DNA from: Lithacetigena sp037446255 [NCBI: Coprothermobacterota bacterium]
GTDB taxonomy: Bacteria > Coprothermobacterota > HKB111
Assembly: GCA_037446255.1 (NCBI GenBank)
Contig: JBBIIY010000003.1
Coordinates: forward strand, 38,859 to 102,858
Direction: 5' to 3'
Length of the DNA: 64,000 nt
In this document: one piece after another, positions 1 to 64,000 of the stretch
Position numbering within the stretch: the first letter of the stretch is position 1
Layout: each line of letters starts with the position of its first letter
Notes under the pieces: model-generated
The model's input: only the letters and a program-made list of their open reading frames with translations
What the model was told of the DNA's origin: nothing
The model's database searches: none
Program-made: the position numbers and the translations under genes

Positions 1-1850
1 AAAATAGGGAATACTTGAGAATAGTACAGAAAGTAATCGCTTTAAAAATGGAAATGGACCTTGGTTTCACTCTTTCCAGTCTGTCCTATCATAATTTTGT
101 TCCTGCAAAAGTAATGAAGGTATTAGAAAAGTACGAATTTAAAAGTCTATTTAAAGAAATTCATCTCCCCGAAGTAAAACCAAATCTTTTTTCCATGCCC
201 GTAGAGCCTCTTTTTAACCCGCAAAAGGAAATTGTTAAAACAACAGGTAAAAATTATCTTTTATTTATTGAATATGCTGATAATCATCCCCTGAAGGTCA
301 CACCAGCAAAGGCTTTGGTTGGAAATCCGAAAGACCCCGTTTTAATTAATGGTAACGAATTATTAAGCGAAGAATTTCTTAAAGAACTTAAATCCATTCT
401 TGGTAAAAACAAACTACAACTGTTTACTTCTAACTACAAAACATTATTACATTTCCTCTGGAAACACCAGCTTCCCGAACCCGAAACAGTTGTGGATTTA
501 TCTTTATTGTTGTATTTATATGACCCTGCTCAAGGAGGAGAATTACCTTTCACTACAAGTTTTAATTATTTAGATTTCTACGAAAACCTGGTAAATGTTA
601 AATTAAACGAAGAATTGCTTAAATTATACAGTGATATTGAGAAACCTTTATGTCGGGTTATTGCCTTGATGGAACAAAAAGGTATAAAGGTTGACACGTA
701 TCAGTTAGATAGCGCAAGAACAGAGGCTTATGTAAGGATTAGGGAGTTATCTACTAAAGCCTATGATTTAGCTGGGTGCAACTTTAACTTGAATTCTCCT
801 AAACAGGTGGCTGAGATTTTATTTAACAAACTGATGTTACCAGCTTACAAGAAGGGTAAAAATGGTTTTTCTACTAATAATGAAGTTCTTAAAAGCCTGG
901 AAAAGCTTAGCCCTCTGGTACCCTTAATAATTGAACATCGGGAAGTATCAAAATTAATTTCTACTTACCTGGAGGCATTGCCGAGGTATATTTCCTCGGA
1001 TACCGGTAGAATTCACACCACTTTTTCACAAACCGGGACTGCTACCGGTAGGCTTTCTTCAAGGGAACCAAATTTACAGAATATACCCACACGCTCTCAT
1101 TTAGGGAATTTGATAAGAAGTGCTTTTGTAGCATCAAAAGGTAAAATATTATTAAGTGGAGATTACTCACAAATTGAATTACGAATTCTCGCTCATTTAA
1201 GTAAAGACCCAGCTCTATTACAAGCGTTTACCGAGGGAGAAGATATCCATACCTATACAGCCTCTTTACTCTTTAATACCAAAATAACCGAGGTTACCCG
1301 GGAAGAAAGGTATCGGGCTAAAACTGTTAATTTTGGCCTTATTTATGGTATGTCTGAGTATGGGTTATCCCAGGAGTTAAACATATCTCGTAGCGAAGCC
1401 CGTCAATTCATTAACCGTTATTTTTTGCGGTTTCCAGGAGTTAAAGAATACCTGGAATCTCATGTAGAAGAATGCAAAAAAACTGGTGTTACCCAAACCA
1501 TCAATGGTAGAAGACGCTATATTCCGGATTTAGATTCACCAAATAGGATATTAAAAGATCAAGCCTATAGAATAGCTATAAATACTCCCATTCAAGGTAC
1601 AGCTGCAGATATCATAAAAAAAGCCATGGTCACTTTTTACACCCTGGAGCAAGAAAAAAAGTTAAAGAGTAGCAATTTGCTTCTTCAGATTCACGATGAC
1701 CTTTTGATTGAAGTACCTGAAGAGGAAATTAATTATTGGGCTGTTAACTTAAAAAAATGTATGGAAGAAGCAATTAACCTCATTATCCCCATAGAAGTAC
1801 ATCTTTATTCCGGATATAATTGGCGTGATATGAAAACATTTAAACCATGA
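1..1850 (+). CDS. polA: DNA polymerase I, 5'-truncated by the window edge
   Basis: Replicative gap-filling and repair polymerase (family A). Counting from the TTG at 15, the visible motifs are TATGRLSSREPNLQNIP near residue 345, motif A SGDYSQIELR (about 381-390), motif B RYRAKTVNFGLIYG (432-445) and motif C LQIHDDLLIEV (557-567), with both catalytic aspartates. The frame is open without a stop to base 3, and the first residues (NREYLRIVQKVIALK) match the linker after the 5'-3' exonuclease domain, so the TTG at 15 is not the real start and roughly 250-300 residues lie upstream. The middle section corresponds to the 3'-5' exonuclease fold, but I see no clear metal-binding DxE motif there, suggesting a proofreading-dead enzyme as in Bacillus. 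The stop overlaps coaE by 4 bases (ATGA). Confidence 0.96.
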   Translation, partial: NREYLRIVQKVIALKMEMDLGFTLSSLSYHNFVPAKVMKVLEKYEFKSLFKEIHLPEVKPNLFSMPVEPLFNPQKEIVKTTGKNYLLFIEYADNHPLKVTPAKALVGNPKDPVLINGNELLSEEFLKELKSILGKNKLQLFTSNYKTLLHFLWKHQLPEPETVVDLSLLLYLYDPAQGGELPFTTSFNYLDFYENLVNVKLNEELLKLYSDIEKPLCRVIALMEQKGIKVDTYQLDSARTEAYVRIRELSTKAYDLAGCNFNLNSPKQVAEILFNKLMLPAYKKGKNGFSTNNEVLKSLEKLSPLVPLIIEHREVSKLISTYLEALPRYISSDTGRIHTTFSQTGTATGRLSSREPNLQNIPTRSHLGNLIRSAFVASKGKILLSGDYSQIELRILAHLSKDPALLQAFTEGEDIHTYTASLLFNTKITEVTREERYRAKTVNFGLIYGMSEYGLSQELNISRSEARQFINRYFLRFPGVKEYLESHVEECKKTGVTQTINGRRRYIPDLDSPNRILKDQAYRIAINTPIQGTAADIIKKAMVTFYTLEQEKKLKSSNLLLQIHDDLLIEVPEEEINYWAVNLKKCMEEAINLIIPIEVHLYSGYNWRDMKTFKP

Positions 1851-2437
1851 GAATAATAGGTTTAACCGGTAGTATTGGTAGTGGGAAAACAGAAATATCC
1901 ACTTATCTAAAAAAGAAAGGTGCTTTTATTATTGATGCTGATTCTATCGGTCATCGGTTGCTTCAACCAGGAAATCCTGTTTATCAAGAATTAGTCAAGA
2001 TATTTGGAGAGAATATTTTAAGTGAAAATGGAGAAATTAATAGAAAAGCTTTAGCGGAAATTATTTTTTCTGATGAAGAAAAAAGAAAACTTTTAAATAG
2101 CATTATGCATCCACCAATGACCTCTATTATAGAAAAAGAGATTGTTACAGGTAAAAACGGAAAATATCCAGCAATCGTATTAGAAGCAGCTATTTTACGA
2201 GAAAGCCCCTGGTTAGTTCTTGTGACAGAAGTATGGGTAATATCTGCTTCTTCCGAGGCATGCCTTAAGAGACTTGTAAATAAAGGTTTTACACTTGTAG
2301 AAGCAAAAAAGAGATTACAGGCTCAACTTAGGCAACCAAAAATTCCTCCCTCTATGACCGAATATGTGATTAATAATAATCATTCTCTTGAAGAAACCTT
2401 TAAGATAATAGACCTTCTTTGGGAAAAAGATATATGA
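1847..2437 (+). CDS. coaE: Dephospho-CoA kinase
   Basis: Last step of coenzyme A synthesis: ATP-dependent phosphorylation of the 3'-hydroxyl of dephospho-CoA. The 196-residue protein opens with the P-loop GLTGSIGSGKTE (residues 5-16) followed by the family signature IDADSIGH, and has the usual length. Its ATG overlaps the polA stop (ATGA), the common polA-coaE arrangement, which implies translational coupling. The end overlaps the next gene in the same way. Confidence 0.96.
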   Translation: MRIIGLTGSIGSGKTEISTYLKKKGAFIIDADSIGHRLLQPGNPVYQELVKIFGENILSENGEINRKALAEIIFSDEEKRKLLNSIMHPPMTSIIEKEIVTGKNGKYPAIVLEAAILRESPWLVLVTEVWVISASSEACLKRLVNKGFTLVEAKKRLQAQLRQPKIPPSMTEYVINNNHSLEETFKIIDLLWEKDI

Positions 2438-3177
2438 TGAAATTATCTTTCAGCCGGCTTGACCTCTACCTCCAATGTCCATTAAAGTATAAATACAGGT
2501 ATATTGATAAAATTAAGGAGAAACCAAGCTCTTACGCAGCCCTCGGAACCTCAATACACAAGACAATACAGCAATTTTTTACTCACCCTGAAGGGGTTCC
2601 TACGATTTACGATATCTATAATTATCTTGAAGCATCCTGGGTTAGGGAAGGATACTCTTCTTCCATAGAGGAAGCATCTTTTAAAGAAAATGCTAAAAAA
2701 ATGCTAACCAAATTTTATCATGATAATATTTTTAATTATTCAAAAGCTTGCACTGTTGAGCAATATTTTGAAGTCCATACTAATGATTATATTATTAATG
2801 GTTATATTGACCAGGTGAATAAAAAAGGGAACACCTATGAAGTGATAGAATATAAAACTTCTAAAAATGGAAAGACCATGGAGGAAATTGAAAAAGATCT
2901 GCAAATTGCCACTTATCATCTTGCTTTTAAGTCTATCTATGGATTTCCACCTAACCAGGTTATTTATTACAATGTTAGAAGTGGAGTCAAGCTGGGAATT
3001 AAAGTAACTCCTCTGATGGAAGAATTTGTTATGCAATCTTATAAGGATATAGCTTCAGGTATATTGACTGAAAGGTTTCATTCTCAGGTGGGCATTCATT
3101 GCCGTTGGTGCGATTATCTAAAAATATGCCCTGACAGGGGAGGTATGAGTGGTAGACAAATTACTTTCCCATTCTAA
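2434..3177 (+). CDS. RecB-family PD-(D/E)XK nuclease with predicted 4Fe-4S cluster
   Basis: Predicted single-strand DNA exonuclease domain protein of about 247 residues. The nuclease motifs are in order: LGTSIHKTIQ (motif I His), INGYIDQV (Asp), EVIEYKTSK (ExK) and LQIATYHLAF (QxxxY). One N-terminal cysteine (C15, in QCPLKYKY) and three C-terminal cysteines (C223, C226, C232, in HCRWCDYLKICPD) follow the spacing of the Fe-S clusters of AddB and Cas4 nucleases. No helicase, AddA or cas gene is nearby, so it is a stand-alone member of unknown partner. I place the start at the ATGATG overlapping the coaE stop; a TTG 15 bases upstream keeps the frame but lacks support. The 3' end overlaps the next gene by 29 bases. 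Confidence 0.85.
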   Translation: MMKLSFSRLDLYLQCPLKYKYRYIDKIKEKPSSYAALGTSIHKTIQQFFTHPEGVPTIYDIYNYLEASWVREGYSSSIEEASFKENAKKMLTKFYHDNIFNYSKACTVEQYFEVHTNDYIINGYIDQVNKKGNTYEVIEYKTSKNGKTMEEIEKDLQIATYHLAFKSIYGFPPNQVIYYNVRSGVKLGIKVTPLMEEFVMQSYKDIASGILTERFHSQVGIHCRWCDYLKICPDRGGMSGRQITFPF

Positions 3178-4180
3178 TTTCCGTAAAAGTCTGGTTTTAC
3201 TAGGTTTAGTATTAATTGCTCTAATATTTTTTAGTGTTATGCATACACCGCATGCGGTAATAAATAATATAAATTATTTTTATTTTTTATTAGCTCTGGG
3301 AGCCTCTTTAGGAGTTGTATTCTTTGAAGTACTCAGGTTTTTTTCCATAACCAGGATAATAAAAGAGGTTAATCTCTCGGTTAAAGAGTCTATATCTATA
3401 TCACTTTCTGGAATATTTTTTGCCAGGATTACTCCAGGTGGAGCAGGTGGTGAGCCATTCCAGATATATATGATGAATAAAAACGGAATTAAACCCGGAA
3501 AGGGAGCAGCTGTTTTAATTATTAATGGTATTGCCAGCATGGTCTCCAGGCTGGTTTTGCTATCTTTGCTTCCCGTTATTGCTTTTAGAATAAACTTATC
3601 AGTTGAGAACATTTCTATAGCCTTGATTTTTTATTTCGCAGGCATAATATTATTTCTTTCTATTCTAACCTATCCTCATTTAATTAGTTTTGGATTAAAC
3701 CTTATGCTAACTAATTATTTAGCAAAAAGATTATTCGGTGAAAAATGGGTTAAGAATACCATCGGTGTTCTGAAACAATTCTTTGTAGATTTTCGTGAAA
3801 CTTCCACTCAGCTTAAAAGAAGAGATTGGTTGTTCGTTTCCTTAACTTTTACCCTTATCATTTTTGGTTGGATTATGACCGTTTTAGTGCCTTTTTTTGT
3901 TCTCAAAGGGTTAAATTATAACCCTTCCATTTTTCTTATCTTTACCTATACTCTCATCACGAGAAGTTTAACCGATTTTATTCCTACCCCAGGATCAACT
4001 TTTGTTCAAGAAGCTGGAATTGCTCTTATTTTCAATCAATTGGTTGGAGATGATTCTTTGTGGTTATTTATTTTAATGTGGAGAACAATGTTATTTTATC
4101 TACCTTTATTAGTAACAGGCATTTATACCATGCTTCATTATGGTTTAAAAGTTATCGACAATAACAATAATATGAGATAA
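3149..4180 (+). CDS. Flippase-like membrane protein (lysylphosphatidylglycerol synthase TM / UPF0104 family)
   Basis: Integral membrane protein of 343 residues with about eight hydrophobic segments. The stretch FARITPGGAGGEPFQIYMM (about residue 90) and FIPTPGSTFVQEAG (about residue 280) are the two conserved loops of the UPF0104/YbhN family, related to the transmembrane half of MprF. Family members are thought to move lipid-linked substrates; the substrate here cannot be told. The GTG start lies inside the nuclease gene and is well supported by GGGGAGGT just upstream. Glycosyltransferases elsewhere in the window (24704, 39748) are possible functional relatives. Confidence 0.85.
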   Translation: MVDKLLSHSNFRKSLVLLGLVLIALIFFSVMHTPHAVINNINYFYFLLALGASLGVVFFEVLRFFSITRIIKEVNLSVKESISISLSGIFFARITPGGAGGEPFQIYMMNKNGIKPGKGAAVLIINGIASMVSRLVLLSLLPVIAFRINLSVENISIALIFYFAGIILFLSILTYPHLISFGLNLMLTNYLAKRLFGEKWVKNTIGVLKQFFVDFRETSTQLKRRDWLFVSLTFTLIIFGWIMTVLVPFFVLKGLNYNPSIFLIFTYTLITRSLTDFIPTPGSTFVQEAGIALIFNQLVGDDSLWLFILMWRTMLFYLPLLVTGIYTMLHYGLKVIDNNNNMR

Positions 4181-4210
4181 TTAAAATCAATTTAGTTTTG
4201 GAGGATTAAG

Positions 4211-6880
4211 ATGAATATGGATAATAAAATATATAGATTTGAGGATGGTAATCCCAAACATAAACACCTCTTAGGCGGAAAGGGAGCAGGTTTAGCAGCG
4301 ATGACCCAAATGGGTCTTCCCGTTCCACCAGGTTTTACTATTACCACCAGAGTTTGCCGTGAATATTACGAAAAGGGTAGGGAACTTTCAACCGATATTT
4401 GGGACGCTGTTCTTTCAGAAATAAAAGTGCTGGAAGAAAAACTGAACAAACTATTTGGATCTAAAGATAACCCCTTATTACTCTCTGTTCGGTCAGGAGC
4501 TTCCTTATCCATGCCTGGGATGATGGATACTATATTAAACCTTGGATTAAACGACGATACTGTTGAAGGTATAGCTAAACTTACAACTAACGATAGATTC
4601 GCCTGGGATTCCTACCGAAGATTTTTGCAGTCTTTTGGAAAAGTGGTACTTGATGTACCAGGTGATTTATTTGAAGAAGCCATCACTCACAAAAAGGCAC
4701 TATTAGATATTAAAGATGATTCTTCCTTTACAAGTTCAGATTTAAAGGAATTGGTCAAAGAATTTAAAAAGATAATTAATGAGAATAGCAAAGTTCCTTT
4801 TCCAGAAGATTCCTACCTTCAACTAAAATACTGTATTAAAGCTGTGTTTGAATCTTGGAATGGTCAAAGGGCAATAGAATACCGAAGAATATACAATATT
4901 CCGGAAACCCTGGGTACCGCAGTAAATATCATGGCTATGGTGTTTGGAAATATGGGCATGGATTCAGCTACTGGAGTTGCTTTCACCCGGGACCCATCAA
5001 CTGGTGAAAAGAAATTTTTCGGTGAATTTTTACCTAACGCTCAGGGTGAGGATGTTGTTGCTGGCATAAGGACTCCCCATAATATTGAGCTGCTTGCTCG
5101 TGATATGCCCCAGGCTTACTCAAAATTGTTAAAAATAGCCCAAATCCTGGAAACCACCTATAGGGACATGCAGGACATTGAATTTACTATAGAAAAAGGA
5201 AATCTTTTTATGCTCCAGACCCGAGTGGGCAAAAGAACTCCAATGGCAGCTATCAGGATTGCCGTGGATATGGTTGACGAAAAGATAATCACTAAAGATG
5301 AAGCGGTTCTCAGGGTTACCTGTGAGGAAATTGAGAAAGTTCTCCATCCTTCAATCGACCCTAAAAGCAAAGTCCAGGTTATTGCTAAAGGTTTACCTGC
5401 TTCTCCTGGAGCAGCTGTTGGAGAGGCAGTATTTGATGCTGATAAAGCTGTAGAGTTGGCAAAAGAAGGCCGCAGGGTAATTCTGGTAAGACCGGAAACT
5501 ACTCCAGATGACGTTCATGGAATATATGCCGCGCAGGGTGTTTTAACCAGTCGTGGAGGTATGACCAGCCATGCAGCTGTGGTCACCCGGGGCATGGGGA
5601 AGCCCTGCATAGTTGGGTGCGAAGAGATGAAAATTGATTTATATAGAAGAGTATTCACTATAGGGGACATCTCTGTTAATGAAGGTGAAATAATCACCAT
5701 TGAAGGTGGTGAGGGAAAGGTTATTCTGGGAGAAGCACCCCTGGTAATGCCAGAATTAGGAGAGGACTTCAAAAAACTACTTCAGTATGCTGATGAATTT
5801 AGAAGATTAAGAGTGCATGCTAATGCTGATACCCCTGATGATGCAGTTAAAGCGAGAGAATTTGGTGCTCAGGGTATCGGTTTAGCAAGAACTGAACATA
5901 TGTTTTTAGGTCCTGACAGGGTTCCCATTGTTCAGGAGATGATTATGGCTAGCAATAGCGAAGAAAGGAATACAGCTCTTCTAAAACTGCTCAAAGTTCA
6001 AAGGGAGGATTTCATAGGAATTTTGAAAGCTATGGACAGTCTTCCAGTTACTATTCGTTTACTTGACCCTCCTTTGCATGAGTTTTTACCATCACCGGAG
6101 GACCTTTCAGAAGAAATCCAGCATTTAAAAGCGCAGAACGTAAGTGAAAATGACATAAAAGTGAAAGAAATCCTTCTGAAAAAAGCTATTGATTTAAAAG
6201 AGTTCAATCCTATGTTAGGATGGAGAGGGTGCAGATTGGGAATAGTGTTGCCTGAAATTTATGAAATGCAGGTTAGAGCGATATTTGAAGCAGCTGCTTA
6301 CTTAGTTGAAGAGGGGAATAACCCAATCGTGGAAGTTATGCATCCCCTGGTGGGCATAGAGAAAGAAATGGATTTCTTATCTGAATTAACTCATAAAATT
6401 GCTCTTGAAACCATGGAAAGAGAAGGAGTTAGTTTAAATTATAAAGTTGGTACAATGATAGAAATTCCCAGAGCAGCTTTAATAGCAGATAAACTTGCTG
6501 AAAAAGCTGAATTTTTCTCTTTTGGAACTAATGATTTAACTCAGATGACTTTCGGGTTTTCTCGGGATGATGCTGAAAGAAAGTTTATTCCTTACTATCT
6601 TGAACATAATATATTAGAAAACAATCCATTTGAAGTTCTTGACTTTGAAGGTGTGGGAAAACTGATGGAATTAACAGTTAAACTTGTTAAAGGTGTTCGC
6701 TCCGATATGAAGATAGGTATTTGTGGCGAACATGGTGGAAATCCAAAATCAATTGAGTTTTGCCATAGAATTGGTCTTGATTATGTAAGTTGTTCTCCTT
6801 TCAGGGTACCTATAGCTCGGTTTGCTGCTGCTCAAGCGTTTTTAAAAGAAAAAACTCAGGAGGTTTCCAGTAGCGTATAA
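4211..6880 (+). CDS. ppdK: Pyruvate, phosphate dikinase
   Basis: Interconverts pyruvate, ATP and Pi with PEP, AMP and PPi, working either in gluconeogenesis or as a PPi-linked glycolytic enzyme in anaerobes. The 889-residue protein has an N-terminal ATP-grasp domain (SVRSGASLSMPGMMDTILNLG), the phosphohistidine swivelling domain with GGMTSHAAVVTRG (His about 454) and a C-terminal PEP/pyruvate TIM barrel with the catalytic Cys of GICGEHGG (about 838). GGAGGA five bases upstream supports the ATG. The DUF299 regulatory kinase/phosphatase often beside ppdK in Bacillota is absent. Followed after 2 bases by dgt. Confidence 0.98.
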   Translation: MNMDNKIYRFEDGNPKHKHLLGGKGAGLAAMTQMGLPVPPGFTITTRVCREYYEKGRELSTDIWDAVLSEIKVLEEKLNKLFGSKDNPLLLSVRSGASLSMPGMMDTILNLGLNDDTVEGIAKLTTNDRFAWDSYRRFLQSFGKVVLDVPGDLFEEAITHKKALLDIKDDSSFTSSDLKELVKEFKKIINENSKVPFPEDSYLQLKYCIKAVFESWNGQRAIEYRRIYNIPETLGTAVNIMAMVFGNMGMDSATGVAFTRDPSTGEKKFFGEFLPNAQGEDVVAGIRTPHNIELLARDMPQAYSKLLKIAQILETTYRDMQDIEFTIEKGNLFMLQTRVGKRTPMAAIRIAVDMVDEKIITKDEAVLRVTCEEIEKVLHPSIDPKSKVQVIAKGLPASPGAAVGEAVFDADKAVELAKEGRRVILVRPETTPDDVHGIYAAQGVLTSRGGMTSHAAVVTRGMGKPCIVGCEEMKIDLYRRVFTIGDISVNEGEIITIEGGEGKVILGEAPLVMPELGEDFKKLLQYADEFRRLRVHANADTPDDAVKAREFGAQGIGLARTEHMFLGPDRVPIVQEMIMASNSEERNTALLKLLKVQREDFIGILKAMDSLPVTIRLLDPPLHEFLPSPEDLSEEIQHLKAQNVSENDIKVKEILLKKAIDLKEFNPMLGWRGCRLGIVLPEIYEMQVRAIFEAAAYLVEEGNNPIVEVMHPLVGIEKEMDFLSELTHKIALETMEREGVSLNYKVGTMIEIPRAALIADKLAEKAEFFSFGTNDLTQMTFGFSRDDAERKFIPYYLEHNILENNPFEVLDFEGVGKLMELTVKLVKGVRSDMKIGICGEHGGNPKSIEFCHRIGLDYVSCSPFRVPIARFAAAQAFLKEKTQEVSSSV

Positions 6881-6882
6881 AG

Positions 6883-7929
6883 TTGGGCGTAAATCTTAGA
6901 GAAAACTGGGAATCCTTAGAGCATAAAATCCTTTCTCCAGGAGCAGCTAAGAGCGACAAAGCAGAAAGGCTGTTTCTTGAGGATAATTGTCCTTTGCGTA
7001 CAGCTTTTCAAAGGGATAGGGATAGGATTATTCATAGTAAATCATTTAGGCGTCTTATACATAAGACGCAGGTATTTCTATCCCCTGAAGGAGACCACTA
7101 CAGAACACGGTTGACTCATACTCTGGAGGTTATGCAAATAAGCAGAACTATCAGTAGGTGTTTAAAGTTGAACGAAGATTTAACTGAAGCTATATCTTTG
7201 GGTCATGATTTAGGTCATCCACCTTTTGGACATGCCGGTGAAGAAGCCCTTAACGAGGCAGTTAATAAAAGAACTGGCGGTAGTTTTAAACATAACGAGC
7301 AAAGTTTAAGAGTAGTGGATTTTATAGAAAGAAGATTTTCTCAGGAAGGGAAATTGCTTATCGGGCTTAATCTAACTAACGAGACCAGGGATGGAATATT
7401 AAACCACGCTAAAGGATTGGGAAGTCTTGAAGGGTATGGAAAAGCCAGGACCTTAGAGGGTGAAGTAGTAAAAATTTCTGATGTAATTGCCTATGTAAAC
7501 CACGATCTGGATGATGCTATAAGGGCTTCCATTATCGATAAGGAAAGTATACCAGCAGTTATTACACAGGTTCTGGGAGCTACCACCACGGTCAGAATAA
7601 AGTCTTTTGTGGAAGACCTGGTTAAAAATTTTCAAGATAAAAATGAACTGGGTTTTTCTCTTTCAGTCAACCATGCTCTCCATCAATTAAGAGAATTTTT
7701 AAAAATTAATTTATATTTAAGAGGGTCTCCAGCTAAATCCGAAGAAGGAAAAGCTAAAAAATTAATCATTAATCTTTATAATTATTTAATGGAAAACAAC
7801 GATTTTCCATCTTCAAAAACAGAAAATAAGAACCAAGCAGTTGTTGATTATTTATCAGGTATGACTGATAGATTTGCTCTTTCTTTTTATGAAAAGCACT
7901 TTTTACCTTCTCCTTTTGGACTTGACTAA
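6883..7929 (+). CDS. dgt: Deoxyguanosinetriphosphate triphosphohydrolase-like protein
   Basis: HD-superfamily dNTP triphosphohydrolase, expected to hydrolyse dNTPs to nucleoside plus tripolyphosphate and so tune nucleotide pools. Visible motifs are FRRLIHKTQVF, the first metal His in TRLTHTLEV, and the HD pair in GHDLGHPPFGHAGE, with another conserved Asp in VKISDVIAYVNHDLDDA. At 348 residues it is the short, Dgt-like 2 type common in Bacillota. The TTG start follows the ppdK stop by 2 bases; the only AGGAGG (6858-6863) is 19 bases away, so initiation may rely on coupling. The order ppdK-dgt-dnaG-rpoD is familiar from Clostridia. Confidence 0.92.
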   Translation: MGVNLRENWESLEHKILSPGAAKSDKAERLFLEDNCPLRTAFQRDRDRIIHSKSFRRLIHKTQVFLSPEGDHYRTRLTHTLEVMQISRTISRCLKLNEDLTEAISLGHDLGHPPFGHAGEEALNEAVNKRTGGSFKHNEQSLRVVDFIERRFSQEGKLLIGLNLTNETRDGILNHAKGLGSLEGYGKARTLEGEVVKISDVIAYVNHDLDDAIRASIIDKESIPAVITQVLGATTTVRIKSFVEDLVKNFQDKNELGFSLSVNHALHQLREFLKINLYLRGSPAKSEEGKAKKLIINLYNYLMENNDFPSSKTENKNQAVVDYLSGMTDRFALSFYEKHFLPSPFGLD

Positions 7930-7931
7930 AA

Positions 7932-9695
7932 ATGCAAGATTACAAATTATTTATTGATGATTTAAAAAATAAGGTTGATATTGTTGAAGTAATTAGTTCA
8001 TTTATACCTCTAAAGAAATCTGGTAAAAATTATCTTTCCCTATGTCCTTTCCACCAAGAGAAAACTCCTTCTTTTGTTGTCAATAGAGAAAAAAATCTTT
8101 ATCATTGCTTTGGTTGTGGTAAAGGCGGAACTGTTTTCAACTTTATAATGGATTATGAAAAACTCTCTTTTAACGAATCAGTTCAGTTGTTAGCCAGGCG
8201 ATACGGGATAACCCTCCCATCTTATTCCCCTATAATAAACAAAAAGGAAGCTTTATATAAACTGAATACAACTATGGCTCATGTTTTTCATGAATGTCTC
8301 AAAAAAAGCAATAGCGCTTTGGGTGTACGTGAATATCTCTTACAAAGAAAGATAGACGAAAATAGCATTAATACTTTTCTTCTTGGTTACAGTCCATCAG
8401 AGGCATTTCTTTCTCGAACTTATACAAAACTCGGTTTTTCTAAAGAAGAGTTACAAAACCTTGGCCTGTTAACTATACGAAACGGTAAATTAGAGGATAC
8501 TTTCAAAGACCGCCTTATTTTTCCCATTTTTGATATCTCTGGACGCATTTCCGGTTTTGCAGGAAGAAGTCTAAATGAAACAATCGGTCCTAAATATTTA
8601 AATATTGGTGAAAATATACTTTTTAGAAAAAGTAAGCTTCTTTATGGTTTCTATCAGGGTAAGAAATCTATCGCCAATACCCAGTCTATTACTCTGGTTG
8701 AAGGTTATTTTGATGTAATCTCCATGCATCAAAAAGGATTTAATCAGGTAGTTGGGTTGATGGGAACAGGTTTGACTTATGAACATATGGAAATCCTCAA
8801 TAAATGGGTTAAAGAAATTATTATTATGTTTGATAATGATAAAGGAGGATTGAACGCCACCTGGAGAGCCCTTGAGTTATTAAGAGAAACAGATTTAAAT
8901 GTGAAAGTGGGAGTTTATCATGCCAAAGACCCTGATGAATTATCAAAAAAATATGATAAAGAAGAAATAAATAACTGTTTATTAAATTCCCTGCCCACTA
9001 TTGAGTATATCTGGAATAGACTGTTACATCAGAGCGATCTTTCAAGTATAGAGGGTAAATCATCTTTTATCAAAAGGGTAATTAATTATCTAATAGGTAA
9101 CGCTAATTTAGCTATGTTTGCTGATATTATAAAGCGCACAGCAGATATAACTTTAGTGAAAGAAGATATTCTTTATGCTGAAATTGAAAGGCAGAGAGAA
9201 AAAAAACATATACCCTCCCCGAAAAATATAGAAAATACCATTAAACCAGTAAATAAAAATAATTTGTTAAACCAAGTGGAATCTTATTTAGCTGGTGCTT
9301 TAGTGAAGGACGGAGAATTATTTTTTTCTTCATCCGAGGGTCTTACACCAGAAGAGATTACTAACCATAATCTTAAACAAATATTTGAAAAGTCGTTTAA
9401 ATATATGGGTACTGAGGGTATACTTCATATACAACCTGATGATATTGATAATTTATTTACGATAGAAGAGTTAAGTATTGTTTCAGGTTTATTGTTAAAT
9501 GATAATATAGAGTTAAATGGAGATATCATTAAATCTATGGTTAGAAAACTTAGAATGATGAAGATTCAGGAAGATATTGAAATTCTTAAAAGTGAAATAA
9601 AAACTCTTAAAAAATCCAACGATTATGCATTAACCAGAAATTATATTGTGAAATTGAGCAATTTAATTTCCTATATAAAGGAATTACAGGGATAA
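7932..9695 (+). CDS. dnaG: DNA primase
   Basis: Makes RNA primers at the replication fork in partnership with the replicative helicase. The CHC2 zinc ribbon is complete (C38, H41, C59, C62, around [11 protein letters not shown] and HCFGCGKGG). The TOPRIM catalytic centre follows with [15 protein letters not shown] and [10 protein letters not shown]. The C-terminal third (about 430-587) is divergent and helical, as expected for the helicase-binding domain. Length 587 is normal. It starts 2 bases after dgt without a clear ribosome binding site and is followed by rpoD at a 1-base distance. Confidence 0.97.
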
Positions 9696-9696
9696 A

Positions 9697-10788
9697 ATGA
9701 TAGTTGATAGAGAAAATTTTGACTTAAAGTTAGACCAACTGGTTAGACAAGCCAGAGAGAAAATGAATATATTAACTTATAATGAAATAATGGTTATTTT
9801 TGATGATGTGGAATTAGACGCAGATGACTACGAATCAATATATGAAATGCTGATCGAGGCTGGAATCAAGATAGAAGAAGACCTGGTTGATTTTGAATCA
9901 GACCTTCTGGAGACCGAAGAACCCCAGAAGAAAGATTTCATATCTTTTGAAACCCAGGAACGATCTGACCCCGTAAAGATGTACTTGGGGGAAATAGGAA
10001 TTAAAAGCTTACTAACCGGTGACGAAGAGAAAGAGTTAGCTGCAAGGATTACCGAGGGAGACGATGAGGCTAAGAAATATCTGGTAGAAGCAAATCTACG
10101 CTTGGTGGTGAGTATTGCCAAGAGATATGTAGGTAGAGGGTTATTATTTTTAGACCTGATAGAAGAAGGAAACTTAGGTTTAATAAAGGCAGCTACCAAG
10201 TTTGATTACCGTAGGGGTTATAAGTTCAGTACTTATGCTACCTGGTGGATAAGACAGGCAATTACCAGGGCGCTCGCAGACCAGTCAAGAACTATCAGGA
10301 TACCAGTCCATATGGTAGAAACTATTAATAAGTATCTCAAAATATCACAACATCTCCTTCAGGAAAAAGGGAGAAACCCTGAACTGGAAGAGATAGCTAC
10401 CGCTATGCAGTTGCCTCCGAATAAAGTTGAAGGAATAACCAAAGTTGCCCAGGAACCAATTTCCATGGAAACCTCCATAGGTGGCGAAGAAGACAGTCGT
10501 TTGGGCGATTTCATTGAAGATCCCACCATACCTTCTCCAGAATATGAGTCTTACCGTCGTTCTCTCCGTGAAGGTCTGGAAGAAATATTAAAAACACTTA
10601 GTGATAGAGAAAGAGAAGTATTAGAATATCGCTTTGGCTTAAATGATAATCGTCAGAGAACCTTGGAAGAAGTTGGACAACATTTTGGGGTTACCCGTGA
10701 AAGAATACGCCAGATTGAAACCAAAGCCTTAAGGAAACTCAGGCAAAAAACCAGAAAAATGCGACTTGAGGATTTACTAGAGGAGTAA
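9697..10788 (+). CDS. rpoD: RNA polymerase primary sigma factor (sigma-70/SigA)
   Basis: Housekeeping sigma factor of 363 residues. A short region 1.1 (about 1-85) precedes region 1.2 ([11 protein letters not shown]); region 2 runs from about 130 to 205 with [25 protein letters not shown] and [13 protein letters not shown] (the -10 reading helix). Region 4 near the C-terminus holds the -35 reading helix-turn-helix [20 protein letters not shown]. The gene is directly downstream of dnaG, the classical macromolecular-synthesis order. The extended -10 promoters listed here are consistent with recognition by this factor. Confidence 0.97.
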
Positions 10789-10796
10789 ATCTTCTT

Positions 10797-11666
10797 TTAG
10801 AATTTTATATAATAAGCGCTGAACATAATAATAATCCAGATTAAAACTGAGAATAATAGAGGTAAATCTCTAAATAACTCCTCTTCTGGTTCTTCCCCCC
10901 CATTATTCCTGTCTACCAGGTAAAGATATCTGAAAATACCAAATAATACCGGTAGTAAACTTAGTTGTAGTATATTTCTGCTTAATACCGGGTTATTGGA
11001 GGATAAAAAAGCATAGATTGAATAAGCAGTAATTGTTAAGGTGGTAGAAACTATCAACATATTGTTAAGCATGCTCTCAGAATAAAAGTTTAAAGATTTT
11101 CTCCTATTTTCTAGTGGGATGTTTTTTATTTCCCCAATTCTTTTGGAAACTACCAGAAAAAGTGATAAGGAGAAAGTGACCAATAACAACCAGGGAGAGG
11201 GTTCAACATTTATTAAAATGCCTCCCCCAATAATTCTTAGCAAGTATCCAGAGGAAACAATAATTATGTCTAACAGAACATAATTTTTCAACCAGGTGTG
11301 ATACCCTAACATAATCACTAAATAAATTAAGGCTATAAAGAAAAAAGGTAAATTTAGGTTATAAGCCCAGATTAAGCCAGTTAACTTCATCAAAATAGCT
11401 ATCATAATTGCTGTACTGGTCTTTAAAGAACCCTTAGCAATAGGTCTTTTATTTTTTAAAGGATGTTTTGAGTCTATGTTTTTATCAAATATATCGTTTA
11501 TCAAGTATCCGCCACTAACAACAAGGGTAAAAATAAGAAAACCCTGAAAGGTATTTTTTAATAAAAGGTCGGTGAAAACTTGTCCTGAAAAGAAAAGAGG
11601 AGCAAAAATCAAAAGATTTTTTACCCATTGTTTAGGTCTCAGGGATATAATTATATTTAATATCAT
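10797..11666 (-). CDS. UbiA-family prenyltransferase, decaprenyl-phosphate phosphoribosyltransferase type
   Basis: Polytopic membrane enzyme related to DPPR synthase, which joins phosphoribosyl pyrophosphate to a polyprenyl phosphate; that activity is inferred by family. RPKQWVKNLLIFAPLFFSG near the N-terminus and the Mg/PPi-binding NDIFDKNIDSKHPLKNKRP motif are diagnostic of this UbiA subgroup. About eight to nine TM segments follow. I chose the ATG at 11666 (289 residues): it aligns with the family N-terminus, and a possible -10 (11704-11709, - strand) would make the TTG at 11702 untranslated. The gene is alone on its strand, convergent with rpoD and divergent from rpsA. The epimerase pair (DprE1/DprE2) that would complete decaprenyl-phosphoarabinose synthesis is not in the window. 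Confidence 0.85.
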   Translation of the reverse strand: MILNIIISLRPKQWVKNLLIFAPLFFSGQVFTDLLLKNTFQGFLIFTLVVSGGYLINDIFDKNIDSKHPLKNKRPIAKGSLKTSTAIMIAILMKLTGLIWAYNLNLPFFFIALIYLVIMLGYHTWLKNYVLLDIIIVSSGYLLRIIGGGILINVEPSPWLLLVTFSLSLFLVVSKRIGEIKNIPLENRRKSLNFYSESMLNNMLIVSTTLTITAYSIYAFLSSNNPVLSRNILQLSLLPVLFGIFRYLYLVDRNNGGEEPEEELFRDLPLLFSVLIWIIIMFSAYYIKF

Positions 11667-11703
11667 CTTTTTATATTTTTTTAAAGTATAGACACGCACC
11701 AAT

Positions 11704-11712
11704 ATTTTACCA
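11704..11712 (-). promoter_or_regulatory. Possible extended -10 promoter for the UbiA-family gene
   Basis: Read on the - strand, TGGTAAAAT gives an extended -10 (TGn followed by TAAAAT) about 38 bases upstream of the chosen ATG at 11666. No good -35 is visible. It would put the transcription start near 11697, downstream of the alternative TTG start at 11702. Confidence 0.35.
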
Positions 11713-11756
11713 TTATCAGTAACCTCTTTTTTATAAAAGTTAATGTGAAAAAATTG

Positions 11757-11765
11757 TGATATAAT
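11757..11765 (+). promoter_or_regulatory. Extended -10 promoter for rpsA
   Basis: TGATATAAT: a perfect TATAAT at 11760-11765 with the TGn extension. No strong -35 lies 16-18 bases upstream (the sequence there is AT-rich), as is usual for extended -10 promoters. It sits 58 bases upstream of the rpsA ATG. The same nonamer, or TGATAAAAT, precedes four other transcription units in the window. Confidence 0.65.
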
Positions 11766-11822
11766 TCTATGTTATAGACCTTGTTTCATTTTATAAAAAG
11801 AGGAATTTTTGGAGGTACAGCG

Positions 11823-13502
11823 ATGTTTAATAAAGATGAGAGCGACCTGAAGTCAAAAGACCTGGAAATGATTTCGCCAAGACGAGGGGAAGTCAGATCT
11901 GGAAAGGTCGTAAAGATTGATGTAGACGGAATTTGGGTTGATATTGGATATAAAACTGAGGGTTATGTTTCCCGTACCGAGTTATCTGAAGAAACCCTCA
12001 AAATAATGTCTTCTGGTGCTTTGTTGGGACAGGAAGTTTTGTTTCAGATTTTAAAAATTATCGGAGAAGAATCAATTCTGCTTTCTGAAAAAAGAGCTCT
12101 GATGCAAAAAACCTGGAATACTGTTAAGCAAGCACATGAAAAGCAGGAAATATTAAAATATTTTGTAGTTGAAGAAATTAAAGGCGGTCTTCTGGTTGAT
12201 ATAGGGGGGGGATTGAAAGGTTTTGTACCAGCTTCTCATATAGGATTAAAATTCACAAAAGACCGTTCTAAATATATAGGTAAGAAGATTAAAGCAAGAG
12301 TGCTTCAATATGATCCCAGTAAGAAAAGTGTTATTTTATCTCAGAAAGTTGTTCTTGAAGAAGAAGAAAATAGAAGAAAAGAAAAACTCTTTAATAGTCT
12401 AAAAATAGGTGATATTAAATGGATAAAAATAACCCGCATAGATGATGAAGGAATAAAAATATCTTATGGTGGTATTAACGGAATAATACCCATAGATGAA
12501 CTTTCTTGGAGAAAAATCAAGCTTCCAGTTAAATTTTTAAAAGAAGGAGATGTCATTCGGGCATATGTTTTAGAAGTTGATGGTGAAAAACAAACAATTA
12601 AATTTTCTCTTAAACTAGCTCAAACAAACCCCTGGGAACAATTTAATAAAATACATCCTGTAGACTCCATCGTTGAGGGAAAAGTTGTTCGGGTTGATGG
12701 ATATGGAGTATTTATAAGAATAGGGTGGATAGTAGGCTTAGTACCATTTACTGAATTAAGTTGGGGAAGAAATGTCAAACCTCAAGATTTATATAAAGAA
12801 GGCGACCATGTTAAAGCCAGAGTAACTCTGGTGGATATTGAAAAACAAAGAGTTAACTTGAGCATCAAGAAGGTAAAAACAGACCCCTGGGATAACATAG
12901 AAGCCAGATTTAATATCGGTGACTTAGTAGAAGGTCAGATTACCAAGGTTTATGATTTTGGTGGTTTTTTACAGGTTGAAGATGGCATTGAAGGTTTGAT
13001 TCCCTTTTCAGAAATTACTTTTAAAAGAATTAAAAACCCAAGGGATATTCTAAATGAAGGTGATCATGTAAAAGCTCGCATAATTAATGTTAAAAGAGAC
13101 GAAAGAAAACTTACACTCAGTCTGAAAAGCTTGGAAGAAGACCCCTGGAATAATATTGAACAGAAGTATCCTTTTAACTCCTATGCCAGAGGAACTGTGG
13201 TAAAAATTGCTTCTTTTGGAGTATTTGTTGAGTTAGAAGCAGGTGTTGAAGGATTAATACCTCTTTCCCATTTAACTACCAAGAACATAGTTGATCCTAA
13301 AGAAGTAATTAATGAAGGACAGGAAGTTGTGGCCAAGGTTATTTATGTCAGTAAGGAAAGAAGAAGGGTAACCCTGTCTTTAAGTCTCATACGCATTGAT
13401 AATGAGTATGATGAGATAAAAAAATACCTGGAAAGTCAGAAGCTTGAGGAATTTACCCTGAGAGAGATAATGCAAGACCTATCCTCAAGGTTAATGAGTT
13501 AG
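11823..13502 (+). CDS. rpsA: 30S ribosomal protein S1-like protein with six S1 domains
   Basis: RNA-binding protein that helps mRNA engage the 30S subunit. In about 559 residues there are six S1/OB repeats, starting near residues 22, 105, 195, 279, 365 and 451, each with the pattern V-x-G-x-V, GVFV/GGFL and GLIP. Domains 3 to 6 are separated by near-identical linkers (NPWEQF, DPWDNIE, DPWNNIE). Six domains is the proteobacterial S1 number; many Bacillota homologues have four. The start is the ATG at 11823, six bases after GGAGGT; a longer frame to 11781 has no ribosome binding site. Its own extended -10 promoter lies just upstream. Confidence 0.92.
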   Translation: MFNKDESDLKSKDLEMISPRRGEVRSGKVVKIDVDGIWVDIGYKTEGYVSRTELSEETLKIMSSGALLGQEVLFQILKIIGEESILLSEKRALMQKTWNTVKQAHEKQEILKYFVVEEIKGGLLVDIGGGLKGFVPASHIGLKFTKDRSKYIGKKIKARVLQYDPSKKSVILSQKVVLEEEENRRKEKLFNSLKIGDIKWIKITRIDDEGIKISYGGINGIIPIDELSWRKIKLPVKFLKEGDVIRAYVLEVDGEKQTIKFSLKLAQTNPWEQFNKIHPVDSIVEGKVVRVDGYGVFIRIGWIVGLVPFTELSWGRNVKPQDLYKEGDHVKARVTLVDIEKQRVNLSIKKVKTDPWDNIEARFNIGDLVEGQITKVYDFGGFLQVEDGIEGLIPFSEITFKRIKNPRDILNEGDHVKARIINVKRDERKLTLSLKSLEEDPWNNIEQKYPFNSYARGTVVKIASFGVFVELEAGVEGLIPLSHLTTKNIVDPKEVINEGQEVVAKVIYVSKERRRVTLSLSLIRIDNEYDEIKKYLESQKLEEFTLREIMQDLSSRLMS

Positions 13503-13503
13503 A

Positions 13504-14685
13504 ATGGTGGAAAACGAACTAAAAGAATATATTGATAAAATCTATCCTCATTTAGTTGAGTACAGAAGATATTTTCATACCTACCCCGAGTTAGGCACTT
13601 TAGAATTTGAAACTTCTAAGTTCATCCAAAAAAAACTCACAGACTGGTCCATACCTTTTACAAAAGTTTTTAATACAGGTATAGTAGCCACTATTGAGGG
13701 GATAAAAGATTCTAGCGAAAAACCCAAAGTGATTGGGATTAGAGCAGATATGGATGCTTTACCCATTGAAGAAGAAAACGAAGTCACTTATCGGTCAAAG
13801 CATCCTGGTCTGATGCATGCCTGTGGACATGATGGTCACATGGCAATACTTTTAGGATTGGCTCAGCTGATTACCGAAAGAGGAAGAAATTTTGCCGGGA
13901 AAGTAGTTCTCATCTTCCAACCTAACGAAGAAGATCTTGGTGGTGCTAAACCTATGATTGAGGAATATGATTTTTCAGATGTTGATTTATTTTTCGGATT
14001 CCATCTGGATAACCAATATTCCACAGGAATTATTGGCATTAAGAAGGGCTATATTTCTGGTAATGTCGACGACCTGGAATTAACTATTATCGGTAAAGGT
14101 GGTCACGCAGCTTATCCTCATTTATCTATTGACCCTGTAGTAACCGCTGCTTCTCTTATTCAAAATCTTCAAGCTGTTGTTTCCAGGCACACAGATCCCT
14201 TTGAGCCTGTTGCCTTAACTTTTGGAAAAATATCTGGTGGTAGCAAGCATAATATAATTCCTCCCGAAGTTAAGCTCCTGGGAACACTGAGAACAATGAG
14301 TGACAGGGTCAGAACAAATTCTCTGGAAAAAATAAGAGATATTTGCCAGGGTATATCCCTGGCCAGTGGAGCACATATTAATATAAAGCATACTCCAGGA
14401 TATCCCTCAATTTATAATAACCCTCAATTATCCAGCGAAGTTTTTGACCACTTAACAGATATTTTCGGAAAGGAAAAAGTTGTAGAAGCTGACCTTGGAT
14501 TAGGTGGAGAGGATTTTGCTTATTTCTGTAGGGTTTCACCAGCCTTATATTACCGTATTGGAAGTGGTTTTGCTGATCAAGAGAGAGTTTTTCCCCATCA
14601 CCACCCCCGATTTGATATAGATGAAGAATCCCTTCGCATTGGTCTTTATTCTATATCCAGTATACTTTTTAATTATTTCAAGTAA
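13504..14685 (+). CDS. M20-family amidohydrolase (hippurate hydrolase / N-acyl-amino acid deacylase-like)
   Basis: Zinc-dependent amidohydrolase of 393 residues (M20D type), expected in the cytoplasm and acting on N-acylated amino acids or short peptides. Metal and catalytic residues are visible in GIRADMDALPI, MHACGHDGHMA, FQPNEEDLGGA, GEDFAYFCRV and the terminal HHHPRFDID. The dimerisation/lid domain fills about residues 185-300. It lies 1 base after rpsA and 5 bases before uvrB, so it is in the same apparent operon, but nothing in the context fixes its substrate. Confidence 0.88.
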   Translation: MVENELKEYIDKIYPHLVEYRRYFHTYPELGTLEFETSKFIQKKLTDWSIPFTKVFNTGIVATIEGIKDSSEKPKVIGIRADMDALPIEEENEVTYRSKHPGLMHACGHDGHMAILLGLAQLITERGRNFAGKVVLIFQPNEEDLGGAKPMIEEYDFSDVDLFFGFHLDNQYSTGIIGIKKGYISGNVDDLELTIIGKGGHAAYPHLSIDPVVTAASLIQNLQAVVSRHTDPFEPVALTFGKISGGSKHNIIPPEVKLLGTLRTMSDRVRTNSLEKIRDICQGISLASGAHINIKHTPGYPSIYNNPQLSSEVFDHLTDIFGKEKVVEADLGLGGEDFAYFCRVSPALYYRIGSGFADQERVFPHHHPRFDIDEESLRIGLYSISSILFNYFK

Positions 14686-14690
14686 TAAAA

Positions 14691-16655
14691 ATGTTCAAAC
14701 TCCATACACATTTTAGTCCTCAGGGTGACCAACCTGAAGCAATAGATGAATTAATAAATGGTATCTACTCAAATACTAATCCTCAAACTCTACTGGGAGT
14801 TACGGGTTCAGGTAAAACTTATACAATTGCCAGGGTAATTTCATCGATCAATCTACCAGTATTGGTATTGTCACATAACAAAACTTTAGCTGCCCAGTTA
14901 TACGGGGAATTTAAAGATTTTTTTCCTGAAAACCGCGTTGAGTTTTTTATAAGCTATTATGATTATTACCAACCAGAAGCTTATATTCCTCAAACCGATA
15001 CCTACATTGAAAAGGATGCAAGTATTAATGAGGATATTGATAGATTACGGCATTCTACATTGCAAAGTATAACCGAGAGAAGTGATGTGATAGTAGTTGC
15101 TTCAGTTTCTGCTATCTATGGATTAGATGTTCCTGAAGCTTATCGTGACCAAGCAATTGTGTTAAGAGAAAAAGAAATATTTCCTATACAAGATTTACAG
15201 AGGAAACTGCTTACCCTGGGATATCAAAGAAACGATCTGGATCTTTCAAGGGGCAGTTACAGGAGAAAAGGAGAAATATTTGAGATATTTACATCTTCTT
15301 CTGAGACTCCTCTCAGGCTAACTTTTCTTGATGATGAAATAGAAAAGATTCAAGAGATAGATTACCTAACAGGTAAACCTCTCAGAAGATACATGAGTTA
15401 TGTAGTTTATCCTGCCAAATATTTTGTTGCTGAAAAAAGTAGAATTGAAAAAGCTATTTCATCAATTAAGACCGAGCTTGAGGAGCATTATCGTTTTTTA
15501 CTTGATAATGGAAAATTGTTAGAGGCTCAAAGAATAAGACAAAGGACCGAGTATGATATGGAAATGATGCTGCAGACAGGTTATTGTCAGGGTGTAGAAA
15601 ACTATTCTCGGCACCTGAGTAGTAGGAAACCAGGAGAGAAACCTTATACTCTTTTAGATTATTTTCCGAAAGACTTTCTTTTAGTAATTGATGAATCTCA
15701 TCAGTCTATTCCCCAGTTAAGAGCAATGTATGAGGGTGATAAATCCAGAAAGGAAACACTGGTTAATTTTGGTTTCAGATTACCCTCGGCTCTGGATAAT
15801 AGGCCCCTTAAGTTTGAAGAACTTACCGCATATATGAAAAAAGTAATCTTCGTTTCAGCAACTCCCGGACCTTATGAAATTGCTAATTCTCAAAAAATAG
15901 TAGAGCAAATTATCAGACCTACAGGATTAACCGATCCCTTAGTTATTATAAGGCCCGTGGAAGGTCAGGTGGACGACCTCCTGGGTGAAATTCACGATTG
16001 TACTAAAAGAAATGAAAGAGCTTTAGTCCTGGTATTAACAAAAAAGTTAGCCGAAAACTTAGCTGAATACCTTGCTGAACTGAGCATCAAAGCTCGCTAT
16101 TTACACAGCGATATCCGAACAATAGAAAGGGTGGACATCTTAAAATCATTAAGAGAAGGTGAAATAGATGTGTTGGTAGGTATTAATTTACTCAGAGAAG
16201 GTCTTGACCTGCCAGAAGTATCTCTGGTAGCTATTCTGGATGCAGATAAGGAAGGATTTCTAAGGTCTGAAAGGTCGCTAATACAGATTATGGGTAGAGC
16301 ATCAAGAAATATAAATGGAAGGGTAGTTATTTATGCTGATAAACTAACTGGTTCCTTACAAAGAGCTATTTTTGAAACTAATAGACGGAGACAAATTCAA
16401 GAAAAATACAACCAGGAAAACGAAATTTCCCCACAATCAATTATTAAGGTAGTAAAGGATGTCCTTGAGGTTATAAGGACACGGAAAGAAGATGACCAAA
16501 GTATTTATTCATATAATCCTGAACAACTTGAACTAATTATTATGCACCTGGAAGAAGAAATGAAAGTTAAAGCACAGGAATTAGATTTTGAAGAAGCAGC
16601 AGAAATCAGGGACAGAATTATTGAAATTAAAAATAAATTAAGGAGATCAAGGTAA
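14691..16655 (+). CDS. uvrB: UvrABC excision nuclease subunit B
   Basis: Damage-verifying helicase of nucleotide excision repair. Motifs in order: Walker A GVTGSGKT (36-43), the beta-hairpin region [24 protein letters not shown]-box LLVIDESHQ, helicase motif [16 protein letters not shown], motif [11 protein letters not shown], and a C-terminal UVR domain with [17 protein letters not shown] for UvrC contact. Its 654 residues are typical. It heads a compact repair block with uvrA, uvrC and ogt; uvrA follows after 1 base. Confidence 0.98.
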
Positions 16656-16656
16656 A

Positions 16657-19497
16657 TTGCCCATAGATAAGATTGTTGTAAAAGGTGCTCGTGTACACAA
16701 TCTCAAAAATATCAATGTTTTTATTCCTCGCGATAAATTAACAGTTGTATCAGGTGTATCTGGTTCAGGTAAGTCAACCTTAGCTTTTGATACTATACAT
16801 GCCGAGGGACAGAGAAGATATGTTGAATCGTTATCTGCTTATGCCCGGCAATTTCTTGGCTTGATGGATAAGCCAGATGTTGACTTTATTGAAGGTTTAT
16901 CCCCTACAATAGCAATAGACCAAAAATCAATAAGTAAAAGCCCGCGATCTACAGTGGGAACTATGACTGAAATCTATGATTATTTAAGACTTCTTTATTC
17001 AACTATCGGTAAACCCTATTGTCCCGAAGATGGGACACCTATCAGAAGACAGAGTATTGATGAGATGGTACAGGAAATAACCCACAAATTCAAAAATGAT
17101 AAAGTACTTCTTTATGCACCTGTGGTCAGGGGGAGGAAAGGAGAATATCGCAAATTACTTGAAAACATGTTGAAACAGGGTTTAACTAAGGCAAGAGTTA
17201 ACGGAGAATTGATTAATTTGGAAGAAGGAGCACCCTCTTTAGACAGATATAAATTTCACCATATTGAAATTTTGGTGGATAGAGTAATTGTAAAAGAGGA
17301 TGACTTCTCCAGGCTTATTGATTCTCTGGAAATAGCCTTAAAGCTCGGCGATGGGCTGGTTCTGGTAGAATCTGACTCTGGGGGAAGTGTCTTGATGTCT
17401 GAAAAATTCTCCTGCCCAGTTTGTGGGTTTCGTTATAAAGAAATTTTACCCCGACTTTTTTCATTTAATTCTCCTTATGGAGCGTGTCCGGATTGCACAG
17501 GATTAGGATATAAAATGGAGATAAGTAAAGATTTAATAATTCCTGATATGGAGTTATCTATTCCGGAAGGTGCTTTTGAACCTCTAGCGTTTAGTAATTA
17601 CTATACTTCAGTTTTAGGGAATGTAGTCAAGCACTATGGGTTCAATCCTGAGAAACCTCTTTCCTCTTATCCTCCTAAAGTAATACAGGCGCTTTTGTAT
17701 GGAACAAACGGAGAAAAAATTCAACTTTCCTATACAGATGAGTTAGGATTAAAGCACACTTATTTTAATACATTTGAAGGGGCTATTCCTCTTCTTTTAA
17801 GAAGATATCGCGGTACAACTTCAGATAATGTAAGAGATGATATAAGTAAATATATGCTGGAAACTCCCTGCAAACTTTGTGAAGGTAGAAAACTAAAGAA
17901 AGAAGCCTTGTCTATTTATGTTGGTGATTTAAATATATATGAGATAACCTGTCTTACAGTAGATGGGGCAATCAAATATATCCATAATTTAAGCCTTTCT
18001 CCGCGAGATGACTTAATTGCGGGGCAGGTGATAAAAGAAATTAAAAGTAGACTAAAGTTTTTACAGGATGTTGGCTTGAATTATCTTACATTAAACCGTT
18101 TATCTGGCACTCTTTCTGGAGGGGAAGCTCAAAGACTCAGGTTAGCTACCCAGGTAGGCTCATCGCTGGTGGGTGTTACTTATTTACTTGATGAGCCATC
18201 TATAGGACTACATCCCAGAGATAACTACAGATTATTAAAAACTCTTTTCAAATTACGAGACACCGGAAATACGGTTGTAGTAGTAGAGCATGACGAAGAA
18301 ACTATAAAATCCGCTGATTATATAGTTGACCTGGGACCACTCGCAGGTGTTAGGGGAGGTAATGTTGTTTTTCAAGGCTTAATTGATGAGTTCATCAATA
18401 AGAGCAGCTCTCTAACTGCAAAATACTTGAGAGGAGAAGAGAATATACCGGTTCCAGAGAAAAGAAATAATGTTTCAGGGTATATTAGTCTTCAAGGAGC
18501 CTCCAAACATAACCTGAAGAACATTTCTTTGAAAATTCCCCTTGGGTTATTGACCGCAATAACCGGGGTTTCCGGTTCCGGTAAATCAACCCTGTTATAT
18601 GAGGTTATTTATAAAGGGATTCAATATACTTTAGGCAGAAACAAGATCAAACCAGAAGGTCTATCCGGTGTATATTTGAATCAAGATGTAGAAAGAGTAC
18701 TTTTAGTTGATCAGAGCCCTATTGGGCGGACACCCCGGTCTAATCCAGCTACCTATATAGGTATCTTTGATTATATAAGGAAATTTTTCTCAGAGTTACC
18801 TGATTCAAAAATCAGGGGTTATAAACCGGGAAGATTTAGTTTTAATGTTAAAGGTGGAAGGTGTGAGGCTTGCCGTGGAGATGGTTTTACAAGAGTTGAG
18901 ATGCATTTTCTACCAGATGTGCATGTTCCCTGTGATGTTTGCGGAGGTAAAAGATATAATTCTGAAACTATCGAAGTTAATTATAAAGGGTACTCTATAT
19001 CAGATGTTTTAAGCTTAACCGTAGATGAAGCAGTCAAACTTTTTAGTTTTTCCCCACCCATTACCCGAGGTTTGAGTTTTTTACAGGAAATAGGATTAGG
19101 GTATCTTCAGCTCGGTCAGCCAGCACCCACTCTCTCAGGTGGTGAGGCTCAAAGAGTAAAGTTATCAACCGAACTTCAGAAGAGAAGTAATTCCAATACT
19201 ATATTTTTATTAGATGAACCTACGGTGGGTCTTCATTATCTGGATGTGGATAATTTGCTTAAAGCTTTACATAGGTTGGTTGATAACGGTAATACAGTAA
19301 TAATAGTAGAGCATAATCTTGATATTATTAAAAATGCAGATTATGTAATTGATCTGGGACCAGAAGGGGGAGAGGAAGGAGGTTTTCTGGTTGCTCAGGG
19401 TTCTCCAGAAGACATAATTTTGAACCCAGCGTCTTATACCGGTATTTATTTAAAAAAAGTTTTATGTCAGAAAAAAGCTGTTTCTACGAATGCTTAA
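16657..19497 (+). CDS. uvrA: UvrABC excision nuclease subunit A
   Basis: Damage-sensing ABC ATPase of nucleotide excision repair, 946 residues. There are two nucleotide-binding halves, each with GVSGSGKST (about 33-41 and 638-646) and an ABC signature ([12 protein letters not shown] and [12 protein letters not shown]). Zinc-binding pairs are visible at CPVCGF...CPDC and CEACRG...CDVCGG. The start is TTG one base after the uvrB stop, with AAGGAG about 10 bases upstream. uvrC starts inside the 3' end, overlapping by 34 bases. Confidence 0.98.
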
Positions 19498-21254
19498 ACA
19501 ATCTTCCTGAAGACCCGGGAGTTTATTTACTCAAGGATATTGAAGGGGGTGTTGTATATGTGGGGAAAGCTTTATCAATAAAAAATAGGGTATCCGACCA
19601 TGTCCGGGAGGAAACCAAAAAGTTTTTCAATAGAGTAACCAGTGTAGATTATATAACTACCAGGAACGAAAAAGAAGCATTAATACTGGAAGACAATTTA
19701 ATAAAAAAGTATCGTCCCAGGTTTAACATCCGGATGAAAGATGATAAACAATACCCCTTAATTTTAATTACTTCTGAAAAATACCCACGAATACAAATAG
19801 TTAGAAATAGAAATAGAGAAGGGATATTCTTTGGGCCCTATACAGATAGTTTAGCCATAAAAAATATTGTAAAATTTGTTGGAAATACTTTTGGTATTGC
19901 TGCCTGCAATAAATCTTTTAAAACTCGAAATCGTCCCTGTTTAAAATACCATCTAAAATATTGTTTGGCTCCCTGTGGTGAAAATATTTCCTTAGAGGAA
20001 TACCAGGAAAATGTAAATAATGCTATCAGGTTTATATCAGGTGATGTAAGTTACCTGTTATCCTCTTATGAAGCACAAATGAGTCTGGAAGCAGAAAAAA
20101 TGAACTATGAAAAAGCAGTAATATTTAGAGATAAAATTAGAAGTTTAAAACATCTGCAGGAGAAACAAAAAGTGTTTTTACCTAACGATAGAAGCAGAAG
20201 AGATTTTATATGCTTAATCATCACTGAAAGTGAAGCTCATGTTGAAAGGTTGAGGTTAAGAGAGGGGAGATTAGTAGGTGAAGACCATTTTATTCTGGAG
20301 AATGTTAATGATTATATACCAGAAACGATTATTGAATATCTTATAGAAAGAGAATATCAACATAATTCTGATTTACCTGAAACCATCATAATTAGCGTTT
20401 ATCTCAGAGATAAAGTGTATAAATGGGTAAGAAAAAAGGTTAAAATTAACAAAAATATAATTTTAAAAAAGACTGTTACCGAAGATGAAAATAGCTTAAT
20501 ACAATTAGCCTTTCAAAATAGCGTAAGTCGTATTAAGATTATAGAAGAAATAACTAATAAAAATGTAGAAAAATTTAACAATGAAACCCTGGAATTGAGG
20601 CAAGTTCTTAAATTACCTGTATTACCAGAAAGAATTGAAGGTTATGATATTTCACATCACCAGGGAACGAATGTTTATGGTTCTATGGTTGTTTTTTATA
20701 AAGGGGTTCCTGAAAAAAAAGAGTATCGGGTATTCAAACTTAATTCACCTATTCAGGATGATTATGCCTACCTGGAAGAAGTATTGCATAGAAGATTCAA
20801 AAATTATGTAAATAAATACAAATACTTTGCTTTATTACCTGATTTAATTTTGATTGATGGAGGTAAAGGACACCTGAACATGGCTTTGAAAGTGCTCAGT
20901 AGGTACGGGGTACAGGTACCAACAGTTTCACTGGCTAAAGAGGATGAAACTTTATTTTCAAATTTACTGGAATACCCCCTGGACCTTCCTGGAAGGTCAG
21001 CAGCCTTACAGCTTTTACAAAGAGTAAGGGATGAGGCTCACCGTTTCAGCCAACGACACCATCGTCAAAAAAAGGTTGAGCTAAAAACTATACTCCTGAC
21101 AATTAAGGGTGTGGGAAGTGTTAGAGCAAATAGGATATTAAACCAACTAAAGAATACTAAAAACATTTATAATCTTAGTTATGAGGAGCTATTGAGTATT
21201 AAAGGCATACCTAAAGAAATATTAAGGAGGATTTATGAAGAACTCCATAAATAA
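19464..21254 (+). CDS. uvrC: UvrABC excision nuclease subunit C
   Basis: Dual-incision nuclease of excision repair, 596 residues. The N-terminal GIY-YIG domain (PGVYLLKD ... VVYVGKALSIKNRV, about 15-95) makes the 3' cut. A UVR helix pair lies at about 200-235, the RNase H-like domain (GYDISHHQG and LILIDGGKGHLN) makes the 5' cut, and a tandem helix-hairpin-helix (TIKGVGSVRANRIL) ends the protein. The ATG lies within uvrA without a clear ribosome binding site, implying coupling. ogt overlaps the 3' end by 20 bases. Confidence 0.97.
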   Translation: MSEKSCFYECLNNLPEDPGVYLLKDIEGGVVYVGKALSIKNRVSDHVREETKKFFNRVTSVDYITTRNEKEALILEDNLIKKYRPRFNIRMKDDKQYPLILITSEKYPRIQIVRNRNREGIFFGPYTDSLAIKNIVKFVGNTFGIAACNKSFKTRNRPCLKYHLKYCLAPCGENISLEEYQENVNNAIRFISGDVSYLLSSYEAQMSLEAEKMNYEKAVIFRDKIRSLKHLQEKQKVFLPNDRSRRDFICLIITESEAHVERLRLREGRLVGEDHFILENVNDYIPETIIEYLIEREYQHNSDLPETIIISVYLRDKVYKWVRKKVKINKNIILKKTVTEDENSLIQLAFQNSVSRIKIIEEITNKNVEKFNNETLELRQVLKLPVLPERIEGYDISHHQGTNVYGSMVVFYKGVPEKKEYRVFKLNSPIQDDYAYLEEVLHRRFKNYVNKYKYFALLPDLILIDGGKGHLNMALKVLSRYGVQVPTVSLAKEDETLFSNLLEYPLDLPGRSAALQLLQRVRDEAHRFSQRHHRQKKVELKTILLTIKGVGSVRANRILNQLKNTKNIYNLSYEELLSIKGIPKEILRRIYEELHK

Positions 21255-21711
21255 TCTTGTTTATTATGACTTTCCCTGGGGTAAAGGAGAATTAATTTTT
21301 AACTCTAAGGACCAACTGATTAAATTATATTTTTATCTTACGGGCGCTATTCTTGAGAATAATTGCTATGTCTCCCCGAATTCTGCAAAATTCATTAAAG
21401 AACTATCTAAATATTTTTCAGGTGAAAAAATAACTTTTTCGGTTCCCATCAATCTTGAGGGTTGTACTACCTATCGTAGGAATGTATACCAGGTGTTAAC
21501 TAAATCAGTAACCTACGGCAAGACAATTTCTTATAAAGACTTAAGTCATATTACAGGTGGTTCTCCCCGGAGTATAGGGCAAGCGATGAAATATAATCCA
21601 ATAGCCATTGTCATCCCCTGCCATCGGGTTGTGGGTTCATCGGGGTTGGGTGGTTTTAGTGGGGGTTTAGAAATTAAGCAATATCTTATTAATCTTGAGA
21701 GGAGGTATTGA
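21235..21711 (+). CDS. ogt: Methylated-DNA--[protein]-cysteine S-methyltransferase
   Basis: Direct-reversal repair protein that moves the alkyl group of O6-alkylguanine onto its own cysteine. The active site IPCHRVVG is complete (Cys129), with helix-turn-helix motif GSPRSIGQAMKYNP just before it. At 158 residues it is the short Ogt type without the Ada regulatory domain. The ATG has AAGGAGG upstream, inside uvrC. Placement at the end of uvrBAC makes a four-gene repair operon covering bulky adducts and alkylation. Confidence 0.95.
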   Translation: MKNSINNLVYYDFPWGKGELIFNSKDQLIKLYFYLTGAILENNCYVSPNSAKFIKELSKYFSGEKITFSVPINLEGCTTYRRNVYQVLTKSVTYGKTISYKDLSHITGGSPRSIGQAMKYNPIAIVIPCHRVVGSSGLGGFSGGLEIKQYLINLERRY

Positions 21712-21712
21712 T

Positions 21713-22570
21713 ATGAAAATAGTGTTTGTAGCAGGTATTTCAGGAGCTGGTAAGACAACCTGCCTTAATACACTGGAAGACCTGGGTTATTATACTGCCA
21801 GCAGTATTCCGGTTTCAGTTCTTCAGAAGTTAATAGAAGTGGTTTATAAAGATGAAGGTATGAACAGGTTAGCTTTTTCTCTTAATACCAGGGCAGGCTT
21901 TGACCTGCCTCTTTTTATCAGATTACTTCATGAACTCAAGGATAACCGGTACAATTACGAAATAATTTTTGTAGATGCTTCTGATAGCGCACTTTTAGAA
22001 AGGTATGCTCTAAGCAGAAGAAGGCATCCCTTTGAAGTATCGGGAAGTTTATTGGGCGCAATTGATGAAGAAAGAGTTAATCTGGTTTCTTTAAGAGAAA
22101 TAGCTACTTTTACCATAGACACAACTTTTCTTACAGTAAAGGATTTAAAAGAGACAATTAGAGAATACTTCCTTAAAGAAGGAGAATATCCTTTTGAAGT
22201 TAGCATTATATCTTTTGGTTTCAAGTATGGTATTCCGCAGGATGCAGATATGGTTTTAGATGTTCGTTTTTTAGCTAACCCTTATTACGAAAGTGATTTA
22301 TCTAATCTAAATGGAACAGACAGCCGGGTACAAAATTATATAGAAAAAGGGAGCTCAACCGGTGAATTTCTCTCTAATACACTGAATTATTTAAAATTTT
22401 TACTTCCGAATTATCAAAAGGAAGGAAAAGCGATTTTTCATTTAGCTGTAGGTTGTTCTGGGGGTATGCATCGCGCGGTCTATATTGGAGAAAAAATTAA
22501 AGCCGAATTAAAACAATTAAATTACCCTGTAAGGCTGTATCACCGAGACATTAACAGAAAGAGTGTGTAA
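21713..22570 (+). CDS. rapZ: RNase adapter / nucleotide-binding protein RapZ (YvcJ)
   Basis: P-loop protein of about 285 residues. Walker A is GISGAGKT (8-15); the conserved C-terminal domain has VLDVRFLANPYY and VGCSGGMHRAVYIGEKI, the latter forming a phosphate/amino-sugar binding site in the E. coli protein. In enterobacteria RapZ controls GlmS synthesis through small RNAs; in Bacillota (YvcJ) the role is less clear and linked to competence. The ATG at 21713 follows GGAGG by eight bases; a longer frame begins at a TTG that overlaps this site and is unlikely. whiA follows directly, without the yvcK gene that often stands between them. Confidence 0.95.
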   Translation: MKIVFVAGISGAGKTTCLNTLEDLGYYTASSIPVSVLQKLIEVVYKDEGMNRLAFSLNTRAGFDLPLFIRLLHELKDNRYNYEIIFVDASDSALLERYALSRRRHPFEVSGSLLGAIDEERVNLVSLREIATFTIDTTFLTVKDLKETIREYFLKEGEYPFEVSIISFGFKYGIPQDADMVLDVRFLANPYYESDLSNLNGTDSRVQNYIEKGSSTGEFLSNTLNYLKFLLPNYQKEGKAIFHLAVGCSGGMHRAVYIGEKIKAELKQLNYPVRLYHRDINRKSV

Positions 22571-22574
22571 TTGA

Positions 22575-23417
22575 TTGGAAACTAAGGTCAGCATTACAGA
22601 AAAAGTAAGAGATGAACTTATATCATTTGGCTCTGAAAACCAGCCACCTGTCATTTCTGTATCTAAAAAATGGGAAATCAAAGCCTTTACTGATTTTTCT
22701 AAATCAATAAGTAAAAATGCTTTCTACTTTAATTCAAGAGAAATATTAAAAGTAAGACGCCTGATGGTTCTTTTGAAGGGAACAGACGCAAAACATTTTA
22801 GGAAGAAAAGTAATTTTGAAATAGTCATTCCAACAGATCTCTTGCCTGAAGTGGACGATAAACCTAATAAAAATGGAATGCGGGCATATCTTAGAGGGGC
22901 TTTTTTAGCTTCAGGAAATGCAAATATAGATGGCGGAAATTATCATCTGGAAATCATTGCCAAAGAACCAAAAAAACTATTAGAAAATTTTGCTCATCGC
23001 TCGGGGATCCATTTTAAAAATTATTTCAGACGAGGAAAAATTGTATATTATCTAAACTGCATTGATGATATCATCTCCTTCCTTACCTTGATTGAAGCTG
23101 TAGATACTGTTCTTTATATTTACGATACTTTATTGAGAAGAAGAGTAAGAAATCAGACCCAGGTTCTGGTCAATTATGACCTGGCGAATACCGCAAGGTC
23201 CTCCAGGGCAGCCCAAATACAATTGAAAAAAATTGAAGAGTTAAGAACTGCGCATTTATTGGAGAAAATACCTTTTTCCCTGAGGGAGATTGCTGAAGTG
23301 AGACGTAATAATCCTGATTATACACTGATGGATATCGCCCGTGCCCTGAACCTGACCAAGTCAGGAGCTAACAACCGCATGAGGAGATTGCTTAATTGGA
23401 AGTACAATCAGGATTAA
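22575..23417 (+). CDS. whiA: Sporulation/cell-division regulator WhiA
   Basis: DNA-binding protein made of a degenerate LAGLIDADG-homing-endonuclease domain and a C-terminal helix-turn-helix. Visible signatures are GMRAYLRGAFLASGNANI (homing-endonuclease fold, about 97-115), LVNYDLANTARSSRAAQIQ and the terminal TLMDIARALNLTKSGANNRM. At 280 residues it is slightly short. WhiA controls division genes in Actinobacteria and influences chromosome segregation in Bacillus; its presence does not imply sporulation. The TTG start lies 4 bases after rapZ. The 3' end overlaps rpoN. Confidence 0.94.
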   Translation: METKVSITEKVRDELISFGSENQPPVISVSKKWEIKAFTDFSKSISKNAFYFNSREILKVRRLMVLLKGTDAKHFRKKSNFEIVIPTDLLPEVDDKPNKNGMRAYLRGAFLASGNANIDGGNYHLEIIAKEPKKLLENFAHRSGIHFKNYFRRGKIVYYLNCIDDIISFLTLIEAVDTVLYIYDTLLRRRVRNQTQVLVNYDLANTARSSRAAQIQLKKIEELRTAHLLEKIPFSLREIAEVRRNNPDYTLMDIARALNLTKSGANNRMRRLLNWKYNQD

Positions 23418-24658
23418 CCAACGAGCAGCAACCGAGATTAAAACTAACAAACGAAATAATAGCATCCCTGGAGATTCTATCTTTACCTATTGGCGAGATA
23501 CTGATAATTTTAGAAAAAGAGTGTCAGGAAAATCCCTTTTTAGAGATAAATGAAAGTAATCTTATTAACAGTAATATTGGCTTAGAAAGTAATACCAACG
23601 ATAACTGGAGTGATACAGAGTATAAATCTTTTGACTGGATACCTGCTCAAAAGGAATCATTTATGGGTTTTATTGACCAGCAGGCAAAAGTAATGTTTTC
23701 TGGAATTAGCTATCAAGTTTCTCAGGAAATCATAAATAATCTGTCACCCCTTGGGTTTTTAGAGTCTTCTCCCGAAGAAATTGCCATTAATAATAATATT
23801 AATGTTGAGGTAGTAAATAGTGTAAGAAAAGAATTCATGTCGCTTGAAGGCCTGGGGATTGGTGCGCAGAATTACCAGGAATATATTACTTTCTTGCTTT
23901 CTTCATTACGAGAAGGGGACATTATAAAGGAAGATGTAGAAAACTTTGTAATGTTGGCTATTTCAGACCCCGGGCGAGCTAAAATTGAATATGAACACTT
24001 TCACAATATGATTAAAAGTATACCTCCCTATCCTTCATATAGTTTTGAAGATATTTACGAGAAGAGAAGTCTGGTTGATGCAGTTTTAGTTTTTCAGGAA
24101 GATAGATTTGAAGTTGAATTATTCAACGAGCCCGAAATATCCTTCTTAAACAAGGAATATATCCATTTAATCAAATCATCTGACAATGAAGCCAGGAATT
24201 TCTTGAATGATAAGTATCAAAGAGCAAAAATCTTAATCAGGGCTATTTATAAAAGAAAGGAAACTTTAAAGGAAGTAATTCACTTTATAAGCAATCAACA
24301 AAAGTTGTTCCTTACGAGAAAAAGTAATTTTCCTGTCACTCTGACTGAGCAGCAGATTGGAAAAGGATTAAAGATACACCAAACAACGGTTTCCCGAGCC
24401 ATTAAAAATAAGATTATTAAAACCCCCAGAGGGTTTGTATCGCTAAAATCACTGCTTACTGCAGGCAGTATGAAGGGTGACAAAACAAGAAATCAAATAT
24501 TGCATGAAGTAAGCGAGCTTTTCAGGTCGTTTCCGGAAATGAACGATAAAGAAATCTCCCATTATCTAAAAGAGAAAAAAGGTATAGAAATAGCCAGAAG
24601 AACCATATCCAAATATCGCCAGCTATCAGGAACCAAAAAGAGGAAAAGCAAAAGTTGA
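23396..24658 (+). CDS. rpoN: RNA polymerase sigma-54 factor
   Basis: Alternative sigma factor reading -24/-12 promoters with activator ATPases. Region I is a Gln/Leu-rich helix (PRLKLTNEIIASLEILSLPI), followed by the core-binding domain and a helix-turn-helix around LTEQQIGKGLKIHQTTVSRAI. The RpoN box ARRTISKYRQ is intact near residue 400. The TTG start overlaps whiA by 22 bases and is supported by GAGGAG nine bases upstream. No bacterial enhancer-binding protein is encoded in the window, and I found no convincing -24/-12 promoter by eye. Confidence 0.95.
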   Translation: MEVQSGLTNEQQPRLKLTNEIIASLEILSLPIGEILIILEKECQENPFLEINESNLINSNIGLESNTNDNWSDTEYKSFDWIPAQKESFMGFIDQQAKVMFSGISYQVSQEIINNLSPLGFLESSPEEIAINNNINVEVVNSVRKEFMSLEGLGIGAQNYQEYITFLLSSLREGDIIKEDVENFVMLAISDPGRAKIEYEHFHNMIKSIPPYPSYSFEDIYEKRSLVDAVLVFQEDRFEVELFNEPEISFLNKEYIHLIKSSDNEARNFLNDKYQRAKILIRAIYKRKETLKEVIHFISNQQKLFLTRKSNFPVTLTEQQIGKGLKIHQTTVSRAIKNKIIKTPRGFVSLKSLLTAGSMKGDKTRNQILHEVSELFRSFPEMNDKEISHYLKEKKGIEIARRTISKYRQLSGTKKRKSKS

Positions 24659-24703
24659 TGATTAGCAAATCGGAGATACATTTTTTGCTCATATCGGGTT
24701 AAG

Positions 24704-26131
24704 ATGAACAAAAAACTGGTTATTTTATTACTATATTTAGGAAATTCACTTATTTTTTTGCTTAAGCAACCGCTAACTGGCGATGGTCTATTTACTGCTT
24801 CTTTGATAAGACTGCCACTTAAAGAAATGTGGGCCTATATAATAGGGGATTTTCATCCTCCTTTGTATTATTTTTCACTGGCTCTTTTTGCCCGGTTATT
24901 TGGATTTAATGATTTAGTTTTACGCCTGTTCTCAATAATTTTTGGTCTCGGTTCTATAATCATTTTTTATATACTTGTGAAAGAAGCATTTGATGAAAAC
25001 ATAGCTTTTTTTAGCTCACTGGTATTGGTATTTTTACCCAATTTTATTTTTTCTTCTCGTGAACCGAGAATGTATCCTATATTTTTATTTCTGGTTATCT
25101 TATCTTTCTTTTTTTTCAACCGTCTATTAAAAGAAAAATCTGTATTGCCTGTATTGGGATTAACTTTATCTCTATCTTTACTCCTTTATACTCACAACTG
25201 GGGTTTAATAATATTTTTTTATCTCCTGGTCTTTTCAATTATATCGGGTAATTTTAAAAAATTCCTTATTCCTTTTATCATTTCTTTGATAGGTTACCTT
25301 CCTTGGTTGCCAGTATTTTTAAATCAACTTATTCTCAAATCTGCTCTGGGAAGGAGTTGGGGTTTACCTATTTACAACTTCTGGCCTCGTTTATGGGGAG
25401 CTTTTTTATGGAATTACAACCTTTTAGAGCTCCCTTCTATTTTCTGGTTGGTTGCCTCTTTATCCGCTTTCTTTTCTATTTTATTTTTACTCCTACATTG
25501 TTTTAAAAAGAAAAACCTTTTATACCTTAACTTGTTCTTGCCCACCAATACCCTGTTTTTTTATTTATTAACTTTCAGAGAACCTTTCTTAACTTTTTCT
25601 CATTTATCCTACCTGGTCCCTTTTTATGCTCTGGGATTAGGAAAAGGGTTAAGCTCCTTTAAAAATAAAAACCTGGCTTATCTGATACTTATTTCTTTCA
25701 CCGGAATGCTTTTCTTTTTTAATTTATTTCACCATTACCTATCACCAATTTCAGGAGCAAAAAGTGCTCAGTTATTTATCAAAGACCTAAACCAACCAGG
25801 CGTTTTGGTTTCTCTTACTCCTTACGAAGCCTTGAGAATGTCCTGGTATTTAGATATTTCTCCCCATCAATTCATCACTCTTTCCCAGGATGAATTATCT
25901 CTTTTTGTAATGAAAGATAAACTTGCTGACCAGGCAGTGAACACTCTGAAAGAATTGAAAGAAAAACATCGAGGGTGGGTTTTTTATACTGGTATAGATA
26001 TTTATAGAAAAGACAGAGCTTCTATATATGATCCCCAAATTAGAATTAAGAACTGGTTGGAAAAAAATTCGGTGATGAAAATTCCTTTTGGGGCGGATAC
26101 TCCTTATCCTGTATATCTGTATAAATTTTAG
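24704..26131 (+). CDS. Membrane glycosyltransferase, GT39/ArnT-like
   Basis: Integral membrane protein of 475 residues with about ten to twelve hydrophobic segments. The pattern DFHPPLYYFSLALFARLFG after the first TM helix and SSREPRMYP after the fourth are hallmarks of GT-C-fold (GT39/83-like) transferases that use polyprenyl-phosphate sugars on the outer membrane face. Substrate and acceptor cannot be deduced. A weak CGGGTTAAG precedes the ATG. It converges on lipA with a 9-base gap. Confidence 0.82.
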   Translation: MNKKLVILLLYLGNSLIFLLKQPLTGDGLFTASLIRLPLKEMWAYIIGDFHPPLYYFSLALFARLFGFNDLVLRLFSIIFGLGSIIIFYILVKEAFDENIAFFSSLVLVFLPNFIFSSREPRMYPIFLFLVILSFFFFNRLLKEKSVLPVLGLTLSLSLLLYTHNWGLIIFFYLLVFSIISGNFKKFLIPFIISLIGYLPWLPVFLNQLILKSALGRSWGLPIYNFWPRLWGAFLWNYNLLELPSIFWLVASLSAFFSILFLLLHCFKKKNLLYLNLFLPTNTLFFYLLTFREPFLTFSHLSYLVPFYALGLGKGLSSFKNKNLAYLILISFTGMLFFFNLFHHYLSPISGAKSAQLFIKDLNQPGVLVSLTPYEALRMSWYLDISPHQFITLSQDELSLFVMKDKLADQAVNTLKELKEKHRGWVFYTGIDIYRKDRASIYDPQIRIKNWLEKNSVMKIPFGADTPYPVYLYKF

Positions 26132-26140
26132 AGAATACTG

Positions 26141-27031
26141 TTATTTACCAGATAAATAAGAACTGCGAACCAGAGGTCCGGAAATTACTCTGGTAAACCC
26201 AATAGAATAGGCAAAATCCCTAAATTCTGTAAATTCATCGGGGGTGTAAAACTTTTTTACTTCGTAGTGGTTTTTTGAAGGTTTCAGATACTGTCCAATA
26301 GTGATAATTTCAGTTTCAGTTTCCCGAACATCCCTGATAGTATCTAATATTTCATCCTTACTTTCGCCTAAACCTACCATTAATCCACTTTTTACCAGTA
26401 GGGTACTTGATAAATTTTTTAAACCTCTTAAAACATTTAGTGATTTATCATAAGAACAATTATGATGTCTGATAACTGGGGTCAATCTGCGAACAGTTTC
26501 TATATTATGAGCTATTACTTCAGGCCCTTCCTGGATAACTGTTTTTAAGGAATTCTCCTGATTATTGAAATCGGGTATTAGAAGTTCTACCTGTACCGAA
26601 GAGTTCAGGTTTTTAATACACCTTAAAGTTCTGGCAAAATGTGAAGCTCCACCGTCAATTAAATCGTCGCGGGTAGTAGAAGTAATTACTATATATTTCA
26701 TATCCAACTCTTTAACTGCTTGAGCAATTCGTTCCGGTTCTAATTTATCTATATTACCTTGAGGATTTCCAAAACTCACCTTACAGAAAAGGCAGTTCCT
26801 GGTGCATTTATCTCCCAAAATGAGAAAGGTAGCGTGTTTATTAGCCCAACACTCTCCTTTATTGGGACAGAGAGCATCCTCGCAAATAGTGCGTAAATGG
26901 TATTTTTTCAGAGTTTTCTTGATTTCAGGATATTCATTTCCACCACTTAATTTACTGATAATCCAGGCAGGTTTTCCAGGAATAAGTTTAGATACAGTGT
27001 TTTTCTTTTCCATAGTAATTTTTTTGTTCAT
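26141..27031 (-). CDS. lipA: Lipoyl synthase
   Basis: Radical SAM enzyme inserting two sulfurs into octanoyl groups to make lipoate on 2-oxoacid dehydrogenases or the glycine cleavage H protein. Both clusters are complete: auxiliary CEDALCPNKGEC and radical SAM CTRNCLFC, plus the terminal RSSY motif (VRSSYLSGK) that ligates the auxiliary cluster. Length 296 is normal. An internal ATG at residue 7 is an alternative start; neither has a clear ribosome binding site. No lipB, lplA or lipoylated-protein gene is nearby. It is one of only two genes on the - strand. Confidence 0.96.
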   Translation of the reverse strand: MNKKITMEKKNTVSKLIPGKPAWIISKLSGGNEYPEIKKTLKKYHLRTICEDALCPNKGECWANKHATFLILGDKCTRNCLFCKVSFGNPQGNIDKLEPERIAQAVKELDMKYIVITSTTRDDLIDGGASHFARTLRCIKNLNSSVQVELLIPDFNNQENSLKTVIQEGPEVIAHNIETVRRLTPVIRHHNCSYDKSLNVLRGLKNLSSTLLVKSGLMVGLGESKDEILDTIRDVRETETEIITIGQYLKPSKNHYEVKKFYTPDEFTEFRDFAYSIGFTRVISGPLVRSSYLSGK

Positions 27032-27089
27032 TTTTAAATATACTACCTAATTTTAATATATTAGATTAAAAATAATTTAAAATAAAGAC

Positions 27090-27923
27090 ATGGAAAAGGT
27101 ATTAAAATTGTCTGGTTATATTATAGATGTAGATGGAGTGTTAGTCAGAGGTAAAGTACCTTTACCAGGAGCAGTTGAATTTATCAAATATTTAAACATG
27201 AATAAACTTAAGTATACAATACTAACTAATAATTCAACTTACACCCCTCTTTCTCTATCCCGATTTTTTAATAGTAAGGGAATGGAAATTAACCAAAATA
27301 GCATTTTTACATCAGCTATGGGAGTAGGCATTTATTTAATTAGAAACCTGAAGCCTCATGGAAAAGCCTTTGTTGTAGGTTCTCTGGCTTTAAAGAGAAC
27401 TATTAGAAAATATGGCTGGTCAATAACCGAAGTGGACAAGGCGGAAGCAGTAGTTGTAGGTTTAGATAGGGGATTTAATTATAATAAACTTAAAATTGCC
27501 CAGAAATATATCTTAGAAGGAGCGGTTTTAATTGGAGCAAACCCGGATACTTCTTTTCCAGCTGAAGATGGAAGGATAGAACCAGGAGGAGGTTCAATTT
27601 TGAAAGCAGTTGAAGCTGCCTCGGGAAAGAAAGCTGTCATAATTGGTAAACCCGATGGCCCTCTAGTAGAAATGGTTTTGAATAATCTGGGCACCCCTCC
27701 AAAAGAAACCGCTTTTATTGGTGACCGTCTGGATATAGATGTACTTTCAGCGAAAAAATATAATCTTTACTCTATTCTGGTTTTAACCGGGGTTTCCGGT
27801 CAGATGAAAGATACCGTTATTAAAGATATGAATCCTGATCTGGTGGTTACAGATTTATACGAACTAATTGATTTGCTTGAAAAAAATAACCAAAAACTCA
27901 AATATTACCAGGGTGGAAAATGA
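27090..27923 (+). CDS. HAD-superfamily (subfamily IIA) phosphatase, NagD/PGP-like
   Basis: Predicted sugar- or nucleotide-phosphate phosphatase, 277 residues. Motif I is IDVDGVLVRG, motif II TNNS, motif III Lys is in IIGKPDGP and motif IV is FIGDRLDIDV; a C2 cap lies between motifs II and III (about 60-180). Family members (NagD, AraL, PGP) are broad phosphatases that often clear damaged metabolites. The intergenic strip to lipA is short, AT-rich and divergent. Its stop overlaps the ZIP gene by 4 bases (ATGA). Confidence 0.88.
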   Translation: MEKVLKLSGYIIDVDGVLVRGKVPLPGAVEFIKYLNMNKLKYTILTNNSTYTPLSLSRFFNSKGMEINQNSIFTSAMGVGIYLIRNLKPHGKAFVVGSLALKRTIRKYGWSITEVDKAEAVVVGLDRGFNYNKLKIAQKYILEGAVLIGANPDTSFPAEDGRIEPGGGSILKAVEAASGKKAVIIGKPDGPLVEMVLNNLGTPPKETAFIGDRLDIDVLSAKKYNLYSILVLTGVSGQMKDTVIKDMNPDLVVTDLYELIDLLEKNNQKLKYYQGGK

Positions 27924-28657
27924 TTTTACTTTGGTCTATTGTAGCCACATTGTTATGTAGTTTGATTTCTTTACTGGGTATTATCCTTTTTGGATTAAAA
28001 GGACATAATTTAAAAAAAGTTATGTTGCTATTAGTTGCTTTCTCTTCAGGAACTATGCTTGGAACATCCTTTTTACACCTTATTCCTGAATCACTGGAAC
28101 TAATAGGTGAAAATACCTTTTTATTTATTCTTCTGGGAATATGTATTTTTTTCATAGTGGAAAAATTTTTAAATTGGCGCCATTGCCATGACCTTGAGTG
28201 TGATGTTCACTCTTTTGCCTATATGAACTTAGTAGGGGATAGCTTGCATAATTTTCTTGATGGCATAATTATTGCATCGTCTTTTTTGGTAAGTATACCC
28301 TTAGGAATAGCCACTACCATAGCCGTTATCTATCACGAGATACCACAGGAGATTGGTGATTTTGGGGTCCTGTTACACGGAGGATTTAGCAAAAAACAAG
28401 CTTTAACTTTAAACCTATTATCAGGATTGATTTCTATAATTGGAGTACTGGTAGCTTTTTACATTTATTCGTTGATAAATCCATTGGTTAATTACTTTCT
28501 TCCAATTGCTGCAGGTGGTTTTATCTATATTGCTGGTTCAGATCTGATTCCCCAGCTTCACAAAAAAAATAATATAGAAGATTCAATTACCCAGCTTTTG
28601 TTAATGATATCAGGGTTAGTATTAATGTGGTTTTTCAAATCTTTAGTTATTCATTGA
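27920..28657 (+). CDS. ZIP-family divalent metal transporter
   Basis: Membrane transporter of 245 residues with about eight TM helices, expected to import zinc or a related divalent metal. The two metal-binding helices carry DSLHNFLDGIIIASSFL and YHEIPQEIGDFGVLLHGG, with the paired His, Asn, Asp and Glu of ZIP proteins. A short acidic/His-containing loop (WRHCHDLECDVHS) precedes the first. It is coupled to the HAD phosphatase; no metal-responsive regulator is seen. Confidence 0.9.
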   Translation: MILLWSIVATLLCSLISLLGIILFGLKGHNLKKVMLLLVAFSSGTMLGTSFLHLIPESLELIGENTFLFILLGICIFFIVEKFLNWRHCHDLECDVHSFAYMNLVGDSLHNFLDGIIIASSFLVSIPLGIATTIAVIYHEIPQEIGDFGVLLHGGFSKKQALTLNLLSGLISIIGVLVAFYIYSLINPLVNYFLPIAAGGFIYIAGSDLIPQLHKKNNIEDSITQLLLMISGLVLMWFFKSLVIH

Positions 28658-28695
28658 TATTTTTAAATGAACTTTCTTAAAGTGTTGCTTAATTA

Positions 28696-28704
28696 TGATA
28701 TAAT
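28696..28704 (+). promoter_or_regulatory. Extended -10 promoter for the tRNA cluster
   Basis: TGATATAAT, with TATAAT at 28699-28704, lies 15 bases upstream of tRNA-Asn. It is identical to the rpsA extended -10. The best -35-like sequence at the right distance (around 28676-28681) is weak. Confidence 0.6.
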
Positions 28705-28719
28705 AAATCCTGACAATAT

Positions 28720-28794
28720 TGCTCGGTAGCTCAATGGTAGAGCAGGCGGCTGTTAACCGTCTGGTTGCAGGTTCAAGTCCTGCCCGAGCAGCCA
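28720..28794 (+). tRNA. tRNA-Asn (GTT)
   Basis: Full cloverleaf: acceptor TGCTCGG/CCGAGCA, D arm GCTC...GAGC, anticodon loop CTGTTAA with GTT at 28752-28754, T arm GCAGG-TTCAAGT-CCTGC, discriminator G and encoded CCA. First of three clustered tRNAs. Confidence 0.97.
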
Positions 28795-28809
28795 GGTTTA
28801 GCTAATAGT

Positions 28810-28882
28810 GGGCCCATAGCTCAACTGGCAGAGCCACCGGCTCATAACCGGAAGGTTCCTGGTTCGACCCCAGGTGGGCCCA
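28810..28882 (+). tRNA. tRNA with CAT anticodon (Met elongator or Ile2)
   Basis: Acceptor GGGCCCA/TGGGCCC, D arm GCTC...GAGC, anticodon loop CTCATAA (CAT at 28843-28845), T arm CCTGG-TTCGACC-CCAGG, discriminator A. The next bases are CCT, so CCA is not encoded, unlike both neighbours. The first anticodon-stem pair (27-43) is an A-A mismatch. It is not an initiator type, since the acceptor closes with a G-C pair and the anticodon stem lacks three G-C pairs next to the loop. Met versus lysidine-modified Ile2 cannot be settled by eye. Confidence 0.93.
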
Positions 28883-28898
28883 CCTTATATTGCTTAGT

Positions 28899-28974
28899 GC
28901 CCCCATCGTCTAGAGGCCTAGGACACGGCCCTTTCAAGGCCGCGGCAGGGGTTCGAATCCCCTTGGGGGTACCA
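28899..28974 (+). tRNA. tRNA-Glu (TTC)
   Basis: Acceptor GCCCCCA/TGGGGGT (terminal G-U pair), anticodon stem CGGCC/GGCCG with loop CTTTCAA (TTC at 28933-28935), T arm AGGGG-TTCGAAT-CCCCT, discriminator A and encoded CCA. Last of the tRNA cluster. Confidence 0.97.
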
Positions 28975-29040
28975 TATATTTATCTAAAAATCTTTTTCTT
29001 TGGTGAACTCACTCTTTATTTTATTCTGGAATAATTGTAA

Positions 29041-29130
29041 CTATTCAACCTGCTTGCAGGGTGAATAGGCTGAGATACCAGGATAACACTCACGGAATAA
29101 TTAGAAAGGTTAACTAGTTACTGAGTCATT
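29041..29130 (+). other. Structured intergenic element, partly TPP-aptamer-like
   Basis: Part of the 211-base gap 28975-29185. At 29041-29068 a 12-position stem (CTATTCAACCTG / CAGGGTGAATAG, 11 of 12 paired) closes a CTTG tetraloop with no U-run after it, so it is not a standard terminator. It is followed by GGCTGAGATACC and GGATAACACTCACGGAA, which recall the GGCUGAGA and GGAUAA...CG..GGAA strings of the TPP aptamer but lack its ACCUGAUC segment and P3 stem. A perfect palindrome TAACTAGTTA lies at 29111-29120. Function unknown. Confidence 0.4.
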
Positions 29131-29139
29131 AAGAATTTC

Positions 29140-29148
29140 TGATATAAT
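29140..29148 (+). promoter_or_regulatory. Extended -10 promoter for the U32-like/panB operon
   Basis: TGATATAAT with TATAAT at 29143-29148, 38 bases upstream of the ATG at 29186. No strong -35. Third exact copy of this nonamer in the window. If active, it makes a leader too short to contain the structured element at 29041-29130. Confidence 0.55.
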
Positions 29149-29185
29149 TTTTTTGGAGAAGAAATATCCTTAAGGAGGATTTTAT

Positions 29186-30118
29186 ATGGATTTTGTAATG
29201 AAGTTAATGGAAAAATATGGTATTCCTGGAATAGATGCTTATGAACTTACCGATTCTCCCTACACTTTTCCTGATGGTGCCCATTACCGTATGGAAATAT
29301 CAGGTATAGAACGGCCTTCTACTCTGGAAGCGATGGTGGATGAAATGAACAAAAGAAAGATGCCCATCCATCGAGTAATTGCTATGGTTATGGGAGCTAC
29401 TTTACTTTCTATGGAAGAATTAAAGGATTTTGCCAGAATCGCCCATGATTCCCGGATTGAAGTTATTGTTACACCAGGCCCCCGACCTTTCTGGGATTTG
29501 GGAAAACAAATATCTACCCCCGAAGGAGCTGTGTCAGGTTTAAGAATAAGAGGTTCTGATAACCTTCGTTATATTATTTCGGATATTTTCCGCTGTATTG
29601 AAGCAGGCTTTAGAGGTTTTCTCGTCTGGGACGAAGGCTTATTAAGCCTGTTAAACAGTATGAAAAAAAACGGAGATATACCTCCGGAAACAACTTTTAA
29701 AGTATCTATTTTTGCTGGACATGCCAATGCTGCCGGGGCAAAAGTTCTGGAAATGCTTGGAGCCAACACCTTTAATCCTGTAGCTGATATGACCCTACCA
29801 CTTCTCGGGTCCATAAGAAAAGCTGTTAAGATGCCTATGGATCTCCATGTTTATTTATTTGATTCTATGGGAGGTTTTAACCGTTTTTGGGAAGGTGCTG
29901 AACTTGCTCGGGTATGCTCCCCATGCTACTTCAAAATAGAACCGGGACCAGGGGTAGGAGCATTATATAAACCATGGGTTGGGCCTGATTCTTTAGCCTT
30001 TTTAGCACGAGAAAAAGTGAAACAAGCTCAAATTATTCATGAGTTAGTACAAAGAATAAATCCTAACTTGAAGATTTCAGCTCAGGGTCCCGCAGACTCA
30101 TCTATTCCCAAGCCTTAA
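29186..30118 (+). CDS. U32-peptidase-like TIM-barrel protein, function unknown
   Basis: A 310-residue soluble protein resembling proteins annotated as 'peptidase' or U32-like in thermophilic anaerobes; I recognise the family but not a proven activity. It shows repeated beta/alpha units, e.g. HRVIAMVMGATLLS, RIEVIVTPGPRPFWDLG, FLVWDEGLLSLLN, VSIFAGHANAAGAKVLEMLG, LHVYLFDSMGGFNRFWEGA and YFKIEPGPG. The conserved Asp/Glu/His and PGP residues look like a barrel active site. AAGGAGGA six bases upstream fixes the ATG. It lies 12 bases before panB, so it may work with pantothenate or amino-acid metabolism. Confidence 0.7.
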   Translation: MDFVMKLMEKYGIPGIDAYELTDSPYTFPDGAHYRMEISGIERPSTLEAMVDEMNKRKMPIHRVIAMVMGATLLSMEELKDFARIAHDSRIEVIVTPGPRPFWDLGKQISTPEGAVSGLRIRGSDNLRYIISDIFRCIEAGFRGFLVWDEGLLSLLNSMKKNGDIPPETTFKVSIFAGHANAAGAKVLEMLGANTFNPVADMTLPLLGSIRKAVKMPMDLHVYLFDSMGGFNRFWEGAELARVCSPCYFKIEPGPGVGALYKPWVGPDSLAFLAREKVKQAQIIHELVQRINPNLKISAQGPADSSIPKP

Positions 30119-30130
30119 AAGGAGGATTTT

Positions 30131-30976
30131 ATGGATAGAAAAAAGGTGTCGCTACCCGAACTGTTAAAAAAGAAACAGGAAAGAAAAAAAATAGTTATGC
30201 TAACCTGTTACGATTATCCCATGGCCTGTTTTATGGAAGAGGCAGGTGTTGATATAGTCTTAGTCGGAGATTCATTGGGGATGGTAGTATTGGGTTATAA
30301 AAATACCCTGCCGGTAACCATGGAGGAAATGATTCACCATACTAAAGCAGTGAGTCGTGGTGCAAAATCTCCTTTGATTATCGGAGATATGCCTTTTATG
30401 GCTTACCACAGAAATGTTGAGGATGCTATCTGGAACTCCGGAAGGTTTATCAAAGAAGGAGGAGCTGATGCTATAAAACTGGAAGGTGGAGCAAGGGTGG
30501 CCTATATTGTAGAGGCAATTGTTAAATCTGGCATTCCAGTTATGGGACATATTGGACTTACTCCCCAATCAATGACCCAGCTTGGTGGGTTTATTGCACA
30601 AGGAAAAACTGCTGCCACAGCTGAAAGCCTTATCAATGATGCTAAAGCTTTAGAAGATGCTGGGGCCTTCTCCATACTATTAGAAGCTATCCCCGAAGAG
30701 GTAGGTCAAATTATCGCTGAGAAAGCTAGCATACCTATAATTGGAATTGGTGCAGGTAAACATTGTGATGGACAGCTTCTTATTGTTAATGACCTGCTGG
30801 GGATTTTTGAACTTTTCACTGCAAAATTCGTAAAGAAATATGCTAATCTTTCAGAAATAATTGTCAATGCTCTTAAAACTTATAAAAATGAAGTAGAAAT
30901 GGGTGTATTTCCTGCCAAAGAACACACTTACAGTATATCTGAAGATGAATTGAAAATATTACGGGAAAAACTTTAG
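30131..30976 (+). CDS. panB: 3-methyl-2-oxobutanoate hydroxymethyltransferase
   Basis: First committed step of pantothenate synthesis: methylene-tetrahydrofolate-dependent hydroxymethylation of 2-oxoisovalerate to ketopantoate. The TIM barrel has MLTCYDYPMA, the metal-binding VLVGDSLGMV, GDMPFMAY, AIKLEGG, GHIGLTPQ and GIGAG. Its 281 residues are typical. AAAAGGAGG precedes the ATG. panC and panD are not here; the next gene is a class III aminotransferase. Confidence 0.96.
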   Translation: MDRKKVSLPELLKKKQERKKIVMLTCYDYPMACFMEEAGVDIVLVGDSLGMVVLGYKNTLPVTMEEMIHHTKAVSRGAKSPLIIGDMPFMAYHRNVEDAIWNSGRFIKEGGADAIKLEGGARVAYIVEAIVKSGIPVMGHIGLTPQSMTQLGGFIAQGKTAATAESLINDAKALEDAGAFSILLEAIPEEVGQIIAEKASIPIIGIGAGKHCDGQLLIVNDLLGIFELFTAKFVKKYANLSEIIVNALKTYKNEVEMGVFPAKEHTYSISEDELKILREKL

Positions 30977-30995
30977 GTTAATTTCAGGAGGGAAA

Positions 30996-32351
30996 ATGTC
31001 GGATTATGATAATATAAAAAAAGAGTCGTTGCAACCTACGCTCTGGCATCATTATACTTCTATGAAGGAAGTAGTGGAGAAAGGTTCTAAGGTTATAGTT
31101 TCTGGTGACGGAGCCATAATCAGAGATTTTGAGGGAAAAGAGTATATTGATGGCCTTTCTATGTTATGGGTAGTAAATGTCGGGCATAATAGAAGAGAGA
31201 TCGTTGAGGCCATGAAGGAACAAATGGATTTAATCGGTTATGCCTCTCTTTTTGGCGGTTATTCCAATGTACCAGCTATGTTGGCAGCTTCTAAACTTAA
31301 AGAAATTGCCCCTGAAGGGTTAAACAGGGTATTTTTTGTAAGCGGGGGTTCAGAAGCAGTAGAAACAGCTATCAAAATGAGTCGCCAATATTTTCAGGTA
31401 AAAGGGCAGGGCGGAAGGTATAAAGTAATTGCCAGAAAAGAAGCTTACCATGGTGTTACTTTAGGTGCGTTGAGTGCAACTGGAATCAGGGTTTATAGAC
31501 AACCTTTCGAGCCTTTAGTACCTGGCTTTCATCATGTATCAGCGCCTTATTGTTATCGCTGTGAATTTAATAAAGAACCCGGGTCCTGTAATCTTGAATG
31601 CGCTGAAGCCATTGCTCAGGCGATAGAATGGGAAGGACCTAAAACTGTAGCGGCGGTTATTTTAGAGCCTGTCATGAACGCTCTGGGAGCTATTATCCCA
31701 CCTGAAGGTTATTTTCGCAGGGTGCAGGAAATTACCCGACAATATGGGGTTTTATTGATTATTGATGAAGTAGTGTGCGCATTTGGAAGATTAGGAGCTA
31801 TGTTTGCTTCAGAAATATTCAATATACATCCAGATATGATTGTTTTAGCCAAGGGCCTGACTTCTGGCTATGCTCCTCTGGGAGCAGTTCTGGTAAAAGA
31901 AGAGCTTGGTCAGGCTTTTGACGACTATATGTTTATTCATGGGTTGACTTTTGGGGGTCATACTCTTTCAACCACAGCTACTCTTAAGAATATTGATGTG
32001 ATTCAATCTGAGGATTTAGCTCAACAATCCAGGGTGATGGGAAATTATTTAATTCAGGGTTTACAAACCCTAAAGAAGTATCGTACGGTTGGCGACATTC
32101 GGGGGATGGGCTTATTAACCGCTATTGAATATGTAGCGGATAAAAATACCAGAAAGAAAATTCCCGGTAATGTAAGATTTGCTTTTAGAGTGGAGCAATT
32201 AGCATGGGACAGAGGTCTTTACTTATGTAGAGCATCAGTTGATAAAACATATGTTGCTCCTCCTTTGGTGGTATCCAGAGAGCAAATAAACAAAATTATT
32301 GACATCCTTGATGAGTCAATCGGTTTAGCAGAAAAAGAAGTTTTAGGATAA
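30996..32351 (+). CDS. Class III pyridoxal-phosphate aminotransferase
   Basis: Fold-type I omega-aminotransferase of 451 residues. The PLP lysine is Lys286 in VLAKGLTSGYAPLGA, with the PLP-binding Asp in LLIIDEVVCAFGR and the GGSEAVETAIKMSRQY loop. A Cys-containing insertion (YCYRCEFNKEPGSC) is seen in a subset of class III enzymes. Substrate is uncertain: family members use beta-alanine, putrescine, GABA or other omega-amines. CAGGAGGG upstream supports the ATG. Adjacency to panB suggests, without proving, beta-alanine:2-oxoacid transamination feeding pantothenate. Confidence 0.88.
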   Translation: MSDYDNIKKESLQPTLWHHYTSMKEVVEKGSKVIVSGDGAIIRDFEGKEYIDGLSMLWVVNVGHNRREIVEAMKEQMDLIGYASLFGGYSNVPAMLAASKLKEIAPEGLNRVFFVSGGSEAVETAIKMSRQYFQVKGQGGRYKVIARKEAYHGVTLGALSATGIRVYRQPFEPLVPGFHHVSAPYCYRCEFNKEPGSCNLECAEAIAQAIEWEGPKTVAAVILEPVMNALGAIIPPEGYFRRVQEITRQYGVLLIIDEVVCAFGRLGAMFASEIFNIHPDMIVLAKGLTSGYAPLGAVLVKEELGQAFDDYMFIHGLTFGGHTLSTTATLKNIDVIQSEDLAQQSRVMGNYLIQGLQTLKKYRTVGDIRGMGLLTAIEYVADKNTRKKIPGNVRFAFRVEQLAWDRGLYLCRASVDKTYVAPPLVVSREQINKIIDILDESIGLAEKEVLG

Positions 32352-32367
32352 ACGATAGGAGGGTTTA

Positions 32368-32877
32368 ATGAATATGGGTAAGACCTTGGACGATGAAAAT
32401 TATAATGATGAAGAATATTTTAATCAATATAACAAAAAACCTATACCTTGGTGGATCTGGTTCGTGGTAGTTGCTATACCAATAGTTTTTATTGTAACTG
32501 TGGTAAATTCATTGGAAGCAAGGCGTAGCTCTGAAACTTTGAAAAGTTTAAGGGAAGATTTTGCCAGTTATAAAGAGAAAGTTGATTCATTGGATAATTC
32601 TGTTACCGAACTTTGGAAACTTGTTCCTTCAAATACCACGCCAACTACTCCCACTACTCCAACTACTCCTTCTACTACGGAGAAATACACAACAGTGAAT
32701 CTAAATTTACGGAAGGGTGCAGGTAGCACATTTGAAAAGATTGCTGTAATGCCCAGAGGTTCTAAGGTAATTGTCCTGGAGGAAGCACTGGAATGGTTCA
32801 AAGTACGCTATACAGACCAGGAAGGTAAAGTCTATGAAGGGTACGCTAATAAACAATTTTTATCAGATAAACCTTAA
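32368..32877 (+). CDS. Membrane-anchored bacterial SH3-domain protein
   Basis: A 169-residue protein with an acidic cytoplasmic N-terminus (about 1-25), one TM helix (WWIWFVVVAIPIVFIVTVV, about 28-48), a short coiled coil (about 55-85), a Thr-Pro linker (about 90-105) and a C-terminal SH3b domain (about 107-166: NLNLRKGAGSTFEKIAVMPRG). The SH3 domain should face outside and may bind peptidoglycan. No enzyme domain is attached. GGAGGG lies a few bases before the ATG. Last gene of the panB run. Confidence 0.85.
   Translation: MNMGKTLDDENYNDEEYFNQYNKKPIPWWIWFVVVAIPIVFIVTVVNSLEARRSSETLKSLREDFASYKEKVDSLDNSVTELWKLVPSNTTPTTPTTPTTPSTTEKYTTVNLNLRKGAGSTFEKIAVMPRGSKVIVLEEALEWFKVRYTDQEGKVYEGYANKQFLSDKP
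32640..32680 (+). repeat. ACTCC-rich microsatellite coding the Thr-Pro linker
   Basis: Imperfect tandem 9-base units (CCAACTACT/CCCACTACT/CCAACTACT) encode TPTTPTTPTTP between the coiled coil and the SH3 domain. Such repeats can change length by slippage in multiples of three residues without breaking frame. Confidence 0.75.
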
Positions 32878-33006
32878 TAAAATTAACACTTCAGTATTTT
32901 GTTAAGAGTTTTTATATAAAGCAATACTTTTTAGTTTATTTTAGGCTCAGTAAAATATTTGTATATATTGTAAGGAGAAAAAAGTAACATATTTTCATGA
33001 TATTTA

Positions 33007-33015
33007 TGATAAAAT
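33007..33015 (+). promoter_or_regulatory. Extended -10 promoter for rplU-prp-rpmA
   Basis: TGATAAAAT, with hexamer TAAAAT at 33010-33015, lies 58 bases upstream of the rplU ATG. No clear -35. The rest of the gap 32878-33072 is AT-rich; one weak hairpin (TTAACA...TGTTAA, 32883-32905) followed by TTTTT may be a poor terminator for the SH3 gene. Confidence 0.5.
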
Positions 33016-33072
33016 ATTATTCAGGTTTATTTCATTAATATGCTGATTATTAAATATTATGGAGGATAATTT

Positions 33073-33387
33073 ATGTACGCAATAATTGATATTAGAGGAC
33101 GCCAGGTAAAGTTGGAACCAAATAAAGTATACAAACTGCCTTTTTCTACTGTTTTAAGCGAACAGGATGTTTATCAATGGAATAAAGTTATTCTGGTTAA
33201 TCGAGATGGAGAGTTTTTAGTGGGAAAGCCTTATTTAGAAGGAGCCTCGGTTTCTCTTAAAGTTCTTAAACAAGGTAGAGATAGGAAAATAACAGTTTTT
33301 AAATATAAAAGCAAAAGGGATTACCATAAAAAAGTTGGGTATAGGGACCCTTATGTAATTGTAAAGGTAGAATCAATCCAGGCTTAA
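33073..33387 (+). CDS. rplU: 50S ribosomal protein L21
   Basis: A 104-residue large-subunit protein. MYAIIDIRGRQVKLEPNKVYKLP at the start (shown here in part) and VFKYKSKRDYHKKVGYRDPY near the end match the L21 signature. TATGGAGGA seven bases upstream supports the ATG. First of the conserved rplU-prp-rpmA cluster. Confidence 0.96.
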   Translation: MYAIIDIRGRQVKLEPNKVYKLPFSTVLSEQDVYQWNKVILVNRDGEFLVGKPYLEGASVSLKVLKQGRDRKITVFKYKSKRDYHKKVGYRDPYVIVKVESIQA

Positions 33388-33389
33388 AA

Positions 33390-33707
33390 GTGGTACGAGT
33401 TGAAATAAATCTTAAATACACTCCTGCTTGGATTAAAGTAACCGGTCATTGTGGAAACCATTTTCAACATAAGATTGTATGTAGTGCAGTTTCAACTCTC
33501 GTCCAGTCTCTATATCTGGGCTTAAAAAAAGTATTAAAATTACCGGTTCGTGGTATAATTAAAAGTGGTAAATTTATAGTTATTCTTCCCGATATAGGGG
33601 AAGAGAAAAAAAGAGAAGTTCAGTTTGCACTTGAAGTTTTTATTTTAAGCGTGAAAAGTATAGCTAAAATATATAAGTATGTTAAGTTAGTAGAAGTAAG
33701 AGGTTAA
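33390..33707 (+). CDS. prp: Ribosomal-processing cysteine protease Prp
   Basis: Cysteine protease that removes the N-terminal extension of L27 in Bacillota and relatives. Its 105 residues contain the catalytic pair: His20 in VTGHCGNH and Cys31 in KIVCSAVSTLVQSL. It lies between rplU and rpmA as in Staphylococcus and Bacillus (ysxB position), and the L27 encoded next does carry the matching leader. The GTG start is 2 bases after the rplU stop. Confidence 0.93.
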   Translation: MVRVEINLKYTPAWIKVTGHCGNHFQHKIVCSAVSTLVQSLYLGLKKVLKLPVRGIIKSGKFIVILPDIGEEKKREVQFALEVFILSVKSIAKIYKYVKLVEVRG

Positions 33708-33713
33708 TTAAAG

Positions 33714-34004
33714 ATGAAAAGATGGAATTTACAATTATTTGCCAAGAAAAAAGCAGGTGGAAGTTCTTCTAATGGAAGAGACTCTCAGCCCAAGTTTCTT
33801 GGAGTAAAAAGATACGCAGGACAATCAGTAAAAGCTGGTTCTATCATCGTAAAGCAAAGAGGTACTAAAATATATGCTGGAGAGCATGTAGGATTGGGTA
33901 AAGATTATACTCTATTTGCACTGCAAGACGGAATCGTGGAATTCGAAAAATTTACTCAGGGAAAAATAATGGTAAAAATTATTCCGAATAATAATATTAA
34001 TTAA
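33714..34004 (+). CDS. rpmA: 50S ribosomal protein L27, with Prp-cleavable leader
   Basis: Large-subunit protein next to the peptidyl-transferase centre, 96 residues. The N-terminus [20 protein letters not shown] has the LQ-x-F|A processing motif, so cleavage after Phe9 would expose AKKKAGGSS, equivalent to the mature L27 N-terminus. The body has [17 protein letters not shown] and [12 protein letters not shown] strong intrinsic terminator follows at 34012-34095. Confidence 0.96.
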
Positions 34005-34011
34005 ATATAAC

Positions 34012-34095
34012 CCTGCCCGGGTCTTCCCCTATACCACCTCCTCTCTCACCCCCTCCTTCTCAAAATAAAAAGATCCGGGCAGGTTCTTTTTTTTT
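34012..34095 (+). terminator. Intrinsic terminator after rpmA with a G-free 44-nt loop
   Basis: A 14-bp stem (CCTGCCCGGGTCTT at 34012-34025 with AAGATCCGGGCAGG at 34070-34083, one G-U pair) is followed by TTC and nine T residues. The 44-base loop contains no G and is rich in C and T, including CACCTCC and CCCTCC, which resemble the anti-Shine-Dalgarno end of 16S rRNA. Confidence 0.88.
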
Positions 34096-34120
34096 GAATT
34101 CAGATATTTCGTGTTATACT
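34094..34120 (+). promoter_or_regulatory. Promoter for the rpsB operon
   Basis: TTGAAT (34094-34099) and TATACT (34115-34120) with a 15-base spacer and a TGn extension (TGTTATACT). It lies right after the rpmA terminator and about 110 bases before rpsB. The spacer is shorter than ideal, so the TGn extension may matter. Confidence 0.5.
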
Positions 34121-34168
34121 TATAAGTAAATTTTAAAAACCACACACTTTTAGATTTTCTTGTCAGGT

Positions 34169-34183
34169 CAGTAATATTTACTG
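34169..34183 (+). promoter_or_regulatory. Small hairpin in the rpsB leader
   Basis: CAGTAA-TAT-TTACTG, a perfect 6-bp stem with a 3-base loop, lies between the predicted promoter and the rpsB ribosome binding site. Ribosomal-protein leaders often carry autoregulatory structures; this one is too small to assign. Confidence 0.3.
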
Positions 34184-34231
34184 CGATAGGAAGAGATGAA
34201 AAAAGTGGAGGAAAAACCAGGAGGTGTTTTT

Positions 34232-35047
34232 TTGCAAGTAGTTACACTTAAACAGTTATTAGAAGCTGGGGTTCATTTTGGGCATCAAACCAGAAGATGG
34301 AATCCTAAAATGAAAAGGTTTATTTTTTCTGAGAGAAACGGTATTCATATAGTAGATCTGCAAATCACCCGGAAAAAAATTGAAGAAGCTTATGCATTTG
34401 TCAAATCGGTTTCTGCCCAGGGTGGAAATGTTCTTTTCGTTGGCACTAAAAGGCAAGCGCAAGGATCAATCGTTGATGAAGCAAAAAGATGCGGAATGCT
34501 TTATGTGAACGAACGATGGCTGGGTGGACTCCTGACAAATTTTTCAACCATCAAAATAAGGATAAACAGGTTGAAATCTTTAAGAGAAATGGTTAATAAC
34601 GGAGATATAATTAAACTACATGTTAAAGATCGCCAGACCTCTCTTAAAGAACTTGACAAGTTAGAAAAAAACCTTAATGGGATTGTTTCTATGGTTGAAA
34701 TTCCTCAAGTTTTGGTGGTAATTGATGTTAAAAAAGAAGAGAATGCAGTAAAAGAAGCCAATAAATTAGGGATTCCGGTTATCGCTCTGGTGGATACTAA
34801 TTGCGATCCTGATGGTATAGATTTTCCCATACCGGGTAATGATGACGCTATTAGGGCAATCAGGCTAGTTTTAGGACTTGTAGCTGATGCGGTTATTGAA
34901 GGAAGGCAAGGTGTTCAGCTGGAACCGTCTGAGGATATAGTCGAAGAAGAATCTTTAGAAGATATTACAATTTTAAAAGATGCCTCCTTTTATGGTGTTG
35001 AAGAAGAAGAAGAACTGTCATTCTTGAAGGAGGATTACTTATTATGA
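34232..35047 (+). CDS. rpsB: 30S ribosomal protein S2
   Basis: Small-subunit protein of about 271 residues. [22 protein letters not shown], seen in part at the N-terminus, and the later [22 protein letters not shown] are diagnostic. The start is TTG at 34232, six bases after AGGAGGT, giving the family N-terminus [10 protein letters not shown]; an upstream ATG at 34196 would add 12 atypical residues. The C-terminus carries an acidic tail rich in Glu (about 235-271). Translationally coupled to tsf by an ATGA overlap. Confidence 0.95.
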
Positions 35048-35640
35048 GTCTGGATGCAGAAATGGTAAAACAATTAAGAGATGTTACTGGAGCAGGTTTT
35101 TTAGATTGTAAAAAAGCTTTAATAGAGACTGAAGGAAATCTTGAAAAAGCTGCTGAATTGCTTAGACAAAAAGGTCTTACTCAAGCTCTTAAAAAAATGG
35201 CCAGAGAAACCAAATCAGGTATTATTGAGACTTATATTCATCATGATAAGCAAGTTGGAGTTATGTTAGAATTGAATTGCGAGACTGACTTTGTAGCCCG
35301 TACTGATGAGTTCAGGAATTTAGCTAAAGAAATATCTTTGCAAATTACTGCCATGAACCCTGTATATATTTCCAGGGAAGATGTACCTGTTGAAGAAATT
35401 GAAAAAGAAAAAGAAATATTTGAATCCCAGGCTCGTGAAAGCGGGAAACCAGCCCAGGTAATAGAAAAAATTGCTTTGGGAAAACTGGAAGATTACTTTA
35501 AAAATATCTGTCTTTTAGAGCAGCCTTATGTTAAAGATGGTTCTAAAAAAGTACTTGATTTAATTAAGGAGGTTATCACTAAAACCGGTGAGAATATATC
35601 TTTAAGAAAATTTGTTCGTATGAAGGTTAATGAGGACTAA
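35044..35640 (+). CDS. tsf: Elongation factor Ts
   Basis: Guanine-nucleotide exchange factor for EF-Tu, 198 residues, i.e. the short single-core form seen in Thermus and many Gram-positive-type lineages. The N-terminal UBA-like region [19 protein letters not shown] and the core element [17 protein letters not shown] are clear. The start overlaps the rpsB stop (ATGA); the upstream AAGGAGG lies in the rpsB coding end. Confidence 0.97.
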
Positions 35641-35642
35641 GG

Positions 35643-36371
35643 ATGGTCAGTTCTTCCAGGGAACCACTTTATAAAAGAATAGTTCTTAAGTTAAGTGGTG
35701 GAGCTTTTTCTGGACCTGGCACTCAGGGTATTCATTTTGATACAGTAACTACTATTGCAGATGCAGTGAAGGAAATTGTTTTGATGGGAGTACAGGTAGG
35801 AGTAATCGTAGGGGGCGGTAACCTTTGGCGAGGACTGGAAGGTAACGCCATGGGTATTAATAGATCCGTTTCTGATTACATGGGGATGTTGGCAACCGTA
35901 ATCAATGCCCTTGCTTTTCAGGGAGTCCTTGAAAGCAAGGGTATTCAAACCAGGGTATTATCAGCCATTGAAATGCGTGAAGTAGCAGAACCTTTTATTT
36001 TGCGAAGAGCGATAAGGCATCTTGAAAAGGGAAGGGTGGTTATTTTTGCCGCAGGAACAGGTAATCCTTTTTTTACTACCGATACAGCTGCTGCCTTAAG
36101 AGCGGTAGAAATAGGAGCCGAAGCTTTATTAATGGCTAAAAATAAAGTTGATGGAATTTATAATGTTGACCCTAACAAAGAAACTCTGGCAATAAGATAT
36201 GAAGAAATTACTTATAACGATGTCTTGATGAAAATGTTAGGAGCCATCGATTCCACTGCTGTTTCTTTATCTCGAGAACATAAAATGAAGATTATAGTCT
36301 TTAATAGCGATGAACCGGAAAATATTATTAAAGTAGTGTTAGGAGAAAAAATAGGTACAAGCATAAAGTAA
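35643..36371 (+). CDS. pyrH: UMP kinase
   Basis: Phosphorylates UMP to UDP; amino-acid-kinase fold, 242 residues. Visible: VLKLSGGAFSG, the GGGNLWRG loop, TRVLSAIEM, and AAGTGNPFFTTDTAAALRA. Order rpsB-tsf-pyrH-frr is the conserved bacterial arrangement, all with gaps under 15 bases. Confidence 0.97.
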   Translation: MVSSSREPLYKRIVLKLSGGAFSGPGTQGIHFDTVTTIADAVKEIVLMGVQVGVIVGGGNLWRGLEGNAMGINRSVSDYMGMLATVINALAFQGVLESKGIQTRVLSAIEMREVAEPFILRRAIRHLEKGRVVIFAAGTGNPFFTTDTAAALRAVEIGAEALLMAKNKVDGIYNVDPNKETLAIRYEEITYNDVLMKMLGAIDSTAVSLSREHKMKIIVFNSDEPENIIKVVLGEKIGTSIK

Positions 36372-36384
36372 GCGAGGTGAATTT

Positions 36385-36945
36385 GTGGAGAAAGAAACTC
36401 TTGACCAAACAGAAAATCTCATGAACAAAGCAATTACTAAACTAAAAGAAGATTTCTCTCTCATTAGAACCAGCCGCGTAAATTCCCGTATTTTAGAAAA
36501 AATATCTATTATTTATTACGAAACACCAACTCCTATAACCCAGGTATGTCAGATAAGTATTCCTGATGCACGAACTTTATTAATCCAACCCTGGGATAAA
36601 AATATACTTAAAGATGTTGAAAAAGCAATTCTTAAATCTGATTTGGGAATAACTCCCTCTAATGATGGTACTAACATACGCCTGGTATTTCCACCACTTT
36701 CCGAAGATCGGCGTAAAGAATTAGTAAAAAATATGCATAAACACGGAGAAGAGTGCAAGGTAGTTATCCGTTCTATCAGAAGAGAACAGAATGAACATAT
36801 GAAAAGAGCTAAAAATGACGACCTTATATCAGAAGACACTATGCATAAAATTCAAGAGAAGATACAAAAAACAACCGATAAATTTATATTAATTGTTGAG
36901 GAATTGATCAAGGCCAAAGAAAAAGAAATAATGGAAGTGCATTGA
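36385..36945 (+). CDS. frr: Ribosome recycling factor
   Basis: Splits post-termination ribosomes with EF-G. The 186-residue protein has LIRTSRVNSRILEKI at the N-terminal helix, the domain-II core (IPDARTLLIQPWDKN) and PPLSEDRRKELVKNMHKHGE. The GTG start is preceded by GCGAGGTGA. The stop overlaps the TTG of cdsA; no uppS lies between them. Confidence 0.97.
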   Translation: MEKETLDQTENLMNKAITKLKEDFSLIRTSRVNSRILEKISIIYYETPTPITQVCQISIPDARTLLIQPWDKNILKDVEKAILKSDLGITPSNDGTNIRLVFPPLSEDRRKELVKNMHKHGEECKVVIRSIRREQNEHMKRAKNDDLISEDTMHKIQEKIQKTTDKFILIVEELIKAKEKEIMEVH

Positions 36946-37742
36946 GCGAATTAAGTAAAAGAACTATAACAGCATTAATATTAGCTCCCATAGTACTTTA
37001 TACTACCTGGATTGATAACCCATATCCCTTCTTTTACTTCATAATATTTATAATGACTTTATGTTGGTGGGAAATCATGACCATGAAGAATATCGATACT
37101 CCTGTTCTTCTGGCTCTTGGTGGTTGGGTGATGTTCGTAGTCAACCTTTACTTATTTTTAACTCATCAGTTCCATTTCTTACCATTTTTTTGGGCTATTA
37201 CTTCGGTAATTACCTTAGTTTCTCTATTTATGCTGGTAGAGCCTGCAAGAGGCAGAAGAGTTTTAAACCGCCTTTTAGTTGGAATTATCTATCTTGGTTT
37301 TCTATTACCTTTTATGCTTTTGTTAAAGATAAATAATCCGAAGTGGGCAATATTAGCCTTATTGTTAACCTGGATTTTTGACTCAGGTTCTTATTTTATC
37401 GGCAAAACATTCGGAATACATGCCTTCATGCCCCGGGTATCTCCAAAAAAGAGTTGGGAAGGATTTTTAGGAGGATTAGCAACTGTTATTATTTCAGCAA
37501 TTTTAATAAGTCCTTACCTTGGAATCAATAATCTTGCCTTAAAACTGTCTCTGGCGTTAATAACCGCTCTGTTAGCTACCCTGGGTGATTTAAGTGAATC
37601 TTTTATTAAAAGGGCTTACGGGGTTAAAGACTCCTCTTCTTTACTTCCCGGACATGGTGGTTTCCTTGACCGGATAGACAGCCTTTGTTTTGTTTTTTTG
37701 GGGTTCTATTTAGTTTATGTCTTTGGAGGTAAATTCTTTTAA
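36942..37742 (+). CDS. cdsA: Phosphatidate cytidylyltransferase
   Basis: Makes CDP-diacylglycerol, the precursor of anionic phospholipids. Membrane protein of 266 residues with about seven to eight TM segments. The family signature near the C-terminus is complete: SFIKRAYGVKDSSSLLPGHG then GGFLDRIDS; the motif SPKKSWEGFLGG lies upstream. The start TTG overlaps frr. It is followed by rseP; dxr, usually between them, is absent. Confidence 0.95.
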   Translation: MSELSKRTITALILAPIVLYTTWIDNPYPFFYFIIFIMTLCWWEIMTMKNIDTPVLLALGGWVMFVVNLYLFLTHQFHFLPFFWAITSVITLVSLFMLVEPARGRRVLNRLLVGIIYLGFLLPFMLLLKINNPKWAILALLLTWIFDSGSYFIGKTFGIHAFMPRVSPKKSWEGFLGGLATVIISAILISPYLGINNLALKLSLALITALLATLGDLSESFIKRAYGVKDSSSLLPGHGGFLDRIDSLCFVFLGFYLVYVFGGKFF

Positions 37743-37745
37743 TTT

Positions 37746-38741
37746 ATGAATATTCTCATAGTGATTATAGTATTTGGTGTTTTAATAGGAATACACGAAT
37801 TTGGTCATTTTCTGATGGCTAAGAGAGAGGGCTTTAAAGTAGAAAGGTTTGTTATTGGTTTCGGTCCCTCTATTTACAGTTTTCAACATAAAGAAACCAA
37901 GTTTTCTATAGGTATTATACCTTTCGGAGGTTATGCCAAAGTAGTTGGTCTGTTTGAAGAAGAAAGCGGATATATTTTTGGGTCTCCTTTTGCCAGACTT
38001 AAAGTAGTTCTTGGGGGTTCAGTAATGAACCTTGTTCTTTCTATAGTTTTGTTTACTTTAATACTGATATCAGGTGACCCCTCTCAACCTACAACTACTA
38101 TTAAAGGTTTAGTTCCAGGACTTCCAGCGGAAGCTGTTGGTATAAAGATAGGCGATAAAGTTGTTGCGGTGAATGGTATTGAAGTAAAAAAATGGGAGGA
38201 ACTGGTTTCTGTTATTAACAACAATCCAGAGAAAGAAATAACCCTTTCAATAATCAGAAATACCCAAAAATTAGAAATACCTGTAGTACCCAACCTGGAT
38301 AAAGTGAATAATGTTGGAATTATCGGTGTTTTCCCTGAGTTTAAAAAAATACCCATTTTATTCTCACTTTATTATGGGGTTTTAAGAACTTTTTCGGCAT
38401 CCATAGCAATAATTGAAGCGATATTCTACTTTATTATCGGGGAGAAATCACTGGGTCTCATTGGACCCGTTGGGGTTGCCCAGGTTATTAGCCGGGCTTA
38501 TGGAGCTGGGGTACTATATTTACTTTTTATCACTGCTTTGCTAAGCTCAAATCTGGCAACGGTTAACCTTCTTCCCTTACCAGCCCTAGATGGAGGTTAT
38601 GTCATTGTTCTTTTGTATGAAATGATTTTTAAGAAAAGACCTCAAGCAAATATCTTTGGCTTAATAAATTTCATCGGTTTTGCTATTTTAATGTTATTCC
38701 TGATTCTTATTTCTTTAAAAGAAGTCAGGAGTTTGTTTTGA
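37746..38741 (+). CDS. rseP: RIP (site-2) zinc metalloprotease RseP
   Basis: Intramembrane protease that cleaves TM helices of regulators such as anti-sigma factors or signal peptide remnants. In 331 residues there are the metal-binding HEFGH (17-21), a following GIIPFGGYAKVVG strand, one PDZ domain (about 118-190) and the second metal motif NLLPLPALDGG. It lies in the common cdsA-rseP-ispG order; the ispG start overlaps its stop. Confidence 0.95.
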   Translation: MNILIVIIVFGVLIGIHEFGHFLMAKREGFKVERFVIGFGPSIYSFQHKETKFSIGIIPFGGYAKVVGLFEEESGYIFGSPFARLKVVLGGSVMNLVLSIVLFTLILISGDPSQPTTTIKGLVPGLPAEAVGIKIGDKVVAVNGIEVKKWEELVSVINNNPEKEITLSIIRNTQKLEIPVVPNLDKVNNVGIIGVFPEFKKIPILFSLYYGVLRTFSASIAIIEAIFYFIIGEKSLGLIGPVGVAQVISRAYGAGVLYLLFITALLSSNLATVNLLPLPALDGGYVIVLLYEMIFKKRPQANIFGLINFIGFAILMLFLILISLKEVRSLF

Positions 38742-39784
38742 TATTTATTCCAGAAAAAAATACCCGTACCATTAAATTAGGAAATTTAATGGTTGGTGGT
38801 AACTTTCCTGTATTAATCGAAACGATGTCTCGCGTAAGCCTTCTTCATGAAAAAGAGTTTTTACAGGAGTATGCTGAAATAGAACAAGCTGGAGCAGACA
38901 TCCTGCGAGTTGCGGTTAGATGTTCAGAAGAGGCCGAGGCTTTTAGATTTATTAAAAATAATATTTCTTTACCTGTTATAGCTGACATTCACAAAGATTC
39001 TCAGTTGGGCGTATTATCTACGCAGCAGGGTTTTTCTATGATCAGGGTTAATCCCGGCAACACTCCTGTTAAAGGATTACATGATATCGCCCTGGCATCA
39101 GTTGATTATAATGTAGCCATCAGAGTTGGGCTCAATACTGGCTCCCTTGTTCTTAGAAATATTGATGTAATAACAATAATTGAACACGAATTAAAAAAAA
39201 CCCTGGATATTCTTGAAACTGCTGGCCAGAAAAATCTTATGGTTTCTGCTAAAGATTCTCATGTAGAAAACAATATCATTATTAATGAAAAAATTTCCTC
39301 CATGATAGATTATCCTCTGCACATAGGGCTAACTGAAGCAGGTTTAGGTTTATCAGGTATTGTTAAATCATCATTAAGTATTGGTAATTTGCTATTTAAG
39401 GGAATCGGTAATACCATAAGAGTGTCCCTTACTGATGGACCTATCAAAGAAGTTGAAGTAGCGAAAATGATACTTAATAATATAAGAAAGAATGTAAAAG
39501 GAATAAATCTAATTTCCTGTCCGGGTTGTAGCCGAATGAGAATAGATGTATTAAAACTGGCAACCCTCGTAAATGAGTTTATCGGTGGTTTACAGGAAAA
39601 TTACACCTTAGCGGTTATGGGATGTGAAATCAATGGTCCGGGCGAAGCAAAAGGTGCTGATATAGGGTTATATGGTTCCCCTGAGGGAATTGTAGTATCC
39701 GTTAAAGGTGTTTTTCAGGGTATTAAAACTCAGGACGAAATCTTAAAATGGCTAAGCAGTTTTTTGAAAGAAAAGCTTCAGTAA
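38738..39784 (+). CDS. ispG: (E)-4-hydroxy-3-methylbut-2-enyl-diphosphate synthase (IspG/GcpE)
   Basis: Penultimate MEP-pathway enzyme, converting MEcPP to HMBPP with a 4Fe-4S cluster. The TIM barrel has AGADILRVAV, PVIADIH and RVNPGN; cluster cysteines sit in SCPGC and VMGCEINGPGEAKGADIG. The usual QSMTNTxT stretch near residue 28 reads IETMSRVSLLHEKE, a noticeable divergence. Length 348 fits the short form. The 3' end overlaps the GT2 gene by 37 bases. Confidence 0.94.
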   Translation: MIFIPEKNTRTIKLGNLMVGGNFPVLIETMSRVSLLHEKEFLQEYAEIEQAGADILRVAVRCSEEAEAFRFIKNNISLPVIADIHKDSQLGVLSTQQGFSMIRVNPGNTPVKGLHDIALASVDYNVAIRVGLNTGSLVLRNIDVITIIEHELKKTLDILETAGQKNLMVSAKDSHVENNIIINEKISSMIDYPLHIGLTEAGLGLSGIVKSSLSIGNLLFKGIGNTIRVSLTDGPIKEVEVAKMILNNIRKNVKGINLISCPGCSRMRIDVLKLATLVNEFIGGLQENYTLAVMGCEINGPGEAKGADIGLYGSPEGIVVSVKGVFQGIKTQDEILKWLSSFLKEKLQ

Positions 39785-40401
39785 TAATTCCTGCTTATAA
39801 TGAAGAGTCAAGAGTAGGGCAGGTTATCCAGGTAGCAATCCAGTCTAAATTAGTTGGGGAAGTAATAGTAGTTAATGATGGGTCAACAGATTTGACATCT
39901 GAATCAGCTATCAATCATAGTGCTTATCTGGTGGAGTTTAAAAAAAATTCAGGCAAAAGCAACGCTTTGATTACCGGTGCAAAACTTTCAACTTACGAGG
40001 TGTTACTATTTATTGATGCAGATATTATCAATCTTAAACCGCACCACATTGATTCTTTGTTAACTCCTGTGTTTACTGGAGAAACCAATACTACTTTAGG
40101 TGTGTTTAAAGGTGGAAGATTAATTACCGACTTTACTCAAGCCTTAACGCCAGCTTTAAATTCCCAACGAGCAATAAAAAGAGAAACTTTTTTTTTAATG
40201 AAAGATTTGTTACAAGGAAAAGGTTATGCTATTGAGCCCTTGATTTATAAAAGTGTAAGAAAGATGCGCCTAAAAGAAAAAAAGGTATTTTTACAAGGTG
40301 TTTCCCAGGTTATGAAGACAGAAAAAATAGGCTTTTGGAGAGGGTTTCTTTCTCACTTGAAAATGTACTGGGAAATAATGCAAGCTATTGCAAGAAAATA
40401 A
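39748..40401 (+). CDS. Family 2 glycosyltransferase, glucosyl-3-phosphoglycerate synthase-like
   Basis: GT-A fold transferase of 217 residues. N-terminal ASVIIPAYNEESRVGQVI, the nucleotide-binding VVNDGSTD and metal-binding LLFIDADI are intact; the C-terminal part (about 115-217) is basic. It resembles GT2 proteins related to glucosyl-3-phosphoglycerate synthase, but the donor and acceptor are not determined. It starts inside ispG and is the last gene before a 49-base gap and valS. Confidence 0.82.
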   Translation: MAKQFFERKASVIIPAYNEESRVGQVIQVAIQSKLVGEVIVVNDGSTDLTSESAINHSAYLVEFKKNSGKSNALITGAKLSTYEVLLFIDADIINLKPHHIDSLLTPVFTGETNTTLGVFKGGRLITDFTQALTPALNSQRAIKRETFFLMKDLLQGKGYAIEPLIYKSVRKMRLKEKKVFLQGVSQVMKTEKIGFWRGFLSHLKMYWEIMQAIARK

Positions 40402-40450
40402 ATAATAAGGTATATTTATTGAATAATTTAGCTCTAATGAGGTGAATATA

Positions 40451-43093
40451 TTGAACTTGTCTACCAGATATAACCCGGAAGAAGTAGAAGAGAAGTGGTA
40501 CCGATTCTGGGAAGAAAAAGGATATTTTGCTCCACAAAACGACACTGGCTCACCCCCTTTTGTAATTGTTTTACCTCCTCCTAATGTTACTGGTTCTCTT
40601 CATTTAGGGCATGCTCTTGATGCAACTTTACAGGATATTTTAGTTAGGATTAATCGTATGCGAAAAATTCCTACATTATGGGTACCTGGAACTGACCATG
40701 CAGGGATTGCTGCACAAAATGTGGTGGAAGAAGAACTACTTAAACTGGGTATAGAGAGATCCAGAATAGGTAAAAAAGAATTTCAGGAGTATATGTGGGA
40801 ATGGAAGGAAAAGTGTCGCAGGATTATTACTTCTCAGATAAAGAAAATGGGAGCTTCCTGTGACTGGAACAGAGAAAGATTCACCCTTGACAACATTTGC
40901 TCTCGTGCAGTAACTGAGTTTTTTGTCCGTATGTATGAAAAAGGTTATATTTATAGGGGTGAATACCTGGTAAATTTATGTCCGCACTGTCATACTGCAA
41001 TTTCTGACATTGAAGTGGAAAGAGAAGAGATAGAAGGGAAACTATACCATATAATTTATACACTTGAACACTGTGGTGATATAGAAATAGTAACTTCCAG
41101 ACCTGAAACAATGTTGGGGGATGTTGCTTTAGCGGTTCATCCAGATGATTTGCGATATAAATCAGTTGTTGGAAAAGTAGCTATTTTACCAGTTGTTGGT
41201 AGAAATTTGCCTATTATTGCTGACACTCTGGTTGACTCAGAATTTGGTTCTGGGGTGGTAAAAGTAACCCCAGCCCATGATTTTCTTGACTATGAAATCG
41301 GAAGAAAGCATAATCTTCCTTTGATAAGAATTATTAACGAACATGGTTTTATGAGTGAAGAATCTGGTAGTGAATTTGCTGGGTTATCAGTACTGGAAGC
41401 CAGGGAATTAATGGTAAAAAAACTTAACTTGGAAAATAGATTGATAAAAACCGAGTCTTACAGATACTCTCCGGGAAGATGCAGTAGGTGCCATACTATA
41501 ATAGAACCATTGCTGTCTGTCCAATGGTTTTTAGGTGTCCAGGAGATTAAAAAAGCAGCTATTGAGAAAGTAAAAAGTGGAGAAATTATCTTCACTCCAG
41601 AGAGATGGTCTGCAGTGTATCTGGATTGGATGGAAAATCTCAAAGATTGGTGTATTTCCAGGCAACTCTGGTGGGGACACCGCGTTCCAGCCTGGATTTG
41701 TCAGTCTTGCAAAGAAGTTATCGTTTCCCGGGAAACGCCTGAAAAATGCAGTTATTGTTCCTCTGAGAACCTTGAAGAAGTTGAAGATGTTCTGGATACC
41801 TGGTTTAGTTCTGCATTATGGCCTTTTTCAGTTTTTGGTTGGCCTGATTCAACCCAGGATTTAGAATATTTCTATCCCACTTCAGTTTTAGTCACAGGTT
41901 ATGACATACTGACCTTTTGGGTTTCCCGAATGATCATGGCAGGATTAGAGTTAACCGGTAAACCACCATTTAAAAATGTTTTAATACATGGTTTAGTGAG
42001 AGATGAGAAAGGCAGAAAAATGTCTAAATCTCTGAAAAATGTTCTTGATCCCCTTGATTTGATAAAAGATTTTGGTACAGATGCCCTCAGGTTTACCCTG
42101 GCATCTTTAAGCACCCTTGGAGGTCAGGATATTGCTTTAACAAAACCGTATCTCCTTCATAGCAGAAACTTCATGAATAAATTGTGGAATGCTTCTCGCT
42201 ATGTTATTGCTACCATTGGGGAGAATAAGTTCGAAAAACTACCTGACCTGATTGATTTGGACCTGTTTGATAGATATATCCTATCTCGTTTATCTCAATT
42301 AGTAAAGGAAGTTAATGAAAAATTTGCTTCTTTTGATATGGCAAACTATGTAAAAGCTATTGAAGAATTCTTCTGGAAGGATTATTGCGACTGGTACCTG
42401 GAAATATCTAAATTTAAAAAAGATAGCCAGGGAACCCTGTTTACACTATATTATGTTCTTAAAAACATATTAATTCTACTGCATCCGGTCATTCCTTTCA
42501 TAACTGAGGAGCTCTGGTCTAATCTTAATCAAGATAATTTGCAGCCCCTGATAATACAGGACTGGGTTAATAAAGTTGATTTTCCTGAATGCGAAATAGC
42601 TCTGGAAAAAACAAATTATATCTTTGACATCATAACTGCAATTAGAAATATTCGTAGTTTGTTCAAAATCAAACCCGCACGTCCTATAAGGGTGGTTATT
42701 CATCCCTCGGATGCTTTTGAATATCAATCATTAGTTGAAGGTTCTAACTACATCCAGCAGGTGGTAGATATTGGTGATTTGAACATTGTTTATAACCTGG
42801 AAACCTGGCCTAAAAGTTCAGCAATCCAGGTAGTCAGGGGAACTTCGATATTTGTTAACTTAAAAGGTTTGGTAGATATTGAAGAAGAAATTGTTAAACT
42901 TAAGGGAAGCCTGGTTGATTTATCCACTGAATTGGAAAAGGTCCAAAAAAATCTCGAGAATCCTATTTTCAGGGAAAAAGCCTCACCAGCAACCATTGAA
43001 GAATTTATGCGAAGGGAACAAGAGTACCAAAAACAAATAGTGAAAATTGACCAAATTATAAATTATCTTCAAGGAGAAGGAAGTGAAACTTAA
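40451..43093 (+). CDS. valS: Valyl-tRNA synthetase
   Basis: Class I synthetase with editing domain, about 880 residues. HIGH motif is PNVTGSLHLGHAL and KMSKS is GRKMSKSLKN; the CP1 editing domain lies between with TSRPETMLGDVALAVHP. A C-terminal coiled-coil arm (about 815-880) is present. I start it at TTG 40451, seven bases after GAGGTG; a GTG at 40442 is itself part of that ribosome binding site. No T-box leader fits in the short gap upstream. The 3' end overlaps the first DRTGG gene by 11 bases. Confidence 0.96.
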   Translation: MNLSTRYNPEEVEEKWYRFWEEKGYFAPQNDTGSPPFVIVLPPPNVTGSLHLGHALDATLQDILVRINRMRKIPTLWVPGTDHAGIAAQNVVEEELLKLGIERSRIGKKEFQEYMWEWKEKCRRIITSQIKKMGASCDWNRERFTLDNICSRAVTEFFVRMYEKGYIYRGEYLVNLCPHCHTAISDIEVEREEIEGKLYHIIYTLEHCGDIEIVTSRPETMLGDVALAVHPDDLRYKSVVGKVAILPVVGRNLPIIADTLVDSEFGSGVVKVTPAHDFLDYEIGRKHNLPLIRIINEHGFMSEESGSEFAGLSVLEARELMVKKLNLENRLIKTESYRYSPGRCSRCHTIIEPLLSVQWFLGVQEIKKAAIEKVKSGEIIFTPERWSAVYLDWMENLKDWCISRQLWWGHRVPAWICQSCKEVIVSRETPEKCSYCSSENLEEVEDVLDTWFSSALWPFSVFGWPDSTQDLEYFYPTSVLVTGYDILTFWVSRMIMAGLELTGKPPFKNVLIHGLVRDEKGRKMSKSLKNVLDPLDLIKDFGTDALRFTLASLSTLGGQDIALTKPYLLHSRNFMNKLWNASRYVIATIGENKFEKLPDLIDLDLFDRYILSRLSQLVKEVNEKFASFDMANYVKAIEEFFWKDYCDWYLEISKFKKDSQGTLFTLYYVLKNILILLHPVIPFITEELWSNLNQDNLQPLIIQDWVNKVDFPECEIALEKTNYIFDIITAIRNIRSLFKIKPARPIRVVIHPSDAFEYQSLVEGSNYIQQVVDIGDLNIVYNLETWPKSSAIQVVRGTSIFVNLKGLVDIEEEIVKLKGSLVDLSTELEKVQKNLENPIFREKASPATIEEFMRREQEYQKQIVKIDQIINYLQGEGSET

Positions 43094-43424
43094 TAACATT
43101 ATTAACCTGGTTAAGGGTAGGATATGTGTTTGTCAGCACCTGGAAAATCTGGATGTTAATAAAGCCTGGGCAGCTGACCTGATGTCAGATGTTCTCGCCT
43201 CTCCCACAGAAGGAGCCATTCTTATCACCTCCCTATCTTCTCCCCAGATTGTGAGGACGGCAGAAATGGTAGGAATGGTGGGCATAATCATTGTAAGCGG
43301 AAAAAAGACCGACGATACCATTTTAATTCTTGCCGAGGAATTAGGTATCCCTATAGTATCCACCGATTTATCTTTGTTTGAAACCTGCGGAATTTTATAT
43401 GACCATGGACTCAGAAGCAACTAA
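43083..43424 (+). CDS. DRTGG-domain protein (first copy)
   Basis: Small soluble protein of 113 residues formed by a single DRTGG domain: VCQHLENLDVNKAWAADLMS, then EGAILITSLSSPQIVRTAEM and PIVSTDLSLFETCGILY. DRTGG domains are of unknown ligand and are often seen beside CBS domains, HATPase proteins and [FeFe]-hydrogenase genes. It overlaps valS upstream and the CBS/ATPase gene downstream, and a paralogue lies at 45585-45917. Start is a GTG inside valS. Confidence 0.8.
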   Translation: MKLNNIINLVKGRICVCQHLENLDVNKAWAADLMSDVLASPTEGAILITSLSSPQIVRTAEMVGMVGIIIVSGKKTDDTILILAEELGIPIVSTDLSLFETCGILYDHGLRSN

Positions 43425-44286
43425 TAAGTTAGGGCAGGATATTCTTTCTTACTCTGTGGAAAAAGTGATGGTGAGGAATATTCCTCAGGTTACTCCTTAC
43501 TGGCAGATGAGGCATATCAAAGAATTAATGAGAGTTAGAAGGCTTGATGGAGTTCCAGTAACTGACGAGGAAGGTCATCTTTTAGGTATAATTTCTATCA
43601 GCGACTTGATTATCTGTATTGAAAATAAAGACCTGGAAGCCCCGGTAAGTAAATATATGACTACACCAGTAAAGTATTTAATTCTAAATAAAACCCTTAT
43701 TGAAGCTCTCAGAGAAATGAACCGCTTCAAATTTGGACGGCTTCCCGTGGTTGATGAAGAATTTAGAGTTATAGGAGTAGTTTATTGGTGGTCTTTATTT
43801 GCTTTTTTACAGGAAGCCCTGGATACAGAGATGGTTGTCAAAAAAACTACCCCTTCAGAAGGAGTAATAAGCTATACTTATCAGATTTTAGGAAAAGATT
43901 TTGTTCATGCCGGGAATGCTTCCCTGCAGATGCGGAAATCCCTGCAACAATTATCCATAGACCCCAAAGATTTAAGAAGAATAGGTATAATAGCTTATGA
44001 AGCTGAAATGAATATTATAATCCACGCTGATAGGGGTTCTCTGCAGGCCAAAGTAAACTCCGAGAAAGTTGAAGTGATTGCAGAGGATAAGGGACCAGGT
44101 ATCCCCGATGTGAATTTAGCGCTACAGGAAGGGTTTACTACTGCACCGGATTATATAAGGGAGATGGGTTTTGGTGCAGGAATGGGTTTGCCAAATATAA
44201 AGAGAAATGCTGATTTTTTTCAGGTTGACAGCCGTGTGGGTGTAGGGACAAAGATGTACGCGGTGGTTAATCTCAACAGGAGGTAA
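43399..44286 (+). CDS. CBS-pair protein fused to an RsbT/RsbW-like HATPase domain
   Basis: About 295 residues. Two CBS domains fill about 20-140 (RRLDGVPVTDEEGHLLGIIS and FKFGRLPVVDEEFRVIGVV). A GHKL ATPase domain like the anti-sigma/serine kinases follows, with AYEAEMNIIIHA (N box), EDKGPGIPD (G1) and FGAGMGLPNIKR (G2). This suggests a nucleotide-sensing regulator that may phosphorylate or bind a partner; it lacks a histidine-phosphotransfer domain. ATG 43399 has GGA seven bases upstream; TTG 43378 and ATG 43405 are alternatives. Ends 2 bases before the hydrogenase-like gene. Confidence 0.78.
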   Translation: MTMDSEATNKLGQDILSYSVEKVMVRNIPQVTPYWQMRHIKELMRVRRLDGVPVTDEEGHLLGIISISDLIICIENKDLEAPVSKYMTTPVKYLILNKTLIEALREMNRFKFGRLPVVDEEFRVIGVVYWWSLFAFLQEALDTEMVVKKTTPSEGVISYTYQILGKDFVHAGNASLQMRKSLQQLSIDPKDLRRIGIIAYEAEMNIIIHADRGSLQAKVNSEKVEVIAEDKGPGIPDVNLALQEGFTTAPDYIREMGFGAGMGLPNIKRNADFFQVDSRVGVGTKMYAVVNLNRR

Positions 44287-44288
44287 AA

Positions 44289-45569
44289 ATGAAGGGTTAT
44301 ATGCATTCAATTACTATTGAAGATGATTTATGCAAAGGGTGTACCCACTGTGTTCGTATCTGCCCAACTGAAGCTATCAGGGTGGTAGATGAGAAAGCTC
44401 GTATATTACCAATTAGGTGCATAGATTGTGGAGAGTGTATACGGGTTTGTCCCTATAAAGCCCGAGGTGTGATATTTGACCATATTTCCAGTATTCCTGA
44501 AAGAGATAATGTTATTGTGTTAATACCTCCCGTTTTTTATTTACATTTTGACCCGCCCCCTGCTTTTGCTACGGTAAATAAGTTTATTAAATCACTCGGG
44601 TTTAATAAAGCTTACGATATGAGTTTGATCTTTGAGGTTTATCCGGAATTATTACAATTGTTTATAGATAAAACAGGTAAGAAAAAGGGGCTCATACCTC
44701 CTGTATGTCCGAGTGTCTTAAGATTACTTACTGTCAGTTTTCCGAACTTATTAGGCAATGTTACTATGTTTGACTCTCCCTGGGAGATTAGCGCTAGCCT
44801 GGCTAAGAAAAAAGATAATAATTTAAAGGTAGCCCTCCTTTCCACCTGCCCAGCTCAGATCACTTCTATTAAGTCTCCACTCGGTGTAGACTCCTCCCGA
44901 ATAGATTTTACTATACCAATGAATCATTTTTATCAACTGGCTCGCCGGTATTTTGAAAAAACTCCCCCAGGTGATTTAAGTAATGGAATAATGTCATGTT
45001 GTGGTCAATGGTTTTCTGATGCTATTCCCGATAAAGACATACTATCATTATGCAGTATAAATCGGATAAAGAACACTCTTCATGAAGAAGAGATAAAACA
45101 CAATCTTTCTCCGGAGATTTTAGAGCTCTGGGCTTGCGAGTATGGCTGTGCGGGTGGAATTCTTAATGCTCTATCTCCGGTGGTATTGGTACAGCATCTT
45201 AAAAGGATGAAAAAATCTACAACAACATTGGTTTCTAATGAGTGGAAAGAAGAACTGATTAATGATTTTAAGAATGGTTTGTATGATCTGATAAACCAGA
45301 TTACGGAAAGACCTGTATTGAAGTTAGACGAAGAAATGGAAGTGTCACTTCGGAAATTGGAGCAATTAGAGCATATATTAAATACCCTACCAGGGATAGA
45401 TTGTGGTGCTTGCGGAGCGCCTACCTGCAGAGCTTTTGCTGAAGATGTGGTTATGGGATGGTCTTATATTACAGATTGTATTTTCGTTTTGAAAGACAAA
45501 CTTAAAAAATTAGCTGAAGAGGTTATGGACTTATCTCGCCTTGGCCCATCACCCCAGAGATTTAAATAA
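44289..45569 (+). CDS. [FeFe]-hydrogenase-like 4Fe-4S protein (HsfB/sensory type)
   Basis: A 426-residue protein with three parts. Residues 15-60 hold two 4Fe-4S motifs (CKGCTHCVRICP, CIDCGECIRVCP). The central domain resembles the Fe-only hydrogenase large subunit but with altered motifs: L1 PPVCPSV (C140), L2 STCPAQ (C187), L3 WACEYGCAGG (C283, C287). The C-terminus has an RnfB-like Fe-S motif DCGACGAPTC near residue 371. One H-cluster cysteine per position remains, but the double Cys of L1 and Lys of L2 are missing. More likely a redox or H2 sensor than a catalytic hydrogenase. AGGAGG precedes the ATG. Confidence 0.82.
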   Translation: MKGYMHSITIEDDLCKGCTHCVRICPTEAIRVVDEKARILPIRCIDCGECIRVCPYKARGVIFDHISSIPERDNVIVLIPPVFYLHFDPPPAFATVNKFIKSLGFNKAYDMSLIFEVYPELLQLFIDKTGKKKGLIPPVCPSVLRLLTVSFPNLLGNVTMFDSPWEISASLAKKKDNNLKVALLSTCPAQITSIKSPLGVDSSRIDFTIPMNHFYQLARRYFEKTPPGDLSNGIMSCCGQWFSDAIPDKDILSLCSINRIKNTLHEEEIKHNLSPEILELWACEYGCAGGILNALSPVVLVQHLKRMKKSTTTLVSNEWKEELINDFKNGLYDLINQITERPVLKLDEEMEVSLRKLEQLEHILNTLPGIDCGACGAPTCRAFAEDVVMGWSYITDCIFVLKDKLKKLAEEVMDLSRLGPSPQRFK

Positions 45570-45584
45570 AGGAGGTACGATTTT

Positions 45585-45917
45585 TTGCTGTTAAGAGAGG
45601 TTATTGATAATCTGAATTTACAGGTTTTAAGCAAAGGTAATCTTGAAGTAGAAGTGAGGAGCGGTGTTGTTTCTGATTTACTCAGTTATATAATGGGAAA
45701 CGCTAAAGAAGGTGATTTGTGGTTAACCATACAAACACATATGAATGTAGTTGCAGTTGCCTCACTTTGTAAGGTAGCGGCAGTCATAGTAACCTCCAAT
45801 CTGGAGGTTAACGAGGAGGTGATTAGCAAAGCCCAGGAAGAAGGGATAACCATTCTAAGAAGTTCCTTACCTTCTTATGAACTTTCCGGGAATTTATATA
45901 TATCCGGGATAAGGTGA
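45585..45917 (+). CDS. DRTGG-domain protein (second copy)
   Basis: A 110-residue single-domain protein: GVVSDLLSYIMGNAKEGDLW, AVASLCKVAAVIVTSNLEVN, then AQEEGITILRSSLPSYELSG. It is a paralogue of the 43083 protein with low identity. The TTG start is well supported by AAGGAGG about 10 bases upstream. The stop overlaps the GTG of the PHP gene. Confidence 0.8.
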   Translation: MLLREVIDNLNLQVLSKGNLEVEVRSGVVSDLLSYIMGNAKEGDLWLTIQTHMNVVAVASLCKVAAVIVTSNLEVNEEVISKAQEEGITILRSSLPSYELSGNLYISGIR

Positions 45918-46660
45918 TTGCATACTTGCAGTGGTATAACCTTGATTTACACATACACTCTGTCTTATCTCCCTGTTCTACCTGGGATATGAGTCCTAAG
46001 AAAGTATTAGCAGAAGTCAAAGAGAAAGGTATAGATTTAATCAGTATAACTGACCACCATTCAGTGCGTAATTTTCCAGGTTTCTGTAAACGGGGTAAAT
46101 TATGTGGCGTTAAGGTTATTCCAGCTATGGAGGTGCAAACAAAAGAAGAAGTTCACTTGCTTTTATATTTTCGTACTTACGAACAAGCCATCAGGTTTGA
46201 AGTTGAGGTGCTTAAAAATTCACCATCAATTATTGATGAGGTAAGTGCTATAAAACCTCAATGCGTGGTCAATCAGGATGATATGGTGATTAATGTTGAA
46301 AAACGATTACTGATATTTTCAGTTGATTTAAACCTTGATAGCATTATCAAGCTGGCGAGAACCTACGAAACCCTGGTAATTTTAGCTCATATTAACCGAC
46401 CTGCTTTCAGTATTTACTCTCAATTAGGTTTCATACCTCCAGATATAGATATTGATGGGGTAGAAATATACAATTATATGAATTCTGAACTGTCAATTCC
46501 TGACAATGTAGGAATTATTTATGGTTCAGATGCTCATGATTTATCGACTATAGGTAAATTTATAACTCAAGCCTGGGTTAACGAACCTACCTGGGAAGAG
46601 TTAAGATTAGCGTTAAGAAACATTGGAGGCAGATTATTAAGGAGGAAACATGATTCTTGA
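45914..46660 (+). CDS. PHP-domain phosphoesterase
   Basis: Predicted metal-dependent phosphoesterase of 248 residues. All metal ligands of the PHP fold are visible: DLHIHS, ISITDHHS, IPAMEV, EEVHLLLYF, ILAHINRPAF and GSDAHDL. Related proteins (TrpH/YciV-like) degrade nucleotides or 5'-phosphorylated oligonucleotides; here the linkage to DRTGG and hydrogenase-like genes suggests a signalling nucleotide or phosphoprotein target, which is inference. rnfC starts within its last codons. Confidence 0.85.
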   Translation: MIAYLQWYNLDLHIHSVLSPCSTWDMSPKKVLAEVKEKGIDLISITDHHSVRNFPGFCKRGKLCGVKVIPAMEVQTKEEVHLLLYFRTYEQAIRFEVEVLKNSPSIIDEVSAIKPQCVVNQDDMVINVEKRLLIFSVDLNLDSIIKLARTYETLVILAHINRPAFSIYSQLGFIPPDIDIDGVEIYNYMNSELSIPDNVGIIYGSDAHDLSTIGKFITQAWVNEPTWEELRLALRNIGGRLLRRKHDS

Positions 46661-47951
46661 ACACGAGTTAAATCCGCATGAGTTCAAAATATCGAGTAAT
46701 AAACCCATAGTTTATCTTAAAACCCCCAAGAGAATTGTAATGTTGATGCAACAACATACTGGAGCACCAGCTCAACCGATTGTAAAAGCGGGGGATGCTG
46801 TTTTAAAAGGACAGGTTATTGGAGATTCTCCAGGTTATGTTTTTGCTCCCATTCATTCGTCTATAAGCGGAAAAGTAAAATCAATATCGTCCTGGCTTCA
46901 CCCGATACTTGGCAGAGAAATTGAGTCTATAATCATTGAAAACGATGGCAACACGGATGAAATTATACTAAAACCACTAAATTATCCAATTACCCCTGAG
47001 GACATCAGGCTAAGGGCAAGAGAAGCAGGATTGGTAGGTCAGGGTGGCGCAGCATTTCCTACGCATGTAAAGTTAAACCCAACCAAACCTATTGAATATG
47101 CCATTATCAATGGAGCAGAGTGTGAGCCTTATCTAACTGTGGACCACAGGCAGATGCTGGAGAATCCGGAAAAATTAATTTCTGGATTAAAACTTATCAT
47201 GTTAGCAGTTGGAGCCAAAAAGGGTTTAATTGCTATTGAAGATAATAAAAAGGATGCTATTAAACTGCTGGATGAAATGGTCAGGCAAACTCCAGAGGTT
47301 AGAGTTTTCGTTTTACCCAGTAAGTACCCCCAGGGAGCTGAAAAAGTTATGATTAAAACAATTATTGGAAAAGAAGTGCCCCGTGGAGGACTTCCTCTGG
47401 ATGTGAGTGTAGTGGTTAGTAATGTATCCACAGCTATAAGCCTGGCAGAAGCTGTTTTTGAGGGTAAAGTACTTACCGAGAGAGTAATAACCATTTCCGG
47501 AGACGCAGTCAATGAAGCCATCAACGCTAAAGTTCATTTAGGGGTAATAGTAAAAGATATTGTAGAAAATACAGTTGAGTTTACTGATGGTTACTCCAGA
47601 TTTATAATGGGTGGGCCTATGACAGGTTTTTCTCAGGCTACACTTGATGTGCCTATAATAAAGGGAACATCTGGTTTATTGTTTTTAAGAAAAACCAGGA
47701 TTCAGGAAACAGCAGATTGCATCAGGTGCAGTAGGTGCATTCAAAACTGCCCTCTTAGGCTGATGCCTGCATTTATTACTTCCAGCACCAAATTAGGCGA
47801 CTATTCTAAGGCAGAGTTTTATGGAGCCTCTGATTGTTTTGAATGTGGCAGGTGTTCTTATGTTTGCCCGGCTAATATTCCTCTTGTTCACTATGTTAAA
47901 ATAGCTAAAACCGAATTGTTTAAATTAAGAAAAATGGGTTCAAAGTCATAG
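46650..47951 (+). CDS. rnfC: Rnf ferredoxin:NAD+ oxidoreductase subunit C
   Basis: Peripheral NADH- and FMN-binding subunit of the Rnf complex, 433 residues. N-terminal sandwich-hybrid domain, then the Complex I 51-kDa-like fold with GLVGQGGAAFPTHVKL and INGAECEPYLTVDHR, and two 4Fe-4S motifs at the C-terminus (CIRCSRCIQNCP, CFECGRCSYVCP). GGAGG precedes the ATG, which lies inside the PHP gene. First of six rnf genes in the order CDGEAB, as in Clostridium, Acetobacterium and Thermotoga. Confidence 0.97.
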   Translation: MILEHELNPHEFKISSNKPIVYLKTPKRIVMLMQQHTGAPAQPIVKAGDAVLKGQVIGDSPGYVFAPIHSSISGKVKSISSWLHPILGREIESIIIENDGNTDEIILKPLNYPITPEDIRLRAREAGLVGQGGAAFPTHVKLNPTKPIEYAIINGAECEPYLTVDHRQMLENPEKLISGLKLIMLAVGAKKGLIAIEDNKKDAIKLLDEMVRQTPEVRVFVLPSKYPQGAEKVMIKTIIGKEVPRGGLPLDVSVVVSNVSTAISLAEAVFEGKVLTERVITISGDAVNEAINAKVHLGVIVKDIVENTVEFTDGYSRFIMGGPMTGFSQATLDVPIIKGTSGLLFLRKTRIQETADCIRCSRCIQNCPLRLMPAFITSSTKLGDYSKAEFYGASDCFECGRCSYVCPANIPLVHYVKIAKTELFKLRKMGSKS

Positions 47952-47964
47952 GAGGCAGAGTAAA

Positions 47965-48900
47965 TTGGCAGAATTGAATGAAAGTAAAGTTATAATTTCA
48001 CCTTCTCCTCATTTTCATGCCGATATCAATAGTGATAAAATAATGAATAGAGTTATATTATCACTGGTACCGGCTTCTTTCGCAGCTTTTTACTTTTTCG
48101 GTTGGATTAGTTTTTTGAAAGTTGTGGGTTTATCAGTTGCTTCAGCGATTTTATTTGAATTTATCATACTCAGGTTATTTAAAAGAAAACCCATCGCAGG
48201 AACTTATTCCAGTAGTGTGGTTACAGGATTACTCCTGGCTTTAACTTTGCCTCCTACCTCCCCATGGTGGATACCCATTGTGGGCAGCGCTATTGCTATT
48301 GTTGTAGCGAAAGAATTTTTTGGAGGTCTTGGGCATAATCCTTTTAATCCAGCGCTGGTTGGAAGAGCGGTCTTATTAATTTCCTGGCCCACCCACCTGA
48401 CAACTTTTGTCCAGCCTTTTTCAGGGATAACCACAGCTACTCCCCTGGCTTTTTTCAGGGATAATTTATCCTTACCTTCCTATCAGGATTTATTATTAGG
48501 TAATACTGCTGGCTCTTTAGGTGAAACTTCAGCCATAGCCCTGATATTAGGAGGTTTATTTTTACTCTTATCCAGAACTATTGAATGGCGAATACCTGTT
48601 GCTTATTTAGGGTCCGCTGCTATTTTGAGTTTGACTTTGGGTAGAGATCCGATCTTTGACCTCCTGGCAGGAGGTATTCTTCTGGGAGCATTTTTTATGG
48701 CAACAGATTATGTTACAAGCCCCATTACTCCCTGGGGAAAGCTTTTATTTGGAATAGGTTGCGGTCTATTAACCATTACTATCAGGGCTTTTGGCGGTTA
48801 TCCTGAAGGGGTTACTTATGCCATCCTTATTATGAATGCTTTTGCACCTATGCTGGAACAAGCAACCCTTCCTAGAAAATTTGGGATGGTGCGTAAATGA
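47965..48900 (+). CDS. rnfD: Rnf complex subunit D
   Basis: Membrane subunit carrying covalent FMN, 311 residues with about nine to ten TM helices. The flavinylation motif is SGITTATPLAF (about residue 150), where a Thr receives FMN from ApbE, encoded at 53779. GGLGHNPFNPALVGRA and PEGVTYAILIMNAFAP are family signatures. GGAGG lies nine bases before the TTG start. The stop overlaps rnfG by ATGA. Confidence 0.96.
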   Translation: MAELNESKVIISPSPHFHADINSDKIMNRVILSLVPASFAAFYFFGWISFLKVVGLSVASAILFEFIILRLFKRKPIAGTYSSSVVTGLLLALTLPPTSPWWIPIVGSAIAIVVAKEFFGGLGHNPFNPALVGRAVLLISWPTHLTTFVQPFSGITTATPLAFFRDNLSLPSYQDLLLGNTAGSLGETSAIALILGGLFLLLSRTIEWRIPVAYLGSAAILSLTLGRDPIFDLLAGGILLGAFFMATDYVTSPITPWGKLLFGIGCGLLTITIRAFGGYPEGVTYAILIMNAFAPMLEQATLPRKFGMVRK

Positions 48901-49463
48901 ATGCCCTGAGACTTGGTTTTATATTAATGCTGGTAGGAATTATATCATCAGGAGCCCTGTCTTATGTTTATTTTCAAACTAAACCTATTATTGAGCAACA
49001 AAAAGATGAAGATACGCTACGGATGTTAAATGAAGCATTACCTTCAGCAAAAGGTTTCAGGGAGTTGGATGCCTCAGAATTTGAACCTCTTGATGATTCT
49101 GTAATGACCATCACCAACATATATCTTGGTACCATTAACTCACAGAAGGACCCGGTTGGAGTAGTATTGAAAGGGGTAACAGTAGGCTATGGCGGGGCTA
49201 TTGTAATGCTAATAGGAATTTCCAACGATAATAGAATTACCGGGATTGAAATAATTGAACACAAGGAAACTCCTGGTCTTGGTTCTAAAATTGCTGATGT
49301 ATCATTTACCGGTATGTTTATAGGTAAAACTCTGGAAGACCCTTTAACCATCAAGAACGATTTAACTGCCATAGCAGGAGCAACCAAGTCTTCAGCAGCA
49401 GTTGCAAAACTGGTTAAAAAAATAGCAGAATATGTGTTGAAAAATAGGGAGGCTTGGAAATAA
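48897..49463 (+). CDS. rnfG: Rnf complex subunit G
   Basis: FMN-carrying subunit with one N-terminal TM helix (about 5-25) and an extracytoplasmic FMN-binding domain, 188 residues. The flavinylation site is AIAGATKSSAAV near the C-terminus, and HKETPGLGSKI is the matching conserved loop. Needs ApbE for maturation. Overlaps rnfD at the start and ends 1 base into the rnfE ATG. Confidence 0.95.
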   Translation: MNALRLGFILMLVGIISSGALSYVYFQTKPIIEQQKDEDTLRMLNEALPSAKGFRELDASEFEPLDDSVMTITNIYLGTINSQKDPVGVVLKGVTVGYGGAIVMLIGISNDNRITGIEIIEHKETPGLGSKIADVSFTGMFIGKTLEDPLTIKNDLTAIAGATKSSAAVAKLVKKIAEYVLKNREAWK

Positions 49464-50086
49464 TGAAACAGCTCTGGAAAGATTTTGTAAATGGAATTAT
49501 ATCGGAAAATGCTGTATTAAAACTGATGATAGGTTTATGTCCGGTTCTTGCTGTATCCACAACCGTCATGAATGGGATTGGTATGGGTCTTGCTACCACC
49601 TTTGTTCTTTTGGGTTCAAACATAACCATCGCTCTCATCAGGAATGTTGTCCCTAAGGAAATCAGGATACCTGTATTTATCATTATTATAGCTACCTTTG
49701 TGACTATTACCGACCTATCAATGGCTGCTTATTTTCCATCACTCCATAAAACCCTCGGTATATTTATTCCTCTCATAGTAGTCAACTGTATCATTATGGG
49801 TAGAGCAGAAGCTTTTGCTTCCAGAAATACCCTGATAAGGGCAATTGCTGATGGACTAGGAATGGGGATTGGCTTTATATTGACTCTCGTAGTGCTCTCG
49901 GGTGTGAGGGAATTTCTTGGTAATGGAACTATTTTGGGAATTTCTTTACCTTTTAAAGGTTTTGAACCTGCTTTAATAATGATTCTTCCTCCAGGTGCAT
50001 TTTTTGCAATCGGTATTATGATAGCCATATTTAATAATCTGTTTAAACTGAAAAGTGACGGAGGACACAAACATGGATCTGCTTAA
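49463..50086 (+). CDS. rnfE: Rnf complex subunit E
   Basis: Integral membrane subunit of about 207 residues with six TM helices, homologous to RnfA and likely in antiparallel topology. NAVLKLMIGLCPVLAVSTT and the IPLIVVNCIIMGRAEAFA stretch are family signatures, the latter holding the Cys that binds the membrane 2Fe-2S cluster with its RnfA partner. ATG 49463 is 10 bases after GGGAGG; a TTG at 49454 would sit on that site. Confidence 0.95.
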   Translation: MKQLWKDFVNGIISENAVLKLMIGLCPVLAVSTTVMNGIGMGLATTFVLLGSNITIALIRNVVPKEIRIPVFIIIIATFVTITDLSMAAYFPSLHKTLGIFIPLIVVNCIIMGRAEAFASRNTLIRAIADGLGMGIGFILTLVVLSGVREFLGNGTILGISLPFKGFEPALIMILPPGAFFAIGIMIAIFNNLFKLKSDGGHKHGSA

Positions 50087-50648
50087 GCTTTTCATCGCGG
50101 CATTACTTGTTAATAATATCGTTCTGATGAGATTCTTGGCGCTATGTTCTTATGTAGGAATGACCGCAGAACCCGGACCTGCTTTGGGTATGGGTTGGGC
50201 AGTAACTTTTGTAATGGTGTTAGCCGGAGTAGCAACCTGGTTCTTGAATGTTTTTATTTTACAACCCCTGGGATTATCTTTTTTGAGTACACTCATCTTT
50301 ATCCTGGTTATTGCTTCACTGGTTCAATTGGTGGAGATTTACCTCAGGAAAAGCATACCCTCCCTCTATCATGTTATGGGGATATATCTACCATTGATAA
50401 CTACTAACTGTGCTATACTGGGACTTACTTTTATAAATCAAAGAGAAGGATATACCCTGATACAGTCAATTGTTAATTCAATAGGAGTTGCCCTGGGTTA
50501 CACTCTGGCCATGCTCCTATTAGCTAACCTGCGACAGAGGATTAAGCATAGTAATATACCAAAATTTCTGGAAGGTTATCCCATAGTATTTATATTAACT
50601 GCTATTTTAGCAGTAGCCTTTATGGGATTCACCGGTATGGCCAAGTAA
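50073..50648 (+). CDS. rnfA: Rnf complex subunit A
   Basis: Integral membrane subunit of about 191 residues, six TM helices. LVNNIVLMRFLALCSYVGM at the N-terminus and IYLPLITTNCAILG in the middle are diagnostic; these two Cys positions pair with those in RnfE to hold a 2Fe-2S cluster within the membrane. ATG 50073 is eight bases after GGAGG and overlaps rnfE by 14 bases. Confidence 0.96.
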   Translation: MDLLKLFIAALLVNNIVLMRFLALCSYVGMTAEPGPALGMGWAVTFVMVLAGVATWFLNVFILQPLGLSFLSTLIFILVIASLVQLVEIYLRKSIPSLYHVMGIYLPLITTNCAILGLTFINQREGYTLIQSIVNSIGVALGYTLAMLLLANLRQRIKHSNIPKFLEGYPIVFILTAILAVAFMGFTGMAK

Positions 50649-50660
50649 GGAGATTAAGTT

Positions 50661-51488
50661 ATGATTGAATTTATTATTCAGAGTTTAATAGTTACCGGTG
50701 GATTAGGACTGGTTTTTGGTTTGGGGTTAGCACTATTTTCCCAAAAATTTAAAGTTGAAGAAGACCCTCGTTTAGAGATGATACAAAATCTATTACCCGG
50801 GGCAAATTGCGGAGCTTGCGGTTATCCCGGGTGCAGACAATTAGCTGAATATATTTTACGAGGTGAATTGGGGCCAGAAAAATGTACAGTGGGGGGAAGT
50901 AAAGTAGTTACTGAAATTGGTAAATTATTGGGAATTGAGGTTTCACAGGTAATACCTGGTGTTGCCCGTATTCTATGTCAGGGAGACGAGGCTCGCTCCT
51001 ATAGTAGAGCTGAATACTACGGAATAAATACCTGTAATGCGGCTTCTCAGATTTCTGGCGGATTTAAGCAATGTATTTATGGTTGCTTGGGGTTAGCAGA
51101 TTGCGTTAAAGTTTGTGTTTTTGATGCCCTAAGGATGTCCAGTGATAATTTACCCATAGTTGAAGAAAGTAAATGTACTGCTTGTGGTTTATGTATCAAA
51201 GCTTGCCCCAGAAAAATTATAGCGATTTTTCCCCGAGATAATTATGTTATCATTTCCTGTGTTTCACCCCAGAAAGGTCCAGAAGTCAGAAAAGCCTGTC
51301 AGGTAGGTTGTATCAAATGCGGTATTTGTGTAAAGAACTGTCCTAAAGGAGCAATCCGCCTGGAACCATCTTTAGGAAATTTGGCTGTTATTGACTATGC
51401 TTTATGTGATTATTGCGGAACCTGTGTGGAGAAATGTCCTACAAAATCCATAGTTAACTATATCAAAGTGCCTGTACATGCAGATTAA
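50661..51488 (+). CDS. rnfB: Rnf complex subunit B
   Basis: Ferredoxin-accepting subunit, 275 residues: one N-terminal TM helix (about 4-28), a 4Fe-4S domain with NCGACGYPGC plus a later Cys (GPEKC), then several ferredoxin-type CxxCxxCxxxC motifs (CTACGLCIKACP, CIKCGICVKNCP, CDYCGTCVEKCP). The number of ferredoxin motifs is on the high side, consistent with anaerobe-type RnfB. The AmmeMemoRadiSam LigB-like gene starts inside its last codons, so the operon does not end here. Confidence 0.95.
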   Translation: MIEFIIQSLIVTGGLGLVFGLGLALFSQKFKVEEDPRLEMIQNLLPGANCGACGYPGCRQLAEYILRGELGPEKCTVGGSKVVTEIGKLLGIEVSQVIPGVARILCQGDEARSYSRAEYYGINTCNAASQISGGFKQCIYGCLGLADCVKVCVFDALRMSSDNLPIVEESKCTACGLCIKACPRKIIAIFPRDNYVIISCVSPQKGPEVRKACQVGCIKCGICVKNCPKGAIRLEPSLGNLAVIDYALCDYCGTCVEKCPTKSIVNYIKVPVHAD

Positions 51489-52266
51489 AAAAGGTTTACT
51501 TTTTCCCCACCCCCCATTATTAATAAAAGAGATCGGCGGCAAAAGATTGTTGGAAGTTAATAAAACTTTAAAAGGTATTGAAAAAGCTCTTGCATCTCTG
51601 GAAGGGGTTAGCCTGGATACTATAGTTATTATGGGTCCCCATACCCCTGTTTCCAGAAATGCGATAACCATCCTGGCTTCCAGGGAGGTTAAAGGGAGCT
51701 TTATCAATTTTGGTTTTCCTGAAATAACTCTTTCAGGTGAATGTGACGTAGAATTTATTTCACACCTGGTCTCTAAGGAAAATAAGGTACAATTCAATCC
51801 ATTATATGAAACTTCCCTGGACCATGGTATCATGTTGCCGCTTTACTTTTTACATAAAAAAGGTATTAAAGGAAAATTGGTTGTTACCAGTATTGCCTGG
51901 GAGGGAGTGGATTATCATATGGATTTTGGAAAAATTATCAGTGAAACTGCACGAGAATTAAATAGAAATCTGCTGATAATTGCCAGTGGTGATATGTCTC
52001 ATCGTTTAACTTATAATGCACCTGCTGGGTATGACCCCCAGGGGAAATTGTTTGATCATATGATAGCTAATTTCTTTGAAACTGGAGATGTTTCCAGGGT
52101 AAAAAATATGGATTGGGAGTTATTAGAAAGAGCTGGTGAATGTGGGTATAGACCTTTAATGACCCTGATTGGTGCGTTTTCTGATTCTACCTTTAAATCA
52201 AAACTGTATTCCTATGAATGTCCTTTTGGTGTTGGTTATCTGGTGGGAGGTATAGAGGAAGTATAA
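51478..52266 (+). CDS. LigB/MEMO-like domain protein of the AmmeMemoRadiSam system
   Basis: Class III extradiol-dioxygenase-like (LigB fold) protein, 262 residues. Likely metal ligands are in FPHPPLLI, MGPHTPVSRNA, SLDHGIMLPLYFLH and ASGDMSHRLTY; the C-terminal YECPFGVGYLVGGI is family-typical. In many Bacillota this domain is fused to AMMECR1 as one protein; here a TAA ends it and a TTG in the same frame begins the AMMECR1 gene directly. Biochemical role unknown. The ATG overlaps the rnfB stop by 11 bases. Confidence 0.85.
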   Translation: MQIKKGLLFPHPPLLIKEIGGKRLLEVNKTLKGIEKALASLEGVSLDTIVIMGPHTPVSRNAITILASREVKGSFINFGFPEITLSGECDVEFISHLVSKENKVQFNPLYETSLDHGIMLPLYFLHKKGIKGKLVVTSIAWEGVDYHMDFGKIISETARELNRNLLIIASGDMSHRLTYNAPAGYDPQGKLFDHMIANFFETGDVSRVKNMDWELLERAGECGYRPLMTLIGAFSDSTFKSKLYSYECPFGVGYLVGGIEEV

Positions 52267-52779
52267 TTGCATCCTCTGATTATTCTGGCAAAAGAAGCTG
52301 TGGAATTATACCTGACTGAGGGACGAAAACCTTCTCCAACAATTATTGATGAGTTAAATTGTGATTACCGATTACCAGCACCCTGTTTTGTAACTATACG
52401 TTCTAAAGGAAAATTGCGAGGTTGTATTGGAACAATCTCCAGCACTCAGGAAAATTTAACCTTGGAAATTATAGAAAACGCTATTAAAGCTGCTACCAGA
52501 GACCCTCGTTTTCCTCCCATTGAAACTTGTGAGCTTCCCAACCTGAATTATTCTCTTGATATATTAAGTCCTCTGCAGGAAGTTAGAGATATTTCCAGAC
52601 TTAATCCCCTGAAGTATGGAGTAGTAGTGGAAAAAGGCTTAAAGAGAGGGGTGTTATTACCTGGTATAGAAGGCATAAATTCTGTAGAACAACAAATTCG
52701 CATAGCTCGATTAAAAGCTGGTATTGATGAGGACGATGAAATTAAAATATATTTTTTTGAAGTTCAAAGGTTGGAATAA
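52267..52779 (+). CDS. AMMECR1-domain protein of the AmmeMemoRadiSam system
   Basis: A 170-residue AMMECR1 domain: PCFVTIRSKGKLRGCIGTIS is the hallmark with the conserved RGCIG, followed by AAKAATRDPRFPPI-like AIKAATRDPRFPPIETCEL, SLDILSPLQEV and KRGVLLPGIEG. The Cys of RGCIG is thought to be functionally important, but the reaction is unknown. The TTG start comes immediately after the stop of the LigB-like frame and has GAGGAAG about six bases upstream. The radical SAM gene follows after 19 bases. Confidence 0.88.
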   Translation: MHPLIILAKEAVELYLTEGRKPSPTIIDELNCDYRLPAPCFVTIRSKGKLRGCIGTISSTQENLTLEIIENAIKAATRDPRFPPIETCELPNLNYSLDILSPLQEVRDISRLNPLKYGVVVEKGLKRGVLLPGIEGINSVEQQIRIARLKAGIDEDDEIKIYFFEVQRLE

Positions 52780-52798
52780 GTAAAGGGGATTTAAACTA

Positions 52799-53809
52799 CT
52801 GAAAAAAGCATCTTATTATGAATCCTTAATAGATAATAGGGTTCGTTGCTTTCTCTGTCCCAACCTTTGCCTGATATCTGAAGGAAAAATAGGTAAATGT
52901 GGTGTAAGGGAAAATATTGAAGGCGTCCTTTATACTTTGATTTATAACCGTGCTGCTTCCATAGCAGTTGACCCAATTGAAAAAAAGCCCGTGTATCATT
53001 ATAAGCCCGGAAGTTCAGTTCTTTCTGTAGGGACAGTTGGGTGTAATTTAAGGTGTCGCCACTGTCAGAATTGGGAGTTATCCCGTTCGTCTTGCCAGAA
53101 TGTAAATTTGAGAGATATCAGTACCCACCAGCTTTCTAAAATAGCCTTAAAAACAAACTCTAAAGGAATTAGCTGGACCTATAACGAACCTACTATCTGG
53201 TTTGAATATGTTAGGGAAAGTGCAAAAAATGCGCAAGAGAATAATCTATACACGGTTATGGTTACCAATGGATTTATCAAGGAAAAGCCTTTAAAAGAAT
53301 TACTCAATTATATAGATGTTTACAGAGTTGATATTAAAGCTTTTTCTCGGAACACTTTTAAATTAATCACAGGATTATCTGAGGTAGAAATTCCCATGGC
53401 ATCTGCTTTGCAGGCAAAAGAGTCCGGAATTCATGTGGAAATTGTTACTAACATTATAACTACAATTAATGATGCTGAAGATGAACTTAAGTCAATTGCT
53501 ACTTTTATAAGTGAAAAACTGGGAAATAAAACCCCCTGGCATATTACCCGGTTTTTCCCTTATCTGGAATTTTCTTATCTTACTCCAACTCCTATACAAT
53601 CACTAATCAGGGCTAAAGATATAGGTAAGGAGTGTGGATTAGATTTTATTTATTTAGGGAATGCCAGAGAAATATTAGAAGAAAATACTGTCTGTCCCAG
53701 GTGTAATAGTGTTGCTATAAAAAGAACTGGATTTGAAGTTCATAAAGTTGAAGTTACAGATAAGGGAGATTGTAAGGTTTGCGGAGAGCATTTAAATATT
53801 CATCCCTGA
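52799..53809 (+). CDS. AmmeMemoRadiSam system radical SAM enzyme, probable CTG start
   Basis: Radical SAM enzyme of about 336 residues, related to PFL-activating enzymes. Upstream of the first ordinary start (TTG 52937) the frame stays open to a stop at 52781, and its 46 residues match the family N-terminus, with four conserved cysteines (C17, C20, C24, C34; RCFLCPNLC...GKCGVRE). The only suitable start there is CTG 52799, ten bases after AAGGGGA. The SAM cluster is CNLRCRHC (C82, C86, C89), and a CxxC-CxxC zinc ribbon ends the protein. Substrate unknown; the LigB-like and AMMECR1 partners lie just upstream. Confidence 0.85.
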   Translation: MKKASYYESLIDNRVRCFLCPNLCLISEGKIGKCGVRENIEGVLYTLIYNRAASIAVDPIEKKPVYHYKPGSSVLSVGTVGCNLRCRHCQNWELSRSSCQNVNLRDISTHQLSKIALKTNSKGISWTYNEPTIWFEYVRESAKNAQENNLYTVMVTNGFIKEKPLKELLNYIDVYRVDIKAFSRNTFKLITGLSEVEIPMASALQAKESGIHVEIVTNIITTINDAEDELKSIATFISEKLGNKTPWHITRFFPYLEFSYLTPTPIQSLIRAKDIGKECGLDFIYLGNAREILEENTVCPRCNSVAIKRTGFEVHKVEVTDKGDCKVCGEHLNIHP

Positions 53810-54792
53810 TTCTCTTAGTTTTAGCCTTGCTATTTGCTTACTGGGTAAATAAAGCAGAAACCAAGCCTCGAACTGTTAGAGATTTTGCTATGGATACCTA
53901 TATTGAAATTACTACTTACCGTCATTCTGATGATGCAGTTACGGAAGAGATGTTAAATGATTTTAAATTATTAGAATCAATCTTCAATCGTTACGATGAA
54001 AATTCGGTTGTTTTTGATGTGAATAAAAATGCTTATGAAAAGCCCATTTATATTCCCGCTATCTTTATGAATTTACTCACAGAGAGTTTAAAGTTGTTTT
54101 ATTATACCGAAGGTCATTTTAATCCTGCGATAGGACCTCTGGTAGATATATGGATGAAGGTAATCAAAGGAGAAGAGTTTACTGATTTACCCGAAATTAA
54201 TATATTAAATGAGGCAATGTCTCTAAGTAAAACCAGGAATATAATTATTAATGAACAGGATAGGCAGGTATCCTTTACTATTCCAGGGGTTTCACTTGAT
54301 TTTGGTGCTGTGGTTAAAGGTTTTGCTGTAGATAGAGCTTTTGAAATACTGAAAAACAGGGGGACTGACAGAGCTGTTATAAATGCTGGAGGCACTATAG
54401 GAGTGTATGGTTCTCCGGCGGGAAGGAAATACTGGAGAATTGGTATCCAGCATCCCAGAAGAGAGGGTATTATTGGTGTATTGAATTTAACCTCAAATAT
54501 GGTAGTTTCAACTTCCGGTGATTACGAAAGGTATAAAATTATTAATGGGAAAAGGTATCACCACCTACTAAACCCTTTTACAGGTTATCCATCGGAGGAG
54601 TTGCTAAGCGTAACTATAATAAATAAAAATGGTCTTCTTTCCGATGCTGTTTCTACGGCTGTTATGTCTATGGGTCTGCAGAAAGGGATAGAATTTCTTA
54701 CCCAAAAATCTCTAATGGCTATAATCATAACCCCCGATTTGAAGATTCATTTCACAGGTGATGCTGAAAGTTTATTTCAGCCCGAGTTATGA
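53779..54792 (+). CDS. apbE: FAD:protein FMN transferase
   Basis: Flavin transferase that attaches FMN covalently to Thr in RnfG and RnfD outside the membrane. The 337-residue protein has an N-terminal membrane anchor/signal (about 7-23, no lipobox Cys), then FAMDTYIEITTY, SLDFGAVVKGFAVDRA, AVINAGGTIGVYG, and the metal-binding HHLLNPFTGYP and DAVSTAVMSMG. Its overlap with the radical SAM gene (31 bases) and proximity to rnfCDGEAB make the Rnf subunits the obvious substrates. Confidence 0.95.
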   Translation: MRRAFKYSSLILLVLALLFAYWVNKAETKPRTVRDFAMDTYIEITTYRHSDDAVTEEMLNDFKLLESIFNRYDENSVVFDVNKNAYEKPIYIPAIFMNLLTESLKLFYYTEGHFNPAIGPLVDIWMKVIKGEEFTDLPEINILNEAMSLSKTRNIIINEQDRQVSFTIPGVSLDFGAVVKGFAVDRAFEILKNRGTDRAVINAGGTIGVYGSPAGRKYWRIGIQHPRREGIIGVLNLTSNMVVSTSGDYERYKIINGKRYHHLLNPFTGYPSEELLSVTIINKNGLLSDAVSTAVMSMGLQKGIEFLTQKSLMAIIITPDLKIHFTGDAESLFQPEL

Positions 54793-55175
54793 AACGAGGA
54801 GATTTACTGATTTATCTATTTACCGCTTCTATGTTACTATTTTCTTTTTTACTCTACTTGTTTCTATATTCTGGGTGGGGTTTTAACCAACGAATTGAAT
54901 CAGTAATAGTAGAATATAAAAAACAGGTTTATGCAAAGATACCCCTGCCCTCCGAAGAGAGAACCATTGAGTTAAAAGGTACCTGGGGTAATTTGATACT
55001 TGATCTGAATGGTTATAATGTTAGAATAAACCCATCTTCACCACATTACTGTCCTGATAAAATATGTATGAACCAGGGGTGGATTAGTAAACCACCCGGA
55101 ACTATTGTTTGCTTACCCAACAGGATAATTATTTACTACCAGGGAGGAAACGATATTGATGGACTCACCCACTAA
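54789..55175 (+). CDS. NusG domain II-containing protein
   Basis: A 128-residue protein with one N-terminal TM helix (about 9-28) and an exported NusG-II (DUF) domain with SSPHYCPDKICMNQGWISKP and IVCLPNRIIIYY; the paired Cys residues may form a disulfide or bind metal. Such genes regularly sit beside apbE and Gx-transporter genes in Rnf-containing anaerobes, but no role is proved. ATGA overlap with apbE. Confidence 0.85.
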   Translation: MKRGDLLIYLFTASMLLFSFLLYLFLYSGWGFNQRIESVIVEYKKQVYAKIPLPSEERTIELKGTWGNLILDLNGYNVRINPSSPHYCPDKICMNQGWISKPPGTIVCLPNRIIIYYQGGNDIDGLTH

Positions 55176-55677
55176 CAAGATGGTTAGAATATGTATTCTG
55201 GCAGTACTGGGAGTGGTACTTAATTTAATTGAACCGCCTGTACCTGCTCCGATACCTGGAATTAAGCTTGGTCTGGCTAACCTGATGTCCATAATTGGTT
55301 TGTATTCCCTGGGAACCTATTCTGCTATCTGGATAACCATAATAAGAACTATAACCGTAAACCTATTTCTGGGTTTTGATTTGAGGGGGATTCTAAGTTT
55401 GGGTGGCGGTGTGGTTAGTGCCCTGGTTATGGAGGCAGTATATTATTTTTATAAAAGGGAGACAGGGGTGGTAGCGGTAAGCATGTTGGGAGGCTTGATG
55501 CATAATTTTACTCAATGGTTGATGGTAGTAATATTATTACAACAGCCTTACCTGGTGGTATATCTTCCTTTTTTATTACTAAGCGGAGGGGTAGCAGGGT
55601 TGTTTGTTGGGACAACCGGGGTATATACTTTAAGAAAATTGGGAGGTTTTATAAGTGGCAAGGATTCACAACCGTAA
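55159..55677 (+). CDS. Gx transporter family protein (heptaprenyl diphosphate synthase component I-like)
   Basis: Membrane protein of about 172 residues with five to six TM helices. EPPVPAPIPGIKLGLANLMS at the N-terminus is the family signature. The name 'heptaprenyl diphosphate synthase component I' is inherited annotation; a transporter S-component-like role is more plausible from the fold. Starts at ATG 55159 (or TTG 55156) after GGGAGG, overlapping the NusG-II gene. Confidence 0.83.
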   Translation: MDSPTNKMVRICILAVLGVVLNLIEPPVPAPIPGIKLGLANLMSIIGLYSLGTYSAIWITIIRTITVNLFLGFDLRGILSLGGGVVSALVMEAVYYFYKRETGVVAVSMLGGLMHNFTQWLMVVILLQQPYLVVYLPFLLLSGGVAGLFVGTTGVYTLRKLGGFISGKDSQP

Positions 55678-55903
55678 ATTATTTTTTGTAGGCGCAGTAT
55701 TTATTGGTTTACTCCTGGGAAATGTAGTTGCCATGGTATTAAAAGATGTTTTTCCTATCATATTTGAGGGACCGGATTTGAAGCTAATTATAAATGAGAT
55801 CAACTTAATTGTCCTGTCTTTCTCCTTATCTTTTAAATTTAAAGTGTCTCTCGGGGGATTGTTGGGTTTATTAGTAGGATTATATGTTTATTATTCAAAT
55901 TGA
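55655..55903 (+). CDS. DUF4321 small membrane protein
   Basis: An 82-residue protein with two to three hydrophobic segments, ending FKFKVSLGGLLGLLVGLYVY, typical of DUF4321. In Bacillota this gene commonly stands just upstream of maf or mreB, as here. GTG start nine bases after GGAGG, inside the preceding gene. Function unknown. Last gene of the long valS-rnf run; the mreB promoter follows. Confidence 0.75.
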   Translation: MARIHNRKLFFVGAVFIGLLLGNVVAMVLKDVFPIIFEGPDLKLIINEINLIVLSFSLSFKFKVSLGGLLGLLVGLYVYYSN

Positions 55904-55915
55904 AGGTTATTATCA

Positions 55916-55924
55916 TGATAAAAT
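55916..55924 (+). promoter_or_regulatory. Extended -10 promoter for the mreB operon
   Basis: TGATAAAAT with hexamer TAAAAT at 55919-55924, 40 bases upstream of the mreB ATG. No good -35. Same nonamer as upstream of rplU. Confidence 0.5.
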
Positions 55925-55963
55925 AATTTGGTTAAACCTTCTGATAAAGGAGAAATGAAAATT

Positions 55964-56998
55964 ATGTTTGGTAAAGATATCGCCATAGATTTAGGTACTG
56001 CAACTACTATTGTATATGTAAAAGGAAGTGGAATCTTGGTTAATGAACCCACCATCGTAGCCCTGGAGCGCAGGAGTAATAAAGTGTTTGCTGTGGGTAT
56101 GGAAGCCAGGAGAATGGCAGGTAGAACAGCGGACGATATATTTATCTGCAGACCATTAAAAGATGGTGTCATTGCTGAGTTTTCTATAACCGAATCCATG
56201 CTGGGTTACTTTATAGACAAAGCTTTAAACAGAAATAAATCATTCTGGAGTTTTTTAGCTGGTAAACCTCGGGTTATTGTGGGTATTCCTTCGGGAGCTA
56301 CTCAGGTAGAAAAAAGAGCGGTAGAAGAAGCCGCTTTGGCTTCTGGGGCTCGGGAAGTATATCTTATTGACGAACCTATGGCTGCAGCTATAGGTGCAGG
56401 GTTACCGGTTATGGAACCTCGGGGATGCATGGTATTAGATATAGGTGGTGGTACCACTGAAGCAGCAGTTATTTCCATGGGAGGAATAATTGCCTCTATG
56501 TCAAGCAGAATTGCAGGAGATGAGATGAACGAAGAAGTTAGCAGATTTTTCCGACACCACTATAATTTACTGATTGGAGATTATACTGCGGAAGATATCA
56601 AAATAAATATTGGTTCAGCCTTTCCCTTTAATGGAGTAAAAACAACTCCTGTAAAGGGAAGAGATCTAATCTCAGGTCTTCCCCGGATGGTGGAAGCCAA
56701 TTCTGATGAGATAAGAGATGTTCTTCAAAAAATCTTTTCCGGTATAGCTGACCTTGTGAAATCTACTCTGGAAATTACCCCACCTGAATTATCAGCTGAT
56801 GTTCTGGATAGAGGTATGATGCTGGCAGGAGGTGGAGCTTTAATTAAAGGTTTTGACCAGTTCCTTACCAGGGAAATAGGTATTCCTGTGCATATAGCTC
56901 CCAAAGCTCTGGAATCAGTCGCTCTGGGGGCAGGTAAAGCGCTGGGTAATTTGAGTATATTTAGAAAAGTATTGTTTTCATCACGAACTAATAGATAA
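55964..56998 (+). CDS. mreB: Rod shape-determining protein MreB
   Basis: Actin-like filament protein guiding lateral wall synthesis, about 344 residues. IAIDLGTATTIVYVKGSGI (phosphate 1), VLDIGGGTTEAAVIS (phosphate 2) and LAGGGALIKGFD (adenosine) are intact. ATG 55964 lies about 10 bases after AAAGGAGA; longer frames to 55928 begin near or before the transcription start expected from the promoter at 55916. mreC begins with the next base. Confidence 0.96.
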   Translation: MFGKDIAIDLGTATTIVYVKGSGILVNEPTIVALERRSNKVFAVGMEARRMAGRTADDIFICRPLKDGVIAEFSITESMLGYFIDKALNRNKSFWSFLAGKPRVIVGIPSGATQVEKRAVEEAALASGAREVYLIDEPMAAAIGAGLPVMEPRGCMVLDIGGGTTEAAVISMGGIIASMSSRIAGDEMNEEVSRFFRHHYNLLIGDYTAEDIKINIGSAFPFNGVKTTPVKGRDLISGLPRMVEANSDEIRDVLQKIFSGIADLVKSTLEITPPELSADVLDRGMMLAGGGALIKGFDQFLTREIGIPVHIAPKALESVALGAGKALGNLSIFRKVLFSSRTNR

Positions 56999-57796
56999 AT
57001 GAGTAGGAGCATTCTTCAAGTTTTCCTGCTGCTTCTGATTATTATAGTTCTGTCAATTACTCCTCCAGGTGGAAAACCTTTATTTTCCGTTATCGGGGGT
57101 TCTATTATAGACTCCACCAAAAGTATAATCTCTTTCTGGTGGAATCTTGGCCGAAGTATAGAAGATTGGGGAAGCGCGATTACCAATTTTAAAAATATTT
57201 TAAGAGAAAGGGTTGATTATCAAGAGAAGCTTGAACTTCTCAAAACACTGAATTTGCAGATAGAAAGATTAAGAGCAGAAAACAAAATATTAAGAGATTT
57301 ATGGAAAATTGAGGAACTTCCGATAAATTTAAATTTTGTAGGAGCAAGAGTAATCGGGACAGACTTTAGTGTTTTTTCTTCAGCACTTATTCTGGATAGA
57401 GGAGCACGGGATGGTGTAGTTGAAGGCTTACCCCTTTTATATGGTAAAGGCGTAGCTGGTAAAGTGGTCAGAGTATTTGAAAGTACTTCGTTGGCTCTTC
57501 TTACCAGTAATGAGGATTTTGCTATAGGAGGCATGGTTGACCCTGGGGGAGAAATGGGGGTTGTCAGGGGTGGGATAGAAAATCTAAATATTGAGTTCCT
57601 TTCTTTGAATCTGCAAGTCCAGGTGGGCCAACTGGTAGTATCTTCTTCCAGCGAGGGGATTAATGGTTTGCCCATAGGTATAATAAAGTCACTTGATGTT
57701 ATTGGTAAATTAACTCCTACCGCTAAGATTGAACCCCTGGTAAATCCAGCAAGAGGAAGGTTTTTCCTCATAGTACTGGGAATAAATCCAGATTGA
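56999..57796 (+). CDS. mreC: Rod shape-determining protein MreC
   Basis: Single-pass membrane protein of 265 residues: TM helix about 7-25, coiled coil about 70-100 (YQEKLELLKTLNLQIERL), then the beta-rich periplasmic domain with ARVIGTDFSVFSSALILDRG and LLTSNEDFAIGGMV. It links MreB to PBP2. Starts directly after the mreB stop and overlaps mreD. Confidence 0.94.
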   Translation: MSRSILQVFLLLLIIIVLSITPPGGKPLFSVIGGSIIDSTKSIISFWWNLGRSIEDWGSAITNFKNILRERVDYQEKLELLKTLNLQIERLRAENKILRDLWKIEELPINLNFVGARVIGTDFSVFSSALILDRGARDGVVEGLPLLYGKGVAGKVVRVFESTSLALLTSNEDFAIGGMVDPGGEMGVVRGGIENLNIEFLSLNLQVQVGQLVVSSSSEGINGLPIGIIKSLDVIGKLTPTAKIEPLVNPARGRFFLIVLGINPD

Positions 57797-58254
57797 AAAC
57801 CTATTGGCCTTCAATTATTCTGGTAAGTTCTTTCCTTGTTTCTACCTGGCCCTTTTTCTCTTTATTTGACCTTCCCCTGGCTATATCTATCAGTCAGTCA
57901 GGTAAAGACAACAGGCTTAATTTAACTTTTTCTCTGGCAATACTTTTATGCGCTTCACTTAGCAGGGAGCCTTTATTTTTAGTGGTTTTACTATTATTAC
58001 CCTTCGCTATTCAGTATTTTATGAACCATATAACTATCAGTAGAAATATATTTTTTTCAATTTTTTCAGTTATTTTAAAAGTGATCTTGGTATATATTAT
58101 TTTCCTGTTAATAAAAGTATGGTTTTTCAACCTTATAGTAAGTTACCAATTTATTATTATCCTATTGCCAAAAGTATTATTAACTATGCTTTTGGCATTA
58201 TTCTACGATATTAAAGTATCCCCATGGATATCAAGACAAAGCAGTTTTTCATAG
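57793..58254 (+). CDS. mreD: Rod shape-determining protein MreD
   Basis: Small polytopic membrane protein, 153 residues with four to five TM helices. Sequence is poorly conserved, so the call rests on size, hydrophobicity and position between mreC and the PBP2 gene. TTG start overlaps the mreC stop; the 3' end overlaps mrdA by 31 bases. Confidence 0.85.
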   Translation: MKTYWPSIILVSSFLVSTWPFFSLFDLPLAISISQSGKDNRLNLTFSLAILLCASLSREPLFLVVLLLLPFAIQYFMNHITISRNIFFSIFSVILKVILVYIIFLLIKVWFFNLIVSYQFIIILLPKVLLTMLLALFYDIKVSPWISRQSSFS

Positions 58255-59975
58255 TAATACTATTACTTGTTTTAACCGTCTTTTTTTCAGGAAGATTATT
58301 CTACCTTCAAATAATTAAAGGCAAAGAATATACTGATTTATCAGTAAGTAACTATCTCAGAATCATACAGGTTCAAGCACCACGAGGCAATATCATAAGT
58401 AGTGAAGGAACAATTTTAGCCAATGATATTCTTACCTATGTAGTAAAAGTTACCCCAGCAGATATAAAAGATGAAGAAAAGGTAATTCAATTACTTATTT
58501 CTATGTTAGGGGTTACCAGAGAAGAAATCCTGAAAGCTATAAATGACGATTCTTTACCTTATTATTATCCCAGGGTGGTTTCGGTTGATATCCCCCCGGA
58601 TAAAGTATTGGAATTGAAAATAAAAGAAAAAGAGTTCCCGGGATTAACAGTAGAGATATCCCCGGTAAGAAAATATGAGAAAGCAGAATCTTTTGCTCAT
58701 ATTATCGGGTACATACATGAAATAGACAAAGAAGAGTTATTTAATCTGTCTCATCGGGACTATACTTCCGGAGATAGAATAGGTAAAAGTGGTGTAGAAA
58801 AATACTATGAAGAATATCTAAGAGGTATAAAAGGTAAGCAGTTATATAAAGTGGATGCACTTGGAAAAGATAGAATTTTACAAAGTGAAAGCTTTCCTGA
58901 AAAAGGTAACGATATTGTTCTTACGGTATCGGATGAACTTCAACAGAAAGTATCAGATATTATTAAAGACTTACCAGGAACTGCTATCATGATGAACCCC
59001 AAAAATGGTGAAATTCTTGCTCTTGCCAGTAATCCCACCTTTGATCCAAACTACTTCATCAAAGGACTGAAACCTGCTATCTGGAACTTCTGGATAAAAG
59101 GTAAAACCCTGATTAACAGGGCAATAAATGGACAATACCCACCAGGTTCGACATTCAAAGCTTTAGTGGGAATTGCCGGGTTAGAAAACAAGGTATTTAC
59201 TGATAAAACAGTGGTTAATTGTGAAGGTTTTATAACAGTAGGTCAGAGGGTTTTCAAGTGCTGGGCTTATCCAGCAGGACATGGACCGGTTGCCATGCGT
59301 GAGGCTATTGCAGTCTCCTGTAATGTCTATTTTTATACCCTGGGAGCAGAAATTGGAATTAATAAACTGGTTGAATACGCTGAAAATCTTGGATTTGGCG
59401 AACCTACAGGCATAGATTTGCCCAATGAACTTCCCGGTTTAGTTCCCAATCCCCAATGGAAAAGAGAAAAAGTAAAAGAAAAATGGTATGCTGGTGATAC
59501 CTCTAATATTTCAATTGGTCAGGGGTATTTGCTGGTAACCCCTCTGCAGATGGCATCTTTTTACAGTTTTATTGCCAATGGTGGGTATACTGTGAATCCA
59601 CATGTAGTAAAAAGTGTCAGAAACAACCAGGGGGAAGAAATATACGAAAGCTATTTCCCCCCCCTTTTTCAGGGTGTATCTTTAAAAACGATCAAGGTAA
59701 TCCAGGAAGGTTTAAGAAAAGCAGTTACCCGTGGTGGGGGATTAATTCCACTCAAAGATATGTCTATTGAAGTAGCAGCCAAGACAGGTACAGCTCAAAC
59801 TTTTGGAAACGAAAAGCCCCACCTGTGGTTGATAGCTTATGCTCCAGCTAACGATCCCGAAGTAGTAGCTGTAATTCTTTCTGAAAGAAGTGAATTTGAT
59901 TTTGCCTATAAACTTGCACCTTATATGAAAAATATTTTAGAGGCCTGGATTGAATATAAGAATAAAGGAAACTGA
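58224..59975 (+). CDS. mrdA: Penicillin-binding protein 2 (elongasome transpeptidase)
   Basis: Peptidoglycan transpeptidase of cell elongation, 583 residues. TM anchor about 8-28, pedestal/dimerisation domain with QAPRGNIISSEGTILA, and transpeptidase motifs PPGSTFKALVG (SxxK), SCNVYFY (SxN) and AAKTGTAQT (KTG). It pairs with RodA, encoded 60 bases downstream. Confidence 0.97.
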   Translation: MDIKTKQFFIVILLLVLTVFFSGRLFYLQIIKGKEYTDLSVSNYLRIIQVQAPRGNIISSEGTILANDILTYVVKVTPADIKDEEKVIQLLISMLGVTREEILKAINDDSLPYYYPRVVSVDIPPDKVLELKIKEKEFPGLTVEISPVRKYEKAESFAHIIGYIHEIDKEELFNLSHRDYTSGDRIGKSGVEKYYEEYLRGIKGKQLYKVDALGKDRILQSESFPEKGNDIVLTVSDELQQKVSDIIKDLPGTAIMMNPKNGEILALASNPTFDPNYFIKGLKPAIWNFWIKGKTLINRAINGQYPPGSTFKALVGIAGLENKVFTDKTVVNCEGFITVGQRVFKCWAYPAGHGPVAMREAIAVSCNVYFYTLGAEIGINKLVEYAENLGFGEPTGIDLPNELPGLVPNPQWKREKVKEKWYAGDTSNISIGQGYLLVTPLQMASFYSFIANGGYTVNPHVVKSVRNNQGEEIYESYFPPLFQGVSLKTIKVIQEGLRKAVTRGGGLIPLKDMSIEVAAKTGTAQTFGNEKPHLWLIAYAPANDPEVVAVILSERSEFDFAYKLAPYMKNILEAWIEYKNKGN

Positions 59976-60035
59976 TTGTTCTTCTTTTAGTAGCAACCCT
60001 TTTTTAATCCTTAAACTAATTAGTAAGGTTCAAAA

Positions 60036-61112
60036 ATGAGATTAGTAATTATTTTTATTCTATCCGTTACCTTAACCTGCCTTGGTTTAATAAACCTGTA
60101 TTCCATACACCAGGGTTATTATAATCAATTTTATAGACAGATTTTTACCTTTTTCGTGGGTTTAATTATCCTTATTTTAATAAGATTCATTAAAATGAAG
60201 CATTTAATATGGTTAGCGCCTTTTGCCTATATTGCAGGTTTAATTACACTTATTCTCATTCCTCTGGGAATGGGAAAAGAAACCTTTGGTGCTACTCGCT
60301 GGCTTAGTCTGGGTAGTTTTCAGTTCCAACCTTCAGAGTTTGCGAAGATATTTCTCATTCTAACTTTGGCCTCTTTGTTAACTAAAAAAATAAACCCACT
60401 GCTTAAATATTTTTGTTCAATATTAACCCTTGGAATATATGGGTTGTTGGTATATCTACAACCTGATCTTGGTACTTCCTTGGTTCTGGGAGTTGTGTTT
60501 CTAAGCATGATTTATTTCTCTGATCTTCCTTTTAAATATTTGGTTGTTTTGTTTGTAATTTTCTTACTGGTCATGCCATTTGGCTGGTTTATGCTGAAAG
60601 ATTACCAGAAATCAAGGTTGTTGGTTTTTGTTAACCCCGATTTAGACCCTGGAGGGCTTGGATACAACCTAAAACAAGCCTTAATTGCTGTAGGTTCAGG
60701 AGGGCTTACAGGAAAAGGGTTTATGCAGGGAACCCAGGCTAAATTTGGTTTTCTGCCAGTGCCCTGGTCAGATTTTGCTTTTGCTTCATTAATAGAAGAG
60801 GGAGGTTTTATACTAGGGCTATTAATAATTTTGTCTTATATAATTATATTAGGGCTTACCTTATCGTTAGTTTCGCGAAGTACTACCCCGCAGGGTGTTT
60901 TATTGATAGCTGGTGTTTTAGGAATGTGGGGATTTGAGGCATTGATAAACCTTGGAATGAATATGGGGGTAGCCCCTGTGGTGGGTATCCCTCTGCCATT
61001 TATCAGTTATGGTGGTAGTGCTATGATTAAAAATTACCTGGCATTGGGACTTATAGCTAAAGCCTGTTCAGAAAGGGAGAATAGAGGATTATGGTTCAGT
61101 TCAAAGATGTAA
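60036..61112 (+). CDS. rodA: Peptidoglycan glycosyltransferase RodA
   Basis: SEDS-family polymerase of glycan strands, 358 residues with about ten TM helices. Family residues are visible in GATRWLSLGSFQFQPSEFAK, VYLQPDLGTSLVLG, GVAPVVGIPLPFISYGGSAM. Placement after PBP2 supports RodA rather than FtsW. AAGG lies about eight bases upstream of the ATG. Overlaps the cyclodeaminase gene by 22 bases. Confidence 0.95.
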   Translation: MRLVIIFILSVTLTCLGLINLYSIHQGYYNQFYRQIFTFFVGLIILILIRFIKMKHLIWLAPFAYIAGLITLILIPLGMGKETFGATRWLSLGSFQFQPSEFAKIFLILTLASLLTKKINPLLKYFCSILTLGIYGLLVYLQPDLGTSLVLGVVFLSMIYFSDLPFKYLVVLFVIFLLVMPFGWFMLKDYQKSRLLVFVNPDLDPGGLGYNLKQALIAVGSGGLTGKGFMQGTQAKFGFLPVPWSDFAFASLIEEGGFILGLLIILSYIIILGLTLSLVSRSTTPQGVLLIAGVLGMWGFEALINLGMNMGVAPVVGIPLPFISYGGSAMIKNYLALGLIAKACSERENRGLWFSSKM

Positions 61113-61687
61113 GATTTGTGGATTTAATTGATAGTATTAGCTCCAATAACCCTGTTCCTGGTGGAGGAAGCGTTTCGGCTCTTCTGCTTTCTTTAGCTGG
61201 TGCCTTATCTGGGAAAGTTTGTTCAATAAGCAAAAAACAGGGTTATTTACCTGAGTATGATCAAGAATGCAAAAGAATCATACAAAAAGGATTGGAATTA
61301 GCGGAAGAAGATGCTGATAGGTATCTTAAAGTTATAGAATCTTTCCGCCATAAAATCGGCATAGAAGACGCACTATATCAGGCAACCTTAACTCCTCTGA
61401 AGATAAGTTTTGAAGGTTTAGATTTTGTGGATACTGCCCTGGAAATATCTTTGAAAGGTAACCCTAAAGCTATTACTGATGCCTTGATTTCTTCCTTCAT
61501 AACCCAGATAGCTGTTCTGGGAGGAATTCTTAATGCACGGATCAATCTGGAAGAAATGCCTCCAGGGTCTCTTAGAAGCGAAACAGTTTGCTGTTTAAAG
61601 GAAATAATTAAAAATTATAGGAATAAAGAACAGCAAATTAACTCTGTGATTGATTCTTATCTTGAAATACTTGACACAAGTAAATAA
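61091..61687 (+). CDS. Cyclodeaminase/cyclohydrolase family protein (FchA-like)
   Basis: Helical homodimeric protein of 198 residues, with NPVPGGGSVSALLLSLAGAL near the N-terminus and PKAITDALISSFI later, both family hallmarks. Homologues are formimidotetrahydrofolate cyclodeaminase or methenyl-tetrahydrofolate cyclohydrolase (FchA) in anaerobes. Which one applies cannot be told, but one-carbon folate chemistry is likely. GAGG before the ATG, inside rodA. Confidence 0.85.
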   Translation: MVQFKDVRFVDLIDSISSNNPVPGGGSVSALLLSLAGALSGKVCSISKKQGYLPEYDQECKRIIQKGLELAEEDADRYLKVIESFRHKIGIEDALYQATLTPLKISFEGLDFVDTALEISLKGNPKAITDALISSFITQIAVLGGILNARINLEEMPPGSLRSETVCCLKEIIKNYRNKEQQINSVIDSYLEILDTSK

Positions 61688-61699
61688 TTATTGTATTCT
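61671..61699 (+). promoter_or_regulatory. Sigma-70 promoter for rho
   Basis: Perfect -35 TTGACA (61671-61676), 17-base spacer, and -10 TATTCT (61694-61699). The start of transcription would be near 61706, about 42 bases upstream of the rho ATG. It overlaps the end of the cyclodeaminase gene. Confidence 0.72.
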
Positions 61700-61747
61700 T
61701 TATTGCATATTCGTGTTTTTATTGCCCAAGGAGGAAATTCACCAAGC

Positions 61748-63109
61748 ATGTCAGTAGATTATTTACCGAGCGACATTCCGAATTTACCCATTAGAAAACA
61801 ATTTCTAATTGCCAAAGAATTAGGCATTAAGGGTTTTTCCAGACTGACTAAAGAAGTTTTAACCACAAAAATTCAGAATATTTTGGAAAAAAAAGTTTCT
61901 GAAAAAAATGTAGAGATTGCTAAAGTAAAAACTCACGATGTCAAATTTCAGGAGGGTAAATCCAGTCCTCATTCAACAGCAATTTTATCTAATGTAATAC
62001 AGGAAACAGGAGTTCTGGAAATATTAGAAGAAGGTTTTGGATTCCTGCGAACTAAATATACCATGTCTTCTTCAGACATATATGTTTCTCCTGCTTATAT
62101 AAGGAAATTAGGCTTAAGGAACGGCGATACCATAGTTTGCTGGACAAGACCTCCACGAGTACAAACACAGGAAAAATATCCTGCCTTGGCCGAGATTGTT
62201 TCTGTCAACGGGATGAAACCTGACGAAGTTAGAGGAAGACCCCGTTTTGAAAGTCTTACACCTATCTTTCCCCGTGAACAACTTGTAACTGAAACTGATT
62301 CTCAAGACCTGGCCACCAGACTGGTGGATTTGATTGCCCCTATAGGAAGAGGGCAGAGGGGTCTTATTGTAGCTCCTCCCAAAGCAGGTAAAACCACCAT
62401 TATAAAAAAGATTGCTCAGGCAATAACCAAGAAATATCCTGATGTTTTAGTTATTATCTTGCTTGTAGATGAAAGACCTGAGGAAGTTACTGATATAAAG
62501 CGTTCGGTAGAGAAAGCCGAGGTAGTCAGTTCTACTTTTGATCTGGGTCCGGAAAACCATGTTCGCGTAGCTGAATTAACCCTGGAGAAAGCTAAAAGAT
62601 TGGTAGAAATAGGAAAACATGTGGTAATTCTACTTGATGGTATTACCAGGATGACCCGCGCTTATAACAACTATATACCTCCCAGCGGAAGGACTCTGTC
62701 TGGAGGGCTTGACCCAGCTTCTATCCAGGGACCCAAGAGGTTTTTCGGTGCTGCCCGTAATGTTGAATTCGGAGGTAGTTTGACCATACTGGCTACTGCT
62801 TTAATTGAAACAGGTAGCAGAATGGACGAAGTGATATTTGAAGAATTTAAAGGTACCGGTAATATGGAACTGGTTTTAGATAGAAAGTTGGCTGAACGCA
62901 GATTGTTTCCTGCAATCAATGTGCAGAGGTCTGGTACGAGGCATGAAGAGCTTCTTTATTCTTCGGATGATTTAGAGCAGATTTATAAACTGAGAAGGTT
63001 AATTGCTGATTCTGAATCTGTTCAGGCAATGGATCAAATTATTAACTTATTGAGACGAACCCGGTCTAATCGGGAATTTTTTCAAACTCTGGCAAAGGTG
63101 GGAATGTGA
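61748..63109 (+). CDS. rho: Transcription termination factor Rho
   Basis: Hexameric RNA helicase, about 453 residues: N-terminal Rho_N ([20 protein letters not shown], about 18-45), a spacer of about 40 residues, cold-shock RNA-binding domain with EEGFGFLR, and the RecA-like motor with Walker [10 protein letters not shown] and Walker [16 protein letters not shown] (the usual DSITR reads DGITR). I start at ATG 61748 after AAGGAGG; the frame extends to a TTG at 61691, but that overlaps the -10 of a near-consensus promoter and adds 19 atypical residues. Confidence 0.96.
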
Positions 63110-63789
63110 TGATTAAAGTAGTTATTTTAAGTCATACGGAAAATCCTATGGATGTGCTCTATGTAGCAGCACGCACTTCTCGGTATGTGGGAGATTTTGA
63201 CTCCCAACTTAAAGTAAAACCTAAAGAAAGTGAAAAAGAAAAACTCGTTCGTAATCTGGTTAAGTGGGGTCACCTTTCAATTTTGGAACATGTATCTTTT
63301 GTTTTTGGTATTGAAGGTATTTCACGAGTAACCTCTCATCAACTGGTAAGACACAGATTAGCTTCCTACACCCAGCAAAGTCAACGTTACGCTTCTATGA
63401 AAGACAACAACCTGGTAATACCTCCTTCTATCCAGGCTAACTCCGAAGCCTTGGAATTAGTGAAAGACATGGAGAAGAAAACTATGGATGCCTACCACAA
63501 ACTTTGTGCTTCAGGAATTCCTATGGAGGATGCCAGGTACTTATTACCTCATGGATTGGATACCCGTGTCGTTATGACCATGAATATGCGAGAACTCTGG
63601 AACACCTGTTCGGTAAGATTATGCACCCTATCTCAATGGGAAATCCTCTCTTTATTTGAGGAAGTGCGAAAAGCAGTAGGAACTGTGTCGCCTTTCCTGG
63701 CTTCACTCTTACAAGCTCAGTGCCTTCATCTCGGTAAGTGCCCGGAAGATACTCCCTGCGAAGTTTTAATATCAGCCAAAAAACCCTGA
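63109..63789 (+). CDS. thyX: Flavin-dependent thymidylate synthase
   Basis: Converts dUMP to dTMP using methylene-tetrahydrofolate, with NADPH and FAD as reductant system. The ThyX signature is complete: RHRLASYTQQSQR, matching RHRx7SxR. About 226 residues, tetramer expected. ATG overlaps the last base of the rho stop (TGATG) with AGGTGGG upstream; GTG 63106 is an alternative. Followed by a terminator. Confidence 0.97.
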   Translation: MIKVVILSHTENPMDVLYVAARTSRYVGDFDSQLKVKPKESEKEKLVRNLVKWGHLSILEHVSFVFGIEGISRVTSHQLVRHRLASYTQQSQRYASMKDNNLVIPPSIQANSEALELVKDMEKKTMDAYHKLCASGIPMEDARYLLPHGLDTRVVMTMNMRELWNTCSVRLCTLSQWEILSLFEEVRKAVGTVSPFLASLLQAQCLHLGKCPEDTPCEVLISAKKP

Positions 63790-63844
63790 TTATTTTTTGA
63801 TTTAAATTTAAATAATAAATCAGTAAATTATTTTAAAACCAAAT

Positions 63845-63885
63845 AAGTTGCAGTTGAACTTTAGTTTCCTGCAACTTTTTGTTTT
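63845..63885 (+). terminator. Intrinsic terminator after thyX
   Basis: Perfect 9-bp stem AAGTTGCAG (63845-63853) / CTGCAACTT (63869-63877), 15-base loop, then TTTGTTTT. Ends the rho-thyX transcript. Confidence 0.85.
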
Positions 63886-63957
63886 ACATTCCTGGTTATT
63901 GTTTTTTAGGTTTAGTTACTATTTTCAGTTTTAATTAACACATTACCCTCCCCCCTA

Positions 63958-63986
63958 TTGACACTTATCCACCTTTCCTGTAATAT
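63958..63986 (+). promoter_or_regulatory. Sigma-70 promoter reading out of the window
   Basis: TTGACA (63958-63963), 17-base spacer, TAATAT (63981-63986). It lies after the thyX terminator in a gap (63790-64000) without any gene; the driven gene is beyond the window edge. Confidence 0.65.
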
Positions 63987-64000
63987 ATATTTGCTCTGGT

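What the first reader, a model, noticed from the sequence alone, without database searches (positions are those of the whole stretch)
51478..53809. AmmeMemoRadiSam system embedded between rnfB and apbE
The LigB-like, AMMECR1 and radical SAM genes sit inside the Rnf maturation context: the first overlaps rnfB, the last overlaps apbE, and NusG-II and Gx-transporter genes follow. The system's biochemical role is not established. Tight coupling on both sides suggests a task linked to Rnf assembly, flavinylation or protein modification in the same cell compartment. This is a concrete guilt-by-association lead.
Basis: partly seen in the sequence, partly recalled or inferred. Interest (0 to 1): 0.75.

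Follow-up and report, generated by a model that had tools for sequence, protein, structure and literature searches.

The report
Radical SAM trio inside Rnf–ApbE locus
A three-gene enzyme system of unknown job really does sit between the genes of an energy pump and a flavin-attaching enzyme, but related genomes keep the trio without the pump or the flavin enzyme, so most of the neighbourhood looks like inherited gene order; one gene of the trio, and apparently exported versions of the system elsewhere, still hint at a link to flavin-based electron transfer in the cell envelope.

Summary
In detail: valS–(sensor genes)–rnfCDGEAB–LigB/Memo–AMMECR1–AmrS–apbE–NusG_II–Gx–mreB, tightly packed, in the same order in both held Ca. 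Lithacetigenota genomes, though AMMECR1 is eroded in one. The Rnf-maturation reading is mostly not supported. Seven other genomes of the same GTDB phylum keep AMMECR1–AmrS before mreB (five as valS–LigB–AMMECR1–AmrS) but show no RnfC over cut-off, ApbE or Gx. Across 63 genomes ApbE and Gx co-occur perfectly, RnfC and ApbE co-occur, but AmrS is independent of both; likewise in 148 deltaproteobacterial genomes. The embedding is best read as one ancestral gene order, split or trimmed in Caldisericota. One tie survives: AmrS abuts apbE in 21 Caldisericota genomes, and in 11 more a divergent, selected paralogue (AmrS*) abuts apbE while canonical AmrS lies elsewhere. In passing: in a deltaproteobacterial phylum AmrS often bears a Tat-type N-terminus and nearby Memo/AMMECR1 a predicted signal or anchor; in two lineages an FMN_bind/NapH-like flavoprotein adjoins the genes. 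Interest lies there, not in Rnf assembly.

The parts
46650..51488 (+). rnfCDGEAB, complete Rnf operon
   Evidence: TIGR01945 477 bits (cut-off 246), TIGR01947 106.2 (102), TIGR01944 112 (68.7); D, E, A by order and match in L001/L002, not by own family search
51478..52266 (+). LigB/Memo-type protein B of the AmmeMemoRadiSam system
   Evidence: PF02900 118 bits, PF01875 42 bits, TIGR04336 27.7 (cut-off 26)
52267..52779 (+). AMMECR1, protein A of the system
   Evidence: TIGR04335 129 bits (cut-off 99), PF01871 145
52799..53809 (+). AmrS, radical SAM enzyme (probable CTG start)
   Evidence: TIGR04337 297 bits (cut-off 220); C-x3-C-x2-C and N-terminal Cys motif visible
53779..54792 (+). apbE, FAD:protein FMN transferase, N-terminally anchored
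   Evidence: PF02424 240 bits; hydrophobic N-terminus
54789..55175 (+). NusG_II protein (EetA-like)
   Evidence: PF07009 75.8 bits; hydrophobic N-terminus
55156..55677 (+). Gx/EetB-like ECF-S-type membrane protein
   Evidence: PF07456 117 bits, ECF_trnsprt below cut-off
40442..43093 (+). valS, left border of the conserved locus
   Evidence: 44.5% identical over 878 residues to the valS-like protein of L106 (itself named by eye)
55928..58254 (+). mreB, mreC and a probable mreD, right border of the conserved locus
   Evidence: named by match between loci and by eye, not by family search

Best explanation
The three genes are an ordinary, complete AmmeMemoRadiSam system with a LigB-type B protein, carried inside one inherited gene order: valS - rnfCDGEAB - LigB - AMMECR1 - AmrS - apbE - NusG_II - Gx - mreB. 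That order was probably present in the common ancestor of Lithacetigenota, Coprothermobacterota and Caldisericota and was later split or trimmed. Rnf and ApbE-NusG_II-Gx form one functional unit (Rnf flavinylation fed by exported FAD, as proposed for other bacteria). The trio is a separate, cytosolic radical-SAM/metal-protein modification system that is probably co-transcribed with them but not needed by them. Shown: anatomy, gene order in three lineages, independent presence. Inferred: common ancestry of the order, co-transcription, and the trio's chemistry (a PflA-like radical SAM reaction using low-potential electrons, with AMMECR1 and the LigB protein as substrate-handling or metal partners).
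For: AMMECR1-AmrS before mreB in 7 of 7 non-Lithacetigenota genomes of the same GTDB phylum; in five of them valS-LigB-AMMECR1-AmrS-(small ORF)-mreB; none of the seven has RnfC over cut-off, ApbE or PF07456. Caldisericota show halves of the same order: rnf-X-LigB-AMMECR1 (G004, G005, G020 on one contig; G019, G021 at contig ends), rnf-X-apbE-Gx-mreB without trio (G059, G062), metG-tatD-nfnAB-AmrS-apbE-NusG_II-Gx-maf-mreB (L016, L144, and L143 without a called NusG_II), and nfnAB-AmrS-maf with ApbE and Gx absent (G053, G057). Positive control in the same 63 genomes: ApbE x Gx 43/0/0/20, RnfC x ApbE p=4e-6, while AmrS x RnfC p=0.41 and AmrS x ApbE p=0.67. Deltaproteobacterial phylum of G011: p=0.49 and 1.0. 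AU tests on 59 rows (13 long or AmrS* rows dropped from 72) do not reject one clade for the AmrS of Lithacetigenota + Caldisericota A/C (p=0.67) or with Coprothermobacterota added (p=0.27).
Against: AmrS is hard to separate from apbE in Caldisericota (21 genomes with canonical AmrS, 11 with AmrS*), though the flanks are equally conserved. FMN_bind/NapH next to an anchored Memo in deltaproteobacteria is an independent hint of a flavin link. The AmrS tree is poorly resolved, so vertical inheritance of the order is not proven. Genomes are mostly MAGs of unknown completeness, relatedness is not corrected for, and AmrS is so common (56/63, 138/148) that presence/absence has little power to show a positive link.
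Confidence: 0.6

Rival explanations
1. AmrS (and its relatives) serves the ApbE-EetAB flavin module or another flavinylated envelope electron carrier: it modifies or activates a protein of that path, or is reduced by it. The other two trio members are not bound to it.
For: AmrS-apbE adjacency in 2 Lithacetigenota and 21 Caldisericota genomes; divergent AmrS* (best family TIGR04337 at 100-110 bits in the three tested, next best 27-48; C-x3-C-x2-C kept; dN/dS 0.11-0.27 over 21 pairs of 7 genomes) adjacent to apbE in 11 genomes where canonical AmrS sits on another contig within 2 kb of AMMECR1; FMN_bind/NapH-like protein next to AmrS with membrane-anchored Memo in 3 of 60 deltaproteobacterial loci, two lineages.
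Against: AmrS is present in 17 of 20 ApbE-less genomes and stays as nfnAB-AmrS-maf in G053, G057; among the AmrS rows listed for the deltaproteobacterial phylum (a cut list), read by eye, none lies within 5 kb of ApbE; the flank metG...mreB is equally conserved, so adjacency may be plain synteny; in the three FMN_bind loci AmrS itself has no predicted signal.
Confidence: 0.2
2. The neighbours supply electrons, not substrates: AmrS needs low-potential ferredoxin electrons, and lies beside whichever ferredoxin enzyme the lineage uses.
For: Beside AmrS or its trio: Rnf in Lithacetigenota, NfnAB in Caldisericota A and C, a 2-oxoacid:ferredoxin oxidoreductase-like set (named by eye) beside AmrS*.
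Against: In the five Coprothermobacterota-like loci with LigB the neighbours are valS and mreB; ferredoxin enzymes are common genes; no test of physical coupling.
Confidence: 0.1
3. One reading: the trio is a dedicated maturation or modification system for Rnf.
For: Overlapping genes on both sides of the trio in the window, rnfB-LigB and AmrS-apbE overlaps also in L001 and L002; rnf-X-LigB-AMMECR1 in five Caldisericota genomes.
Against: AMMECR1-AmrS without Rnf in 7 of 7 related genomes; RnfC and AmrS independent in 63 and in 148 genomes; Psychracetigena keeps Rnf with AMMECR1 eroded.
Confidence: 0.07

Closest known systems
AmmeMemoRadiSam system (NCBIfam TIGR04335/TIGR04336/TIGR04337)
   Same: All three members over their curated cut-offs and adjacent.
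   Different: B protein is LigB-type (PF02900 far better than Memo PF01875) and only just over the TIGR04336 cut-off; set between rnfB and apbE.
Rnf-apbE-eetA-eetB clusters (EetB = PF07456, FAD-export subunit; mBio 2023, PMC9973259, section 11 and passages read)
   Same: rnf, apbE, NusG_II and PF07456 genes in one cluster; that paper reports eetB beside apbE in 2,169 genomes and beside Rnf genes in 572 genomes of Clostridia. That EetA is NusG_II-like is recalled.
   Different: Three AmmeMemoRadiSam genes lie between rnfB and apbE; they are not mentioned in that section, and 'radical SAM', 'Memo' and 'AMMECR1' do not occur in the main text of PMC8238504.
PflA-type glycyl-radical-enzyme activases
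   Same: Next-best NCBIfam hit and the only PDB hits (E up to 0.001) of AmrS.
   Different: Far below those families' cut-offs; AmrS has extra N- and C-terminal Cys motifs.

Membership tests
AmmeMemoRadiSam system | radical SAM member TIGR04337 over cut-off, C-x3-C-x2-C motif | tested here: met
   (297/220); motif
AmmeMemoRadiSam system | A protein TIGR04335 over cut-off | tested here: met
   (129/99)
AmmeMemoRadiSam system | B protein TIGR04336 over cut-off | tested here: met
   (27.7/26, marginal); LigB PF02900 118 bits
AmmeMemoRadiSam system | biochemical activity | not testable with these tools
   no activity was found in the listings
Rnf complex | six genes rnfCDGEAB, RnfC/RnfG/RnfB over cut-off | tested here: met
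   RnfD, E, A by order and by match in L001/L002, not by own family search
Rnf complex | FMN attachment motif in RnfG | tested here: inconclusive
   AGATKS at residue 160, found with a loosened pattern; first residue departs from the usual [DS]GA[ST]x[ST], which is recalled; the same pattern found none in RnfD
ApbE-EetAB flavin export and flavinylation module | ApbE, NusG_II and PF07456 genes adjacent | tested here: met
dedicated Rnf maturation factor | present only or preferentially where Rnf is | tested here: not met
dedicated Rnf maturation factor | Rnf defective without it | not testable with these tools
   needs a mutant

The most novel reading that the evidence does not exclude
AmmeMemoRadiSam is a maturation or repair system for flavin- and metal-dependent electron carriers of the cell envelope. 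In Lithacetigenota and Caldisericota the cytosolic AmrS, or a divergent AmrS* paralogue, is wired to the ApbE-NusG_II-Gx flavin export and flavinylation module; in deltaproteobacteria much of the system has moved outside (Tat-exported AmrS with signal-bearing or anchored Memo and AMMECR1, often near a membrane spermidine-synthase-like protein), and in two lineages an FMN_bind/NapH-like flavoprotein stands beside AmrS and an anchored Memo. A radical SAM enzyme working outside the cytosol would need an unknown source of SAM and electrons there.
Probability: 0.18. Interest if true: 0.85.

Novelty: new variant of a known kind. Interest (0 to 1): 0.5.

Why it matters
AmmeMemoRadiSam is widespread (AmrS over cut-off in 138 of 148 genomes of one phylum; human MEMO1 and AMMECR1 belong to the same Pfam families, recalled) and no job for it turned up in the papers found. 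The work removes an attractive but misleading clue (Rnf assembly), points to genomes that keep the trio without Rnf, and gives two sharper, testable leads: a selected AmrS paralogue beside apbE, and apparently exported systems. If radical SAM chemistry really happens outside the cytosol, that would break a general expectation about SAM-dependent enzymes.

Tried and rejected
Rnf-specific maturase: rejected as main reading by presence patterns and co-occurrence. Embedding unique to this contig: rejected. Several independent origins of the AmrS-apbE linkage within Caldisericota and Lithacetigenota: not claimed, since the downstream genes are the same. AmrS* as a pseudogene: rejected (intact in the loci read, motif kept, dN/dS 0.11-0.27). 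AmrS* as a copy of that lineage's canonical AmrS: disfavoured (p-AU 0.025, tested against one long-branched canonical sequence, L124); its grouping with Caldisericota A/C AmrS has only 74/89 support. Linkage of AmrS* relatives to ApbE in the deltaproteobacterial phylum: none seen by eye among the rows, apart from G204, where AmrS, rnf and apbE lie within about 14 kb without being adjacent (L137). No structure was predicted; Bacillota genomes were not searched, because no handle led there. Rfam, promoter, repeat, composition and viral tools were not used.

Errors and hand work of mine: presence lists and coordinates were typed; one coordinate is wrong (G003, printed gap 910; it is 110), and its second table, labelled 'without 6 smallest assemblies', kept G036, which is as small as some dropped, so only the table of all 63 is used. 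The rule missed the Tat-like N-terminus of L137 that one search shows (L163, same gene). The deltaproteobacterial 2x2 counts were read by eye; G115 was taken as under the AmrS cut-off from its E-value (2.8e-61). One search dropped 13 of 72 rows.
Full report
Observation. The block is valS – CBS/ATPase kinase – [FeFe]-hydrogenase-like Fe-S protein – DRTGG – PHP – rnfCDGEAB – LigB/Memo – AMMECR1 – AmrS – apbE – NusG_II – Gx – mreB and on. All three trio members pass their NCBIfam cut-offs, the B protein only just and with a much better LigB than Memo score. AmrS lacks an ATG/GTG/TTG start before its N-terminal Cys region; CTG 52799 is probable: L001 has CTG and L002 TTG at the matching place. The window is a close relative of Ca. 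Lithacetigena glycinireducens (AmrS 90% identical).

Is the embedding conserved? A scan of genome contigs with AmrS gave 220 relatives, of which the best 80 were kept. In both Lithacetigenota genomes among them (L001, L002) the order from rnfC to mreB is the same, with AMMECR1 reduced to a remnant in L002. Of the 80 loci, 16 have apbE directly after AmrS: these two and 14 Caldisericota (L004, titled only 'bacterium', belongs there because its genome G005 is in the phylum set). None of the other 64 shows apbE within the held flank, which varies in length and is short in many. rnf genes close to AmrS occur only in L001 and L002; L013 has an rnfE-like gene about 6 kb away on the other strand.

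The trio without Rnf and ApbE. The GTDB phylum of L001's genome has nine held genomes, all with AmrS over cut-off. Besides the two Lithacetigenota, seven unnamed ones (probably Coprothermobacterota: an inference from PMC9751293, passages read, which names that phylum among the two closest relatives, and from genome size) have AMMECR1–AmrS before mreB. In five (G012–G016) the order is valS–LigB–AMMECR1–AmrS–a small ORF–mreB; in G017 and G018 it is AMMECR1–AmrS–mreB with other genes to the left, and LigB is on another contig in G017 and not found in G018. A small ORF also lies before mreB in L001 and L002, there after Gx. None of the seven has RnfC over cut-off, ApbE or PF07456. So the trio and the Rnf/ApbE/Gx set are separable, with the same borders.

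Caldisericota show the pieces. In five genomes the order is rnfCDGEAB–X–LigB–AMMECR1 (X, a large secreted protein; three on one contig, two at contig ends). In G059 and G062 it is valS–folC–rnf–X–apbE–Gx–mreB without trio. In G003 and G030 rnf–X is followed by other genes; LigB was found in none of the other Caldisericota genomes of this group searched, apart from a weak sub-cut-off row in G028 (which left out G038–G052). In 21 genomes AmrS abuts apbE, in the loci read with nfnAB upstream and Gx–maf downstream. In G053 and G057, which lack ApbE and Gx, AmrS remains between nfnAB and maf. The window's order contains these pieces, so one ancestral order with later splitting and loss is the simplest reading. 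AU tests do not reject the AmrS of these lineages being one clade (p 0.67, 0.47, 0.27, 13 of 72 rows dropped), but the tree itself is poorly resolved and places Lithacetigenota apart.

Co-occurrence. In the 63 genomes (9 + 54), ApbE and PF07456 are present in the same 43 and absent from the same 20; RnfC and ApbE co-occur (p=4e-6); AmrS and AMMECR1 co-occur (p=8e-4); AmrS or AMMECR1 with RnfC or ApbE do not (p 0.41–0.67). The first rows are a positive control that the method sees coupling here. Relatedness of the genomes is not corrected for. In 148 genomes of the phylum of G011 (a 'Deltaproteobacteria' MAG, which NCBI ranks put in Myxococcota; the tool gives no phylum name) AmrS is over cut-off in 138, RnfC in 45, ApbE in 84; AmrS is independent of both (p 0.49 and 1.0). 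Among AmrS rows listed (the list is cut), read by eye, none lies within 5 kb of ApbE; G204 has AmrS, rnf and apbE within about 14 kb (L137).

What remains for AmrS and ApbE. In another Caldisericota lineage (G038–G052) a second protein, AmrS*, abuts apbE in 11 genomes; in those 11 the canonical AmrS is on another contig, within 2 kb of AMMECR1 (read in full for G043, L124). In four more (G041, G046, G048, G049) contig ends or fragments prevent a statement. AmrS* matches TIGR04337 best in the three tested (100–110 bits; next best 27–48), lacks the N-terminal Cys region, keeps C-x3-C-x2-C and the C-terminal Cys pairs, and is under purifying selection (dN/dS 0.11–0.27 in 21 pairs of 7 genomes). 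It groups with Caldisericota A/C AmrS (support 74/89) and not with the one canonical AmrS of its lineage that was in the tree (p-AU 0.025). So the copy beside apbE was kept and changed while an ordinary system sits elsewhere. This fits a link to the ApbE module but also strong local synteny (metG–tatD … maf–mreB is conserved too). AmrS is present in 17 of 20 ApbE-less genomes, which speaks against dependence.

Compartment. LigB/Memo, AMMECR1 and AmrS of the window have no hydrophobic stretch; ApbE, NusG_II, Gx, RnfG and RnfB do. The trio is therefore probably cytosolic, ApbE's active domain outside (established for ApbE). Elsewhere this differs: in the deltaproteobacterial phylum, 16 of 60 AmrS loci have a Tat-type N-terminus and 4 a Tat-like one. 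The 60 are not a random draw: part of the first 20 (L165–L184) was picked for long frames, and the 40 of L185–L224, with 9 and 2 such N-termini, follow the score-ordered list. A stricter pattern marks 14 of 47 AmrS frames against 10 of 422 other ORFs in the same loci. In all 14 loci with Memo or AMMECR1 nearby at least one of them has a predicted signal or anchor (examples); some such tag is borne by 153 of 422 control ORFs under a laxer start rule. A membrane spermidine-synthase-like protein (PF01564; NF037959) lies nearby in 9 of the 60, and in L137, L103 and L104; it also lies about 4 kb from unsignalled AmrS in the Chloroflexota loci L044 and L074. In three loci of two lineages (L175; L185 and L186, AmrS 62% identical between them) an FMN_bind/NapH-like protein adjoins AmrS and a membrane-anchored Memo; AmrS itself has no predicted signal there (the Pfam match was run on L175 only). 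The same rule marks AmrS in 1 of 96 loci of other phyla, apparently a frame artefact, and Memo or AMMECR1 in six, five of them LigB–AMMECR1 frames where the tag falls upstream of AMMECR1. These are heuristics, not SignalP.

Literature. 'AmmeMemoRadiSam' occurs in five held papers, seen as a listing only, none about its function by title or start of abstract; 'AMMECR1' with 'radical SAM' in one (listing). PMC9973259 (section 11 and passages read) makes PF07456/EetB the FAD-export subunit in Listeria and reports eetB beside apbE in 2,169 genomes and beside Rnf in 572 Clostridia genomes; this explains apbE–NusG_II–Gx next to rnf without the trio. PMC8238504 (passages) holds none of 'radical SAM', 'Memo', 'AMMECR1' in its main text. 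PMC12174285 (passages) names ApbE and NqrM as maturation proteins of these pumps, and the word 'radical' does not occur in it. Searches for Tat-exported or periplasmic radical SAM enzymes (listings, and passages of PMC10924467 and PMC10599522) showed no report of an exported AmrS; most subscription papers are not in the library. MEMO1 binds iron (PMC11081632, title).

Verdict. The embedding is real and shared by its phylum, but the guilt-by-association with Rnf does not survive. It is mostly conserved gene order around a common, separate system. The AmrS–ApbE tie, AmrS* and the apparently exported systems are the parts worth following.

Noticed in passing
L145-L224 (deltaproteobacterial phylum of G011), e.g. 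L165:6083-7252, L169:5839 on and 7061-8587, L176:6592-7863: AmrS with Tat-type signal peptides, and nearby Memo/AMMECR1 with predicted signal peptides or membrane anchors: an apparently exported AmmeMemoRadiSam system.
   Followed up: partly
L166, L169, L176, L180, L202, L205, L206, L207, L210, L137, L103, L104: Membrane spermidine-synthase-like protein (PF01564, NF037959 on examples) near AmrS, in all but L206 an AmrS with a Tat-like, Sec or TM N-terminus.
   Followed up: partly
L175:4498-8797, L185, L186: FMN_bind plus NapH-like (Fer4_5) membrane protein next to AmrS with membrane-anchored Memo (AMMECR1 too in L175); two lineages.
   Followed up: partly
L112-L116, L132-L136: AmrS*, a divergent AmrS paralogue without the N-terminal Cys region, upstream of apbE in one Caldisericota lineage.
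   Followed up: yes
L002:9840-9998: AMMECR1 of Ca. Psychracetigena reduced to a remnant between intact LigB and AmrS; no PF01871 match elsewhere in that MAG.
   Followed up: partly
window 52780-52937: AmrS probably starts at CTG 52799; the first ATG/GTG/TTG start would remove its first Cys motif.
   Followed up: no
window 43378-46660: CBS/ATPase kinase, [FeFe]-hydrogenase-like Fe-S protein with incomplete H-cluster motifs (by eye), DRTGG and PHP genes directly before rnfC, like a hydrogenase-type redox sensor set attached to Rnf.
   Followed up: no
L105:6727-9210, L120:7149-9497: Large secreted protein X with weak IgGFc_binding match, directly after rnfB in 10 of 13 Caldisericota rnf loci read (some by eye); not matched in L130 and L131, L129 ends before it.
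   Followed up: no
L001:10948-11196, L002:12857-13105, L096:9777-10019, L097:9084-9332, L098:9230-9472, L099:3682-3930, L100:1036-1284: A small ORF of about 80 residues precedes mreB both in Lithacetigenota (after Gx) and in the related genomes (after AmrS); not compared in sequence.
   Followed up: no
G002:C235 (L103, L104): Two further AmrS genes with TM or signal-peptide N-termini on one contig of the Psychracetigena MAG; the contig may be a contaminant.
   Followed up: no
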